From: Siphonodentalium dalli
Taxonomy: Eukaryota; Mollusca; Scaphopoda; Gadilida; Siphonodentaliidae
Assembly (NCBI GenBank): GCA_032622095.1
Contig: CP136063.1
Span: forward strand, 80,143,980-80,207,979
Direction of reading: 5' to 3'
DNA: 64,000 nt
Shown: positions 1 to 64,000 of the stretch, one piece after another
Numbering within the stretch: position 1 is the first letter of the stretch
Layout: each line of letters starts with the position of its first letter
Position numbers and translations under genes: made by a program
The notes under the pieces: model-generated
Told to the model about the DNA's origin: nothing
Database searches by the model: none
Seen by the model: the letters and a program-made list of their open reading frames with translations, nothing else

Positions 1-350
1 CAATGCATTCTCTTATATATGCGAGTCGACCATAGGTCGCCTCGCATATATAAGAGAATGCATTGGCCTAACAATTTTGGACAATATTAATAATTTGTTC
101 TTGTATTCTTTAACAATTTTATAATTTCACCCATACAGAGCCCCAGACAAACATGAGCAGACGACACTCTTCTATATGCTTCTATATATGTGGGGCTCCC
201 TGCAGGGTAATGGATGTTTTTTATTTTATGTCCTAAAAATTGTAAGAAACATTTATTTAAAAAACATGATAAAAATTGTTAGGCCAATGCATTCTCTTAT
301 ATATGCGAGGCGACCTATGGTCGACTCGCATATATAAGAGAATGCATTGG
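1..350. mobile_element. foldback/MITE element with hairpin termini
   Basis: Both ends (1-66 and 284-350) are near-perfect palindromes that would each fold into a hairpin of about 66 bases. The outer arms begin with CAATGCATTCTCTTATATAT and close around a CGACC/GGTCG core. The two ends are also inverted relative to each other and extend inward through GGCCTAACAATTTT (65-78) and its complement (272-285), giving terminal inverted repeats of about 78 bp. The roughly 190-bp interior has no coding capacity. The left end coincides with the window edge, so the outermost base and any target duplication cannot be seen. A non-autonomous DNA element is inferred; no superfamily can be assigned. Confidence 0.7.
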
Positions 351-705
351 CACAGGGTAAAAAAAATCCCGACTTCCGACTGCATTTGATATGGCGGGTC
401 ACATATTGGTAAAGTTCATGTTACAACTTCAGGCTAAACAAATCCCTCAAATATTGGAAATTTGAGTACAGTCCGCGGACTCCTCCTTTAAATTGTGTCA
501 ACCATTTGGGGCTGTTAGCCTTTTCAACCGTTGGAAACCTTGGGAATTTTAATTATGTTTTGATGTGGGGTGCAATACGATTTTCCATTTTGGAAATCCC
601 CATCAACTGACACCCTCTATAGCTATACATCCCTGCCAAATATATATAGCTTCGGGCTAGCCGATTACTATGGCAAGCCAAACCGCTATTTAATATTAAT
701 TTTAC
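351..705. repeat. dispersed repeat block shared with 53779-53970
   Basis: About 190 bases here (about 480-672) recur in the same orientation at 53779-53970 with scattered differences, for example around TTTGATGTGGGGTGCAAT and ACACCCTCTATAGCTATACA. In both places the block sits next to a TTAA MITE in an ACTTAAGT palindrome, so block and palindrome belong to one larger repeat unit. No gene is visible. Confidence 0.6.
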
Positions 706-709
706 TTAA

Positions 710-1334
710 AGGGGTACTGTACCCCAATTTCAATAAATTCCCGGTGACAATAGCGATCTAATATGGATGTTATATTATAAAATAACTAATTTGAGTCGAC
801 GATGTCTACTTAACAGGCTATCGTAAAAGTAAAATTGAATTATTTAATATAAATTCATTTATGGCTGGAGTCATAAAATGGAGAATTATGCCATTACGAG
901 TTACCGTTCTTGAAATCGCATATGTTGCGTGTCTTTTATCGACGGCCGTTCGCGAACATTATTGAGTTGCAAACAAAACATGTTACCTGCAAAAGAAGGC
1001 CCGTTATAACCGATTCAGAAGAAAAAAAGAGAAAGAAACAAGAGTCATAAAGCGTCAAGTATTTTATAGGGAGTGAGATTGTTCGATGGAAGATATTGAA
1101 TGCATCAATCGAAGTTGAGAGCAATGAACTTCCGGTTCTTCCTGCGACCTGCGTCTTCTCCGGTGAAGGTCAAAAACATGGCGCGTAGTTTGAAATCGTA
1201 ATATTTTTGTTGCCAAGATCAATATTTTCTTCGCTAAATTAGGTTTATACGAAACTCATATAACACGAACACAATCTAACTTGAAAGTTATTTCAATGGG
1301 AGTAAATAAAAAAATCTTTGTGTACAGTACCCCT
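710..1334. mobile_element. TTAA-flanked MITE, family 1, copy A (piggyBac-like)
   Basis: The copy starts AGGGGTACTGTACCCCAATT and ends GTGTACAGTACCCCT, with TTAA on both sides (706-709 and 1335-1338). Removing the element and one TTAA restores the palindrome TTTTACTTAAGTAAAA. The interior is non-coding and related to copies at 1370-1956 and 53179-53760. TTAA duplication plus short terminal inverted repeats is the hallmark of piggyBac-type insertion; the superfamily is inferred from that alone, because no transposase is present. Confidence 0.75.
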
Positions 1335-1369
1335 TTAAGTAAAATAAAATTACACTTTATTTTACTTAA

Positions 1370-1956
1370 AGGGGTACTGTACGCCATTTTCATAAAATTT
1401 CCGGTGACAACAACGATCTAATATCGATAATATATAGAAACATAAGTAATTTGAGTCGAAGATGTATTCTGTAAACGCTCAGGTTAATAGGCTATCTTAA
1501 AATTTAATAATTTAAAAGTTAATAATTTGATATAAATTGAATTTATGACTGGAGCCATAAAATGGCGTCAATTAAATTACAAATTTCCGTAATCAAACAA
1601 AGTAATTGAGGGATACTGGATTGTTAAACCGATCGCACACACGATCGCTTAAAATATTATGATGATACGAGGAGAACACTCAAGCCACTCACTGACTAGC
1701 GACGATACAATAACTTAAATGATTATATGGGATTAGTATGCCTATAATATAACTTTTATTTGATTCATTTGGTTGAAAACTGTACAAAAATTACTCGACA
1801 ACGACAATTAATTTGTAGTTTTGCATTCCGGTAAATTTGTCATCCGTAACACTACTTCGTACTCAACAGACTTTCAAATAATGAAAAAATTGTTACCTTA
1901 TTCTCCGACTCGGAGACTATACAAACCAACAACAACATTTGGCGTACAGTACCCCT
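1370..1956. mobile_element. TTAA-flanked MITE, family 1, copy B (piggyBac-like)
   Basis: Terminal inverted repeats AGGGGTACTGTACGCCA and TGGCGTACAGTACCCCT are flanked by TTAA at 1366-1369 and 1957-1960. The 587-bp non-coding interior matches the reverse complement of 53179-53760 over its whole length. It lies only 35 bp from copy A, separated by a TTAAGTAAAATAAAATT-type palindrome half, so two related elements inserted into neighbouring copies of the same palindromic motif. Confidence 0.8.
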
Positions 1957-1960
1957 TTAA

Positions 1961-2205
1961 GTGATATAACGGTCATTTTTTATTTTACTCAAGTAAAAAC
2001 AATTTTACTAAAGTAAAATTAACCATGTTTTAACTTAAGTAGAATGCTTTTTTACTTAAGTAAAATAAAAAATGACCTTTATTTTGCTTAAGTAAAAAAG
2101 AATTCTACTTAAGTAAAATAATGCGTGAATTTTACTTAAGTAAAATAACTGACATCTATCGATGACCGGTAGATGGCGTTTATTTCACTTAAGTGAAATA
2201 AAGCG
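1961..2205. repeat. cluster of TTTTACTTAAGTAAAA palindromes
   Basis: About seven short palindromes centred on ACTTAAGT or a near variant occur in under 250 bp (around 1983, 2008, 2033, 2058, 2085, 2112, 2138 and 2195). A similar pair lies at 53090-53170 beside MITE copy C. Each could form a small hairpin, and each holds a central TTAA, the target of the adjacent MITE family. Confidence 0.75.
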
Positions 2206-2362
2206 CCCACTATGGGAGTCATCTTGCAAACTAATAATTGCTCCCTTGGCATGTGCGCTGGGATTGCTGTTCATGTTCGTGATAAAGTTATCTCCCGTTG
2301 TGTATTATAAATGGCGGATTTCTTCCATTTACTAATAATAGGCCTAACGTATTTACATAATT

Positions 2363-2563
2363 ATGGCAGATTCAGTCGATACAACACTGGACTCAATTTC
2401 CAGGGTTATACGAGAGACTGATAGAATATTCCCTGAAGGCGATATAGGAGATTTGCATCGCACGGAGATCAGAATACGTACCGCTGTTGTCAATTTAAAT
2501 CGAATTCGATCACTGTTGGTCTATAACTTGGCTTCACAAATCGAAACTTACGCAAAAATCTGA
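2363..2563 (+). CDS. small ORF of unknown nature (66 aa)
   Basis: An ATG-initiated frame of 66 codons ends in TGA. The peptide looks more protein-like than most short frames here: charged and amphipathic, with repeated I/L-R spacing and little low complexity (starts MADSVDTTLDSISRVIRETD). No domain is recognised. It could be a real short exon, a fragment of a retroelement gag, or chance. No donor or acceptor was convincing at its edges. Confidence 0.15.
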   Translation: MADSVDTTLDSISRVIRETDRIFPEGDIGDLHRTEIRIRTAVVNLNRIRSLLVYNLASQIETYAKI

Positions 2564-2936
2564 CTAAAATGTTGAAAAGTATGACCTATGCAAAGAACTT
2601 CTAACCTGACAACTCGAGGGAACTATAACCAATACATATCGTGCACCCAGTGATATGTAATACGAGAGCACATAGAGACTAGAATAAATTCGCCCACTGC
2701 ATGTACCAGCACAATAAGCATCAAACAACACAAACGCGTCACACATTTTTAGCAGTTTTCTCTGATTATTGCTGTACTGGCAGTGGGTGTGGAATGTTTT
2801 CAATTTTATGGCATGAGGTTGGTGCTAATCTGTCATCTATATATCACAAGAAAACTAAGATGCATGCGTCAGGTCGCCCGTGAACTATCTTCCATAGAAT
2901 TGTTGTAGCTATCGATTATACATTTTGGAACACCTG

Positions 2937-2982
2937 TCTGTATGTATGTGTGTATGTATGAATGCATGTGTGTATGTGTTAT
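2937..2982. repeat. GTAT/TG microsatellite
   Basis: Imperfect GTATGTATGTGTGTATGTAT-type simple repeat. The 300 bases after it (2985-3290) contain two copies of GACCGATCCGACT about 75 bases apart (around 3001 and 3070) but no gene. Confidence 0.8.
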
Positions 2983-3247
2983 AGACTCTAACACTGCTCG
3001 ACCGATCCGACTCGGATTTTCTATTTAACGTGTCAACTTGACCTCGCTCATAGGCATGTTTCTGAACCTTGACCGATCCGACTAAAAATTTGTGTGTAGG
3101 ACTATTTCGATCCCGGGAGCAATATGGACGGGCCCAATTTCACGTGGGACCATGTCCTCGAACGTGCTGATATATGCATGTTCTGGACCAATTGAACAAT
3201 AGTTTGGCCAGACGCTGTATATACTGGGTACTTCCCAGATGGAGGCA

Positions 3248-3967
3248 CGGTACCATTATCTTCCTCGTAAAAAGTTACCCCTGTTAGACCCATTTGGTCC
3301 CCGCTAAGTTATATAGACCACAGACAAACATGCAGATATTCGCAAATATAATAATATTGGCACCAAATATAGCGCCTTTAAACCATATGATGATTCATTG
3401 TATCATTGGGGAAGAACGCGTGTATGGATTTGATGGAAATTGGCGCTAAACATAGTTTTTATCAGTGTTGTTGACCTCCTCTCCCTATCACTGACTCAAG
3501 CGAGGCCACGTTTGACATCATTATTCTTCAAACCACTATACAAATTGGTGGAAATCATGGAGAAGATTATGTATACGTTTGGTGGTAATCGGCGACTAAA
3601 AAAATGTTTATCAGAATTAGTGCCCCACCGCCATCTCTCACCCAATATGGCGTCTTTAACTCAGCGATTAGATCACTTGTATCATGGGGAAGAATGTGTA
3701 TCACTTTGGTGGAAATCGGCGCCAATATATTTTTCATCAATTTTGGTGCTCCACTTTCCTTCCGTACACCCTGAATTGAACGGCGCCATTTTTGACATCT
3801 TTGAACCACAACAACCCCGTATCATGGAGATGATTATGTATAAGTTTGGTTGACATCAGCAGCAATTTTTTTGCTGCCCCTGACAAAAACAGCGTCGCTT
3901 GAGAAAATTTTAACCTGCACCATTATCTTCCGCACAAAAAGTTAACTCAGTTAGACCCCTTTGGTGT
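3248..3967. repeat. degenerate tandem repeats of about 130 bp flanked by a direct repeat
   Basis: From about 3360 to 3860 the motif TATCATGGGGAAGAATGTGT, followed by TTTGGTGGAAATCGGCG, recurs about four times with heavy divergence. The block is bracketed by direct copies of an ACCATTATCTTCC...AAAAAGTTA...TTAGACCC segment at about 3250-3293 and 3918-3958. A short-unit satellite inside a duplicated segment is the simplest reading. The long frame across it is a repeat product, not a gene. Confidence 0.6.
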
Positions 3968-4025
3968 CATCTAGATGGTCCGGCGTGAATTTCTATAGAA
4001 TACCAGACATTCGCAAACACAGATA

Positions 4026-4058
4026 TAAATATGTATATATATATATATAGATATAGAT
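4026..4058. repeat. AT/GATA microsatellite
   Basis: Short TATATATATA tract grading into AGATATAGAT. The surrounding 3970-4520 stretch shows no gene. A GGGGGTGGGTGGG/CCCACCACCCCC pair at about 4210 and 4275 is a possible imperfect stem. Confidence 0.7.
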
Positions 4059-4525
4059 TACGCCTCAATGCTTACTGATTCATTATTCTGTCTAAAAGGA
4101 CGTATCCACTTTGGATGAATGATATCAACTTAATATAATTGGGGTGAATGGATGATGCAATAGAGAAAATGTATGTTGTGGGATTCACTATTAATATCTT
4201 AATTCTGAACGGGGGGTGGGTGGGATCTGCAAAACAATTCCGTACACGGTGGTGAAAAAAATCCACACAAACGTGGACCCACCACCCCCACATGTGCAAA
4301 AAAAAACACAAATTGGGGACCCACCCCCTTTTCCATAATTTTTACATTTATAGCTGTTTTTCCGATGACTCGAGTCATCAAGTTCATTATAATTACCATG
4401 TTGTTTGCATCGTTAATAGAGCACATAGTGTGTATTTTGCACTAATCCATTGCTCAAACTCATTCATTTGTTGCATATATTCCGTTGGGTATAAAAGGAG
4501 ATGGTACCATAAATGGCCAGATTTA

Positions 4526-4544
4526 GGGTACAGTACCCCTTTAA
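4526..4544. repeat. orphan terminal repeat of MITE family 1
   Basis: GGTACAGTACCCCTTTAA is the right end of the family-1 element with its TTAA. No matching left end is recognisable upstream. The TTAA is shared with the family-2 element that begins immediately downstream, so one end was probably truncated when, or before, the second element arrived. Confidence 0.5.
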
Positions 4545-5024
4545 AGGTACTCAATCCGATAAAACTCCTCTCAATTACTATTTCAATGGCTTCGGGGGTC
4601 AAAAATATTTGATTCGAGTCGAGGAAGTCACCCATCAAAGCTCAGATTTGTTAGATATCGATTTTAGAAATCTATTATTTTTCATTATCGGGAATACTTT
4701 CTGGCCCAGAACTCAGTCAAAATTTCGTTATTATTACCACTTGATTTTAGAGTTATCCATCCTTGTCTGTTTGAATAGATTTTGGTGTACACATCCCGAG
4801 CAGATTACGGCAGTTGAATGCAATTATTAGTACTCATCTCGAGTAAATAACAAATTTCAAAAATCAATATCTAATAACTCTGAGCTTTGTTTGATGGGTT
4901 CCTCGACTCGAATCAAATATTTGTTACCCCCAAAGCCAAAGAAATAGTAATATAGGACCCTCTGATCGGATTGTTGTTGTTGGAATCTGTTGAGATGGGG
5001 ACCCTCTGTTCGGATTGAGTACCT
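4545..5024. mobile_element. TTAA-flanked MITE, family 2, copy D
   Basis: Terminal repeats AGGTACTCAATCCGA and TCGGATTGAGTACCT are flanked by TTAA (4541-4544 and 5025-5028). The interior holds subterminal motifs also found in the copy at 58236-58714 (opposite orientation) and in a diverged copy at 59475-59936, including TTTGATTCGAGTCGAGGAA. Its long frame on either strand is not conserved between copies. It is a second TTAA-targeting non-autonomous family, different in sequence from family 1. Confidence 0.75.
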
Positions 5025-5059
5025 TTAATGCTGATTAATTTATTACGCGCGCCGCGTGT

Positions 5060-5330
5060 ACACTAATGTGCACAATCTTGTTTCGCCTGGGCGCTGGGGT
5101 TTTTATTTATAGAAATACTTTTTTGGGACGCATTAAAGTTTTGTGCGACCCCGAGTCCGGTTAAAGATGCAGTTGGAATTTCAATTTCGTTTATTGTCGT
5201 TGATTTTGGTTTGTGTAAGCTATGCCAATTACAATTTACAAATAGAAGAAATGAAAAAGAAAATTTGTAAAATGCGTATGTCAATTGATACGTATTTTAA
5301 AGAGTGTAGTCTGAGACAGCCGAGTCAGCC
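5060..5330. repeat. dispersed repeat 'GGGACGC..CGACCCCGAG', first of four copies
   Basis: The run TTTATAGAAAT ... TTGGGACGCATTAAAG ... GCGACCCCGAGTCCGG ... TTTCAATTTCGTTTATTGTC recurs at about 44360-44430, 45050-45210 and 45690-45870. Copies differ by small indels and join different flanks, as expected of an old dispersed element. No coding function is apparent. Confidence 0.6.
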
Positions 5331-5695
5331 ACCGGTTCGTTAATTAGGTGCTGATCGGTGTGACAGTTTGCAGTAAGTCCCCTATTTGCGGAGGTGAATT
5401 TTGCGGAGATCGCGAATTCACGGAGGTCCCCTATATAAAATGGTCGAGATATGTTGATTTTAATGAGGGAATGGGTGCGTATATCTCAATTGATACGTAT
5501 CTTAAAAAGGTTAGTCGGATACAGCCGAGGCAGCCACGGTGCTGATCGGTGTGACAATTTGCAGTAGGTCCCTATTTGCGGAGGTCTATTTGCGGAGGTC
5601 CCGGAATTCGCGGAGATCCCCTCAAATGGTCAAAATATGTTGATTTTAATGATGTAACGGCTGCGTATATGTCAATTGATACGTATTTTAAACAA
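5282..5695. repeat. tandem satellite-like repeat, unit about 190 bp
   Basis: Two and a half units follow each other. Landmarks are TCAATTGATACGTAT (5281, 5488, 5668), GGTGCTGATCGGTGTGACA (5347, 5538) and ATTTGCGGAGGT (5384, 5574 and an extra short copy at 5587). A piece of the same unit, GCCACCGGTTCGTTAATTAG, is present at about 45511, so the satellite is linked to the dispersed repeat on both sides of the window. Confidence 0.65.
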
Positions 5696-5739
5696 ATAAC
5701 GACAGGATCATCATAATAGTGGTTTGTTCTATCAATCAT

Positions 5740-5772
5740 ATCATCACCATCATCATCATCATCATAATACGG
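5740..5772. repeat. CAT/ATC trinucleotide microsatellite
   Basis: Uninterrupted CATCATCATCATCATCAT run. It produces a poly-His frame on + and poly-Asp on -, neither with support as a gene. Confidence 0.9.
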
Positions 5773-5940
5773 AACAAGTCTTGCGACTTTTTGTCCCAAT
5801 AACATTATTTGCAATGTCTGTTTACAAATATATGTATCGTCATTCGATATTTCTCGTGAGTCACTCGAACATATTACCTGTCGTCGAACTCGTATTTTAT
5901 ATAATAGAAGAATGAGTCTATGCACATGTATATTTTGAAT

Positions 5941-6425
5941 TGATCGAGTGTTGGAGCCTCAACGGGGAAGTCTGACAGAGAGTTCCAGCTATTTACCACC
6001 CTATGCGTTAAGAAATATTTTCCTATGACCTTGTTAACAATGCGCATCTGTAGCTTTTTATTATGTCCTCTTGTTCTTCATGATGAATGTCTTTCTAATA
6101 GGTCACATGCATTGATATTGTAATGACCATTCAACAGTTTATATACCTCGATTAGATCTCCTCTAAATCTTCGATATTTTAAAGACATCAGATTGAGTCT
6201 TATCATTCGGTCTCGGTAGCAAAGAGTTTTGATTTTACGAACTAGTTTCGTTGCTTTTCTTTGTATTTCTCTAAAACAGTGCTTTGATATTTGTGATGTG
6301 GGCTCCATGCAGAGTTACAGTATTCGATGATAGGTCTGACCATGCTTATGTAGAGCGATAGGAAAGTATCGATGTCCAAGTTCGTGAAAGTTCTATTGAC
6401 TATGCCGATGATTTGAGAAGCTTCA
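5941..6425 (-). pseudogene. 3' remnant of a CR1/Jockey-type LINE reverse transcriptase
   Basis: Read on the minus strand from about 6425, the translation gives the C-terminal thumb region of a non-LTR RT: IVNRTFTNLD, then LYISMVRPIIEYCNSAWSPH, then, after a frameshift near 6300, QRKATKLVRKI and YRRFRGDLIEVYKLLNG. After an in-frame stop near 6080 it continues with RTRGHNKKLQMRIV and FLTHRVVNSWNSLSDFPVEA. The order and spacing match LINE C-termini. At least one frameshift and one stop make it dead. The edge sequence near 6385-6425 recurs at 44429-44480, so the same LINE contributed a second fragment there. Confidence 0.8.
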
Positions 6426-6642
6426 TTGTTTTATATATGGCTAGCAGATTAGCCCGCAACTGGCGGGAGGGGTCCCATGGCTTTGGTCGATCCATTAGTT
6501 TTTTGTTTTTCAAGGTAACCCCGTACAGGCACACCGACAGCATGTTATCATTTGCGGGTACCCGTTTCAAGGTCATGTTGGGTGGACAAAATAACCCGAC
6601 AAAAATTTGTATAATTGAAGATCTACTATACTCCAACTCACA

Positions 6643-6775
6643 TTGTAGAAATATCACGGACATGTCACATTCGAATAAGTTAACTAATACTGAAGTTATC
6701 AATCAGAAACTATCACGGACATGTCACATTCGAATAAGTTAACTGATAACTTAATCAATCAGAAACCATCTCGGA
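6643..6775. repeat. two-copy tandem duplication of about 60 bp
   Basis: ATCACGGACATGTCACATTC and the following AATAAGTTAACT recur after about 60 bases, ending in ATCAATCAGAAAC both times. A T9 tract follows at about 6798. From 6430 to 8085 no gene is recognised; the only other feature is a segment at 7447-7490 (GTGTCAAATTGAGCTATGGC) shared with 44517-44555. Confidence 0.7.
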
Positions 6776-8089
6776 CGGACAGACAGACAAGATGATTTTT
6801 TTTTTATGAAACGACTCAGTTCTGGTTATCGGGCTCACGGAACCGCAAACCAACTGTCCACATTACATTGAACGTTCGGCCCATTTCACAACAACGAAAT
6901 AGCGCATAATGATAGGATGTGGCTACGTTGCCTATATCGCGGCGTTGCGAACACTTTGGGGTTTTGTTATAATAACTAATAGATTGTCATGATATTGAAG
7001 CATTTGGGGAATGATATGTACATGTCAGCTTATATCTGCACATTCCGTATACAATTCGCTTAATTTTGGTGTGATTCATATTCTTGATTACACGAAGGTG
7101 GTGAATTAGTCTGCAATTTAACACATATTTATGTATATTTAACGAATACACAACGAACGTGTAATGACGTTGTCGGCTGTGCGTTGATATTATAAACAAA
7201 CTTTTCTCAAGTGTCGTTTTGGTCCAACTATCACTTTTTCGACGGGGAGAGCTGATCCGAGGAATAGCTAAGATGTATTTAGATAGAATTGTCGAAAGAA
7301 TTTGACCGATTAGTGTGCATTTTAAGAGAATCGAGTGGAGAAAAAAACCCTCAATTCCAAGGACGGTGGCACGGCGAAGGGTGCAGGAGTGCTGGGACGT
7401 TCTCAGAAGCAGTACGATGACAATTCCCGTAGTTTTTTACCCTTAGATAATGTGGCTGTGTCAAATTGAGCTATGGCGATGGGATATCTCGCAGCGCAAA
7501 GGCACCTTGACAATCGTTATGTTTGAAGTGTCAAAAATAAAAGCAGCAAACGCCACCTGCTGGACAAAAAAGCATCAAAATTACTACTGTCACAGTCAAA
7601 ACACAGTGTAGCAACACAGTGCAGTGTACTAGCTAGGTTAACCATCACAAACAATGCTCTTGCCCTTGAGTTCAATTTCATCAGCATATAAGATCCCACT
7701 GCTGCCACCCAATGTATAAGCACGGCCATTCAATGTATGAACAGAATCATTCACCATTTTGATTATGTTTTTTATTGTTTTTAAACAATTCCTACATATA
7801 TATTAATAGCTGTGTGCAAGAATTCATTTAGTATAGAAAGGGTTAAACGGCTTCTGTCATTTTTTAACTTGACTTCTTTTTCGGTAGTATTTTTCAAAAA
7901 TAATTTGAAATTAAACCTTCCAACCATCAAACCTATGAAACCATATGGATACACCATTGTTCATGTATGCATGTGTATAAGCACCTTGACATGTGTAACA
8001 TATGTCTGTCTCTATATGTAAGTTATATGTGTGTGTTAACACATGCATGTAATGGTGTATGTATTAGAGTGCACCTACACATGTATGAA

Positions 8090-9305
8090 TGGAAGGGTGT
8101 TTTCACATTTATTCCTTATTTGTGCTTAAGCACAACTATTTGGGTTTAAGCGCAGATATTTGGCCTTGAGCGTAAATATTTGTGCTTATCGCAAATAAAA
8201 ATTCATATGCATTGATCCCCCCTTAATTAATTTTAAATGGCACAGTGCCTAAACACACCACTCAAGTCTATGTAGACCCACCATATGAGTGAAGCAATCC
8301 CCCCCAGTAACTCATAATTCCCTTTTTTGAACATGGAAATGGTAAAGATCTAAATGATATGTCTGTTATAAAATATATTTTTGGGGGCAGGGATGCTGAT
8401 ATTAGATAGGGTTCCCCCTTCTTTCAAGTCAATAAGTACACCATATGAGAAAAGCAAGCCCCCCTCTCATTAACCCCTAATTACCTTTTTATGGCCATGG
8501 AACTGGTATTATATCTGTTCATGAAATGTCCCTTTAATAAAATATACAAGCGCGCTGGGGGTAAGGCACCAATTACTGGGACACCAGGAGCAGAGATGGT
8601 GATATGCATATGGAAATATGTTTTTCTTCAAATTTCGAGTTTATAGTAGACTACTACTATGCGATGAACTAATCATTCATAATTGGAGGGGAGTAAGGGG
8701 GTGTCAGACGCTTAAATCAAATACGCGTAACCTCAAATAAATTGTTAGATGTATGTTTGCACTTGAGCGCAAATAATTTCTGCTTAAGCGCAAATATCTG
8801 CGCTTAAGTTTAAGCGCAAATCAATAATAAATGTGAAAAGGGCCTCCCATATGTATGTTCTTGGGTTTTCAGTGTATGGTATTAGGCTTCAGAGTTCAGA
8901 CAAAACAAAATCTCTGTATTTTGAAGGGCTTGAGACCTACTGCACCATAACCCATTAGAATATGTGATTGTTGTAATCAAACACATGTGTTAATATGGTA
9001 TGCATTACGCCTGCATTGAATTTTTTTTTCAGGAGCTGATCTTAATGCTCATGGGGAATTGATGGTATTTCCACATCAGCTGGTGTTGATGCTCATCCTT
9101 ATGGGAGGCGCTTTTCATATAAATCATTTATGTGTGCTTAAACACAAATATTTGTGCGTAAATGATTTGCGCTTAAGCTCGAGTCATTTGTGCTTAAGTG
9201 CAAATGACAGAGGTTATTTGCACTCAAGCACAAATATTTACATTTAAGCGCAAATATTTGCACTTAAGTGCACATAAGGAATAAATGTGAAAACGGCCTC
9301 CCATA
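8090..9305. mobile_element. TIR element with GCTTAAGC-rich terminal arrays
   Basis: The ends are inverted: GTTTTCACATTTATTCCTTAT at about 8099 faces ATAAGGAATAAATGTGAAAA at about 9275. Just inside each end lie arrays of a 20-26-base palindrome-like unit, roughly AAATATTTGCGCTTAAGC (8120-8203 and 9130-9270). A third partial array with the same border (AATAAATGTGAAAA) lies at 8755-8845, which suggests a nested or rearranged copy. Interior direct repeats of about 120 bp (8261-8375 and 8424-8546, both with CACCATATGAG) carry no coding capacity. A non-autonomous foldback-type element is inferred. Confidence 0.65.
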
Positions 9306-9654
9306 CATCCCCCGATGTTATGTAAGGGCATATATATGCCAAACATTGACTGTTTTTGTATAATTGGACAGAGTTCACCTCTAATGTATCCTGTCATTTA
9401 TTTGGAAAGGGCGTGGACCTTGACCTGGGACTTTTATTTATTTGTTTTTGAATGAAGTTCATCTCACAATTTATGCGAGTGCACCTATCGTCCATATACA
9501 AAAATTTCCTCTCTGCATTTTCAAGGGCTTGAGACCTTCAATTAATCATATTACTAGTAATAGATTAATTGGCTGCATTATAAAAAAATTTTATATTAAT
9601 ATTTCCTCTATGCGTTTTCTTGAGACTAGGAGGTATATAGTTATTATATGATCG

Positions 9655-9990
9655 GTCGATCGGTTTGCTTCATACCATTATAATACACCATATGCATGCT
9701 GGTGAGCTGATACACCATTCTAATATGGTGTAATATACGATATGCAAGATCGGTCTACTATACACCATTATGATATATGATAAGTCTGTCGGTCTACTGC
9801 ACACCATTATAATATACACCATTATAATATACAATATGTGGGTCGGTCTAATACACATCATTATAATATATATTACAAATTATAGTAGACTGACATGCAT
9901 ATCGTATATTATAGTGATGTAGAGTAGACCGACACAAGTGTTGTATATTATGATGGTGAATAGTAGACTGACATGTGCACCGTACCACTA
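9655..9990. repeat. minisatellite arranged as an inverted repeat
   Basis: A unit of about 50 bp, built on ACACCATTATAATATAC, GATATGC and GTCGGTCTACT, is repeated four or five times. Around 9885 the orientation flips (GTAGACTGACATGCATATCG, then AGTAGACCGACAC), so the two halves can pair into a long imperfect hairpin. One more inverted-orientation unit lies alone at about 11035-11095. Confidence 0.7.
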
Positions 9991-12030
9991 TAATCAAAGT
10001 AACTGACTTGAAAAATGGAGTGCTAACCCGGTAATGACGACAGTATTACTGGTTGTATACAGTATCAACAGAGGTATCAAAATAACCACAGTAGTGGAGT
10101 TATGGTACCGTTCGCTTATGAAACCGCAGTTTATTAGGGATCGTCACACCGGCAAAAAGTTAAAGAAATCAATATGTCCATGCGGATCTTGTTAAAGATA
10201 TGGTAAGCATTGCGGTGGATTTCACTGTTAAGATAGTCACATCCATTAAACCGCCATTAACAGAAATAATTTATTTTTGACAAATTTTGTTCTTATGCCA
10301 ATCTTAAATATCAAGTAAATTGCGGCATGTTATTGTCATGTTAATAATTAATCTGTGTTATGTGAACAAACGCCAAGTTACGTAAACAAACAGTATGTAA
10401 AGAGTATGCAATAAGCAAAACTCAACACTGAGGAGACCCCCCCCCCCCATTAGTTAAACTTTTGTTAGAAATGCCACCGGGTTGTATACATCATACCGGT
10501 ATACATGTAGCTATCGATAATCTTCACATCTAAAGATTTCAGTGTTTAATGGGTCACCATGAATCACTCTTCTAAATGAACACCACGATGTTGAGTGTTT
10601 TGCATATCGGTCACTATTTATGAGCTATATATAAACAAACGCTTGGCTCACAGAAAGTGTTTTGTTGATAATAACACATTCATATGATCATATATCCTAT
10701 AGGCTATACTATTAGTATATTTTTGAGGTGATTTTCATAATTTGGTAACTTATTTATGAATTATAACCTACATGTATAACGAAGGGCATCCATGCCTTCC
10801 AGTTTCCACAGATATATAAGGAGAATCACTGCATTTTATTTTCATGCTGGCGAATCCGGATTGCATGCATCGTGGTGCAACAGTGGTACATGCTGTGTTG
10901 AAGCGGTAACTTTACCAGGGTGTTGGAGGTCACCGCGGTATAATACTGCAGTATTGCCGGGGTGACACCACGTTAGTGGTTGTCAACTACTTTTAGTATA
11001 CATGTAGCTGGGCATCATATATATATATCATTATATTGTGCATAATATACCGGCACACGTATCATATATTATAATGGTGTAGACTATAATAGACCGGGTG
11101 ACGATTGCCTGTGCTTCAGCACTGTACCATTGCATCAGCTGATTGGTTGAGCCATGTGATGATGCGGCCTGAAAACAGGCTTCAGTGAAATGATTATGAC
11201 TTCCCCCTGGGTGCAGGCCAGAATCTTGCGCTATCCCTCAGAATTGATAATGAGTAAGTGTTGAGCAAATATTAATCGGTAAATTAATTAAAATATTAAG
11301 CTAACAATTCACAATTTTCTTCTGAAAATTTACATTTTAATATTTCTCGACATAATTTTCACCAATAAAAACATATTTGTCGCATTGCAGAGTTAACCGT
11401 ATCTGTAGATATGTTATGATTCAAATGAATGTTGTTGAGCATATTTCAAGCAATTTAAATGAAATTTTTCTTCACACGATAACTAAAATTTATAATTTTT
11501 AGGATTTTAACCTGCCTCATTTTGATCAGCAATTGTTGTGCACACTGATTGAACGTCTATAATCACTCGACAGGTCAAATTATGCCTTGACCATGCCAGA
11601 ATCTGGCTAGAAATTGGACAAACAAAATTTTTTTGGTGTTGACAAAATTAACATGGGAATCTCCATAGACAACGGTAAAATTGCGATAAAAACTAAAATA
11701 ATGCGAAATGAAAGTCGTCATTCGCTAGCCTCGTGCAGAATAATATACGAGTCATGTTCTATAAGATATGTCGTTTTCATTCGATTAATTAGTCTCGTAA
11801 TTAACGGATCAATGACAATCAAAACATTCCACCGCAGACGAATTTCACTGCCGAAAGTTTATAATTGTCAACAACTCACCTTTCGCATATATAATGCGAA
11901 AGAAATCTAGAGTCATTCAAGATCCATAATATAAATACTCATATATACGTAATTAAAACATGAATTACAGACAAAAGGATGAGATTTAACGATGAAATGC
12001 AATAGAATTTCCCCACATCAGTTGCACGGA
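9991..12030. other. gene-free stretch between minisatellite and LINE
   Basis: No gene is recognised. It contains a C12 tract (10437-10448), the isolated minisatellite unit at 11035-11095, an AT run near 11020 and a short hairpin, CTTTCGCA / TGCGAAAG, at 11880-11903. The short frames here lack codon structure or recognisable motifs. Confidence 0.5.
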
Positions 12031-12648
12031 AAACCCCCCTCAAATTCAAATAATGGGAACTGACCCGGATGTAAACAAGAGAGAAGTCACAATTTAGTTT
12101 TCGGAGAATTTAAATCGTTTTAAATCAAGTTTTAGTTGTATTGGTGTAGCAAAAGTTACACAAACTTTGAATTGGTTACCGCAGAACCTCTTGATTTGGT
12201 TGTTTTTGGTTTTCTATGGTGAAGTAGTATTTTTTAGCCTATTACAGGTGTTGACATTTTTTATTATACCTCGAATATTGGTGACTTGGAAAATAACGGC
12301 CAACGGTATTTTTGTTGATGAACTGGAATTCAATGAAATGGGAATAATCTACTCTGGTATACCTAATACATGAACGAAAAGAGATTCTGATGAAGTGTTC
12401 TGCAATTGTTACTGGATTCTGCTATTAATTGGCTAAGAATTGGGTCAATTTAGAATTTATTGCCAAACCTGGTACCTGAACTTAGCTGAAGGCTGGATTC
12501 TGAGATTCTCCTACTCAGTCATTCTCATTTCTGTGCTCTCAGACTCAACATACCCCACTGAACAGGGTATTTCTATCTGCTCTGTTACTAACACAATTCC
12601 TGCTCTGCTTTTGCTCATTAATAAGAGTAAATAGACTAAAGTATCAAC

Positions 12649-15111
12649 ATGATTACTAGAGGCCAAGTGAATGTGAAACAAAGTTCGAAAGAAAATGGTG
12701 AAGATACAAAAGCATCCCAGGCTGTTGCTGAGAAATCTTCAAGAAGATATTACACCTTAAATAAAAAGACTTCTTTATTAAAGAAGTTTAGGACTGCCAA
12801 TTGTATGAAGTTTGATGTGCAAGTCAAGCCAGGTATGCAATATTATCTCCAACTCAGCTCATCTTTATGGCAAGCTTTCAAGAATGCTTCAAAGGAGGTG
12901 CTGAGTTCAGACGAAAGATACGAATTGAAACCATCTCATGGAGTGGATGAACAGGGGATCAAGGTTGACCATCAACTACGTGTGTATAATAAGTCGAAAA
13001 AAGGTGAAGAGAACTCTAGACTGAAATATACCATGAACATTTATGATACAAATTCTTCAGTGCTTGTTAATGGGGTACAGGCTCATTCTTTATTCTACCA
13101 AGAGCACTTGCCGCTGATACAATATAGTATGTTCGAGTTGACCCAGATTGAAGAAATAGATGACATGTTTAAAGATATCCTGTCTCAATCTTCACAAAAG
13201 AAATTTCGAGATAACGTAACAGCTGATTCAAGAAGTAAGCATCTTATAGACAGGCGTGTGTCTAGTAAAAGTGAAGAGACTGCTGACAGTCAACAACACT
13301 CATTCGAATGTGAAACCTCAGCGTCAACTGCAGGATCAGAAGTCATAGATGCTGTTTGTGATTTGTGCTTGAACCCGGCTGAAGAAGATGCTGTATTATG
13401 TCCACAGTGCTCAAATTGGATGCATTACCAATGTCTGAAGCTCTCAGTTGCAACAGTTGAACAAATTGAATCTGTTCCGGACTATAACTATGTATGTCCT
13501 GGGTGTTCCACTTTAGACGATCAAATGAAAGTACCAGCTGCACCATCTTGTTCCTCTTCCAGATTTTCAGGTCCTTCTGTCACAGGCATTGATACACAAC
13601 TACCGGTAAGAAGTGGTCCTGATGTAAATGTCATAACGAATATCTCAACATTAGAAGATGCATCACAAACATCAATGGTAACTTCTCTAAATGGAGTTTA
13701 TGATATACAGCATGTGTCAGATTCAGCTACATGTAATCTGTCATCGCAAACAAACATCAAAGACTTTTGTGACAGTCAGCATGATGATGAAGATAGATGT
13801 ACTACTCTGGAGAGAACTTCCGGTAGCAAAGAACAGGATCAGGTTACTAGTACAGCTGCTCAGAAGGATTTGAAATCGAGAGAACGAAAATTGGCATTGA
13901 AAGAAAAGAAGATCCAGTTAAGAGAACAAGAACTTTGTGAACAATCTCATCAACTAACCCTTGCTCGATCAGAAATTTCAAAACTTGAGAACAAAATTGA
14001 AGAACTCAATAACTCCAACCGAATACTGAGGATGAAGGTGGCTGCAATTCCTGATACCACTGAAAAGCAAGTAAGAATTGATGGACCTGCATTTAACACA
14101 GTAACACCTCCACCTGGATTTATACCTCTAGGTTATGCAGGTAACAAGCAAAACATGTATAATACATGTAACTGGGAGTCTCAACATCCTTGTAATCTAG
14201 AATTTGAAATGCTGAAAAGGAAGAACATCGAGATGGAAGTAAGCATAATGAAGATTCAATCTAAAATTCAAGAACAGGAGATCCAGACAATGAAAAAATC
14301 CATATTAACAAACCATCATGTATCACCACCAATTTCATCTGAAAGCCAGCAACTATTCCATACACATACCGGTACTGGTATAAATAATCCACCTCCAAGT
14401 TCTTATGAAGGCCAACAACTGTATCATCCAAATGTGAGTACATGTAATCCACATTATGTCAACAATGCTGTCAATGGACCTTACAGAAACATGCTACTGC
14501 ACCCAGTGTTGAATGGAAGGGAACAAGTTCAGAATCGGAGGAAGAGATTTGTCCAAAATTCATGGCGAAATACCCGAAATGACTACATGAACCATTATGT
14601 TGATAACGAAACAAATAAGTCGGACAGCATAAGAAGAAGGGATCGATGCTTCGAAGATAACGGGATAGAAATATCTAAAAGGGGTGTGGACACCAACTTA
14701 CAGCAAACATATACAAGTACCGGTAGTACTGAAACTCAACCTGATATCTACAGATCACAAGAAGAAATACCAAATCAGTCAACCAGTCATCAGTCATCAG
14801 TTATTGCTGATGAAGATACAAATAAAACTATACATCAGTCATCAGTCATTGCTAATGTGGATACAAATAAAATCAGTCATCTGCCTTCAGTTATTGCTGA
14901 TGTGGAAACGAATAGAAGTCACAACCCACAGCACCCTCTGAAGACTGTTATAATGGAGAAAACTTGTACCAGAAATGCATCAAATAACATTAATGAAACA
15001 GAAGATGCAGTTGATGAAGTGGATAGAAGTCAAGACTCACAGCATTTTTTATGCGGGGGCCGAGCCTCGGAAGTGACATGGCGGCATCTTCAATCAGCAA
15101 TGAGCATGTAA
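12649..15111 (+). CDS. LINE ORF1 protein with PHD zinc finger and coiled coil (820 aa)
   Basis: This is the putative nucleic-acid-binding chaperone of the LINE. Residues about 45-160 form an N-terminal globular region containing LKYTMNIYDTNSSVLVNG. Residues 237-286 are a PHD finger: C237-x2-C240, a middle CPQC pair, WMHYQC, and a final CPGC ending at C286. Residues about 406-464 are a Lys/Glu/Gln-rich coiled coil (ERKLALKEKKIQLREQELCE). The rest is Asn/Ser/Gln-rich with three copies of a short HQSSVIAD-type repeat at about 718-760. PHD fingers are known from ORF1 of some invertebrate CR1-like LINEs; a chromatin-reading role is inference. The frame is intact. Its last 61 bases overlap the endonuclease frame. 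Confidence 0.85.
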   Translation: MITRGQVNVKQSSKENGEDTKASQAVAEKSSRRYYTLNKKTSLLKKFRTANCMKFDVQVKPGMQYYLQLSSSLWQAFKNASKEVLSSDERYELKPSHGVDEQGIKVDHQLRVYNKSKKGEENSRLKYTMNIYDTNSSVLVNGVQAHSLFYQEHLPLIQYSMFELTQIEEIDDMFKDILSQSSQKKFRDNVTADSRSKHLIDRRVSSKSEETADSQQHSFECETSASTAGSEVIDAVCDLCLNPAEEDAVLCPQCSNWMHYQCLKLSVATVEQIESVPDYNYVCPGCSTLDDQMKVPAAPSCSSSRFSGPSVTGIDTQLPVRSGPDVNVITNISTLEDASQTSMVTSLNGVYDIQHVSDSATCNLSSQTNIKDFCDSQHDDEDRCTTLERTSGSKEQDQVTSTAAQKDLKSRERKLALKEKKIQLREQELCEQSHQLTLARSEISKLENKIEELNNSNRILRMKVAAIPDTTEKQVRIDGPAFNTVTPPPGFIPLGYAGNKQNMYNTCNWESQHPCNLEFEMLKRKNIEMEVSIMKIQSKIQEQEIQTMKKSILTNHHVSPPISSESQQLFHTHTGTGINNPPPSSYEGQQLYHPNVSTCNPHYVNNAVNGPYRNMLLHPVLNGREQVQNRRKRFVQNSWRNTRNDYMNHYVDNETNKSDSIRRRDRCFEDNGIEISKRGVDTNLQQTYTSTGSTETQPDIYRSQEEIPNQSTSHQSSVIADEDTNKTIHQSSVIANVDTNKISHLPSVIADVETNRSHNPQHPLKTVIMEKTCTRNASNNINETEDAVDEVDRSQDSQHFLCGGRASEVTWRHLQSAMSM
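15045..15051 (+). promoter_or_regulatory. candidate -1 ribosomal frameshift heptamer T TTT TTA
   Basis: In the ORF1 frame the codons read CAT TTT TTA TGC, so T-TTT-TTA sits exactly in the X XXY YYZ phase of a -1 slippery site, the heptamer used by lentiviral gag-pol. A one-base backward slip continues directly into the endonuclease frame at 15051. That frame is open back to just after a TAG at 15024, so the usable overlap is short. A GC-rich stretch follows at once (GCGGGGGCCGAGCCTCGG) and can form a short GGGGC/GCCTC stem. Alternatively, the ATG at 15051 may serve as a restart codon. The function is inferred. Confidence 0.5.
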
Positions 15112-15851
15112 TCACCATCAAGACAATAAATGTAAAAAACATCAAGAGTAACCAGATATATACACAGCAACTACTAGATCAATGTGACATCCTATGTATT
15201 CAAGAACATTGGCTATATAAATACCAACAAGGATTTCTGGAAGAATTTCAGGATTCTCATACAACTTACTCCAAATCAGTTGATGAAGATAACATTATAT
15301 CACCGCAAGAGATGCCAAGAGGATACGGAGGTGTTGCCACGTTACTCAAAAGAGAGAAATTTCCTGTTACCAAAATGTTGCCAGATGGATCCCCCAATCT
15401 TATAGTAGTGGAAATACCTGTAGAACCACCGATCTGTTTAATTAATGTGTATATGCCTTCAAGGGGAGATGCTGATAGTGAAGACAGATTTGGATCATAT
15501 CTAGATGAAGTCACAGAAATTTCGAAGAAATATAGAGATACCCATATAATAATTTACTGTGGAGATTGGAACGCTTCTCTTTTGATGAGGGATAATAACA
15601 GGAGAGATGTCAAGCTTGATTGTGCAGCAGATGAGATTGGAATGAAGAGTATCGTATGCTTGCGGCCAACATTTTACCACACAAATGAGAGGGACTTGTC
15701 TCAAATTGACTACATCTTTATCCACAAGACATACCAGGAATTACTAATAGATATTGCAATAGCTGAAAGAAGTGAATTGAATACATCTGATCATGTTCCA
15801 GTCACAGGGAAGATTAAATTGAAGAATGCAATAAAGTACCAGCCCGTATAA
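15051..15851 (+). CDS. LINE ORF2 N-terminal part: APE-type endonuclease (266 aa)
   Basis: The protein would nick target DNA for target-primed reverse transcription. Signature motifs appear in family order: IKTINVKN (Asn), QEHW (Glu), RGYGG, LINVYMPSRGD, IIYCGDWNAS (Asp/Asn), LSQIDYIF (Asp) and TSDHVPV (catalytic His). It lies in the -1 frame relative to ORF1. It ends at a TAA at 15849 where the RT frame takes over. Codon 15834-15836 (AAG) and the RT-frame codon starting at 15836 (GTA) would join in frame if one base were present, so EN and RT were evidently one polypeptide before a single-base loss near 15836. Confidence 0.85.
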   Translation: MRGPSLGSDMAASSISNEHVITIKTINVKNIKSNQIYTQQLLDQCDILCIQEHWLYKYQQGFLEEFQDSHTTYSKSVDEDNIISPQEMPRGYGGVATLLKREKFPVTKMLPDGSPNLIVVEIPVEPPICLINVYMPSRGDADSEDRFGSYLDEVTEISKKYRDTHIIIYCGDWNASLLMRDNNRRDVKLDCAADEIGMKSIVCLRPTFYHTNERDLSQIDYIFIHKTYQELLIDIAIAERSELNTSDHVPVTGKIKLKNAIKYQPV

Positions 15852-18520
15852 AATGGGAGAATTGCAACCAACAGCTATATGAGGACTATGTAAGATGTCA
15901 TCTTAAAAGTGGGAAATCACAGTCACTGTTTGATATGGGTCTAATGATAGAAGATCTCTCCAAAATTCTCAAAACAGCTGCAAAAAAGAGTATTCCGAAG
16001 TTTAAAGAGATGGTCAAGGTTAAGAAGAAGGAACGAGTTTGGTCAGAAGAGATTGCTGCAGCGGTGAAGTTGTCTAAGAAAGCATTTTGGGAATGGAAGA
16101 CGCAGGGTCGACCTAAATCTCCAACAAATAGATTATTGATGAATAGAAAGAGGACTTCGAGATTGCTGAGGAGTGCTCAAAGACTGGAGGCTGTTAACAA
16201 TAGAAAGATGATGATTGAAGAGATTATACAGGCAAAGGGGGAAAACTCGTCACTATTCTTCAAATTAGTGAATAAACAGCGACAAAATAAATCAACAATC
16301 ACTAAGGAACTATTTGTCAATGGAAGGACGCTATCATCAAGTGAAGATATCAGAGAGGGATGGGCAGAGTATTTTGCGGGTTTGGCATCTCCATTGGAGG
16401 ATCCTTTATTCAATGATACATATGATAAAGAAGTTGACAAGGACATATTAGCGATTGAATCTCTCTGCAGTGATCAACATATGCCATTACCGACAATCTC
16501 TGAAATTGAAGTTGAAAAGATAATAAGCAGTTTGAAGAATGGGAAATCAAAAGATCATCTAGGACTTCAAGCAGAGCATATCAAAATGGGAGGGCTGCCG
16601 GTCATCAAGTTTTTAACTGACTTCATCAATCAATGTTTTGAACAGAAGAAAGTCCCAGATATTTTGAAGATTGGAGTTCTTACACCGGTACATAAGAAAG
16701 ATGAAAAGATTCTACCAACTAAGTACAGAGGCATCACAGTCACTCCTATTGTCCTTAAAGTGATTGAAAATATTCTGATCAAAACATCATCAGAGAAATT
16801 AAACCTGACGCAATCCAAGCTTCAAAAAGAATTTACCAAAGGGGTGTCTGCAACTAATGCAGGTGTAATCATCACAGAAGTACTGAATGAAGCAAAGGAA
16901 TCAAAGAAACCATTACATCTTGTTACGCTTGATACTCAGAAAGCTTTTGATGTTGTGCCACATACACATCTGATGAGAAGATTATATCTGGATGAGGTAC
17001 AGGGAGATGAGTGGCTATTGATTAACAACATCTATAAGGACATGACGACGAGAGTAAAATGGGAGAATGAACTGTCTCATCAATTTGATATACAACAGGG
17101 AGTGAGACAAGGAGGAGTCCTATCAGCTGTACACTACAAGAGGTTCAACAATCCAATGCTGCTGAATATTGAACGTCATTACAACGGTGCGAGGATCGGA
17201 CATATTCAGATTCCACATACAACATGTGCTGATGATGTAGCACTCTTGTCTCATGATGGGTCGGAAATGAATGCAATGCTGAAGGAGGTGGAAGATTTCT
17301 CACACTTAAATAGATACAAGATAAATCCGATGAAGAGTGCTGCCTTATCACTAAACATAAAAAATATACCTGCATTGGAGACATTTATGTTTGAAGAAAA
17401 ACCGATTGTTGCAGAAGATAAGTTGACACATGTTGGGCTGGAAAGAAATATTGGAGGAAAGTTAAATGTTGATGAGAGAATCCAGAGAGGACGAAGAACT
17501 GTTTATGCGCTGATGGGTGCGGGTCTACATGGAAGAAATGGTCTGGCTCCAAATGTATCTATTAATCTATGGAATGTTTATGTGCTTCCAAGAATGCTAT
17601 ACGGGATTGAATGTGTCACATACAGTATGACTGAATTGAATTTGCTAGAAATTTATCAGAGAAAGGTGCTGAAACAGTTGCAGTATTTACCACCCAGGAC
17701 TCCTAATGCTGCTGTTTATGCTTTGCTTGGCTGTCTACCGATTGAGGCTGTTATCCACAAGAAGATGTTGTCCCTATTCTCTAGTATTATCCATAACAAG
17801 GGTTCTGTGGAAATCTCCATTGCCGAAAGACAGCTTGCTATGAAGAATTTGGACTCTACTAGCTGGTTTGTGACTGTAAGAAAGGTTTTGTGGATGTACG
17901 AGTTGCCATCAGTTTTTGAAGTAATGGAAAGCCCACTTGATAAGAAGTCCTGGAAGGAGTTGGTAGACAAGAAGGTGCATGAGCTTTGGGAAGGGAGGAT
18001 CAAGGAGGATATGAAGTTGAAATCTTCACTGAAGTATTTGAACCCAGATACAGTACAGATTGGTTCTCCTCATCACTTATGGGTCAGTTTACACTCCAAT
18101 GTTCATGATGTTAATTTGGCAGCAATAAAAGCAAGACTCCTGACTGGTACCTATACACTCCAGAGAAATAGATCTGTTTACAGTCGGCAAAAGGAGAGTT
18201 CGTTGTGTCAACTGTGTAAAGATGGAGAAGAATCAAGGGAGCACTTTCTAACAGCCTGCAGGCATGACCAAATGATTGATGCAAGAGAGAAGGCAATCGT
18301 AAAACTGCAATCTATTATCCCTGACTCTATTCTTACTAACATACTGGCAGATTCTAATCTACTAACTCAGCTCATATTGGACTGTTCAATGTCAGTAATA
18401 GTGGAGATGTTAGACCTACACATGGATCAGTTGACGTTAAATTCTATTGAGATGTGGAGCAGACAATATATTGGGAGGCTCCATAGCATCCGCTCCTCAA
18501 TCCTTACCAGATGTCAGTAG
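15836..18520 (+). CDS. LINE ORF2 C-terminal part: reverse transcriptase and zinc knuckle
   Basis: The first ATG is at 15935 (861 aa), but the frame is open back to about 15836 with linker-like sequence (VPARIKWENCNQQLYEDY), so the ATG is probably not a true start. RT motifs: TPVHKKDEKILPTKYRGITV (fingers), LVTLDTQKAFDVVPH (motif A), QGVRQGGVLS (motif B, about residue 388 from the ATG) and TTCADDVALLS (motif C, about residue 431). The usual Y/F before ADD is Cys here. Near residue 757 a CQLC...H...C zinc knuckle typical of LINE C-termini is intact. Apart from the shift at 15836 there is no stop, so inactivation, if any, is recent. Confidence 0.88.
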   Translation, partial: VPARIKWENCNQQLYEDYVRCHLKSGKSQSLFDMGLMIEDLSKILKTAAKKSIPKFKEMVKVKKKERVWSEEIAAAVKLSKKAFWEWKTQGRPKSPTNRLLMNRKRTSRLLRSAQRLEAVNNRKMMIEEIIQAKGENSSLFFKLVNKQRQNKSTITKELFVNGRTLSSSEDIREGWAEYFAGLASPLEDPLFNDTYDKEVDKDILAIESLCSDQHMPLPTISEIEVEKIISSLKNGKSKDHLGLQAEHIKMGGLPVIKFLTDFINQCFEQKKVPDILKIGVLTPVHKKDEKILPTKYRGITVTPIVLKVIENILIKTSSEKLNLTQSKLQKEFTKGVSATNAGVIITEVLNEAKESKKPLHLVTLDTQKAFDVVPHTHLMRRLYLDEVQGDEWLLINNIYKDMTTRVKWENELSHQFDIQQGVRQGGVLSAVHYKRFNNPMLLNIERHYNGARIGHIQIPHTTCADDVALLSHDGSEMNAMLKEVEDFSHLNRYKINPMKSAALSLNIKNIPALETFMFEEKPIVAEDKLTHVGLERNIGGKLNVDERIQRGRRTVYALMGAGLHGRNGLAPNVSINLWNVYVLPRMLYGIECVTYSMTELNLLEIYQRKVLKQLQYLPPRTPNAAVYALLGCLPIEAVIHKKMLSLFSSIIHNKGSVEISIAERQLAMKNLDSTSWFVTVRKVLWMYELPSVFEVMESPLDKKSWKELVDKKVHELWEGRIKEDMKLKSSLKYLNPDTVQIGSPHHLWVSLHSNVHDVNLAAIKARLLTGTYTLQRNRSVYSRQKESSLCQLCKDGEESREHFLTACRHDQMIDAREKAIVKLQSIIPDSILTNILADSNLLTQLILDCSMSVIVEMLDLHMDQLTLNSIEMWSRQYIGRLHSIRSSILTRCQ

Positions 18521-18624
18521 AAGATTCCCATTTCATTATTCCAGTTCTTTACCGATCCTAATCATTATATGAAATTCAGATTATATGAAATCAGTGTATA
18601 TAGAGAATATAAATTAAAGAAATC

Positions 18625-18785
18625 AAAATTACTCTGACTCAACCGAATCAGAGGTGCTGCGACAAATAAACGCAGGGATATACGAAGACAAGACAAGGCT
18701 GCCTGTGATTCTAAAAATAGAGCAACGTTACGTAGGGGATGCCGATAAAGGCAGATCGGTGATTGGTCGGAACTTTTGACAAAGA
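18625..18785 (+). pseudogene. protein-like fragment of unknown origin
   Basis: One frame from about 18636 reads like coding sequence for about 48 residues (SDSTESEVLRQINAGIYEDK, then TRLPVILKIEQRYVGDA) and stops at TGA near 18778. No family is recognised. It joins directly onto the dispersed repeat at 18850, so it may be the tail of a retroelement gene, but this is weak. Confidence 0.25.
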
Positions 18786-18849
18786 TTTGACAAATTTTTG
18801 ACAATCCGGACAGCGGGTTGGTCGACGCCACAGTGAAGATCGCGGAGAA

Positions 18850-19225
18850 GGGAGCGGCGCAACACACTTCGGGGGTTTGTGGGGTGTGTATTCGCTGGAT
18901 GTCTTATAGTTGCAGTATGTAACTATAATGACTTCGTTAATTGCTTCCGATGTTTAGGTATGAACAATGGCTGGGCCATGCACTCTTGAAGATTTTATGG
19001 CGGGAACACAATGCCTCCGATTTTTGATCCGCATTTAGAAGCTTTCTGGTGTGGTGAATGCAGTAATAAGCCGTAGTTTTTTTTTATAATTTGAAGGATT
19101 AGTTGTTTTAACGGAATTCTGAGGCGGTGCATTCATGTAACCAATATATTTTATATTATAATTTATATTTATGGCTATTAATATGATCTTGAGGGCGTTA
19201 CCATTTCTGATTATGGTTTTCTTGT
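18850..19225. repeat. dispersed repeat shared with 44555-44935
   Basis: About 370 bases match 44555-44935 in the same orientation, starting at ACACTTCGGGGG/ACATTTCGGGTT and running through GTGTTCGCTGGATGTCTTAA-like sequence to ATGGTTTTCTTGTA. A stretch near 18938-18985 could encode NCFRCLG...GWAMHS, resembling a degraded zinc knuckle, but the other copy does not preserve it. Confidence 0.7.
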
Positions 19226-20530
19226 ACTGATTGTGGATCTAAAGCTGAGTCAATATTTTGGTAGAAGTAGCCATTTTGATAACTATGTGAGATGCAACAT
19301 GTCCTTATTTCGACCAAGCCACTATCGCAGGAGACTCAATAAACCACCGGTTTCGCCGAACTCATGTCAGTCCGTTAGGGTACGTTCATACACTCGACAT
19401 TTTGCCAGGCAATATCTGGAAGGCATTTTGGTATAGCAAGCTACAATATGACAGGAACCGAATGTAAAGATGCTTATCAAATGCATCTGTACCACAGCTA
19501 ACAACATACGAAGTATAAACGATGTAGTTCACATATAGTACCGATGCTATCAAAATTTCCCTGTAAATGGCATGATATTATCTTGTAAGAATCAACCATC
19601 CAGGTATTTGATGGTGATGTGTTAGTAGCACTGTTACATTTAGAACTACAGAAATTTTACTTCGCATGTCGTTAGCTTTGGTAAATATGTTTTTTATTTA
19701 TGAATGCTGCCATTCATATTCTGGCGCCATATAGGGCTGTCTATGAGAAAATGGCTGCAAGAAAGGCCGTGCAAACTTGTAAGTGTATGAACGTACCCTT
19801 ATCGAATGGTGCAATTATGCGTGCAATCCGACAACATATCCCCTCCAGTTATTGCGTACGTGCAAACACGATATTGTTATTAATATATTTTTCATATATA
19901 ACATGCATTCGTTCACGACATATGTTCACAACATTACCCGATAGCATCTTATATAGCTTCTGTGGAAATGATTACGTATATATAATATATCTGTCATGCG
20001 TTATCATGCACAAATATGAATTCGTTCACGAGATATGATCGCAACATAACCCGATAGCATCTCGTTTAGTTATTCTGAAAACGATCACGTATATATCAGA
20101 GATTTGTCATGCCAGAAGAGAGGATCTCATCGCAGCCACATGGTACTATTCGCTCTCAATAATAAACAGCGGTGGCGCTCCATGCAGAATCAGAAAACAG
20201 ATTATTCCTTCAGGTAAGTGCAGTTCGATTCCAAATTATCTTTTTTTGTTATTGTAAGAACTATATCATTTTCAGATAATTACACTCACTTAATTTTCTA
20301 TAGTATTTGCCATTAGCTTAGACAGAGCAAATGCATTTAATTAGGATAGTTACATGATTAGGGTCGGATAACTTCGGAGTGACAAGTGAGCGTATTTCTT
20401 CTCATGTGTATTAAACGCACATATTAAACAAAAAGCGAAAATATTTAACTGTGTGCATATGGTCGTATAAAATGTGATCTATGAATACAGGCTTATCGAT
20501 TCTGACATCAGCTTTCCTGGAAGAACTGAT
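19226..20530. other. gene-free stretch with a diverged dimer repeat
   Basis: A segment of about 120 bp is duplicated in tandem at about 19910-19990 and 20020-20110 (shared landmarks TTCGTTCACGA, CCCGATAGCATCT, ACGTATATA). A short open stretch ending in TTCAG|GTAAGT at about 20213 resembles a splice donor but has no partner. No gene is called. Confidence 0.5.
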
Positions 20531-20539
20531 ATCAGAGGC

Positions 20540-21735
20540 ACATCAACTCATTCAGGATATATGTCTCCGATAGTTCACGACAGTCTCATATATGTCACAA
20601 AGTGCCTGTTTAATAAATATACATACCCTCTTCATAATTTCTAGATTATCAACAGATAGAAGGCCAATATATTTAGCAAGGTTGTGAAGCTCCCAATAAT
20701 ACGATGGTATGAATTTTTTTCTGATAGATTGGAATTTTTTGCATACGATAATAAAATGATATTCGTCACCGAGACCCTCCCCACATGCGGAGCAGAGTCT
20801 TTGTTCTCGTGACACGACTTTCCATCTACCACTCTCAATGGCCAAGCGATGGTTTGTTGTTCTAATCTTTGTCATGTATTCTGCCAGATAGCTAGGCAAT
20901 ATTAGCAAATAGCCCCTCAGTTTAAGGTCGGACTATATTTCTTTGTAAAGGATACCCTTAATTTGATGAAGAAAGAATATTTTGTCGCCATTCTAATTCA
21001 AATTGACTTGTCATGTCCATTTTAAGTTGTCTGATGGTCCCCTTAGAAAAGTGATAGTTAGCTGAACATGAACTTTTGGCATTTACCTCTTCGAAAATCA
21101 CCTGTATAAATTCAAACCATTTCAAATCAGCACCGGAAGACTCCGATAAAACTCGCGACAATATATATAGTTTCTTCACTAGATTTGAACCATATTCAGA
21201 AACGGTTCTTGACCAAAATGCCAGTGCACGGCATTTGATCTCAATTCCAAGTGGGTGTCGTCCTGTTTCTCCGTACACCATGTAATTCAGTGTACTGGAC
21301 TTCATACCAAGTAGATTTTGCAAAATTTTAAGTGGACAAATTCGATGTCCTTGGTGGGCTCGTAACACCACACCTCACTCCCATATAGCAATATGGGGGC
21401 TATTTTGTAATCAAAGATATATAGTCAACATTATATCTAATGGGATATTTAGCGATCTCACCTTATTAAATAAAGCATACATTTCTTTCAGGGCAATGTT
21501 CTTGTTTTCTTTAATAGATCTACAGAAACGACCATTGTAGAAAAAAATAACGCCTAAATATGTGAATTCCTTCGTGATTTCTAGTGTATGTTCTTTAAAT
21601 TTAAATATCGGAAGATTTTTGGGCATTTTTTTGCAAAAAATTACAACTTTTGTTTTCTTTGTATTAACTTCGAGTTTCCATGAATCTGAATAGTCAGCAA
21701 ATGCTTGGAGTGCTCGATGCATATCAGCCACCCAG
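20540..21735 (-). pseudogene. 5'-truncated LINE reverse transcriptase remnant
   Basis: Read on the minus strand from 21735, it starts inside the RT thumb (SWKLEVNTKKTKVVIF, then FTYLGVIFFYNGRF). It passes a gap and stop around 21400, continues with LQNLLGMKSSTLNYMVYGET and FWSRTVSEYG, and after another stop near 20935 ends with LRTTNHRLAIESGRW and the knuckle CSACGEGLGDEYHF-type C-C-H-C. The missing 5' two-thirds is typical of LINE truncation. It belongs to the same broad family as the fragments at 42790-43120 and 43290-43747, judged by the GR..P..R.C..C tail motif. Confidence 0.8.
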
Positions 21736-21838
21736 TATTTTGGATCAAGTTAAATAGTTTGCAATATAAGGGTGTCATGATGTCAATTGATCCTTTCAAA
21801 TATTCATTAGGTATGAGATCAATTCCTGGATATTTATT

Positions 21839-22323
21839 ATACTTCCATGTTTTAACATGGAAGTATATTGTAATTCTTCTGGCTTTTATTATTATAAGTT
21901 ATTCTTATTATTCCGATAACATGCCTTAATCTCAGGAACGGCTGAACCGATTCACCCGATTTCTTTGGTTTAAGTATATAACTTTGGAAGTTCTAGTAAA
22001 ATGGCCTATTGAGAATTTCTTCCGACCTTGACCTTCGCAGTTATCGCCATTTTGTTGATTTTTGGGGGGGGGGGGTTTAGCGCCACTAAAATGACTTGCA
22101 AAATCGAGGTTTGATTTGTTATATCGTCGAAACGGCTTGGCCGATTAATTTGAAATTTTGTAGCCATTGAGCATACGCAGTCGATGCACAAATAGGAAAA
22201 TTCATCTCACCTTGACCTTTGGAAACAACGCTCTTTATATGTGTTATTGTTGTTAACGTATCTCCTCCGAAACTGCTTGAGATATCGGGTTCGGACTTTT
22301 TTCATTATCTGCGCATATATGTG
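21839..22323. mobile_element. left part of a tandem-repeat element (HINE/pearl-like?) split by the giant palindrome
   Basis: It begins with a perfect hairpin, ATACTTCCATGTT/AACATGGAAGTAT (21839-21866), and then enters a repeat (GGTTTGATT..TCGTCGAAACGGCTTGG, GACCTTGACCTTTGG, GTATCTCCTCCGAAAC) that recurs in the same direction at 40030-40245. A G14 run lies at about 22062. It is cut at 22323 by the 17-kb insertion and resumes at 39650. See the right part for the 3' end. Confidence 0.5.
22318..22323. repeat. target-site duplication TATGTG, left
   Basis: Six bases identical to 39650-39655, directly outside the AG...CT ends of the giant palindrome. The uninterrupted sibling repeat at 40245-40275 reads GCGCCTCGGTATGTGTTATG, which has one copy of TATGTG at the same place, so the duplication marks an insertion. 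Confidence 0.85.
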
Positions 22324-25300
22324 AGTAGTATTAAGAGAAGGTATTATCTCTGTAATATATAAGTGAGGGGGACAAGGAAAGTGTTCAACGTTACATTATC
22401 GACTAATTGCCTTAGGGTGTGGTCATTTGGAATCCCCACCCCCACGGGATTTCATAAATACTACTTATCGAATGTTAAACGATACAATACCGACTAATTT
22501 ATATAGGTGTAGTCGTCGTCTGATAATCCCCCACCCCCCACGGGATTTCGTAAATAGTATTTAACGAATGTAAACGTTACAATAACGACTAATTTATATA
22601 AGTGTATCAAAAATGAGCTGTTTTACAAGGCAGATCTTATAGTCATACTAAATAGTAACTACTTTAAAAGCACATCCAAGCTACAATACGACCTATTTTA
22701 TGTTAGGTAATGATGTATGTTTATTTCAGATGGTATAGTCAGGCAAAATATTTCTAGGCAGATGTTATAGTCAGAATAGTTGAAGGCATAGCCAATATTT
22801 TAGTACGCCCGATTAAATACATGTAGTGATATGTAACTATATATAGGCATATAGTTAGTAGGTTAGTTATGATAGGTTAGTGAAATAATACTGTTATCCT
22901 GAGATGATGTTAAAATGATATGAATTATTCCCTAGTGAATAACCCCGTGCATGTAAAAAAACCACAGGGGCTAAAACACATGGAACATTTTGTTAGTGGC
23001 GGAACTTTTCTTCTCATTTCTTGTAGATTTGTAGGAAACACGATTCGATCTCATAAAACTCGATATTACAGAGTCTCGTAGAAAACGAAATGTGGAACCC
23101 AACACTTTAGTTCCTTTAATGAATATAAATGGTACATGAATAAATCTTAGTATACAAACAGATATAAAAAAAACATAATCAAATCAATCTTTTTTTAAGA
23201 TATGGACAGTCTGGTCTCCCCGTCGAAATATCTTCTGGCAAAAAAAAAATGTATCAATATTTAAAGTCAGACTAACTATTTCTAGGTTGGTGTTTAAATA
23301 CCTCTTCTAGGCTATACTCAAACAAACAATTTCTAGGTTATTCAAACATTTCCAAAAATATACTGAGTAAATCTACAAATATTAATTGGAATATAAAGAA
23401 CAGAGTTAGCTCCCCATGTGAATTGTAACAGTATTAAAATTAATCATTATTTAAAGTCAAACTATTTATTTATAAGTTGGTCATAAAATTACTACTTCTA
23501 GGCTATGGGTTATACTCAGGCAAACTATTTTAGGTTAATCAAAAATATCAGAGTTGTAAACTAAATCTACAAATATTAATTGGAATATAAAGAACAGAGT
23601 TAGCTCCCCTGTGCATTTGAATAATCTGTTTTATTAAGTTCAATATAGATGTTAAACGATTTATATATGTTAATGAATGATACAGTGATATATTCGTTAG
23701 CGAATAAACCTATGCATGTAAAACCACAGGTCTAAACACATTGAACTTTTTTAGGAACGTTCTTCTGTAGATTAGTAGGCAACACATTTCAAAAACACCA
23801 TTTCATAGTGATAGAAATCGAAATGTATAACCATTATCGGTTCCTTTAATGATTATGAATGACGGGAGTATTTTCGGTTTATATGAAGACAACGTATTTC
23901 AGTTCCAACACAAATTCAATATTTCAAAAATATAAAAAAATATCTCCCTTTTAATGAAATATTAAATGTAAAAGCACGATAAAGCATTTAAAACACAATT
24001 TAATTTACGTTTTCGTCAACAAAATTGAAGTTATATGTTATAATGCTTCAAAATCAATCAAAATATGAAAATCAAATATCTCAATTCAAAGCCAAATTTA
24101 AAAAAAACAATTTCAATGTTAACGGAAACAATTTAACAACAAAAAAATCTTTATCTGTTTTGCTAGCAAGTATCAAAAGTCCTTTTTCATTCCCACAATA
24201 ATCGTAAAACACAATAAATGTTTTGTCTTTAATAAAAAAAAATATAAAAATATTATAATCATAGTCAAAAAAATTCAAGCACAAACTTTATTAGTCCAAG
24301 TCTTCTTGTACTAAAACCAGCTAAGATATTGGGATGGCGATGCTGGCGTTTAGTCCAAGCCCGCTTGCATACCAATCCTACCACATGAGTTACGCCCACG
24401 ATCTGTGGCGGGAATTTGTGGTGTATTTTACTCGATTTACCTAGCAAATCAATACATGATGCTATATACATCGGAAAGGCTTACATCTAATGGTCATAAT
24501 GGTGTATAATAATCTAACTTTAATGTTAAATTACACATAGAATATTCCGGTTGATTGCCACAAACATCGTTGTTTTTTCTGTTTGTTTACTTAACTGAAA
24601 GCCGAACTCAGGTTCCGAAGAACTTCGGCATTGTCCGGTGTTTGTTTTGGCCGAGACGAATTTCGATACAAACAAAATGGCGGCCCCCATGATATTCTAA
24701 TGCTCATTGTGTTTACACTGTTTTAAACTGTGAGATGGTTGTAATTCGCGTAATTTATTTAATGTATTACATTTATATCTTCAATATGTATTTAATCTAT
24801 GTATTTATTTATTTATTGTCACGTATAATTACGATTACAATGGAGAATTCATCGTGCGTGGTAGTCCGTAAACCTGACTTTTATTATCAGAGCATAGCTC
24901 TATAAAAGTCAGGACTGTATATCACTGAAATCAGTACTCCGTCACAAATCATTGGTATGGACATTTACTCGACTTTTCACAAGCGATAACACACACTAAA
25001 AAATATTATTTAACAACCAAAACTCCCACATACTTGTAGATCAGAGCTTCTAGTACATTTCTAGTGTGTTGTCAATGCATGTTTAAGATGTTAGTCGTGT
25101 CATTCTTCGCATAAAGCGAGAGCATATTTCTACCGCCTCGAACTTTCAGCCATTTTGTATTTGCAAAAATCGGTCAAAACAGTGAATTAGGAATCGGAAA
25201 CGGAACGAACATAATTGGATTCCGGCTATAACATGTTCTTGTTTGTTTCGAGTTTATTTTCGATTCAAATATTTATAAACATGAGAAATAAACTTAATGA

Positions 25301-25629
25301 TTATATATGTATATATGCATGTAACCATTTCATAATCACCATCGTCATCATCCGACATCAACATATTATTATTAAAATAATCATCGCCATGATATCATCA
25401 TAATATATCATCAAATCAATTTTTTTCAAGGGCGTGGCTAAAGTGTCTTATTAAGTGTCCAAATTATTATTCCAACCTCTTTCCATCCTAATTGAGTGAG
25501 AATTTTCCAAATTGACACCTTAATTTACCAACTGTCGTCAAATTGTAATATAAGGTAGCCATACGGTCACTTATCGGCGTAGGTAATCGGCTTTAACTAA
25601 TTGACGACTCTAAGACTATAATATCCAGA

Positions 25630-26709
25630 TAGTGATGGGCGGTTAACCGAGAAAACAACTCAGTTTCGATTTTTAACAATAAACCGAAAACCGACCCACG
25701 CGATTCTGCTCAAACCGATATTACGTTTTTTTTTTATGTTTATTTTTCACTTAAATCAACTTATTATACCTCCCCAGGTACTTATTAGTTGATATTGTTA
25801 TCAAATTATCGGCCTCACTGATCAATATTATATCGGAATGTGTCCATTTCGTCTCAGATATGTGTTGTTATAATATCGTATAGGCGACTGTTTTTGTTCT
25901 TTTTCAAAACATATGGCCGAACAAAATAACGAACATGGTTCAACAAAAAGCCCTGTTTGGAGTTATTTTACGCGTCTAACTGGAGACGACTGCAAAAAAA
26001 TGTCGCTGCTTAATATGTCATAAAAACGTCGCTTAAACCAGAGTCCGGCTAACTATATGAATGCCGAACGTACACAAGTCCAAATAAGGCGATAATCGCC
26101 AACCAAAAAAATGGAAGCGTCTGCTAACTCGAAAACTTAAGTAAATGGTATGAACACTTTGGTCGTCTGGACATTCCGATGTGACGTAATCTGGTAGAAG
26201 TTTGCAGCCATTGTGCAGCTTGTAAAATATGTCGCAACATCACACATATCAAAGCGATCACACCGCAGTCATTGAATGTGGGTCAATCATACACGTGTCA
26301 ATAATTGTTACACAGTCAGGTCAAGGACGCCCACTGTTTGTGAATTTGCTGCTGTTTCTGGTTGAATTCTCAGACACTAATCAATGCATATAATATGATA
26401 AATATGTCAGAAAGGGATAAACAGTGAAGATGGGGGTGTTTATTTTTTAAAATACCGAATTGTATCATCTTATCGCGTTGGATTCAGTTTGCGTCGGCAT
26501 TTTGTCCCGTTGTTTACCTGTGATCGCATTTCCTTCCTAAAAAATTGAACGTTATTGGGACATTATTGACTCTAATTGCGGTTACTTTGAAAATATATTC
26601 ATTTCAGTATAATTTCACTATCTAGTAAAAAAAAACGAACCGAAACCGATGTTTTTTTCTCCCAGAAAAACCGAAACCGAACATAAAAAATCAAAACCGC
26701 CCATCTCTA
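25630..26709. mobile_element. decayed hAT element nested in the 3.8-kb transposon
   Basis: The ends TAGTGATGGGCGGTT and AACCGCCCATCTCTA are inverted and match the GATGGGC-type ends of hAT elements. The subterminal ends continue as inverted GGTTTCGGTTTTT-like sequence. The interior carries the start of a BED-finger transposase (25913). No matching 8-bp target duplication could be found, so the ends may have decayed. Confidence 0.6.
25913..26035 (+). pseudogene. N-terminal BED zinc-finger fragment of a hAT transposase
   Basis: From ATG 25913 the frame reads MAEQNNEHGSTKSPVWSYFT, the aromatic start of a BED finger, and then stops at 26021. One base of frame change in the A7 run at about 25995 restores KCRCLICHKNVA, which supplies the CxxC pair. 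The rest of the transposase is absent. BED fingers bind the ends of hAT transposons; here the gene is dead. Confidence 0.65.
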
Positions 26710-29039
26710 CTCGGTTTCGACTCCATATTGTCGCTAATGCTTTGTCAACGTTATTGGCACGTAAATCTTATGTAAGCATAGCGATGGCGACGTGGTCGGA
26801 ACTTGGGCGTTTGATACCGAGACCACTATTTGAATATTAATGTGTGTTCCAGAACGAAAAAGTTGAAGAAAATTGACAAATTTGTGAATTTAAAAACAGT
26901 TCAAACGTTAGTGTATTCCATGCCTCAGCCCGGACATATATACCAAATTTCATTAATATCCATTGAGAAACAACGGTCCAAACATATAACACCCCGTTTA
27001 CACATTTTATTTGGAGCCGGCCACGGCCTTGGCTTACACTTTATATTGTGTCCCCGCACATATCGCCACGCCCTTGGTCATTGTTTCTTTGAAATCAAAC
27101 TCCATTGTTTATTAAAACTTAAAATTCAAAAAATAGTTGTTGCTGTTGCTTTCACTCGGTCGATCGTTCCCGTAATTATCTGATCTCCTTTCCGGCTATG
27201 TAGTTGTAAGTTCGTTCCGCCTGTTCCGTTCCGTCAATTTACTACAGATCAAGTTTTAAATGTTGACAAATTAACGGTCTCGGATTTATCTCAAAGTTCG
27301 GATTATATTTCGAGAGTCAGGTATTGTACACAATGCCTTCGTAATCTGCCATTACCACTTGATCTTACAACATAATGGTAGCAGATAAAACCATCTAGTT
27401 ATATGTGAATTTGGTGATTGAAATGAGGCGGGGTAGTGTCTAATTTTTTCCCGAAATAGTTTTTCGGCAAGCAGTCTACCATGTATTTTTAAAACAACTA
27501 CAAATGTCACATTTTTATTTTTTTCGTCGGGTAGCTTGTTGATACTCACTCAGAACAGATTAGTCTTCCACATAATTTATATACAATGTTTGTATTTTCA
27601 TGTTATAAGTGGGAAAAAAATTCATAATAATGGAAAAGCACTTGGAGGTCGTGAATAAAGCTACGGAGGCCCAACTATTCGAGAGCGTCTAGCTCTGTTT
27701 GAATAGTTGGGTTCACCAACTACGTGCGTGGTTGATTGAAAATCTACGGAATATTTTCACCGGAAAATGCCGAACGCAGTTCGCAAGGTCAACTGAGTTC
27801 GCATACTTTAAAAAATATGTAAACACTGCGGCAAATGTTTCTTTTCACATTAAATTACCGCTTTCAATTCACAACCGATGTGGGTTTCAGATCAAATAGC
27901 ATGTCTTCTGCGGAAACTATCCGTTTATTGTAGCAATTGTGATATTTTATTTCATATAATTGTGGTTTTATTTGAGCGGGTCACTAACGCTTAAGCCGTG
28001 TCATAAGAGAGCATACAGGGCGGTCTTGGACTAAACGCCAGCATCGCCATCCCAATATCTTAGCTGGTTTTAGTACAAGAAGACTTGGACTAAAACTTTA
28101 TATGTAAAAAAAATATGAAAATTAAATAAAACTTACTTGCCTACTAAAGAACAGATCTATCGAAGTACAATTCTCTCTCAATTTTTACCTATGCGAATGT
28201 ATCTGTTTATATAAGGAAAAAACATTCTATCTTTAGTCCCAAGCAAATGATGTCATTCGAGGAATCTTTCTTTAAGTCGAATAATCTACCAACATATATC
28301 ACAAAACATGATGAGGTCTTCGTCGAGAATTCATGTCCGACTCTGTTTAACATAACAAGACTTACTTACTCATCAAAGAACAGATAATCCATCGAAGTAT
28401 AATACTGTCTCAATTTTACCTATCCGAATGTATCTGTTTATATAAAAAAACATTCATTCTATCTTTACTCTCAACAAAATGATGTCATACGACCCAAGTC
28501 GAATAATCTAATATCATTCGTCGAGAATTCATGTCGAGCTCTAGTTATATACAGTAACACATTAATTTACTCAATCTATCTATAGTCACAAAAAGTGAAG
28601 TCGAGCTATCTTGTTAAATGTCCTCGTATGCCTATCATAATGTACCCTCCCATTTTATCCCACGACATGAATAATATAATTCATGTCGACATATATCTGT
28701 ACAAGGCGACTAATTTATTCAACTAGGCTACCTAGCTTGGATCATATTTCAAAGAACGCATTCGTTAACGACCCGTCCTTACAAAACGAATAATTTACAC
28801 TACACCTGTCAAATTTGCATATTTAAGGTATGTTACGGTAAACATTCCAATGTATGCTATATAAGCCAGCTAAAATAGGAAATCAAAGCATGGATTCAAT
28901 AGTCAGATAAGTTTATTATATTATGATTTCAGATAACTTTTAATTAATTATTATCTTGTTCAACATATATTCTATGTAATTTAAAACAATAAATTATATA
29001 AAGTTTCTATATTAATCGGAGCGAAACATATTGAGGAAG

Positions 29040-29710
29040 TTTAAAGCAGTTGTCTTAAAGTCACACTAAGATTTATTTTCTTATTTGCGCACAGTATACT
29101 TTGTTTAAACCAGATGTCTTAAAATGGCACTAAGATTTATTTTATTATTTTTTATATCTCACACTATTTATAAACAAGATGTCTTAAAGGGGCACTAAGA
29201 TTTCATTTTATAATTTCAATACCAAAAGTGTTTGAACATCACAGCCAAAAATTTAACCTCAGAATTGTTAATAAATAAGTCTTCTTCGCATCTTAATTCT
29301 TAAAAGGGCGCTAATAATTTAACTTAAATATGGTTGAAAATTTATCGTTAAAGAGCGTTTATTATCTGCTTGTATGCAACTCTTTCAATCCCTCGTAATA
29401 TTCGGATACAGTATACTTTGTTCATCCCATATGTCTTAGAATGGCACTAAGATTTATTTTATTATTTTATCCATCTATTTATAAACAAGATGTCTTAAAA
29501 GGGCACTAAGATTTCATTTTATAATTTCAATACCAAAAGTGTTTCAATATCACAGCAAAACAAAAATTGTAATAATTTTACCTCAGAATTGTTAATAAAT
29601 AGGTCTTCTTCACATCATAATTCTTAAAAGGGCGCTAATAATTTAACTTAAATATGGTTGCAAATTTATCGTTAAAGAGCGTGTATTATCTGTTTGTATG
29701 CAACTCTTAA
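29040..29710. repeat. two tandem modules of about 340 bp in the left arm
   Basis: The sequence CAGTATACTTTGTT ... ATGTCTTA..ATGGCACTAAGATT ... ATAAACAAGATGTCTTAAA ... CAATACCAAAAGTGTTT ... TAAATATGGTTG is repeated once in tandem; the mirrored copies lie at 36120-36790. Non-coding. Confidence 0.7.
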
Positions 29711-30814
29711 TTATCAAAAACGGATACTGTTACACTATAATACACAAATTTTTAGATAGTATATTACAGTATCCAAATTAACATTGTTACAATTCAGATT
29801 CTACGGAAAGTTATCTTTAAACATGCAAATAAAAACAATAATCATAGTTTTACAATTGTTTTTTTATGTAAAATTTTATTTGTCTACACGTTGTGGCTAA
29901 GCATATCATAACAGTATATTTACATTTATCTAGCAAATGCGCTCTAATTTCTACAAATTAACATTCCAATTCATAAATTGTTTGTTTTTTGGAAGAAAAA
30001 AAATACTGTAACAGTTTTGTTTACATACCAACTCGTATAGTTTAATAAATAAAGATAACACTTACCTGATTATGGCAAATAATTCTCCCTTAATCATAAT
30101 GGCAACACGATTTGGAAAAACAAATGCTGATGAATCCGTACGCAATTTAGCATCAGATGTAAACATGCTCGGACAGAAACAATTCCCGGTCGTTCGTTTT
30201 TAAACTTACAATTGATGCAGGGTGAAGTGTCAAGCGTTAAGTTTCAACAAGCAGTGAATGGCCATTATATATCTGATTAATTTACCTTTGTATACAGCAT
30301 AACGCCCGTGTTGGCATCTGCACGCACGCTTAAAACTCATTAGTCATTGAAATTTGAAAATTTAGAATAATTATTTATCGCGCATTCATCGTACAGATTT
30401 ATACGATGAAAGCAAATATAAACTGCGTATGTGCACACGACTAATATATACTTTCAATGCTATGCCTATAAATAGTATGCAATTATCTCGCAGAATCAAT
30501 CAAACAATAATATTAAGCTAATTCTGTTAGTTACACCATTGCATCTGAAATTGCTCGATGTCGTTAGACTATAGGTTAATGTGTGTTTTATATGCATGTT
30601 CCCGTTCATTATCTGCACATTTTTAAATCGTCACGGAAATCTACCTACTAACATATTTGAACGCACATTATAATTTGGATAGTTAAATCATACATCTTAT
30701 CACTGGAAAAATATGAATATATGCTCTAAATCTGTTGGCAGGGCTATTTCAATATACAACATCATATGTATTCAATGTTTCTAATATATAAATTATACCC
30801 CAAATTATCATACA

Positions 30815-31935
30815 AAAAATATGTTTTCAAGATGGCATCCAATATGGCTATTCAGAAATGTGAGCTTCAAAATATATCCTGATAAAATGTACACATTTAC
30901 TGTGATCATATATCGTACAACTGGATGTATTAACGTTTATAGCGTAATACCTATGCTATCTCCATTACAAAAGATGGCTGCCGAAATGGCCATCGTTTAC
31001 TTCAAGATACAGGGCTTAAAAATGTATTGCATTTTTTACAAAGGCTCATATGCATCATTTAGGTTTGTAGTTTGTATAGTATATGCTAAATTATCATACA
31101 ATTTGTCATCACAAAAAAACAATATATATTTTCAAGATGGCGTCCAATATGGCTATTCAGAAATGTCAGCTTCAAAATATATATTGATAAAATGTACACA
31201 TTTGCTGTGATCATATATCGTACACACTGGATGTATTAACGTTTATAGCGTAATACCTATGCTATCTCCATTACAAAAGATGGCTGCCGAAATGGCCATC
31301 GTTTACTTCAAGATACAGGGCTTAAAAATGTATTGCATTTTTTACAAAGGGTCATATGCATCATTTAGGTTTGTAGTTTGTATAGTATATGCTAAATTAT
31401 CATACAATTTGTCATCACAAAAAAAACAATATATATTTTCAAGATGGCGTCCAATATGGCTATTCAGAAATGTCAGCTTCAAAATATATCTTGATAAAAT
31501 GTACACATTTGCTGTGATCATATATCGTACAACTGGATGTATTAGCGTTTATAGCGTAATACCTATGCTATCTCCATTACAAAAGATGGCTGTCGAAATG
31601 GCCATCGTTTACTTCAAGATACAGGGCTTAAAAATGTATTGCATTTTTACAAAGGCTCATATGCATCATTTAGGTTTGTAGTTTGTATAGTATATGCCAA
31701 ATTATCATACAATTTGTCATCACAAAAAAAACAATATATATTTTCAAGATGGCGTCCAATATGGCTATTCAGAAATGTCAGCTTCAAAATATATCTTGAT
31801 AAAATGTACACATTTGCTGTGATCATATATCGTACAACTGGATGTATTAGCGTTTATAGCGTAATACCTATGCTATCTCCATTACAAAAGATGGCTTCCA
31901 AAATGGCCACCTTTCCTCTAAAATACAGAGCTTAA
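30815..31935. repeat. 308-bp tandem repeat, about four units (left arm)
   Basis: Units start with TTTTCAAGATGGCGTCCAAT at about 30825, 31132, 31438 and 31741; a diverged fifth fragment lies at 32535. Each unit carries AAGATGGCGTCC and AAAGATGGCTG, which resemble the YY1-type core AAGATGGC. The units stay open in one frame, giving a repetitive pseudo-protein, but that frame depends on the repeat and shifts between units. Mirror copies occupy 33895-35010. Confidence 0.8.
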
Positions 31936-32820
31936 AATTACATGCATAATTTAGAAAGTTGATTTTGATTAGTTATACTACTTATTTCTTCAAAGAGTTA
32001 ATATTTCCTTATTCTTATCACAGTTTTAAAAACAATCAACAAAAATCTTCATTGTGTATCATATAATGAGTTCTTGGTAGGCTATCTCATTGTACAACAT
32101 ATACGTATTCATATTTGCTTGTAATATCCAATGGAGTATTTCGTAAATAAAGTTGTCAAATGCTATAATATAATATAAACTCTCAATATCAAAGTATTAA
32201 ACAAACGAAAAAATAGTCACAGAACCGTCCCATGGGGTAGAATCCCTCTAATACATATCTCATACACAATATTACTTTGTTTTAAACCGAGTTGTGTGGA
32301 ACATCGACATTTTAATATCATTTTAATCAACCGTTCTAGAACAAATTACTACACAATCTTTTCTTAAAAGCTGTTAAAAAAAAATTGTCTACCTAATTCA
32401 CAATTATTTTTTTGCTAGGTTCGTAGTATTATCATATGGAGCGTAGGTTCGAAAACGAAATTAGTAAGAATGCTTTTTTTTGGTAGTGGGAATGTGTCAG
32501 GGGTAAATTCTGCTATAATTCACTTAATGCTATGTTTTCAAGATGGCGTCCAATATGGCAACTGAGAACTGTGAGCTTCAAAATATATCTGATAAATTGT
32601 ATGCCTTAGTTAATATGATCACATAATTATGCGCTTGGCTGTCTTCGCGTTGATAACGTATTAGCAACGCTGACGCCATTATAAAATGGCAAACATTTAC
32701 TTCAAAATATACAGCTTCAGAGAAATGTTCGGTATTTTACAAAATAAGACCGAGTGATATTTTGTCTTTCTTCTCGAAATGTATGAACAAAACAAGAGAT
32801 GATATACATTACAAACAACT

Positions 32821-33012
32821 GAAATGTAGTCAGTTGACGACCACTATACACAAAAATAAATTTGATTACTGCCAACACAGTGTCAGAATTGAAAAATAAA
32901 TAGTAAATGTGTATCATAAACACTATAATATCGCATTGAATATTCATTTTATTTATTTATATTATGCCGACCTTATGTAAAACGGGTCGGCATAATCTAA
33001 ATAAATAAAAAA
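32821..33012. other. central spacer of the giant palindrome with a small hairpin
   Basis: This 192-bp stretch is the only unpaired part of the palindrome apart from the nested transposon. Near its right side lies a separate hairpin, ATTATGCCGACC / GGTCGGCATAAT (32961-32972 and 32985-32996), extended by ATTTATTTA / TAAATAAAT. A hairpin-within-loop could be a remnant of the event that made the palindrome, or a functional cis site. Confidence 0.7.
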
Positions 33013-36000
33013 AGTTGTTTGTAATGTATATCATCTCTTGTTTTGTTCATACATTTCGAGAAGAAAGACAAAATATCACTCGGTCTTATTTTGTAAAATA
33101 CCGAACATTTCTCTGAAGCTGTATATTTTGAAGTAAATGTTTGCCATTTTATAATGGCGTCAGCGTTGCTAATACGTTATCAACGCGAAGACAGCCAAGC
33201 GCATAATTATGTGATCATATTAACTAAGGCATACAATTTATCAGATATATTTTGAAGCTCACAGTTCTCAGTTGCCATATTGGACGCCATCTTGAAAACA
33301 TAGCATTAAGTGAATTATAGCAGAATTTACCCCTGACACATTCCCACTACCAAAAAAAAGCATTCTTACTAATTTCGTTTTCGAACCTACGCTCCATATG
33401 ATACTACGAACCTAGCAAAAAAATAATTGTGAATTAGGTAGACAATTTTTTTTTAACAGCTTTTAAGAAAAGATTGTGTAGTAATTTGTTCTAGAACGGT
33501 TGATTAAAATGATATTAAAATGTCGATGTTCCACACAACTCGGTTTAAAACAAAGTAATATTGTGTATGAGATATGTATTAGAGGGATTCTACCCCATGG
33601 GACGGTTCTGTGACTATTTTTTCGTTTGTTTAATACTTTGATATTGAGAGTTTATATTATATTATAGCATTTGACAACTTTATTTACGAAATACTCCATT
33701 GGATATTACAAGCAAATATGAATACGTATATGTTGTACAATGAGATAGCCTACCAAGAACTCATTATATGATACACAATGAAGATTTTTGTTGATTGTTT
33801 TTAAAACTGTGATAAGAATAAGGAAATATTAACTCTTTGAAGAAATAAGTAGTATAACTAATCAAAATCAACTTTCTAAATTATGCATGTAATTTTAAGC
33901 TCTGTATTTTAGAGTAAAGGTGGCCATTTTGGAAGCCATCTTTTGTAATGGAGATAGCATAGGTATTACGCTATAAACGCTAATACATCCAGTTGTACGA
34001 TATATGATCACAGCAAATGTGTACATTTTATCAAGATATATTTTGAAGCTGACATTTCTGAATAGCCATATTGGACGCCATCTTGAAAATATATATTGTT
34101 TTTTTTGTGATGACAAATTGTATGATAATTTGGCATATACTATACAAACTACAAACCTAAATGATGCATATGAGCCTTTGTAAAAATGCAATACATTTTT
34201 AAGCCCTGTATCTTGAAGTAAACGATGGCCATTTCGACAGCCATCTTTTGTAATGGAGATAGCATAGGTATTACGCTATAAACGCTAATACATCCAGTTG
34301 TACGATATATGATCACAGCAAATGTGTACATTTTATCAAGATATATTTTGAAGCTGACATTTCTGAATAGCCATATTGGACGCCATCTTGAAAATATATA
34401 TTGTTTTTTTTGTGATGACAAATTGTATGATAATTTAGCATATACTATACAAACTACAAACCTAAATGATGCATATGACCCTTTGTAAAAAATGCAATAC
34501 ATTTTTAAGCCCTGTATCTTGAAGTAAACGATGGCCATTTCGGCAGCCATCTTTTGTAATGGAGATAGCATAGGTATTACGCTATAAACGTTAATACATC
34601 CAGTGTGTACGATATATGATCACAGCAAATGTGTACATTTTATCAATATATATTTTGAAGCTGACATTTCTGAATAGCCATATTGGACGCCATCTTGAAA
34701 ATATATATTGTTTTTTTGTGATGACAAATTGTATGATAATTTAGCATATACTATACAAACTACAAACCTAAATGATGCATATGAGCCTTTGTAAAAAATG
34801 CAATACATTTTTAAGCCCTGTATCTTGAAGTAAACGATTGCCATTTCGGCAGCCATCTTTTGTAATGGAGATAGCATAGGTATTACGCTATAAACGTTAA
34901 TACATCCAGTTGTACGATATATGATCACAGTAAATGTGTACATTTTATCAGGATATATTTTGAAGCTCACATTTCTGAATAGCCATATTGGATGCCATCT
35001 TGAAAACATATTTTTTGTATGATAATTTGGGGTATAATTTATATATTAGAAACATTGAATACATATGATGTTGTATATTGAAATAGCCCTGCCAACAGAT
35101 TTAGAGCATATATTCATATTTTTCCAGTGATAAGATGTATGATTTAACTATCCAAATTATAATGTGCGTTCAAATATGTTAGTAGGTAGATTTCCGTGAC
35201 GATTTAAAAATGTGCAGATAATGAACGGGAACATGCATATAAAACACACATTAACCTATAGTCTAACGACATCGAGCAATTTCAGATGCAATGGTGTAAC
35301 TAACAGAATTAGCTTAATATTATTGTTTGATTGATTCTGCGAGATAATTGCATACTATTTATAGGCATAGCATTGAAAGTATATATTAGTCGTGTGCACA
35401 TACGCAGTTTATATTTGCTTTCATCGTATAAATCTGTACGATGAATGCGCGATAAATAATTATTCTAAATTTTCAAATTTCAATGACTAATGAGTTTTAA
35501 GCGTGCGTGCAGATGCCAACACGGGCGTTATGCTGTATACAAAGGTAAATTAATCAGATATATAATGGCCATTCACTGCTTGTTGAAACTTAACGCTTGA
35601 CACTTCACCCTGCATCAATTGTAAGTTTAAAAACGAACGACCGGGAATTGTTTCTGTCCGAGCATGTTTACATCTGATGCTAAATTGCGTACGGATTCAT
35701 CAGCATTTGTTTTTCCAAATCGTGTTGCCATTATGATTAAGGGAGAATTATTTGCCATAATCAGGTAAGTGTTATCTTTATTTATTAAACTATACGAGTT
35801 GGTATGTAAACAAAACTGTTACAGTATTTTTTTTCTTCCAAAAAACAAACAATTTATGAATTGGAATGTTAATTTGTAGAAATTAGAGCGCATTTGCTAG
35901 ATAAATGTAAATATACTGTTATGATATGCTTAGCCACAACGTGTAGACAAATAAAATTTTACATAAAAAAAACAATTGTAAAACTATGATTATTGTTTTT

Positions 36001-39000
36001 ATTTGCATGTTTAAAGATAACTTTCCGTAGAATCTGAATTGTAACAATGTTAATTTGGATACTGTAATATACTATCTAAAAATTTGTGTATTATAGTGTA
36101 ACAGTATCCGTTTTTGATAATTAAGAGTTGCATACAAACAGATAATACACGCTCTTTAACGATAAATTTGCAACCATATTTAAGTTAAATTATTAGCGCC
36201 CTTTTAAGAATTATGATGTGAAGAAGACCTATTTATTAACAATTCTGAGGTAAAATTATTACAATTTTTGTTTTGCTGTGATATTGAAACACTTTTGGTA
36301 TTGAAATTATAAAATGAAATCTTAGTGCCCTTTTAAGACATCTTGTTTATAAATAGATGGAAAAAATAATAAAATAAATCTTAGTGCCATTCTAAGACAT
36401 ATGGGATGAACAAAGTATACTGTATCCGAATATTACGAGGGATTGAAAGAGTTGCATACAAGCAGATAATAAACGCTCTTTAACGATAAATTTTCAACCA
36501 TATTTAAGTTAAATTATTAGCGCCCTTTTAAGAATTAAGATGCGAAGAAGACTTATTTATTAACAATTCTGAGGTTAAATTTTTGGCTGTGATGTTCAAA
36601 CACTTTTGGTATTGAAATTATAAAATGAAATCTTAGTGCCCCTTTAAGACATCTTGTTTATAAATAGTGTGAGATATAAAAAATAATAAAATAAATCTTA
36701 GTGCCATTTTAAGACATCTGGTTTAAACAAAGTATACTGTGCGCAAATAAGAAAATAAATCTTAGTGTGACTTTAAGACAACTGCTTTAAACTTCCTCAA
36801 TATGTTTCGCTCCGATTAATATAGAAACTTTATATAATTTATTGTTTTAAATTACATAGAATATATGTTGAACAAGATAATAATTAATTAAAAGTTATCT
36901 GAAATCATAATATAATAAACTTATCTGACTATTGAATCCATGCTTTGATTTCCTATTTTAGCTGGCTTATATAGCATACATTGGAATGTTTACCGTAACA
37001 TACCTTAAATATGCAAATTTGACAGGTGTAGTATAAATTATTCGTTTTGTAAGGACGGGTCGTTAACGAATGCGTTCTTTGAAATATGATCCAAGCTAGG
37101 TAGCCTAGTTGAATAAATTAGTCGCCTTGTACAGATATATGTCGACATGAATTATATTATTCATGTCGTGGGATAAAATGGGAGGGTACATTATGATAGG
37201 CATACGAGGACATTTAACAAGATAGCTCGACTTCACTTTTTGTGACTATAGATAGATTGAGTAAATTAATGTGTTACTGTATATAACTAGAGCTCGACAT
37301 GAATTCTCGACGAATGATATTAGATTATTCGACTTGGGTCGTATGACATCATTTTGTTGAGAGTAAAGATAGAATGAATGTTTTTTTATATAAACAGATA
37401 CATTCGGATAGGTAAAATTGAGACAGTATTATACTTCGATGGATTATCTGTTCTTTGATGAGTAAGTAAGTCTTGTTATGTTAAACAGAGTCGGACATGA
37501 ATTCTCGACGAAGACCTCATCATGTTTTGTGATATATGTTGGTAGATTATTCGACTTAAAGAAAGATTCCTCGAATGACATCATTTGCTTGGAACTAAAG
37601 ATAGAATGTTTTTTCCTTATATAAACAGATACATTCGCATAGGTAAAAATTGAGAGAGAATTGTACTTCGATAGATCTGTTCTTTAGTAGGCAAGTAAGT
37701 TTTATTTAATTTTCATATTTTTTTTACATATAAAGTTTGTGCTTGAATTTTTTTGACTATGATTATAATATTTTTATATTTTTTTTTATTAAAGACAAAA
37801 CATTTATTGTGTTTTACGATTATTGTGGGAATGAAAAAGGACTTTTGATACTTGCTAGCAAAACAGATAAAGATTTTTTTGTTGTTAAATTGTTTCCGTT
37901 AACATTGAAATTGTTTTTTTTAAATTTGGCTTTGAATTGAGATATTTGATTTTCATATTTTGATTGATTTTGAAGCATTATAACATATAACTTCAATTTT
38001 GTTGACGAAAACGTAAATTAAATTGTGTTTTAAATGCTTTATCGTGCTTTTACATTTAATATTTCATTAAAAGGGAGATATTTTTTTATATTTTTGAAAT
38101 ATTGAATTTGTGTTGGAACTGAAATACGTTGTCTTCATATAAACCGAAAATACTCCCGTCATTCATAATCATTAAAGGAACCGATAATGGTTATACATTT
38201 CGATTTCTATCACTATGAAATGGTGTTTTTGAAATGTGTTGCCTACTAATCTACAGAAGAACGTTCCTAAAAAAGTTCAATGTGTTTAGACCTGTGGTTT
38301 TACATGCATAGGTTTATTCGCTAACGAATATATCACTGTATCATTCATTAACATATATAAATCGTTTAACATCTATATTGAACTTAATAAAACAGATTAT
38401 TCAAATGCACAGGGGAGCTAACTCTGTTCTTTATATTCCAATTAATATTTGTAGATTTAGTTTACAACTCTGATATTTTTGATTAACCTAAAAATAGTTT
38501 GCCTGAGTATAACCCATAGCCTAGAAGTAGTAATTTTATGACCAACTTATAAATAAATAGTTTGACTTTAAATAATGATTAATTTTAATACTGTTACAAT
38601 TCACATGGGGAGCTAACTCTGTTCTTTATATTCCAATTAATATTTGTAGATTTACTCAGTATATTTTTGGAAATGTTTGAATAACCTAGAAATTGTTTGT
38701 TTGAGTATAGCCTAGAAGAGGTATTTAAACACCAACCTAGAAATAGTTAGTCTGACTTTAAATATTGATACATTTTTTTTTTGCCAGAAGATATTTCGAC
38801 GGGGAGACCAGACTGTCCATATCTTAAAAAAAGATTGATTTGATTATGTTTTTTTTATATCTGTTTGTATACTAAGATTTATTCATGTACCATTTATATT
38901 CATTAAAGGAACTAAAGTGTTGGGTTCCACATTTCGTTTTCTACGAGACTCTGTAATATCGAGTTTTATGAGATCGAATAGTGTTACCTACAAATCTACA

Positions 39001-39649
39001 ATAACGAAGAAACAGTTCCGACACTAACAAATATTCCATGTGTTTTAGCCTTGTGGTTTTTTACATGCACGAGGTTATTCACTAGCGAATAATTCATCTC
39101 ATTTAGGACTATTATTTTACTAACCTATCATAACTATATTACATATCAATACATGTATTCAATCGTGCGTAATAATCCTTCAAATAGTTACTAGTTAGCC
39201 TGACTATAACATCTGCCTAGAAATAGTTTGCTTTACTATACCATCTGAAATAAACATACATCATTATCTAACATAAAATAGGTCGTATTGTAGCTTGGAT
39301 GTGCTTTTAAAGTAGTTACTATTTAGTATGACTATAAGATCTGCCTTGTTAAACAGCTCATTTTTGATACACTTATATAAATTAGTCGTTATTGTAACGT
39401 TTACATTCGATAAGTAGTATTTATGAAATCCCGTGGGGGTGGGGGATTATCATACGACGACTACACCTATATAAATTAGTCGGTAATGTATCGTTTAACA
39501 TTCGATAAGTAGTATTTATGAAATCCCGTGGGGGTGGGGATTCCAAATGACCACACCCTAAGGCAATTAGTCGATAATGTAACGTTGAACACTTTCCTTG
39601 TCCCCCTCACTTATATATTACAGAGATAATACCTTCTCTTAATACTACT
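33013..39649. repeat. right arm of the giant palindrome
   Basis: Reverse complement of the left arm, uninterrupted, 6.64 kb. It preserves the empty target site of the left-arm transposon near 37732 (ATATAAAGTTTGTGCTTG). The 308-bp units appear at 33895-35010 and the 340-bp modules at 36120-36790, all in mirrored orientation. No gene is recognised. Confidence 0.85.
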
Positions 39650-39655
39650 TATGTG
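39650..39655. repeat. target-site duplication TATGTG, right
   Basis: Identical to 22318-22323; follows directly after CTTAATACTACT. Confidence 0.85.
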
Positions 39656-40957
39656 TGTTCTAAAATAATGAAAAATGAGAGTGGTTACACTTCCGGTTTA
39701 AAAGTTCGCCACTGGTCGAATAATAAATAACGCTCTTTATACGAAATCCAGAAGGGCTTGGTATATTGAGTTATATGCATTAACCTCTGCGTTCTATAAT
39801 GATATATAAAGTTTACGGATTTAACTTCCAGTTTGGGAGAACGAGCGTGTGAGTATGTATCTCAAAACTATTTTGGCCGCAAATTTTGATGAAATTTGGT
39901 GAATACAATCTGCCGCTGATCACTATTCCACTCGAATTTTTTAAATCTTAAACTTAAACGTCTGTAGCTATGGCTGATTAAAAACCTGATTTTTTTTGGG
40001 TTTTTGCGCCACCAGAATGACTTGCTAAAATGCAAAATCGAGGTTTGATTTCTTATATCATCGAAACGGCTTGGCCAATTGATTTGAAGTTTTGTATATG
40101 CATAGCCATTGAGCATGCGCAGTCGATACACAAATAGGGAATTTCGCCTGACCTTGACCTTTGGAAACAACGCTCTTTATCTGTGTTATTATTGTTAACG
40201 TATCTCCTCCGAAACGGCTTGATATATCGAGTTAGGACTTCTTCTGTTATTTGCGCCTCGGTATGTGTTATGAAATACTGAAAAATGGTAGGGTCGCACT
40301 TCCAGTTAAAAAGTTGGCTATTGGTCGAAGAATAAAATAATGCTCTTTATGCGAAATCCATAACGGCTTAATATATTGAGTTGGGACTTTTTGCATTATG
40401 TGCATCAAACTCTGCGCTCTCCAATGATATATATAGGTTACGGGGTTCGCTTCCAGTTTTGGAGCACGGGCGTGTGGGTATGTATTTAAAAACTATTTTG
40501 GCGCAGATTTTGATGAAATTTGGTGGATGTAATCTTTAGTTGCCACTGATCACTATCATACTCGAATTTTTTTAATCGGTCTTAAACTTCTGGAGTTATG
40601 GCTGCTTAAAAACCTGATTTTTGTGTGTTTTCGCGCCACCAGAATGACAGCTTGATGTATTGCGTTAGGACTTTTTGCTCCAGACTCTGCGCTGTATAAT
40701 GATATATCAGGTTTACGGATTTCACTTCCGGTCTTGGAGAAATGGCGTGTGGGTGTGTATCTCAAAATGTTTTCGTTGCAGATTTTGATGAAATTTGGAG
40801 GATAGAATATGTGGTTGCCGATTACTACTATGATTTAGAGTAACACCATACTCACACGTGTCTACTGAAAACTTACGTATTATCAGATGATACAATTTTC
40901 CGTCATTGGCGAACATGGAAGTATCGAAATTGCTGTGCAATTTCAGTTTCATTCTAG
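39650..40957. mobile_element. right part of the tandem-repeat element carrying the giant palindrome
   Basis: It contains at least two and a half long units sharing landmarks such as CACTTCC..TTTAAAAGTT, GCTCTTTAT, CTCTGCG..TATAATGATAT, GATTTTGATGAAATTTGG and GCGCCACCAGAATGAC (39670, 40290, 40670). The right end has AACATGGAAGTAT (40912), matching the left hairpin, followed by a hairpin GAAATTGC-TGT-GCAATTTC (40926-40944) and, nine bases later, CTAG before T. Hairpin plus CTAG is the 3' signature of Helitron-like elements. Tandem cores with such ends are known from bivalve pearl/HINE elements. The affiliation is tentative. Confidence 0.45.
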
Positions 40958-40984
40958 TTGGTTTTCAAATTCCCATGCAGTAGC

Positions 40985-42290
40985 CACTCTAATTTCTTTC
41001 TTCGGTTATCGGATCATTTAAGGGGCCCAAAAATCGTTCGTCATAGATGTCATCAATTTTGTTCCCGAGTTTGTCGATTTGGTCGTTAGGTAAGCTGGAC
41101 CGAAAAAAACTTTAGCCAAAAGTTTAGCCAAATGAAAATTGTATTAGCCAAATGAAAAAAACTTTAGCCCAATGTTTTTTGGTCAAATTAAAAAGAACTA
41201 TGGCCAAATTAAATCATCGTTTTCTGGTCGGTTCACAATAAATGACTAAAACGTCAAATCTAACAGACACAGGTAAAATACACAATAATTTAACTGATTT
41301 TGATGAACTAAAAATATTTATATAAATATCATTTATTAAACATTTATTAATCTTTATGTGAAAGAACGATTTGGGGGGGGGGGTGGGGTAACCCGGGATT
41401 GTCCTTTTTAATGTCATTATTTTTTTGTTTTATATCAATATCTTCTTTTAAATCATTAAATATTAATTATCCTTGCGAAAATATCTAAGTGACATCTGGA
41501 AACTAATAACTTAATATTGTTACGCCATTATCAAATTACAATCTGTCGTAGAAGCATGCATATTATTTTGAATGCATCGGTATTGACGACAAATAGCCAC
41601 AAAATATCTGTCGTGATTCACATTTGGCTGATTAAGCTATTGTCTTACAATTGGTGCTCATAAACCTTGACCGTCATAAATACAATGTCACCATATACAT
41701 GCATTGTGCAGGAGCCATGCGAGTGACCAGACAGACAATGGGGGATTAGCGGATTAAATGTAAAACAATGACCTTTTGCTGTTTCGTGCAGAGTGACGGG
41801 TTTTCCTTTGTACTGTCCGCGATCGGGTTTCCCTTTGTACAGTCGGCGATATATTCCCACTTACGATGTTTTCGGACTACATCGTTCACAACGAAAACCC
41901 ACTTGCCAAAAAATCAAGCTTTCACTCTCCATTTGGGGTCAAACAAATTTTTAGCCAAATGAAATTTTGATTAGCCAAATTCGAAAAAGATTAGCCATTG
42001 GCTAATTTGGCTACCGACAGCGCGAACACTGAAGCTGAGGCCCTTAAAATACCATATAATGTGTCTAACGGAATTTTACATTCTTGTGTCTTAGTTCTGC
42101 TAGATTTAGAATGTTTGTCTAGAGCTTTCCAAAAGTATTTGCTAGATGTTCGGCTTAATGACTTCAATTCTTCGACAATATTTTTTCGCTCACATTTAAT
42201 TTTGGAATCCATCGTTTGTCTGAAACGTTTCCCGGATTCTCTCATTCTTATTTTATTGTCGGCGCATCTACACTTCTTGTAGATATATAG
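40985..42290 (-). pseudogene. LINE fragment interrupted by a hAT insertion
   Basis: On the minus strand, 42290-42032 translates to a region between endonuclease and RT: MRESGKRFRQTMDSKIKCER, then SKYFWKALDKHSK and IPLDTLYGI. After the hAT the reading resumes at about 41098-40985 with LPNDQIDKLGNKI and DERFLGPLNDPITEE, the usual lead-in to RT. Stops and frame changes show it is dead. Confidence 0.65.
41100..42031. mobile_element. hAT-like non-autonomous element
   Basis: The right end reads ACAGCGCGAACACTG, the complement of CAGTGTTCGCGCTGT, the same terminus as the hAT at 46675. Subterminal repeats of the type TTAGCCAAATGAAA occur at both ends (41110-41160 and 41950-42005). The left terminus has decayed. 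The flanks share AAGCTG (41092 and 42032) within an 8-bp window, compatible with a mutated target duplication. Confidence 0.55.
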
Positions 42291-42790
42291 CTAGTTTAAG
42301 ATAGATAGTTTAATGACATAAAACGTCCACACGAGACCGATGTCAAAATAACAAATATATATAACAATGTCAACAATGATTCAACATAATACATATACAC
42401 TAGTAACTATTTCATTATTATATCAGTAGAATTTAACTTTTCTTTGAAAAAATGTCCGGACCATGTTGCAGATTATGTTGCATGTATGAGGCTCGTTGTT
42501 TTGCATTATGTATTGGCATTTGTGGCCATCATTCAATCCAATAAATTTATCACTCATCATCCCTATCTCACAAACTAAGTGTTTACGCATCTTATCATAT
42601 CGGTCCGGAGGAGTCCTGGTGGGTCCATATGGGGTGTACCTATAGCTGCCCGACTATAACCGATGCTGGTTCATTACCATACATAAGATCGTTTACCTCC
42701 GGCTTATGACGACTCAGATAAAGAGCTCTGGAGAAGTTATGGATGGACAAACACGGAATAAAAATAAACTACGAACCTATAGGATATTTA
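42291..42790. other. gene-free stretch
   Basis: No gene, tandem repeat or clear inverted repeat was recognised between the LINE fragments. Confidence 0.4.
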
Positions 42791-43122
42791 AAGATGAATA
42801 CAAAATTGAGGCATATGTCATTCACACACGATCACAAATTGCTTGCGAAATGTTTTCTTGATTGCGCGTGAGCAACCACATATTGGCAATAGAAAAAGGG
42901 AGGCATAGACAACCAGTAACACCATTAGAAAATCGGCTGTGTTCCATGTGTGACAAACAATGTGTCGAATGACTCGAATCTGAAATGCATTTTATCATTG
43001 AATGTAACGCATACGATGATTTAAGATCTAATTTATTCAGCGAAATTGAGAAACACGATAGTGAATTCAATAATTTGTATGATGCAGATAAACTTATTTG
43101 CAATGATTATTATAAATGATAA
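42790..43122 (+). pseudogene. LINE C-terminal zinc-knuckle fragment
   Basis: A + strand frame with stops reads LRVSNHILAIEKGRHRQPVT, then LCSMCDKQCVE, a stop, LESEMHFIIECNAYDDLRS and LFSEIEKHD. This is the C-x2-C...H...C tail of a LINE ORF2 with its usual lead-in. Upstream RT is missing. Confidence 0.7.
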
Positions 43123-43289
43123 TATTAAATTAATTAACAAGGTTTGCAACATAGTCCGGCTATTCTTCCTTCGGCGGAATAATACAACTTGAAGAAATTG
43201 TTGAGGGAATGTTGATAAGAACTGTGTTTGTTATAATAATTTTGTTATGTATTGCTTATTTATGTATATGATATTCATCAGTATCTTGC

Positions 43290-43747
43290 AACTGCCCATT
43301 GAGGTGTTTTGCAATAAATTCTTGTATCTTGTATCTTGTATGTGTTGCAGCGCATAAGGAAGTGTTCTTCATTATCAACCTCCATGTTACATTTCCTACA
43401 AATTCTTTCATTAAGTGACACGTTTGGCTGTTTATGGCGACCCTTTTAAATTTCCAAGTTATGCGCGCTTCGCCAAGTGAAATTGTTTTCGCATATGTTT
43501 GCAAACTTTGTCAAACCATGACTTATTTGTTTCGCGTTTTTCTTTCCAATTCTTATCGACATTATCCTTTCCGAATGTTTCAATACCAGCGCCCATTAAG
43601 ATATTTACTATGCGTGTGCATACCGATTTGAAGGCGTTTTCAAATTCATTCAAAGACAGTTTTTCCAAATCTCGGTTAAGCTCGACCAATGAGGTGCGGT
43701 CACTATTATCAACGAATGCATTCCCTTTTGCTATTGACCGGCACCAG
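43290..43747 (-). pseudogene. internally deleted LINE: pre-RT region joined to C-terminal knuckle
   Basis: Minus strand, from 43747: LVELNRDLEKLSLNEFENAF, then NKSWFDKVCKHMRKQF (the linker before RT), then at about 43455 an abrupt jump to GRHKQPNVSLNERICRKCN and NEEHFLMRCNTY, the C-terminal knuckle. The whole RT core is missing between them. The upper end abuts a hAT-like terminus (CAGGTTCCGCGCTGGACCAA at about 43750). Confidence 0.65.
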
Positions 43748-44215
43748 GTTCCGCGCTGGACCAACATTTCTTTTGCCAAATGAAAATATTTTTTGCCAAA
43801 TTCTTTTAGAATCCCTGATAGTATAATTTTCTGCAACATTGAGTCTTATTTTATGGTTTATCACACAAAAATAAACCAATCACCGAACAATAATTGTGTA
43901 GAAGGGTTGCTTCACCAGAAGGGCACATTACAAGAGGATTAGATATGTGAACACCACACTAAATACGGGTAATCCATCACCCATCAATACTAATGCTATC
44001 AGATTAACTGCATCTTAATAAAGGTGTTAACTTTTCCTCTAACCTAATAAAACACCACTACTTGAATTATATTGTTAGAGTTTTCCTGAAATGAATGGTA
44101 TTGATAGATCAATATTTTTTCAACTTTGTTGAGGAATTAAAGAGTGACTTGCCAAAACTTTTGCCAAATGAAAATATTGTTTGCCAGATGTGAATTATTA
44201 TTGCCATTGGAAAAT
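43748..44215. mobile_element. probable hAT-like MITE, one end clear
   Basis: The left terminus CAGGTTCCGCGCTGG is followed by TTTTGCCAAATGAAAATATT (about 43776). A second copy of TTTTGCCAAATGAAAATATT lies at about 44160, followed by GCCATTGGAAAATGGC. The right terminus lacks a recognisable CTG end, so the boundary is approximate. Confidence 0.4.
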
Positions 44216-46030
44216 GGCACCACGTGTAGCATGAAGCAATGAACCGCATATACTTCCTTCAACATCCCGGCTGTGCTATTTATTACGCCACCGGTGTATA
44301 CTGTTGGGCAAATATTAGAAATATGTGGACCTGTGGGGACTTTATAAATAGATAATTGTTTTTCAGGTTATTTTGGGACGCGTTAAAATTGTACGGCGAC
44401 CCCGAGACTGGTAAAAGCTGTAGTTCGAATGTCCAAGTTCGTGAAAGTTCTATTGACTATGGCGATGATTTGAGAAGCTTTATTGTTTTAGGATATTGTA
44501 GAAAGGCTAATCTGGCTGTGTCAAATTGAGCTATAGCGATGGGATATCTCGCAGGACAACACATTTCGGGTTTCCGTGGGGTGTGTGTTCGCTGGATGTC
44601 TTAAAGTTGCAGTATGTAACTATTATGACCGCGTTAATTGCGTTAGATGTTTAGGTATGAGAAATGGCTGGGCCATGCACACCTGAATATTTTTTATTGG
44701 CGGGAACCCAATTTTTTATCCGCATTTAGAAGCTTTCTGGTTTGGTGAATGAAAAACCTGCAGTAATAAGTCGTAGTTGTTTGTAATAATTTGAAGGATT
44801 AGTTGTTTTAACGGAATTCTAAGGCGGTGCATTCATGTAACCAATATATTTTATATTATAATTTATATTTATGGCTAATAATATGATCTCGGTGGCGTTA
44901 CCATTTCTGACTATGGTTTTCTTGTAATTATGAAGTATGGTAGTTCTGGACACCATGGCTGAGATTTTAGAACATAAGCGAACATTTAACTATATTTGAA
45001 TGGATTAATACTGATATTTGAATGGATTAATATTTGCGTTGCCCCAGCTGCCGTTATTTCGCTGTTTCTTGGTATACAGTGGGCGATGGGGTTTCATTTA
45101 TAGAATTGGAATTATTGGGACACATTAAAAGTTGTAGTGCGACCCCGAGCTCGAGCCAGCTAAAAGGTGTAGTTGGGAATTTCAATTTCGTTTATTGTCG
45201 TTCACATTATGTCAATAATGTTGATTATCTACGATGTTTTAGACTTGGTGATCATAGACACAAGTGTATTCTTGCTATATATATGTAATATGATCACAAA
45301 CACCAATTCGGACCATGTTTTCCAGCGCTGTTCGTAAATACATGAACATGTATTCTTGTGTGTGTCAGATTGCTATATAAATGATTATGACAATGCATGG
45401 ACTATCACAGAAATCGTGTTACCAATCTGGTTAAACTGTATATTTATATATGTATTATAACTCATGTAAATATCTACTCTCCCACGAGGAGACAATAAAG
45501 ATATATAGGCCACCGGTTCGTTAATTAGGTGCTGATTGTTATTGTTGGGATTGTGTTGGCGGCTAAAATCAATGGACTTTTTAGTTCCGACGTGAGTGTA
45601 TGATACATTTAGTTAATTATACTCAAAGTACTGTTTATTTCGCACTAGGCGTGTATAATGTCTCGCTGTTTCTTGGTTTCAGTGGGCGATGGGCGTTTTA
45701 TTTATAGAAATGGGAATTTTTGGGACGGATTTAAAATTCGAACTGCGACCCGGATGCCGAGTCCGGTAAAAGGTGTAGTTAGGAATTTCAATTTCGTTTA
45801 TTGTCCTTTACATTAAGTCAATACTATTGATTTTTGGTTTGTGATAGCTATGCCCATTACAAATAAAAGAAATGAAAAAGATAATTTGTAATTCTTATAT
45901 TTCAACTTTTATCATCTTATTTTCTTGCTGTCCATGTTAGCGAACGGTACCAAACATACTGGAATATACTTGTGACCTCAGTTCAATCTAAAGCAAATTA
46001 AAGCGCCTCAGTATTGCAAGATACACGGAG
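44216..46030. repeat. mosaic of dispersed repeats
   Basis: Copies of the GGGACGC..CGACCCCGAG repeat lie at 44360-44430, 45050-45210 and 45690-45870. The LINE edge sequence (GTCCAAGTTCGTGAAAGTTC) is at 44429-44480, a piece shared with 7447-7490 at 44510-44555, and the long repeat shared with 18850-19225 at 44555-44935. An AATAAAG signal follows at about 45494, with the satellite fragment GCCACCGGTTCGTTAATTAG just after. No intact gene. Confidence 0.6.
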
Positions 46031-46036
46031 GATCCA

Positions 46037-46173
46037 CAACGAGTCCCAAGTTTATAGCGGAATATACAAAAATCGTCCAGTAAATTAGGTCTGGATCGAG
46101 CTTTTGGCGAGGTCCATACCTAATTTACTGGACGAGTTTAGCAAATTCCGCAATAAACTGGGGACGAGTTCCA
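46037..46173. repeat. long hairpin (about 65-base arms)
   Basis: Left arm: AACGAGTCCCAAGTTTAT ... CGTCCAGTAAATTAGGT. Right arm: ACCTAATTTACTGGACG ... ATAAACTGGGGACGAGTT. The arms are inverted with few mismatches around a loop of about 20 bases near CTTTTGG. It is probably a small foldback MITE or a remnant of one. Confidence 0.75.
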
Positions 46174-46852
46174 GATTGTATTTATTACATGATCCAAAAT
46201 CTCGATAAAACTTACTTAAATCAACAAATGGGACGTGAAACTAACATCGGCTTCTATAAGGGTGCGTTTACATTAATTGGTGTGGATCTGTGTACAATTC
46301 TACACGCAAGTGTAAACGGTTAGATACAGAAATGCACACAGAAAGAAAACGGTAATCGTTCGTATGAGGAAGAATCGTATATCCGTTATAATTCATGGTC
46401 AACACCGAGGCATTGCGACAGGCAAATCGGATTTGATTAATCATTACTCGGGCATAGCATATTAATCTTTGTCAGTTCAACACGCGTATAAGCTATTCCA
46501 AGACATCACATGGTTCGCTAAGGTGATCACATTTAAGTACGTGGTATATAATTATATGGCCGAGCAAACATCTGAGACGATTTTGCATATTTCTGAATCC
46601 TTAATAAGAAACACTGTTCGAAACCAGAAGCAAGGAATCGCAAGTGACACACAGTTTTTGATACGGCGTCAATACCAGTGTTCGCGCTGGCCCAAAATTC
46701 CCAGGTGCCAAAACTGTTGCCAATTGCATTATTTTTAGAGCCACTTTATACTTTCTGTTGCCACTTTTTTCCGACCAATATTTTTTGGTGCCACTTTTGA
46801 ATTTGGTTCAACAAACAGGCAAATTACCTATGATATGTATATATTTATTTAT

Positions 46853-47302
46853 TTACTCCCCGTTGTACATAGCATGATATTTAAATCTAATTTGAAACAT
46901 AGTACATATACCTTTGGTTGGCTCGTGTTTCAGAATAAGATCTTTCTTCATGATACTACAACCAGATACGAACATGTTGGTAACATTCGTAGCACGGCGT
47001 GTAGAACAGAACATAACATTTTTGTCTCCATCGAATGATAGCCATTCGCGAGATATTTTCCACTCATTTCGGAATTTTCGTTTTGGCGAACTTGCAACAT
47101 TTTGTGGCGTTCTCGTGACAGTGGACACTAATATGTTGCTTGGTTTAGGTGGTGTAGCACACGTCGTTGTTATATCAACCACTGTATTTGGACTATCGGT
47201 AATGTCTGAATGTCCGAAGAAATCAGTAATTTTCTTCATTTTAGAAGGATGTTGCGTGTCTGATGCATTTTGAATGAATTCTAACTTGCGCTTACGATTC
47301 AT
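46853..47302 (-). pseudogene. truncated hAT transposase, N-terminal zinc-finger region (149 aa)
   Basis: ATG at 47302 (MNRKRKLEFIQ). Residues about 84-135 resemble the N-terminal finger of hAT-derived proteins: KFRNEWKISREWLSFDGDKN, then VMFCSTRRATN and HEP. The family expects a CxxC pair; here CSTR keeps one Cys and has Arg in place of the second, so the finger is likely non-functional. No RNase-H-like catalytic domain follows. The 5' leader of this gene is displaced to 51806-52247 by the LINE that inserted about 30 bases upstream of the ATG. Confidence 0.65.
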
Positions 47303-47318
47303 ATTTGCCGTATGTCAC

Positions 47319-47333
47319 AATTTGTGAAAGCTG
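47319..47333. repeat. LINE target-site duplication, 3' side
   Basis: AATTTGTGAAAGCTG here versus AATTGTGAAAGCTG at 51792-51805: identical except for one T in a short T run. Confidence 0.75.
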
Positions 47334-47530
47334 TTGTGTAGTTTCCGGCCGCAGGCCGGTTAGGATGGTCGGAATGCATTGTGCAGTTCCCTTCACCCTT
47401 TCTTTAATTCTTCGATGAAAATCGGTTGTTGAGGCTGTTGTATTTGGAGGCAAAGCAGTGGAAGCGTGGCGGAGGAGTCGAGGCTGTTGGATTTGGCTGT
47501 TGGTTGGCTTGGTTGACGGTTGTATGGGAT

Positions 47531-50338
47531 CTAGATGGGTCTGTCGGTGTTGTCGATTTCTAGGATGGACTTAGTCTTTTTGGTGGAGAGCAGCTGGTTT
47601 CGTAGATGGAGTTCTTGGATGAGTGGGCTGTTGTCGATTCTGGCGAGGGTCTGGTTTCTGAGGTCGGTTAGTCGTTGTTTCATCGTAGGTATGTCTGCTG
47701 CGTCGTGGAGGGCTTGGATTGGTGTGAAGATTGGCTGATGTAGAGCGATGCGGAGAGCTTTGTTTTGGACTTTCTGCAGGGTTTCGATTGAGCTGTTGGA
47801 GGCTGCTGTTATGATGGGTGCGCCATACTCCATTACTGGGCGGACGTATAGTTTGAAGAGGTTGATGATGGTCTGGCTGTTGGTTCCCCAGTCGGTACCT
47901 CTGAGACAACTTAGCAGGTTTGTTCTTTTTCTGGCTTTGTCAGCGACTTTTTTGATGTGCGCGGCGAAGGTCATTCGTTGGTCAAGGGTGATTCCTAGTA
48001 GGATGGCTTGGTTGGATGGTTGAACGGTCTCGTTGTCTATCTTGATGTTGATAGTCTGTGTTGTTTTTCTCTGGTGGAATATGATGAGTTGGGTTTTCTT
48101 GGCGTTGAGTTTTATTCTCCATCTAGAGCACCATGTTGATAAGTCGTCGAGGGTCTTTTGTAATCGTTTTTGTAGGATCCTGGGGTTTTTGTGTGTTGTC
48201 CAGAGTCCTAGGTCGTCGGCGAATTGTGAGATTTCTACGTTGTTTCTTGGGTTGGTGGGTATGTCATTGGCGTATATCAGGAAGAGGAGTGGGCTGAGTA
48301 CTGATCCTTGTGGGGTTCCGGCGCGTAGGAATACTGGGCTGGATGTGTCGTTGTTGATGCGGACGCTGAGTTGACGATCTTGTAGGAAAGAGGATACTAG
48401 TCGTGTGTATTTTCGGGCGATGTTGAGCTGGCTGAACTTGTATCTTAGGCCGTCGTGCCATACGGAATCGAAGGCCTTCTCAACGTCAAGAAATACTGCA
48501 GCTGTTAACCAGTTTTTGCCAAGGGATAGTCGGGCGTCTTCAGCTAGTCGAACGATGTGTTCCATGCCTTCTTTGCCTTGTCGGTAGCCACGCTGCCACG
48601 GGTTGAAGAAGTTGGATGATTCAAGGTGCTCTCGCATTCGGCTGCTGATAATTCTTTCGAATAGTTTCCCGGTACATTGGAGGAGGCTGATGGGTCGATA
48701 GTTGTTGGGAATGGCGCGGTCTTTTTCTGGCTTGGGTATCATGATACCGACGGCGGTTTTCCATGCTGTTGGGAAGTATCCAATGGTCAGGCAGGCGTTG
48801 AATAGAAGGAGTAGTCTGGCGAAGAAGGCTGGAGGGGCTTGTCGTAGGATGGCGTAAGTAATGCTGTCGTTGCCTGGTGCTGAGTTGCCTTTTCCCTTCT
48901 TTAGGTTAGATGCGATTTCGTCTTGTGTGATTGGAGATGCTACGGGGAAGACATCATCGTGGTCGTTGGTGGTATTTGGAAGTGGTTTGAAGAGGTCGTG
49001 GTTGTCTTTGATGTGGTTTTCTACAGTTGCTTTGAAGGCGTCGTCGTAGGCTGGGCCTTGGTGGGTGTTGTGGATTTTTTGGAGGTTGTCGGCGAAGGCT
49101 TCTGCTTTTTCTTTGTCTCCTGAGGTCAGACTGCCATCGGTTTTTTTGAGGGGTTTTTCTGTGCTGTTGTTGTTTTTTCCTGTGCCGGTAAGGGATTTGA
49201 AGGTGCTCCAGAAGTTTCTGTTCATTCTTTTATCGCCGAGTTCGGTTGTCGACCGCTGCCAGGATGCTTGTTTTTCTTTTTTGACTGCCGTTTTGACTTG
49301 TCTGTTCATGTTGTTGTAAAGATTTCGGTAGTACATGTCGTTTGGGGTTTTCTGCTGTAGTCTTCTTAGCTTGCGTTTAAGTCGGATCATTTTCAGAGTT
49401 TCGGGGGAGACTCGCCATGCTGTGGTGTTGACTTGTTGTTTCGGGCATGCTGTATCTAGGGCTGATTCGAGGGTTTGGGATAGGTGCTGGCATGTCGCGT
49501 CAATGTCGCTGGTTGATGTGATGGGTGAATTGTCTATGCTGTTGGTGAGTTGCTGTCGGAAACTGTCCCAGTCGGCTTTATTTAGGTTGCGGCGGAGGGT
49601 TTTCGGGTGGCGATCGGTTGAGGCATTGCTGGATCTTATGTGTACGGGTAGGTGGTCGCTGGATACGTCGTCTCCAATATAGCACATGATTCCTTTAGAT
49701 GCGATGGATGGAGTGGCAATGGCTAGGTCTAGGATGTCCCATTTGTTGGTCGCCGCGTGGTGATGTGTTGGTTCGTCTATGTTGTTTAGTATGAGTAGAT
49801 CAAGATCTTCTATGATGTTGAACATTCGGTCACCGTTTCTGTTGGTATCTTTACAGCCGTAGTAGGTGTGCTTCGCGTTGTAGTCTCCGATGAAGATGCA
49901 GTGGCGGTGGGTTGATGTGAAGTGTTTGAAGGAGGCATTGCTGAGGTCTGTGTTTGGCGGGTTATATGTGGCGATGATGGCAGTCTTGGCACTGCGAATG
50001 GTGACTTCTACTGCCAGGGTTTCTTCGTCTAGGTCGTCGGTGTTGAGCATGGCGTGTTTCAGGTCTTTATGGATGAGGAGAGCGACCCCGCCACCGTGTG
50101 CGGTACGGTCACGGCGGGCGATCTTGTAGTTGGTGAAGCTAACCCTGCTGTTGTCGTTGAGTTTCGTTTCGTTGATGGCGATAACGTCTGGTTGTTGGTC
50201 GGTGATGTACTCTTGAAGAATTTGGCGTTTAGCAGATAGTCCGTTTATGTTAACGTGGAGTAGGTGAAAAGAGTGTTTTTGTGTGGGCAAGTTGTGTGTG
50301 TGGCGTGTTGTTGTAGTCTGTTTGGTCGTGTCAGCCAT
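47531..50338 (-). CDS. intact LINE ORF2: endonuclease-reverse transcriptase (935 aa)
   Basis: Residues about 25-235 are the APE-like endonuclease: LLHVNINGLS (Asn), INETKL (Glu), GGGVALLIH, ATYNPP, IFIGDYNAKH (Asp/Asn), WDILDLAI (Asp) and SSDHLPV (His). Residues about 470-760 are the RT: KTAVGIMIPKPEKD and NNYRPISLL, motif A VFLDVEKAFDSVWH, motif B AGTPQGSVLSPLLF, motif C SQFADDLGLW, then SRWRIKLNAKKTQLIIF. The C-terminal part includes LFKLYVRPVMEYGAP and no obvious zinc knuckle. The frame is uninterrupted and all catalytic residues are present, matching a Jockey-superfamily ORF2. Loss of mobility comes from the inverted 5' end, not from this gene. Confidence 0.92.
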   Translation of the reverse strand: MADTTKQTTTTRHTHNLPTQKHSFHLLHVNINGLSAKRQILQEYITDQQPDVIAINETKLNDNSRVSFTNYKIARRDRTAHGGGVALLIHKDLKHAMLNTDDLDEETLAVEVTIRSAKTAIIATYNPPNTDLSNASFKHFTSTHRHCIFIGDYNAKHTYYGCKDTNRNGDRMFNIIEDLDLLILNNIDEPTHHHAATNKWDILDLAIATPSIASKGIMCYIGDDVSSDHLPVHIRSSNASTDRHPKTLRRNLNKADWDSFRQQLTNSIDNSPITSTSDIDATCQHLSQTLESALDTACPKQQVNTTAWRVSPETLKMIRLKRKLRRLQQKTPNDMYYRNLYNNMNRQVKTAVKKEKQASWQRSTTELGDKRMNRNFWSTFKSLTGTGKNNNSTEKPLKKTDGSLTSGDKEKAEAFADNLQKIHNTHQGPAYDDAFKATVENHIKDNHDLFKPLPNTTNDHDDVFPVASPITQDEIASNLKKGKGNSAPGNDSITYAILRQAPPAFFARLLLLFNACLTIGYFPTAWKTAVGIMIPKPEKDRAIPNNYRPISLLQCTGKLFERIISSRMREHLESSNFFNPWQRGYRQGKEGMEHIVRLAEDARLSLGKNWLTAAVFLDVEKAFDSVWHDGLRYKFSQLNIARKYTRLVSSFLQDRQLSVRINNDTSSPVFLRAGTPQGSVLSPLLFLIYANDIPTNPRNNVEISQFADDLGLWTTHKNPRILQKRLQKTLDDLSTWCSRWRIKLNAKKTQLIIFHQRKTTQTINIKIDNETVQPSNQAILLGITLDQRMTFAAHIKKVADKARKRTNLLSCLRGTDWGTNSQTIINLFKLYVRPVMEYGAPIITAASNSSIETLQKVQNKALRIALHQPIFTPIQALHDAADIPTMKQRLTDLRNQTLARIDNSPLIQELHLRNQLLSTKKTKSILEIDNTDRPI

Positions 50339-50394
50339 TGTAGGTGTTACAATCGGCTTGTGTGTTTGGGCGTGTCAGCTTTGGCTGTGTTGTT

Positions 50395-50682
50395 TTAACG
50401 TCTGTATGTGAACTGTTGGATGGTTTCTTTTGTGAGTTGAGTTCTGTATATGGTGTTGACAGCATGTTCGACGTATTGACACACGCTGTCTTTGATATTT
50501 CGTGGATCTCTTTGTTTGTCAGATAGGGCGCTGACAATGGTCGATGTTATTACAGCTGCAAGCTTTAGGGTTTCAGTGATGTCGGCTGGTTTGCTTGTAG
50601 CTGCTGCGTATGTGAGCTTTTGTGTTTCTTTTGATGTCACTTCAGTTTTGAAAACTGTGCATCCCTTGTATGCTGAGTGGTC
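50395..50682 (-). CDS. LINE ORF1, C-terminal part (after the inversion break)
   Basis: Minus strand, from 50682: DHSAYKGCTVFKTEV, then LTYAAATSKPAD and IVSALSDKQRDPRN, ending ETIQQFTYRR. The opening supplies the second half of a zinc knuckle and the rest matches the conserved tail of Jockey-like ORF1 proteins. The stop lies about 56 bases before the ORF2 ATG. No start codon belongs to this piece. Confidence 0.75.
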   Translation of the reverse strand, partial: DHSAYKGCTVFKTEVTSKETQKLTYAAATSKPADITETLKLAAVITSTIVSALSDKQRDPRNIKDSVCQYVEHAVNTIYRTQLTKETIQQFTYRR

Positions 50683-50723
50683 TAGAAATACAACTTGCTG
50701 GGTTCAGAGCCTCTATCGACAAG

Positions 50724-51791
50724 ATGGCCGACCGCTTACCCGAAAAGCAACCCACAGCAGAGAAATCTTCCAGCAAAAAAGAGAAAAAGACCGAGAAAAT
50801 CAAAAAGAAACCTGAGAAAAACACCACGACACCTGCCACATCATCAGCTCCAGTTCCAGATTTCGCCGCGAAACTACCCTCAGCAACCTCTGTACCGCCA
50901 GCAACTCCAGTGCCCATCGTTCAAAAAAACCACGAAGACCACATCGAAGTTGAAATGACAGACGCTGAACAAGACATCTCCGACGAAGAATTCGCCACCG
51001 TCTTCAAAAACAAAAGAAGACGTAAAGAAAGCATGATGACTCCAGATCCTATCAGCCCAATCAGCACGCCAGCCAAAAAGATACGAACGCACACTGAACA
51101 TAAACATCAACCTAGCCCAACAAAAGGAACCGAACGACCGACTATCAGCCACTCCAACAAACGAAGAGACATTCTAATCGCCGAAAACCTAACGAACGAA
51201 ATGAAGCAGAGTCCATACTTACTACACAGAACAATAACGACACGCTACCCCATCCGAACATCTACAACCAGAGCCGGCACACTTCTAATTTATCCACAGA
51301 ACGAAGAAACAAAACAATATCTACTGACCAAAGCTAAAGACCTACCCGCCTTCAAGGACAAGAAAGTAACATTCCGCCTAACCAACGGCAGCAATCGCCT
51401 GACCAAACCTACAACCCATAAAGCCGTCATCTGTGGCATACCACCATCTGTCACGGAAGACGAAATAAAAGAAGACATCGGCAGTAAATACACAGTTCAA
51501 CGCCTAAAAAGCTCATACGATCAACAACCAACATGGAAAGTGAAAATAACTTGCGACGATAAAGAATCAAAACAACAGATAATGAACGGCGTTAGACTCG
51601 GCTCAAACATGAATAGATTCAAAGTCGTCGACTACAAAGAACAGCCCCACGTGACACAATGCTACAAATGTCAGAAGTTTAATCACACGGCCGAATTTTG
51701 CAAGAGCACAGACACAATCTGCAAAAATTGCGCGGGAAATCACAAGCACCAAGACTGTACCAGTAACATAAAAAGATGCGCGAACTGCGAC
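50724..51791 (+). CDS. LINE ORF1, N-terminal part with zinc knuckles (inverted segment)
   Basis: The ATG at 50724 (MADRLPEKQ) is the likely native start; an in-frame ATG at 50670 lies partly in sequence of the other segment and is not credible. Residues 1-100 are Lys/Thr/Pro-rich. About 165-300 form the RRM-like/transposon-associated region typical of Jockey ORF1 (PYLLHRTITTRYPIRT, KAVICGIPPSVTEDEIKEDI, WKVKITCDD). The end carries knuckles CYKCQKFNHTAEFC, CKNCAGNHKHQDC and the start of a third, CANC. Beyond 51791 the frame runs a few codons into target DNA and stops at 51806. Confidence 0.85.
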
Positions 51792-52637
51792 AATTGTGAA
51801 AGCTGAGTTGCGAATGACATATTTATGATAATTTATCTAACACCTACTATCAATACACAGCTTCCTGATGATGAAGACTTCCGGAAGACCTTTGTTTGGC
51901 TAATGTTTGTCAAATTGGAGTCAATAGCCGTACTTAGTGTTATTATCGAGTAGAACAAATTAGAAACCCTTTCACCACAGCGATAAAATAAGTCGATCTG
52001 ACATAAGCCGCGAATCTATTATACGCTTTCAATTAGAACCCAATTACCTATATGTCGCGACCGGATATCGATGTGTGTTTTGTTTCCGACTGATTGACTG
52101 CTAGCTTTATTATATGCCCGATGGGTACCAAGTGCCAAATGCCAAAAAGCTAGGTGCCACTTTTTGTAGCCAGTCGGGATGTTTTTGGAGCCATTTCATT
52201 TTTTTTTTAGCAATTTGCTAAATTGGCAATAGGCAACTCGAACCCTGGTCAATACTTTCTGAAATTTCGCGTCGCGTTTCATTATCAATGGTCAATGCTC
52301 GTGTAGTTCGTCGAAATTATGGGGGGTGTTAAGTTGGACATTCCTAACACTTGGAAAGCTGGAGGCCACTCTAGATGCTATGATTTTGCGATTTTCATGT
52401 TCATATTTCAAAATATTGTCACACCGGACGATAATGGTTATGTTTGCCCCTCCCCCCCCCACCGGTGCAGCAAAAGCTAAAGGGATCGAGACACAAGTTT
52501 AAAAATAACTTAGAGACGCCACTTCACACGAGTTAGAACACTAGATGTTAGGATTTTGACAATTTACAGAATATCAAAATTTGCACAAGACTTCACATAT
52601 TTCTGTACACAGATCTACACCAATGTAAAGGCACCCT

Positions 52638-53085
52638 AAGGAATGCGATGATGTTTCACGTAACTATGCGTTGTTTGCCCGCGTAAAGAAATAGTCCTTG
52701 ATAAATAAAGACCATTTGACGTATTTAATGGCGTAAATTTAATGAAATTACTTTTCAAACTCTTTATTCATTAGAGTTTGTTGTGAAAATATTAGAAGCC
52801 GTAGCCAATGGAATATTAACAGACGACAAACCGGAAATGAAAGGTCACCTGGCACTATTTCCTGTTATGCAACGAACGTTTATCACAATTTATACAATGG
52901 GTTTATTGAATGGAATAAGGGTATTATTTAGGCTGCTGAACAATAAAACAGTCTCAGTGTGTGTAAATAATTGGGAAAAAACCATCAGGAAAAAAATTGC
53001 AAGCACCGGAAAAAATGTTTTTCACTGGGCTCCAAACCACCCACCCACCCCGGCCCTGTGTACGGAATTTTTGTCAGACCCCCCC
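52638..53085. other. gene-free stretch
   Basis: A frame of 119 codons (52783-53142) crosses it but has no recognisable domain and ends in repeat sequence. GTGTACGGAATTTTTG with a C run (about 53059-53090) resembles the complement of 4205-4250, so this is probably part of the same dispersed block as the first 5 kb. Confidence 0.4.
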
Positions 53086-53178
53086 CCCGTCATTTTATTT
53101 TACATAAGTAAAATAAAGTGTCATTTTATTTTACTTAAGTAAAATAAAACCATGTAGATGGCGCTTTATTTCACTTAA
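53086..53178. repeat. ACTTAAGT/ACATAAGT palindromes beside MITE copy C
   Basis: Two short palindromes, TTTTACATAAGTAAAA and TTTTACTTAAGTAAAA, are followed by the half-palindrome TTTATTTCACTTAA that ends at the MITE. The equivalent region beside copy B is 1961-2205, sharing GATGGCG.TTTATTTCACTTAA. Confidence 0.7.
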
Positions 53179-53760
53179 AGGGGTACTGTACGCCAAATGT
53201 TGTTGTTGGTTTCTATAGTCTCCGAGTCAGAGAATAAGGTAACAATTTTTTCATTATTTGAAAGTCTGTTGAGTACGAAGTAGTGTTACGGATGACAAAT
53301 TTACCGGAATGCAAAAATACAAATTGTCGTTGTCGAGTAATTTTTGTACAGTTTTCAACCAAATGAATCAAATAAAGTTATATTATAGGCATACTAGTCC
53401 AATATAATCATTTAAGTTATTGTATCGTCGCTAGTCAGTGAGTGACTTGAGTGTTCTCCCCGTATCATTATAATATTTTAAGCAATCGTGTGTGCGATCG
53501 GTTTAACATCCAGTATCCCTCAATTACTTTATTTTGATTACGGAAATTCGTAATTTAATTGACGCCATTTTATGGCTCCAGTCATAAATTCAATTTATAT
53601 CAAATTATTAACTTTTAAATTATTAAATTTTAAGATAGCATATTAACCTGAGCGTTTACAGAATACATCTTCGACTCAAATTACTTATGTTTCTATATAT
53701 TATCGATATTAGATCGTTGTTGTCACCGGAAATTTAATGCAAATGGCGTACAGTACCCCT
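53179..53760. mobile_element. TTAA-flanked MITE, family 1, copy C
   Basis: A 582-bp reverse-complement relative of copy B, with ends AGGGGTACTGTACGCCA and TGGCGTACAGTACCCCT and flanking TTAA (53175-53178 and 53761-53764). The interior is collinear with copy B and differs by scattered substitutions. The target is again an ACTTAAGT palindrome. Confidence 0.8.
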
Positions 53761-53778
53761 TTAAGTAAAATAAAATGA

Positions 53779-53970
53779 CTTCTCATTTAAATTGTGTCAA
53801 CCATATGGGGCTGTTAGCTTTATCAACCGTTGGAAACCTTTGGAATTTTAATTATGTTTTGATGTGGGGTGCAATTCGATTTTCCATGTTGGACATCCCC
53901 ATCAACTGACACCCTCTATAGCTATACATCCCTGCCAAATATATATAGCTTCAGGCTAGCCGATTACCGA
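53779..53970. repeat. dispersed block, second copy of 480-672
   Basis: Direct match to the block near the window start, sharing AATTGTGTCAACCAT, TTGATGTGGGGTGCAAT and CCAAATATATATAGCTTC. A 99-codon frame downstream (53982-54278) has an ATG and ends in TAA but no recognisable domain; it may be chance. Confidence 0.65.
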
Positions 53971-54279
53971 TACCATCCTTGAAGATGTCGTTATTATATC
54001 TTTTGAAAATGTATTATTACCGCGAACTTGGTCTCTTTAAATGTCACGGTTCTGCAATAAAATTAATTACACTCTTCATCTGGTATAGACCTATAGGTGC
54101 GTTTATCTATTGGGCCTATAATAGAATTACAATACAATATGAACCCTATATAACCGCTCGTTATGCACGATTATATAGGAAAAATGTAGGGAAAGTACTA
54201 AAAGGTGTTCTCAAACCATTAGTTAAAGGTACAAAGTACATCAATACAAATATATGGTTGTGCGTGGAACGTATTTAAT

Positions 54280-55097
54280 TGGACGTGGACACATAATCTA
54301 TACATCATCGTTTAAACATTAAAGGGCCATGATAAGTATCGCTACAAAACGGTACGGTAAACAAAACTACTGCTCATAGCAACAAATCGATCCGCTCCAC
54401 GCTAAAGGAGAACGTACAAAAGCTTATCAAATATGGCCATTGTATCCCTGCAGAAGTTCATAGAAAACTGAGTCGCCATTTTATCGATCTCTTTGCATAC
54501 GCAGCTGGTCAAAGATGTTTGCATCAGGTCATGCATGCATGCATGGTACGATTCCAAAGGCAATCGGGTGCACACAAACGTCAAGTTGTTTTTAAAAAAC
54601 CCACTGCACCAGTGACTGTGTCGTCAAATATGGAGTAAATCACGGATTGTTAACAAATAATTGACAGATCTATCTACGTGATATCAATGACTTGTCACAA
54701 GAACGCATATCACGCGTGATTGGTGACATATTTCATCGCGGTCGGTATCGCTGGTATCTCAGAGAAGCAAACACCGTGTATTATCACGCACAACGCTTTG
54801 TTTAAACTTTAAATCGACAAACTCGATAGACTACATCCTGGGGGATGGGTATCTCCTAGACTGTTAGTTGATTTTTCTATCGACCTGTTCGGGTTCAGTT
54901 AGACTGTGTACCCCGCGAAGAGAATTGCGCCACTGCATGGGCGATGCCTATGGGTACCCTCAGTGTTGCACGAGGAGCGTAGAAGAGTGTCTGTCGCGAA
55001 AGGTCGTAAATACAGGATCAATTCATAATACTTGATAAATTCCTTTCATCCGAAAGCATCACAAGTGTGAAAGAGGTTCGGATCTGGACCAGGAATT
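54280..55097 (+). promoter_or_regulatory. presumed promoter and 5' UTR region of the ankyrin gene
   Basis: Non-repetitive sequence just upstream of the first coding exon. No canonical TATA box at a fitting position was identified. The last hundred bases lead into ATG 55098 through GGACCAGGAATTATG. The transcription start is not determinable; the assignment rests only on position. Confidence 0.3.
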
Positions 55098-55145
55098 ATG
55101 TCGAAGAATTTGTTTGATCTGTTTAAACAGAATAATACTCGACAG
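55098..55145 (+). CDS. ankyrin-repeat (ANKRD34-like) gene, exon 1
   Basis: Sixteen codons starting at ATG, MSKNLFDLFKQNNTRQ, end at a consensus donor CAG|GTGAGT in phase 0. Both following exons also start in phase 0, so the model is consistent. This short N-terminus precedes the first ankyrin helix, which begins at the next exon. The exon is predicted only from ATG, donor and phase, so it is less certain than exons 2 and 3. The following intron, 55146-59136, is almost entirely repeats. Confidence 0.55.
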
Positions 55146-55199
55146 GTGAGTTATATATATATTCTGGGAATTTTCAAGTGCATCTTGCATACACTACAG

Positions 55200-55705
55200 G
55201 TGCGTACATACTTAGATCATGCCACGAATCTCTATATATACTCCGCCAGTACAAAACTTGGGAACTTTTTGAAGTTTTGACAGGGAACCTTACAAATTTG
55301 AACAAATAAAGCAGGGAATATATTTCATAGTTTGTATCTGTTGCGTAATAATGTACTTCACTGTAGGTGAAGGTCCCAACTCGAAATTTCACGATTTAAG
55401 TGACTGCGCTGCTTACAATTATGGAATTTTCCTGGGTGATTAATTCAATGTTTATTGCGATATCGGCTCACAAAAGTCATAGAAAAGCATGCAATTTCGA
55501 GTTGGGACCTTCACCTACAGCGAAGTACATTATTAAGGAACAGCTAATAACTAATAAATTATACTCCAAATGTTATTTTTTCGACTTCATAAGGTTCCCT
55601 GTCAAACTTTCAAATGTTCCCAGAGTTTGCACTGGAGGAATATGATTTCTACGAGCTTTAGCCAGAGTAGTTCGAGATTCATGTCATGATCTATAGTACG
55701 TATAC
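55200..55705. mobile_element. foldback element in intron 1
   Basis: Arms of roughly 190 bp (about 55205-55393 and 55495-55700) are inverted copies with moderate divergence. Shared blocks are GACAGGGAACCTTA, AATGTACTTC, GTAGGTGAAGGTCCCAACTC and, at the outer ends, TAGATCATG. The loop is about 100 bases. Non-coding. Confidence 0.7.
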
Positions 55706-56655
55706 TGTACCGGTATAATTATGTCTACATATATCATACATGCATGGTCCCATCATTGACCTCGTATATAATTATACGAATATTATGTGCTTTCCAATAA
55801 GTAGGTGATATGCTTTCAAATAGTTTGGGTGGACATCACACAAAGATGCTCGGTTGCCATTGCAACCGTTTTCGAAAATCCAGGAACAATTTGTTATTAT
55901 TGAGTAAACTTAAGAGATTTTTCGTCGAAATGTAACTGGCGGTTTCTTTCAACGGGAACTAAATAGAAATCCCATCTCATTTGGGAATTTACTTTTTAGC
56001 ATACAACCGGTCTTGGAAGCAGTACACTTTTTTTTATCATGAGTCAGTTTCCATGGCCGTTGGTAAAATGAGCTTTTACTGATTACAATAACCTTCTTTT
56101 TTGTGAATATGTGTAATTCGCGTTGTCTCAAAATGTTTATCGGTTATTTCAGTGAAGCAATTCAGTTTCCATGACAACTATACAGTCGAAAATATTCCTC
56201 AAATGGCCGTTTTGACCAAAAATTAAATCATCCATTATCAATCACGAATGAAGGGTACTACCGGTATCATTATACCATATATAGTCACGTGATCATAATT
56301 TCTTCTATATATACGGCAAAATTGCTCATGAATTTTACAAACAGAACCAAAAAAAAAGGCATTTAATAACATATATATTTCAATGTTCCTGTTTGTGACA
56401 TGTTATCATTAAATTCCACCATGTATATACTATCTTGTTCGGGGAAATATGTTGCAACGTCGGACAAAAGGATCGAAATATTTGGGAGGACGGGTGACGT
56501 ATATTTCTGCTCTAATGTTCGTATATCATCAAAGTTCAAACTGCTTGATACAAGTTCAAATATAAAGATGCAATAACAACAGCAGGAAAGTGCTTCTAAA
56601 CATCAGAGCTTACATAATGATCTCAACATTGGTTATATTATGGAACGCCATAGCT
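55706..56655. other. intron sequence without recognised features
   Basis: No repeat unit, gene or inverted repeat was recognised. Short frames here have no protein-like character. Confidence 0.4.
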
Positions 56656-56936
56656 GCCTTATGCGCTTATGGTGATACTTTGTTATTACACGATCATATT
56701 ATCATTACATAATGATACTTTACCATGGCATTATGACCATGGTACTTTACAATTACATGGTGATACGTTACCATTACGTGATGGTACTTGAACATTGCGT
56801 GATGATATACTTTACCATTGTGTGATGATATACTTTACCATTACAGCACGCATGATATTCTATCATTACATGATGGTACATTATCATTACATGATGATGA
56901 TACCTTATCATTAGGCGATAATACTTCATCATTATA

Positions 56937-57086
56937 CAGTTATCGCATTGTTTCGAGGTTGACACGAGGAATTGTGAAACCCGATTAAGTCAATATTCAC
57001 CAAGGCCGTAGAGGTGAATATTGGCTTCCGAGGGCTGACAATTCCTCCGTTTTCCTCGTGTCAACCAAGAAACAATGCGATAACTG
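56937..57086. mobile_element. 150-bp palindromic MITE
   Basis: CAGTTATCGCATTGTTTC (56937-56954) is exactly inverted at 57069-57086. The arms continue with GGTTGACACGAGGA / TCCTCGTGTCAACC and an inner CAATATTCACC / GGTGAATATTG stem. It forms one nearly continuous hairpin. Confidence 0.75.
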
Positions 57087-57179
57087 TTTTATTATATGAA
57101 ACGCGCTTTGATTGGACAAGACGTTGTGACGTTGAACGTCGCTGGAAAACCTGATCAATTTTCAGGTCTGATAATAAGT

Positions 57180-57655
57180 TTCTGACTTTATAAACTCAAA
57201 ATTTTGACTTTTTATCTCAAAATTTCGACTTTCTAAGTCAAAATTTTGACTTTATAAACTCAAAATTTTAACTTTTTATCTCAATATTTTGACTTTCAAA
57301 GTCAAAATTTTGACTTTTTATCTAAATATTTTGACTTTCAAACTCAAAATTTTGATTTTCTAAGTCAAAATTTTGACTTTCAAAGTCAAAATTTTGACTT
57401 TTTAGAATTTTTTAAAAATAGAATCACTCTGCTTATTCTATTTTTAGAAAATTCTAAAATGTAAAAATTTTGACTTTGAAAGTCAAAATTTTTAGATGAA
57501 AAGTCAAAATTATGACTTTGAAAGTCAAAATTTTGACTTAGAAAGTCGAAATTTCGAGATAAAAAGTCAAAATTTTGAGTTTGAAAGTCAAAATATTGAG
57601 ATAAAAAGTCAAAATTTTGAGTTTATATAAAGTCAAAATTTTGACTTTATTTTTT
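57180..57655. repeat. palindromic array of AAAGTCAAAATTTTGACTTT
   Basis: The 20-base self-complementary unit and variants (TATAAACTCAAAATTTTGAC, TTTATCTCAAAATTTCGAC) are repeated on both sides of a centre at about 57428. The halves are inverted relative to each other, and the centre is AGAATTTTTTAAAAATAGAAT / ATTCTATTTTTAGAAAATTCT around CACTCTGCTT (shown approximately). Both the units and the whole array can therefore fold. Confidence 0.8.
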
Positions 57656-58235
57656 TTCTACCATGTCCCGAATACGCTTCCGTATTATCACTTACATGAT
57701 GATACTTTATCATTACGTAATGATACTTTACCATGCTATGATCGATGCTACTGTATCATTGCCTGATAATACTTTATCATTAGGTGAAGATATATACTTT
57801 ATCATTATATGATGATACTTTATCATTACGTGGTGAAACTTTATCATGACATGGTGATACTTTATCATTGCATGATTGTACTTTATCATTACATGATTGT
57901 ACTTTATCATTACATGATGATACTTTATCATTACGCGATGATACTTTATCATGGCATGTGATATATACTTTGATACATTTCATGATTGTACTTTATCATT
58001 ATACGATAATACTTTATCGTGGCATGCTGACACTTGGTCTTTATATGGTGATACCTTATAATTACATGAAGATACTTTATCATGGCGTGATGATATGTTA
58101 TTATGCCATGATGGTACGTGACGCAACTTTGAAAGCGTATATTTTTGCAGAGGATAATGAAGTGGCCTGCCAAATAAACCTTTTTAAATTAAAATGCAAT
58201 CATGGACTTCATCGTAACTATGGCTAATATGTTAA

Positions 58236-58714
58236 AGGTACTCAATCCGAACAGAGGGTCCCCATCTCAACAGATTCCAACAACAACAATCCGATCAGAG
58301 GGTCCTATATTACTATTTCTTTGGCTTTGGGGGTAAAAGATATTTGATTCGAGTCGAGGAACCCATCAAACAAAGCTCAGAGTTATTAGATATTGATTTT
58401 TGAAATTTGTTATTTTCTCGAGATGAGTACTAATAATTGCCGTCAATTTCGTAACCTGCTCGAGATGTGTACACCAACACACTATTCAAACAGACAAGGA
58501 TTGATAACTCTAAAATCAAGTGGTAATAATAACGCAATTTTGACTGTGTTCTGGACCAGAAAGTATTCCCGATAATGAAAAATAATAGATTTCTAAAATC
58601 GATATCTAACAAATATGAGCTTTGATCGGTGACTTCCTCGACTCGAATCAAATATTTTTTTACCCCCGAAGCCATTGAAATAGTAATTGAGAGGAGTTTT
58701 ATCGGATTGAGTAC
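58236..58714. mobile_element. TTAA MITE, family 2, copy E
   Basis: Opposite orientation to copy D. The left end is TTAA (58232-58235) plus AGGTACTCAATCCGA. The right end reads TCGGATTGAGTAC and then diverges, so the second TTAA is lost. The interior shares TTTGATTCGAGTCGAGGAA and AATCAAGTGGTAATAATAAC with copy D. It lies in intron 1 of the ankyrin gene. Confidence 0.7.
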
Positions 58715-59136
58715 AGTAGAATGGAATGGAGCATGGAATTAACATATACAAACGATGGAATAGGATACACAATTACTCGAGAGACTTTTATACATAGCTT
58801 TACTTACCAACCAATATTTACAGTACATAAACTGTCGACCAATCGTCGAATATGTTCCTACTTTCAATATGGTGACCATCATTTGGAAAATGTCCAACCA
58901 CAATGGGTGTTGGAATTTTCCGACAGTTGCGATGTAAAATTTGAGTTATCAGTTGAAAAACTACAACTCAAGAGGGAGCAAATGAAATTTCACAAAGTTA
59001 GGAACTCTGAATACTTTATACTCGTCATTGGGCTAGGATGGTACTGGTCTCAGACCAATCAATGTTGACCTGTAATGTGTATGGACTGTTTTCTGCTCAT
59101 CTTAACAAATTGCTAGATATTCGATATTATTTGCAG

Positions 59137-59373
59137 ATAAAACTCGTTCTCGAGAATCCAAAATGCGACGCAAATTGCAAGAACGACCAACAGGAAACCG
59201 CTTTGATGGTTTGTTTGACCTCCATAAAGGAAAGCGTGAAAAGGAAAGAGCTGATTGGACTCCTTCTGAAAAGAGGGTGTGATGTCAATAGTCAGAATAA
59301 AAAGGGACAAATTGCCCTAATGTATGGGTGCGTGCTGGGGCAGACGGATTCTATCAGTTTGATTCTAGATGAT
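59137..59373 (+). CDS. ankyrin-repeat (ANKRD34-like) gene, exon 2
   Basis: Acceptor TATTTGCAG|ATA and donor GAT|GTAAGT bound 79 codons in phase 0. The exon encodes the end of a first repeat (IKLVLENPKCDANCKNDQQE, then TALMVCLTSIKESVKRKEL) and a second repeat (IGLLLKRGCDVNSQNKKGQI, then ALMYGCVLGQTDSISLILDD). TALM..C, LLL..G.DVN.Q.K.G and ALM.GC match the ankyrin consensus in the variant typical of ANKRD34 proteins, which have an extended loop after the first TALMVAC motif. The ANKRD34 assignment is recognition from motif layout, not from a search. Confidence 0.8.
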
Positions 59374-59474
59374 GTAAGTATCCACATATACAAGTATTTA
59401 GAAACCGTTTCTCTAATTACAAGGATTGATGTAAATATTAGTGTTAAATGAATTAATCGCAAACTTGGATTTAA

Positions 59475-59936
59475 TGGTACTCAGTCCGATCAGACGGTCC
59501 CCATATCAACAAGATACAACAACAACTACATTTCTTCAAAATAGCTTTAGTTACCAGAATCGATTAATTGCAACAAAATAATGCTAACCACTGTCAACTA
59601 TATATGGTATTAAATTTCCCAAAAACATGTTATTTATCAACATTTTGTTCAACGAAATATGGTCGTATTATCAATTGAGTATCACGAAATTTGGCCGTAT
59701 TGCTACTTGATTTTAGAGTTACCCATCTTTGTCCGCAATTTTGTCCGAGACCGTCCGTTTGGCGTTTTTCTGAGCCACAAATAATTGCACATCTCGAGAA
59801 ATAACAAACTTCAAAAATCGACATCTGATCACCGTGATATGTGATGGGTGGGTTCCTCGACTCGAATACACATTTTACCCCCCCCCCAAGGCCGAAGAAA
59901 TTGTAATTTAGGAGCGTTAATTCGGATAATACATCT
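59475..59936. mobile_element. TTAA MITE, family 2, diverged copy F
   Basis: TTAA at 59471-59474 and 59937-59940 flank TGGTACTCAGTCCGATC...TTCGGATAATACATCT, degenerate versions of the family-2 ends. Interior landmarks (TTGATTTTAGAGTTACCCAT, GGTTCCTCGACTCGAAT) are shared. A C9 run lies at about 59879. It is in intron 2. Confidence 0.6.
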
Positions 59937-59949
59937 TTAATTGGTCTCT

Positions 59950-60985
59950 TTTATAGGCAATGGTGGTTTAAACATATTTATTCGCCATATATGCATATAA
60001 ATACATACAGTCGGCAACGGGATTGAAGAACAAGTGCGGGCCACTTATATGTTACTTCTCTCCCGATCACCATACACTCAAGTGATAGGCAATGGTGAAA
60101 CGGCTTCCGTTAAAAACGTCATATATGGTACAGTTATTCACCATGTTTTGAGTTTTTCCCCAAAACAGCAATTGAGGTCAGTAATATAGGAACAAAAATC
60201 CAGTTAATGAGGTTATTGTGTGGGTCATATGCATAGCGGAAACGATGAGTTATGCAAAAACCATGTTTGTGGTATACTGTAGTATACTATCAACAATATG
60301 TATACGATCTCGTTGATATTGGACAACTGATATTCAATGTGCCACGCTTGTTCAATTTAATTCATTCGAATTCACCCATGGTATCGCTTGGAAAGCAATA
60401 GTTCATCTGATCATAATTGCATATGTTTCTGAAATGTTAATTTCATTTTTTGCCAAGCTATGGGTCTGATCTTGGGCGGCAGTTTCGTCCTATGTCCCTA
60501 ATATTGAAAAGAGAGTGTATGTATAGTAGCTTATATATGGTCGGACGTTTGTCGTCGGATCGATAGTTCTTTGTTTAAATAAGCCCGATACTGAACTTTT
60601 GAAGCGTCTATTGAGAAATTCTTCAAAGTTATTACAATATGTCACGAAAACTATAATGTCATGTGCTCTATTCGAACCAAATGACCAAAACCGGATAGAC
60701 CAGAAGCTGACATTGACCCCCTCCCCCGGGCTCACCCCGCAAACTCGACCCATGCACAGGACTTAACTTCACTCAAATCCCGTGCCCGTGTAGACACCTC
60801 GCAAGATGGCGTCCATTATGGCCACCATTGTCAGAGGAGGCATTGGTTTAAACATATTTATTTACCAAAATTATATGGTGGCGGGATTGGAGGACAAGTG
60901 CTAGCCACTTAGGTGGACCTCCTCCCACGAAGGAGGTATTACGTCAGTTAAATTTGATCCGTACGTCAGTTAAATTTGATCCGAA
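59950..60985. repeat. two copies of a GGTTTAAACATATTTATT repeat in intron 2
   Basis: GGTTTAAACATATTTATTCG..CGGGATTGAAGAACAAGTG (59965-60045) recurs as GGTTTAAACATATTTATTTA..CGGGATTGGAGGACAAGTG (60848-60905), same direction. Just after the second copy, ACGTCAGTTAAATTTGATCC occurs twice in a row (60942 and 60962). CAAGATGGCGTCC at about 60802 resembles the 308-bp units of the giant palindrome. Confidence 0.6.
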
Positions 60986-61935
60986 GTTTAGAAAGAAATG
61001 TTCTTGAGTGTCAGAAATGTATATATTGTTGTGATGCAAAGAAATAATGCTACTTTACGAGGAAATATGCAAATCCCCCTCCAAAGATGACTGCCAAAAT
61101 GGCCACAGAAATGGAAAACTCGGTATTTGGAAAATTGTGGAATGTCTCCCTATATTTCATGTTAAGCGGCCATTTGAACACTGAAATGTGTCATTATCTG
61201 AGTGCCAACTCCCCCGTATCTCAAATTTAATTTAAAGAAAGGGATAGAAATTTTCCCCCTAAACAAGTTTAAAAGAACTTTGGGATTCTAATGATGTTTT
61301 AAAAGGAAATTAGTAGAACTAATTTACATAAATTATAAAATATTAGTGATGTTTCCGATAAGCATGAAATATTGGTGAAAACGAATGCGAGGACAAGAAT
61401 ATTATTTTTGAGTATATGAAGACCCCGGCTAGCGGAATGCTTCGCGTTACTTTCAAATATATATTTTCAGTATATTTATAGGAGTTGTTTACTAGTAAAG
61501 TTTCAGAGAGCATAAATAAACGGCATTGTTCTGCTCAACCGCAGTCTGGAGTAAACTACATACCCACATATAAATAGTGGGTCTGATGACCTTTCGTATA
61601 GTTTTCATTTCCCAACCCTGGGATTCCACGTCAGTAGCACCAATCGTAACTCACTATTAGTAGCACAAAGATAAAGAAGTTCAATCGAAACGATTAACTT
61701 GGTGCCATGTGACGTAATTCGGGGGAACACCACAAGCCTTCCAGAAACGAAAAGTTTGCGGGAATACTATAGACTCAGTATCCGTATCCATTGGAGTGTA
61801 TGTTTGCAAAGTTTGGCTCAACCCGAGATGGTGAATGTATAAACTTGACGATAATTCTTAAAAAATCAACATAAAAATCAAATTAATTTATAATACAAAA
61901 CTATATATCTCATGAAGTCGTATTTTTTTTTATAA
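60986..61935. other. intron 2 sequence without recognised features
   Basis: No gene or repeat unit was found. Confidence 0.4.
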
Positions 61936-61943
61936 ACCTTCTT

Positions 61944-62032
61944 GTGTACTTATATGCATGCCTAATGTACCTATATGCATGTCTAATGTACTTATATGCA
62001 TGCCTAATGTACTTATATGAATGCCACATGAA
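61944..62032. repeat. 20-bp minisatellite
   Basis: GTACTTATATGCATGCCTAA and variants, four to five units. ATGCAT within the unit is self-complementary. Confidence 0.85.
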
Positions 62033-62445
62033 TATATAGGAATCACTATAACATATATGTCCTAAAGAAATTCTTGATATTGCCATTACATAAAATTCGT
62101 TAATAGATTATAGCATGGCATGATGGCATGCATACAATTATTAATTTAAAAAATTGAACGTCGAGGAAAAGTAAACATGTCAACTGAAATAAACTTCCCA
62201 CGATACTATACCAAGAAATGTTTGTGCAATATTATACTGACTTAATAATACAGACTGCACAAAGATGATATTGAGTTATAAAACATTATAAATATTTACA
62301 CAAATAACAATGTCAATGACTGTTGACATGTTACCAGGTTGTAGAGATTCATAATTAAAATCTACAAGCTATATGTCGACTTCGTTTATGCTAAGCTAAA
62401 TTATGCCAATAACAGTCCATCATATCTGTTTTTTCTAATTGTCAG

Positions 62446-63906
62446 GCTAAAGCAGATATCAACCTTGCAGATAACGAGGGCAATACAGCCCTGCTATACG
62501 CATGTGCCACAGCGAATACCTCTTCCGTGAAGAGCTTTCTGGACAAATGTGTTGCAAAGAAGAAAGAAGTGGATGTTTCAAGAGAGAATGTTGATGGCAT
62601 GACTGCTTTACACTTTGCCAAAGTTGGCTCTAACGGTCTTCTGGAAACTGTTGCCAAAGCAACGGGAGGAAAAATCAAATTTGAAAGTGAACCGCCAACA
62701 GAGAGAATAAAGGCTTCGAACGTGTTCGCTCTGATAGACGAAATTAAATTTAGTGCTGGACAAAAATCTTCTAGTTCTGCCACTAGCACAACTACTAAAC
62801 CCATAAACGGAACTGTTAGACCGGGGGCAACAACAAAACCCCCATCACCCGCGCCCGGTAAAATTGCGGCTGCAGCAAACGGTACATCGGTTACCAAAAG
62901 TAAAGCGACTGCATCGTCTGTGAAGCCAGGTATTTCCAACCCTAAGCCAACTACAACAGCCGCAAAGCCGGTGGCTGTTAAACCACTTGCTAAAACTCCG
63001 AATAAGCCGGGGTCTTCACCAATGCCAAATACAACTGCTTCAAAGGGTAGGCCCCAGTCTTCTAAAAGGGAGTTAGAGCCTATATCGCCGAGACCAGAGT
63101 CATCAGTGTCGTCATCGCCGAATGGAGGAGACAAAAAGGATGCCAAAAAATCAGAAACCGATGTGTCTAATAAAACGGAAGGAAAACAAGACGATCAGAA
63201 ACCGGTACCTGCCCCGAGGGCCATGTCGGCGAAACGACCGAAAAGCCGAATGAAATCAGCGCGTAAACGCGATTCGACACAGACAACACCCGCGTCAGGT
63301 GATGAGGATTCGGAGTATGAAGTAGACGAGGAGGAGATGGATGATTTGTTCGCTTCGCTGCGAGAATGTGCCAAGGAAATAAAGGATCTACACGCCGCTA
63401 TACCGGACAAAGAAAATGCCGCCGAGGTCAAGAGGACAGAAAAGGGTCACGGTAAACATAAGGATAATAAGGATAAGACTGTATCAGCTAAACCTTTGTC
63501 CGAAAGAATTAAAGAGGGGCAGGAACGAAAGAAGGAAAAACGGGAGGCGTCAAAAACTAAGCTGTTGATACCAAAGTTCAGAACAACTAAAAACTCTTTG
63601 AGGTCGGAGACCGCGAACTACGATACGACTAAATCTGTAGCCGAGGCGGCGAAATCTGGAGGAGTCGGAAAGTACGTTTATGTGTCTGATGATGAGGGTG
63701 GTGAGGATGATTCCGATGATTCTACTGATTCCGATGCGGCAGCCGCTCCAGAAAATCCAGCACGGGCGAATGCCGATGGTAAAGTGCTGACACCACACGG
63801 CAAACTAATTCCTCTGCCCAATATAACGAGCAAGGCTTCGAACACACAAATGCATCATCCGGCACCGTCACTCGAGATAGGGAAGAAACAGTCCTACCAA
63901 AAATAA
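62446..63906 (+). CDS. ankyrin-repeat (ANKRD34-like) gene, exon 3 (terminal)
   Basis: Acceptor TTTTTTCTAATTGTCAG|GCT in phase 0; stop TAA at 63904. It encodes 486 residues. Repeats three and four come first (AKADINLADNEGNTALLYAC and VDGMTALHFAKVGSNGLLET). Then follow a long Ser/Thr/Pro/Lys-rich disordered part, an acidic segment (DSEYEVDEEEMDDLF) with the helix LRECAKEIKDLHAAI, a very basic stretch (KEGQERKKEKREASK) and a second acidic stretch (DDEGGEDDSDDSTDSD). With exons 1 and 2 the protein would be 581 aa. Vertebrate ANKRD34 proteins likewise pair N-terminal ankyrin repeats with a disordered tail. Codon use and GC content are higher than in flanking DNA. The biochemical role is unknown; ankyrin repeats bind proteins. 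Confidence 0.8.
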   Translation, partial: AKADINLADNEGNTALLYACATANTSSVKSFLDKCVAKKKEVDVSRENVDGMTALHFAKVGSNGLLETVAKATGGKIKFESEPPTERIKASNVFALIDEIKFSAGQKSSSSATSTTTKPINGTVRPGATTKPPSPAPGKIAAAANGTSVTKSKATASSVKPGISNPKPTTTAAKPVAVKPLAKTPNKPGSSPMPNTTASKGRPQSSKRELEPISPRPESSVSSSPNGGDKKDAKKSETDVSNKTEGKQDDQKPVPAPRAMSAKRPKSRMKSARKRDSTQTTPASGDEDSEYEVDEEEMDDLFASLRECAKEIKDLHAAIPDKENAAEVKRTEKGHGKHKDNKDKTVSAKPLSERIKEGQERKKEKREASKTKLLIPKFRTTKNSLRSETANYDTTKSVAEAAKSGGVGKYVYVSDDEGGEDDSDDSTDSDAAAAPENPARANADGKVLTPHGKLIPLPNITSKASNTQMHHPAPSLEIGKKQSYQK

Positions 63907-64000
63907 CGACAGCAAAGTCAAAATTGTGAGTTCCGTAGCGGTTTGAAATGCGCTACGCTAACCATCTATCGTTTCTGCGCGCACCCTGATTACACGAAAA
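63907..64000 (+). other. 3' UTR start of the ankyrin gene
   Basis: Sequence after the TAA to the window edge; no AATAAA signal is reached. Confidence 0.4.

What the first reader, a model, noticed from the sequence alone, without database searches (positions are those of the whole stretch)
22324..39649. A 17.3-kb giant palindrome that is a mobile element with Polinton-like integration marks but no genes
Seen: two 6.6-kb near-perfect inverted arms, a 192-bp centre, termini AG...CT, and an exact TATGTG duplication at 22318-22323 and 39650-39655. The sibling repeat at 40245-40275 shows the same site with one TATGTG, so this is an insertion into a tandem repeat and not a local inverted duplication. 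Known: 6-bp target duplications with AG...CT ends mark Polinton/Maverick integrase-driven insertion, whose terminal repeats are usually hundreds of bases, with a coding core of polymerase, integrase and capsid genes. Here the whole element is terminal repeat. Inference: a non-autonomous, foldback relative mobilised in trans, or an undescribed giant-TIR superfamily.
Basis: partly seen in the sequence, partly recalled or inferred. Interest (0 to 1): 0.93.

Follow-up and report, generated by a model that had tools for sequence, protein, structure and literature searches.

The report
Gene-less giant palindrome, probable Maverick satellite
A 17-kb stretch of a eukaryotic (probably animal) chromosome is a gene-less, almost mirror-symmetric mobile element, one of dozens in the same genome, that appears to be moved by the machinery of virus-like Maverick (Polinton) elements sharing its ends.

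Summary
The palindrome is real and mobile. It ends in AGTAGT...ACTACT, the commonest published vertebrate Maverick end motif, with a 6-bp duplication and a near-empty sister site. In the host genome (2.23 Gb) I read both ends of 21 elements: 20 have perfect 6-bp duplications, the other one after an extra terminal ACT. Of 21 type-i elements sampled inside, 11 carry this palindrome's arm and 10 match a coding Maverick. One copy is half palindrome, half coding element. The same interior lies behind two other end types; pPolB copies lie between each type. Inner arms differ by up to 18% between elements, yet in 9 of 10 tested are 98.8-100% identical within one. In 11 of 24 located copies the fold-back centre is within 1 bp of the middle. 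In 20 of 40 centre loci the arms meet at one 64-66-bp hairpin; the window's 192-bp 'spacer' is that hairpin plus one-sided sequence. Best reading: a non-autonomous, satellite-like Maverick derivative mobilised in trans and kept symmetrical through hairpin (snap-back) intermediates. The hairpin route and packaging are inferred. My literature searches found no description. Corrections: a 3.8-kb transposon interrupts the left arm; the sister-site TATGTG is offset by 2 bp.

The parts
22324..39649 (.). whole palindromic element (17,326 bp; about 13.5 kb without the nested insertion)
   Evidence: inverted self-match, 6-bp duplication, near-empty sister site
22318..22323 (+). left target-site duplication TATGTG
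39650..39655 (+). right target-site duplication TATGTG
22324..23128 (+). left terminal segment (arm positions 1-805), the part shared with the coding Maverick examined; type A at 44 of 44 diagnostic sites
38894..39649 (-). right terminal segment, shared likewise; holds a type-B tract
38979..39234 (-). approximate tract of the right arm that matches end subtype B (right end: 40 of 44 diagnostic sites B) where the left arm is type A
   Evidence: window coordinates converted by hand, approximate
22324..24290 (+). left arm, outer part
24291..28093 (.). nested TIR transposon inside the left arm (74-bp TIRs, 7-9 bp duplication, AAACTTTAT if 9), absent from the right arm
28093..32820 (+). left arm, inner part (99.8% to right arm)
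30819..31937 (+). 305-bp tandem array, 3.7 copies (left arm)
33893..35011 (-). 305-bp tandem array, 3.7 copies (right arm)
32821..33012 (.). 192-bp 'spacer': about 126 bp that is palindromic in other copies but lacks its right-hand partner here, plus the fold-back hairpin
32947..33010 (.). fold-back hairpin (inverted repeat with short loop), centre of the palindrome in other copies
33013..39649 (-). right arm

Best explanation
The element is one copy of a gene-less, satellite-like derivative of Maverick/Polinton elements. It keeps the ends that a Maverick presumably needs in cis: AGTAGT/ACTACT termini and about 0.8 kb of terminal sequence. The rest is about 6 kb of non-coding sequence present twice, head to head, so nearly the whole element is one palindrome. 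Coding Mavericks with the same ends in the same genome supply integrase and protein-primed DNA polymerase in trans, and the integrase makes the 6-bp duplications (strongly supported by comparison, not shown biochemically). The single strand released during Maverick-type strand-displacement replication would fold into one long hairpin turning at the central 64-66-bp inverted repeat. Copying around that turn, or repair of the hairpin, would make the two arms identical again (inferred). Exchange with other Mavericks at the ends lets the same interior acquire the ends of different helpers (the patterns are shown; how and when is inferred).
For: (1) Ends and duplications: all 19 type-i elements with both ends read (18 fetched plus window) start AGTAGTATTAAGAG and end CTCTTAATACTACT; 18 of 19 have a perfect 6-bp duplication, and the 19th (C5:21.36) has one if an extra terminal ACT is allowed. 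Two further palindromes with other ends have TATACC and GACAAC. (AGT)2//(ACT)2 with 6-bp duplications is published for vertebrate Mavericks (PMC8097293, passages and section 7). (2) Same ends, Maverick genes: C6:94.42 has DNA_pol_B_2 (E 2.2e-39) and rve integrase (5e-17) between these ends, plus a frame with F54H12.2-like animal homologues. A pPolB row falls inside 31 of 78 end pairs: 10 of 28 type i, 17 of 35 type ii, 4 of 15 type iii. (3) Natural chimera C3:253.01: palindrome arm in a left piece (84.7% to the window), coding element in the mirrored right piece (98.2%), duplication CTCGTA. (4) End swapping: the inner arm lies inside end pairs of all three types (4, 4 and 3 pairs). (5) Symmetry within elements: 9 of 10 mirrored inner pieces match their own left piece at 98.8-100% (one of the nine over only 273 of 501 bp), while left pieces are 82-99.8% identical to the window; 15 of 19 elements have their two 800-bp ends at least 99.2% identical. 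The centre lies within 1 bp of the midpoint in 11 of 24 located elements and within 6 bp in 15 of 24. (6) Fold-back centre: of 40 centre loci, arms overlap by about 66 bp at the hairpin in 20 and abut in 10.
Against: Trans-mobilisation, hairpin replication and packaging were not observed. Arm symmetry could come from host gene conversion after insertion. Not all copies are symmetrical: 9 of 24 located elements have centres more than 6 bp from the midpoint (among them the window, through its nested insertion), 10 of 40 centre loci are one-sided or irregular, and 4 of 19 elements have ends 93-97% identical (window, C8:85.62, C5:21.36, C3:253.01). End variants match in 28 of 28 type-i, 32 of 35 type-ii and 14 of 15 type-iii pairs (read by hand), so homogenisation is not perfect. 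The window's right end is mixed. 20 of 40 inner-arm rows and 30 of 67 pPolB rows fall in no listed end pair. C8:85.62, placed as coding by one piece, has no pPolB row. The arm beyond about 0.9 kb has no match to the one coding copy examined, so the source of the interior is unknown.
Confidence: 0.86

Rival explanations
1. A Maverick derivative mobilised in trans, whose palindrome arose once and is kept symmetrical by host gene conversion between the arms after insertion, as in the palindromes of sex chromosomes (comparison recalled), not by hairpin replication.
For: Conversion-like tracts exist: the right arm has a type-B tract from about 417 to 719 while the left arm is type A there. The arms are about 99.9% identical inside position 720.
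Against: The centre is within 1 bp of the midpoint in 11 of 24 elements on several contigs, and the ends of coding, non-palindromic copies are also matched (C6:94.42 L and R 99.7%), which needs no palindrome. The arms overlap at the same short hairpin in 20 of 40 centre loci.
Confidence: 0.3
2. The palindromes act mainly as hairpin-RNA sources that silence Mavericks, kept by the host as a defence.
For: A transcript across the centre would be double-stranded (inference); about 0.8 kb is shared with the coding copy examined.
Against: They are scattered with perfect 6-bp duplications, and most of the arm does not match the coding copy examined, so small RNAs from it would not target those genes. 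No expression data were available.
Confidence: 0.07
3. An undescribed giant-TIR transposon superfamily with its own transposase, unrelated to Mavericks.
For: No recognisable gene inside; the interior has no match to the coding copy beyond about 0.9 kb.
Against: Same ends, same duplication length, a shared 0.8-kb terminal segment with a pPolB/integrase element, and a half-and-half chimera.
Confidence: 0.02
4. Assembly artefact or local inverted duplication.
For: Inverted chimeras are a known long-read artefact (recalled).
Against: Different flanks, 6-bp duplications, a nested insertion in one arm only, and many copies at different places on several contigs.
Confidence: 0.01

Closest known systems
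Maverick/Polinton elements (vertebrate survey PMC8097293; passages and section 7 read)
   Same: (AGT)2//(ACT)2 ends, 6-bp duplications, total size in the 12.7-24.6 kb range (window element about 13.5 kb without the nested insertion)
   Different: No genes; terminal repeats are about 6.7 kb against 46-1,447 bp (mean 402) in that survey; nearly the whole element is a palindrome
Foldback-type elements (Galileo, FB, Tetris; papers seen in search listings only)
   Same: Long internally repetitive inverted repeats with little or no unique centre (partly recalled)
   Different: Integration marks differ (7-9 bp duplications, recalled) and the transposases are of other kinds (recalled); here the ends, duplication and partners are Maverick
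Snap-back defective genomes of AAV (PMC8235507, abstract and outline seen)
   Same: Double-stranded genomes in snapback configuration among defective particles
   Different: Parvovirus with terminal hairpins (recalled); here a chromosomal element related to protein-primed Mavericks
Tlr elements of Tetrahymena (one passage of PMC4028283)
   Same: Once suggested to be non-autonomous Polinton derivatives
   Different: That paper argues against this and reports a capsid protein in Tlr; not palindromes as far as I recall

Membership tests
Maverick/Polinton | 6-bp target-site duplication | tested here: met
   18 of 19 perfect, the 19th with an extra ACT; 2 of 2 further palindromes
Maverick/Polinton | AGTAGT...ACTACT end motif | tested here: met
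   motif published in PMC8097293
Maverick/Polinton | encodes pPolB and integrase | tested here: not met
   no such frame in the window element; pPolB in same-ended relatives, both domains in the one relative scanned. Hence filed as a non-autonomous derivative, not as a Maverick proper
Maverick/Polinton | capsid, protease and packaging ATPase genes | tested here: not met
   no frame over 156 codons in the arms. In relative C6:94.42 one frame has F54H12.2-like homologues; its frames other than pPolB and integrase reached no Pfam cut-off
Maverick/Polinton | terminal inverted repeats of 46-1,447 bp (range in one survey) | tested here: not met
   here the inverted repeat is 6.7 kb; the coding copy's repeat is about 0.8 kb, with no inverted match among its inner pieces
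Non-autonomous Maverick derivative | moved in trans by an autonomous partner with the same ends | tested here: inconclusive
   pPolB-bearing pairs exist for all three end types; movement itself was not observed
Foldback/Galileo/MULE | 7-9 bp duplications, P- or Mutator-type transposase (recalled) | tested here: not met
   6-bp duplications; rve integrase in the partner scanned
Snap-back (hairpin) genome | both arms copied from one, turning at a hairpin | tested here: inconclusive
   near-exact symmetry in part of the copies and a shared fold-back hairpin; no intermediate observed

The most novel reading that the evidence does not exclude
A lineage of gene-less, fully palindromic satellites parasitises several Maverick lineages at once. 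They replicate as hairpins with the helper's protein-primed polymerase, take on each helper's ends by recombination, and keep near-helper length (13.1-14.6 kb in the 11 most symmetrical copies, against 14.1-14.6 kb for 24 of 27 type i/ii pairs with pPolB) because they are packaged in the helper's capsids.
Probability: 0.4. Interest if true: 0.93.

Novelty: new variant of a known kind. Interest (0 to 1): 0.82.

Why it matters
Mavericks look like integrated viruses, but PMC8097293 says that their particles have not been observed (start of abstract, seen in the listing). A gene-less parasite that keeps only their ends, occurs behind the ends of several lineages and stays close to helper length would be natural evidence that they replicate, and perhaps package, DNA in trans. 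It would also be an unusual case of large palindromes kept near perfect through their own mobility, and it makes the replication route testable by looking for snap-back DNA.

Tried and rejected
Rejected: local inverted duplication or artefact (different flanks, duplications, many copies). Unrelated superfamily (shared ends and chimera). Viral-contig scan with the 18-mer end: 10 hits, none with other similarity to the element, taken as chance. Phage records: no match for the outer left arm. Rfam and tRNA scans of the window: nothing. A sample of the host genome (20 stretches, 192 kb) had no hit to the element. A tree of the ends was asked for but FastTree printed nothing. Homology search with the RT protein did not identify the host and a search with an edge exon timed out, so the host species is unknown and 'animal' is inferred. 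The copy number of the nested insertion stayed unanswered. Before the tally I left out 3 of the 75 rows (short second matches), and I gave it 47 of 78 end pairs (those without a pPolB row). A literature search for five phrases meaning non-autonomous or defective Polinton/Maverick found 0 papers; other listings, most of them capped, showed no giant-palindrome Maverick in titles or abstract starts. Passages only were seen of PMC2836005, PMC6431247 and PMC4642659. The founding Polinton paper is not held.

Full report
Observation. The window (G000:C3:80143980-80207979 of a 2.23-Gb, nine-contig genome) holds an inverted repeat from 22324 to 39649. Its arms pair over 6.7 kb at 98.4% identity around a 192-bp centre. 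The left arm is interrupted by a nested transposon, 24291-28093, with 74-bp inverted repeats and a 7-9 bp duplication; the uninterrupted site is seen in the right arm. Without it the element is about 13.5 kb. TATGTG flanks both ends. The flanks, joined with one copy, align with a sister repeat at 40140-40390 without a gap at the site, which fits a 6-bp duplication; the sister's aligned hexamer is GGTATG.

No genes. The longest stop-to-stop frame in the arms is 156 codons and overlaps the 305-bp tandem array. Ten frames given to Pfam, of 43 listed, reached no family's cut-off.

End motif. PMC8097293 (passages and section 7 read) reports (AGT)2//(ACT)2 as the most common vertebrate Maverick end motif, with 6-bp duplications, terminal repeats of 46-1,447 bp (mean 402) and sizes of 12.7-24.6 kb. 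The element fits in ends, duplication and size, not in repeat length or content.

Other copies. The terminal 167 bp found 78 matches with 40 of 156 candidates scored. I read both ends of 18 further elements and one end of two more; with the window that makes 19 with both ends. All 19 have the same 14-bp ends; 18 have a perfect 6-bp duplication and one (C5:21.36) has it after an extra ACT. A 25-base end pattern with up to 3 mismatches gave 58 matches forming 28 inverted pairs and 2 singles, with 0 matches to the reversed control.

Coding partners. One inner piece (C6:94.42: four pieces) placed 21 elements including the window: 11 have the palindrome's arm in the piece read, 10 match the coding element; 9 of those 10 also have a pPolB row, C8:85.62 does not (C4:12.62 has one end only in the lists). 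C6:94.42 carries DNA_pol_B_2 and rve domains and shows no inverted match among its inner pieces. Its frame at L080:935-2131 has 1,097 homologues (120 listed), several named F54H12.2-like in animals; I take it for the capsid protein from memory of that label. It shares with the palindrome the terminal segment to about position 805, and a short match near 829-894 on its right side. I did not find an intact packaging ATPase there: a short frame with a Walker-A-like motif is all I saw. A pPolB protein search gave 67 rows (61 of 2,346 candidates scored); 22 of 67 rows cover the whole query without a stop.

Chimera and end swapping. C3:253.01 has the palindrome arm in its left piece and the coding element, 98.2%, in the mirrored right piece, with duplication CTCGTA; its junction was not read. 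The inner arm (window 28500-29000) gave 40 rows with 40 of 178 candidates scored; I count 14 inverted pairs and 12 singles. Some lie behind other ends: C9:126.18 (AGTAGTATTAAGTAGAGGG, TATACC; inner arm 100%) and C4:200.46 (AGTAGTGTATAAGTAGAATC, GACAAC; inner arm 99%; boundary read by eye one base inside the BLAST match). Pattern searches gave 35 pairs and 27 singles for the former end type (ii), and 15 pairs and 4 singles for the latter (iii), control 0. pPolB rows lie in 10, 17 and 4 pairs of types i, ii and iii; inner-arm rows in 4, 4 and 3. So related interiors occur with three end types, each of which also bounds pPolB copies. 20 of 40 inner-arm rows and 30 of 67 pPolB rows fall in no listed pair.

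Symmetry. Mirrored right pieces of ten palindromic copies: nine match their own left piece at 98.8-100% (C1:247.73 over 273 of 501 bp only) and one is the chimera. The left pieces differ from the window by 0.2-18%. The two 800-bp ends are at least 99.2% identical in 15 of 19 elements; the others are C3:253.01 (97.4%), C5:21.36 (96.8%), C8:85.62 (94.1%) and the window (93.1%). C4:264.79 and C5:170.51 have ends identical at 99.94% and 100% over 1,667 bp while differing from each other by about 5-12% in the aligned parts. End variants match in 28 of 28 type-i pairs, 32 of 35 type ii and 14 of 15 type iii (my reading).

Centre. A 277-bp centre query gave 75 rows (40 of 60 candidates scored), of which I put 72 into a tally: 40 distinct loci. 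In 20 the two strands overlap by about 66 bp at the hairpin, in 10 they abut, and 10 are one-sided or irregular. The window is counted among the abutting ones by the script, but comparison shows that it has the hairpin and lacks about 126 bp on the right side. I gave the 47 of 78 pairs without a pPolB row. 24 loci fell in them (9 type i, 14 type ii, 1 type iii); the centre is within 1 bp of the midpoint in 11 of 24 (0 in nine) and within 6 bp in 15 of 24. Those 11 range from 13,079 to 14,592 bp in length, so elements of different length are each nearly symmetrical to the base.

Mixed ends. At 44 sites that separate end subtypes A and B (reference copies chosen by me), the window's left end is A at 44, the right end B at 40 and A at 4, the B sites running from about 417 to 719. 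The coding-type copy C8:85.62 is likewise A on the left (44) and mostly B on the right (35, with 6 A). Exchange between elements at the ends has therefore occurred in both classes.

Reading. Integration by Maverick integrase in trans is the simplest account of shared ends, duplications and chimera. Near-perfect symmetry in many copies despite divergence between copies calls for copying or repair of one arm from the other. A hairpin formed during strand-displacement synthesis would do this and would explain the shared fold-back repeat; host gene conversion is the main rival. That the gene-less copies stay near coding length suggests packaging, which is untested.

Noticed in passing
window 24291-28093: Nested TIR element without a recognised gene (TAGTCCAAG... 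ends, 74-bp TIRs, 7-9 bp duplication); superfamily not determined.
   Followed up: partly
window 12649-18520: Probable non-LTR retrotransposon: a first frame with a PHD finger, a second that looks endonuclease-like by eye, and a reverse transcriptase frame.
   Followed up: no
window 47531-51806: Endonuclease/RT frame on the minus strand (Pfam) next to a plus-strand frame with zinc-knuckle-like cysteines by eye and no Pfam family.
   Followed up: no
window 478-1998 and 53129-53967: Related repeats in inverted and direct arrangement, about 95-96% identical.
   Followed up: no
window 59011-63906: Exon-like frames, ankyrin-like by eye, at the right edge, perhaps a host gene; Pfam found no family for 62527-63906 and the homology search timed out.
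   Followed up: partly
G000:C3:253011252-253024454: Natural half palindrome, half coding Maverick chimera with a perfect 6-bp duplication.
   Followed up: partly
G000:C1:247734038-247743855 (L095): Shortened palindrome whose arms meet at GAATATTC with no loop; 368 bp perfectly self-inverted, left arm with a 3.9-kb gap.
   Followed up: partly
G000:C3:259.7-261.4 Mb, C6:124-125 Mb, C9:105.9 Mb: Groups of unpaired or oddly spaced variant type-ii ends within about 1-2 Mb, perhaps amplified remnants.
   Followed up: no
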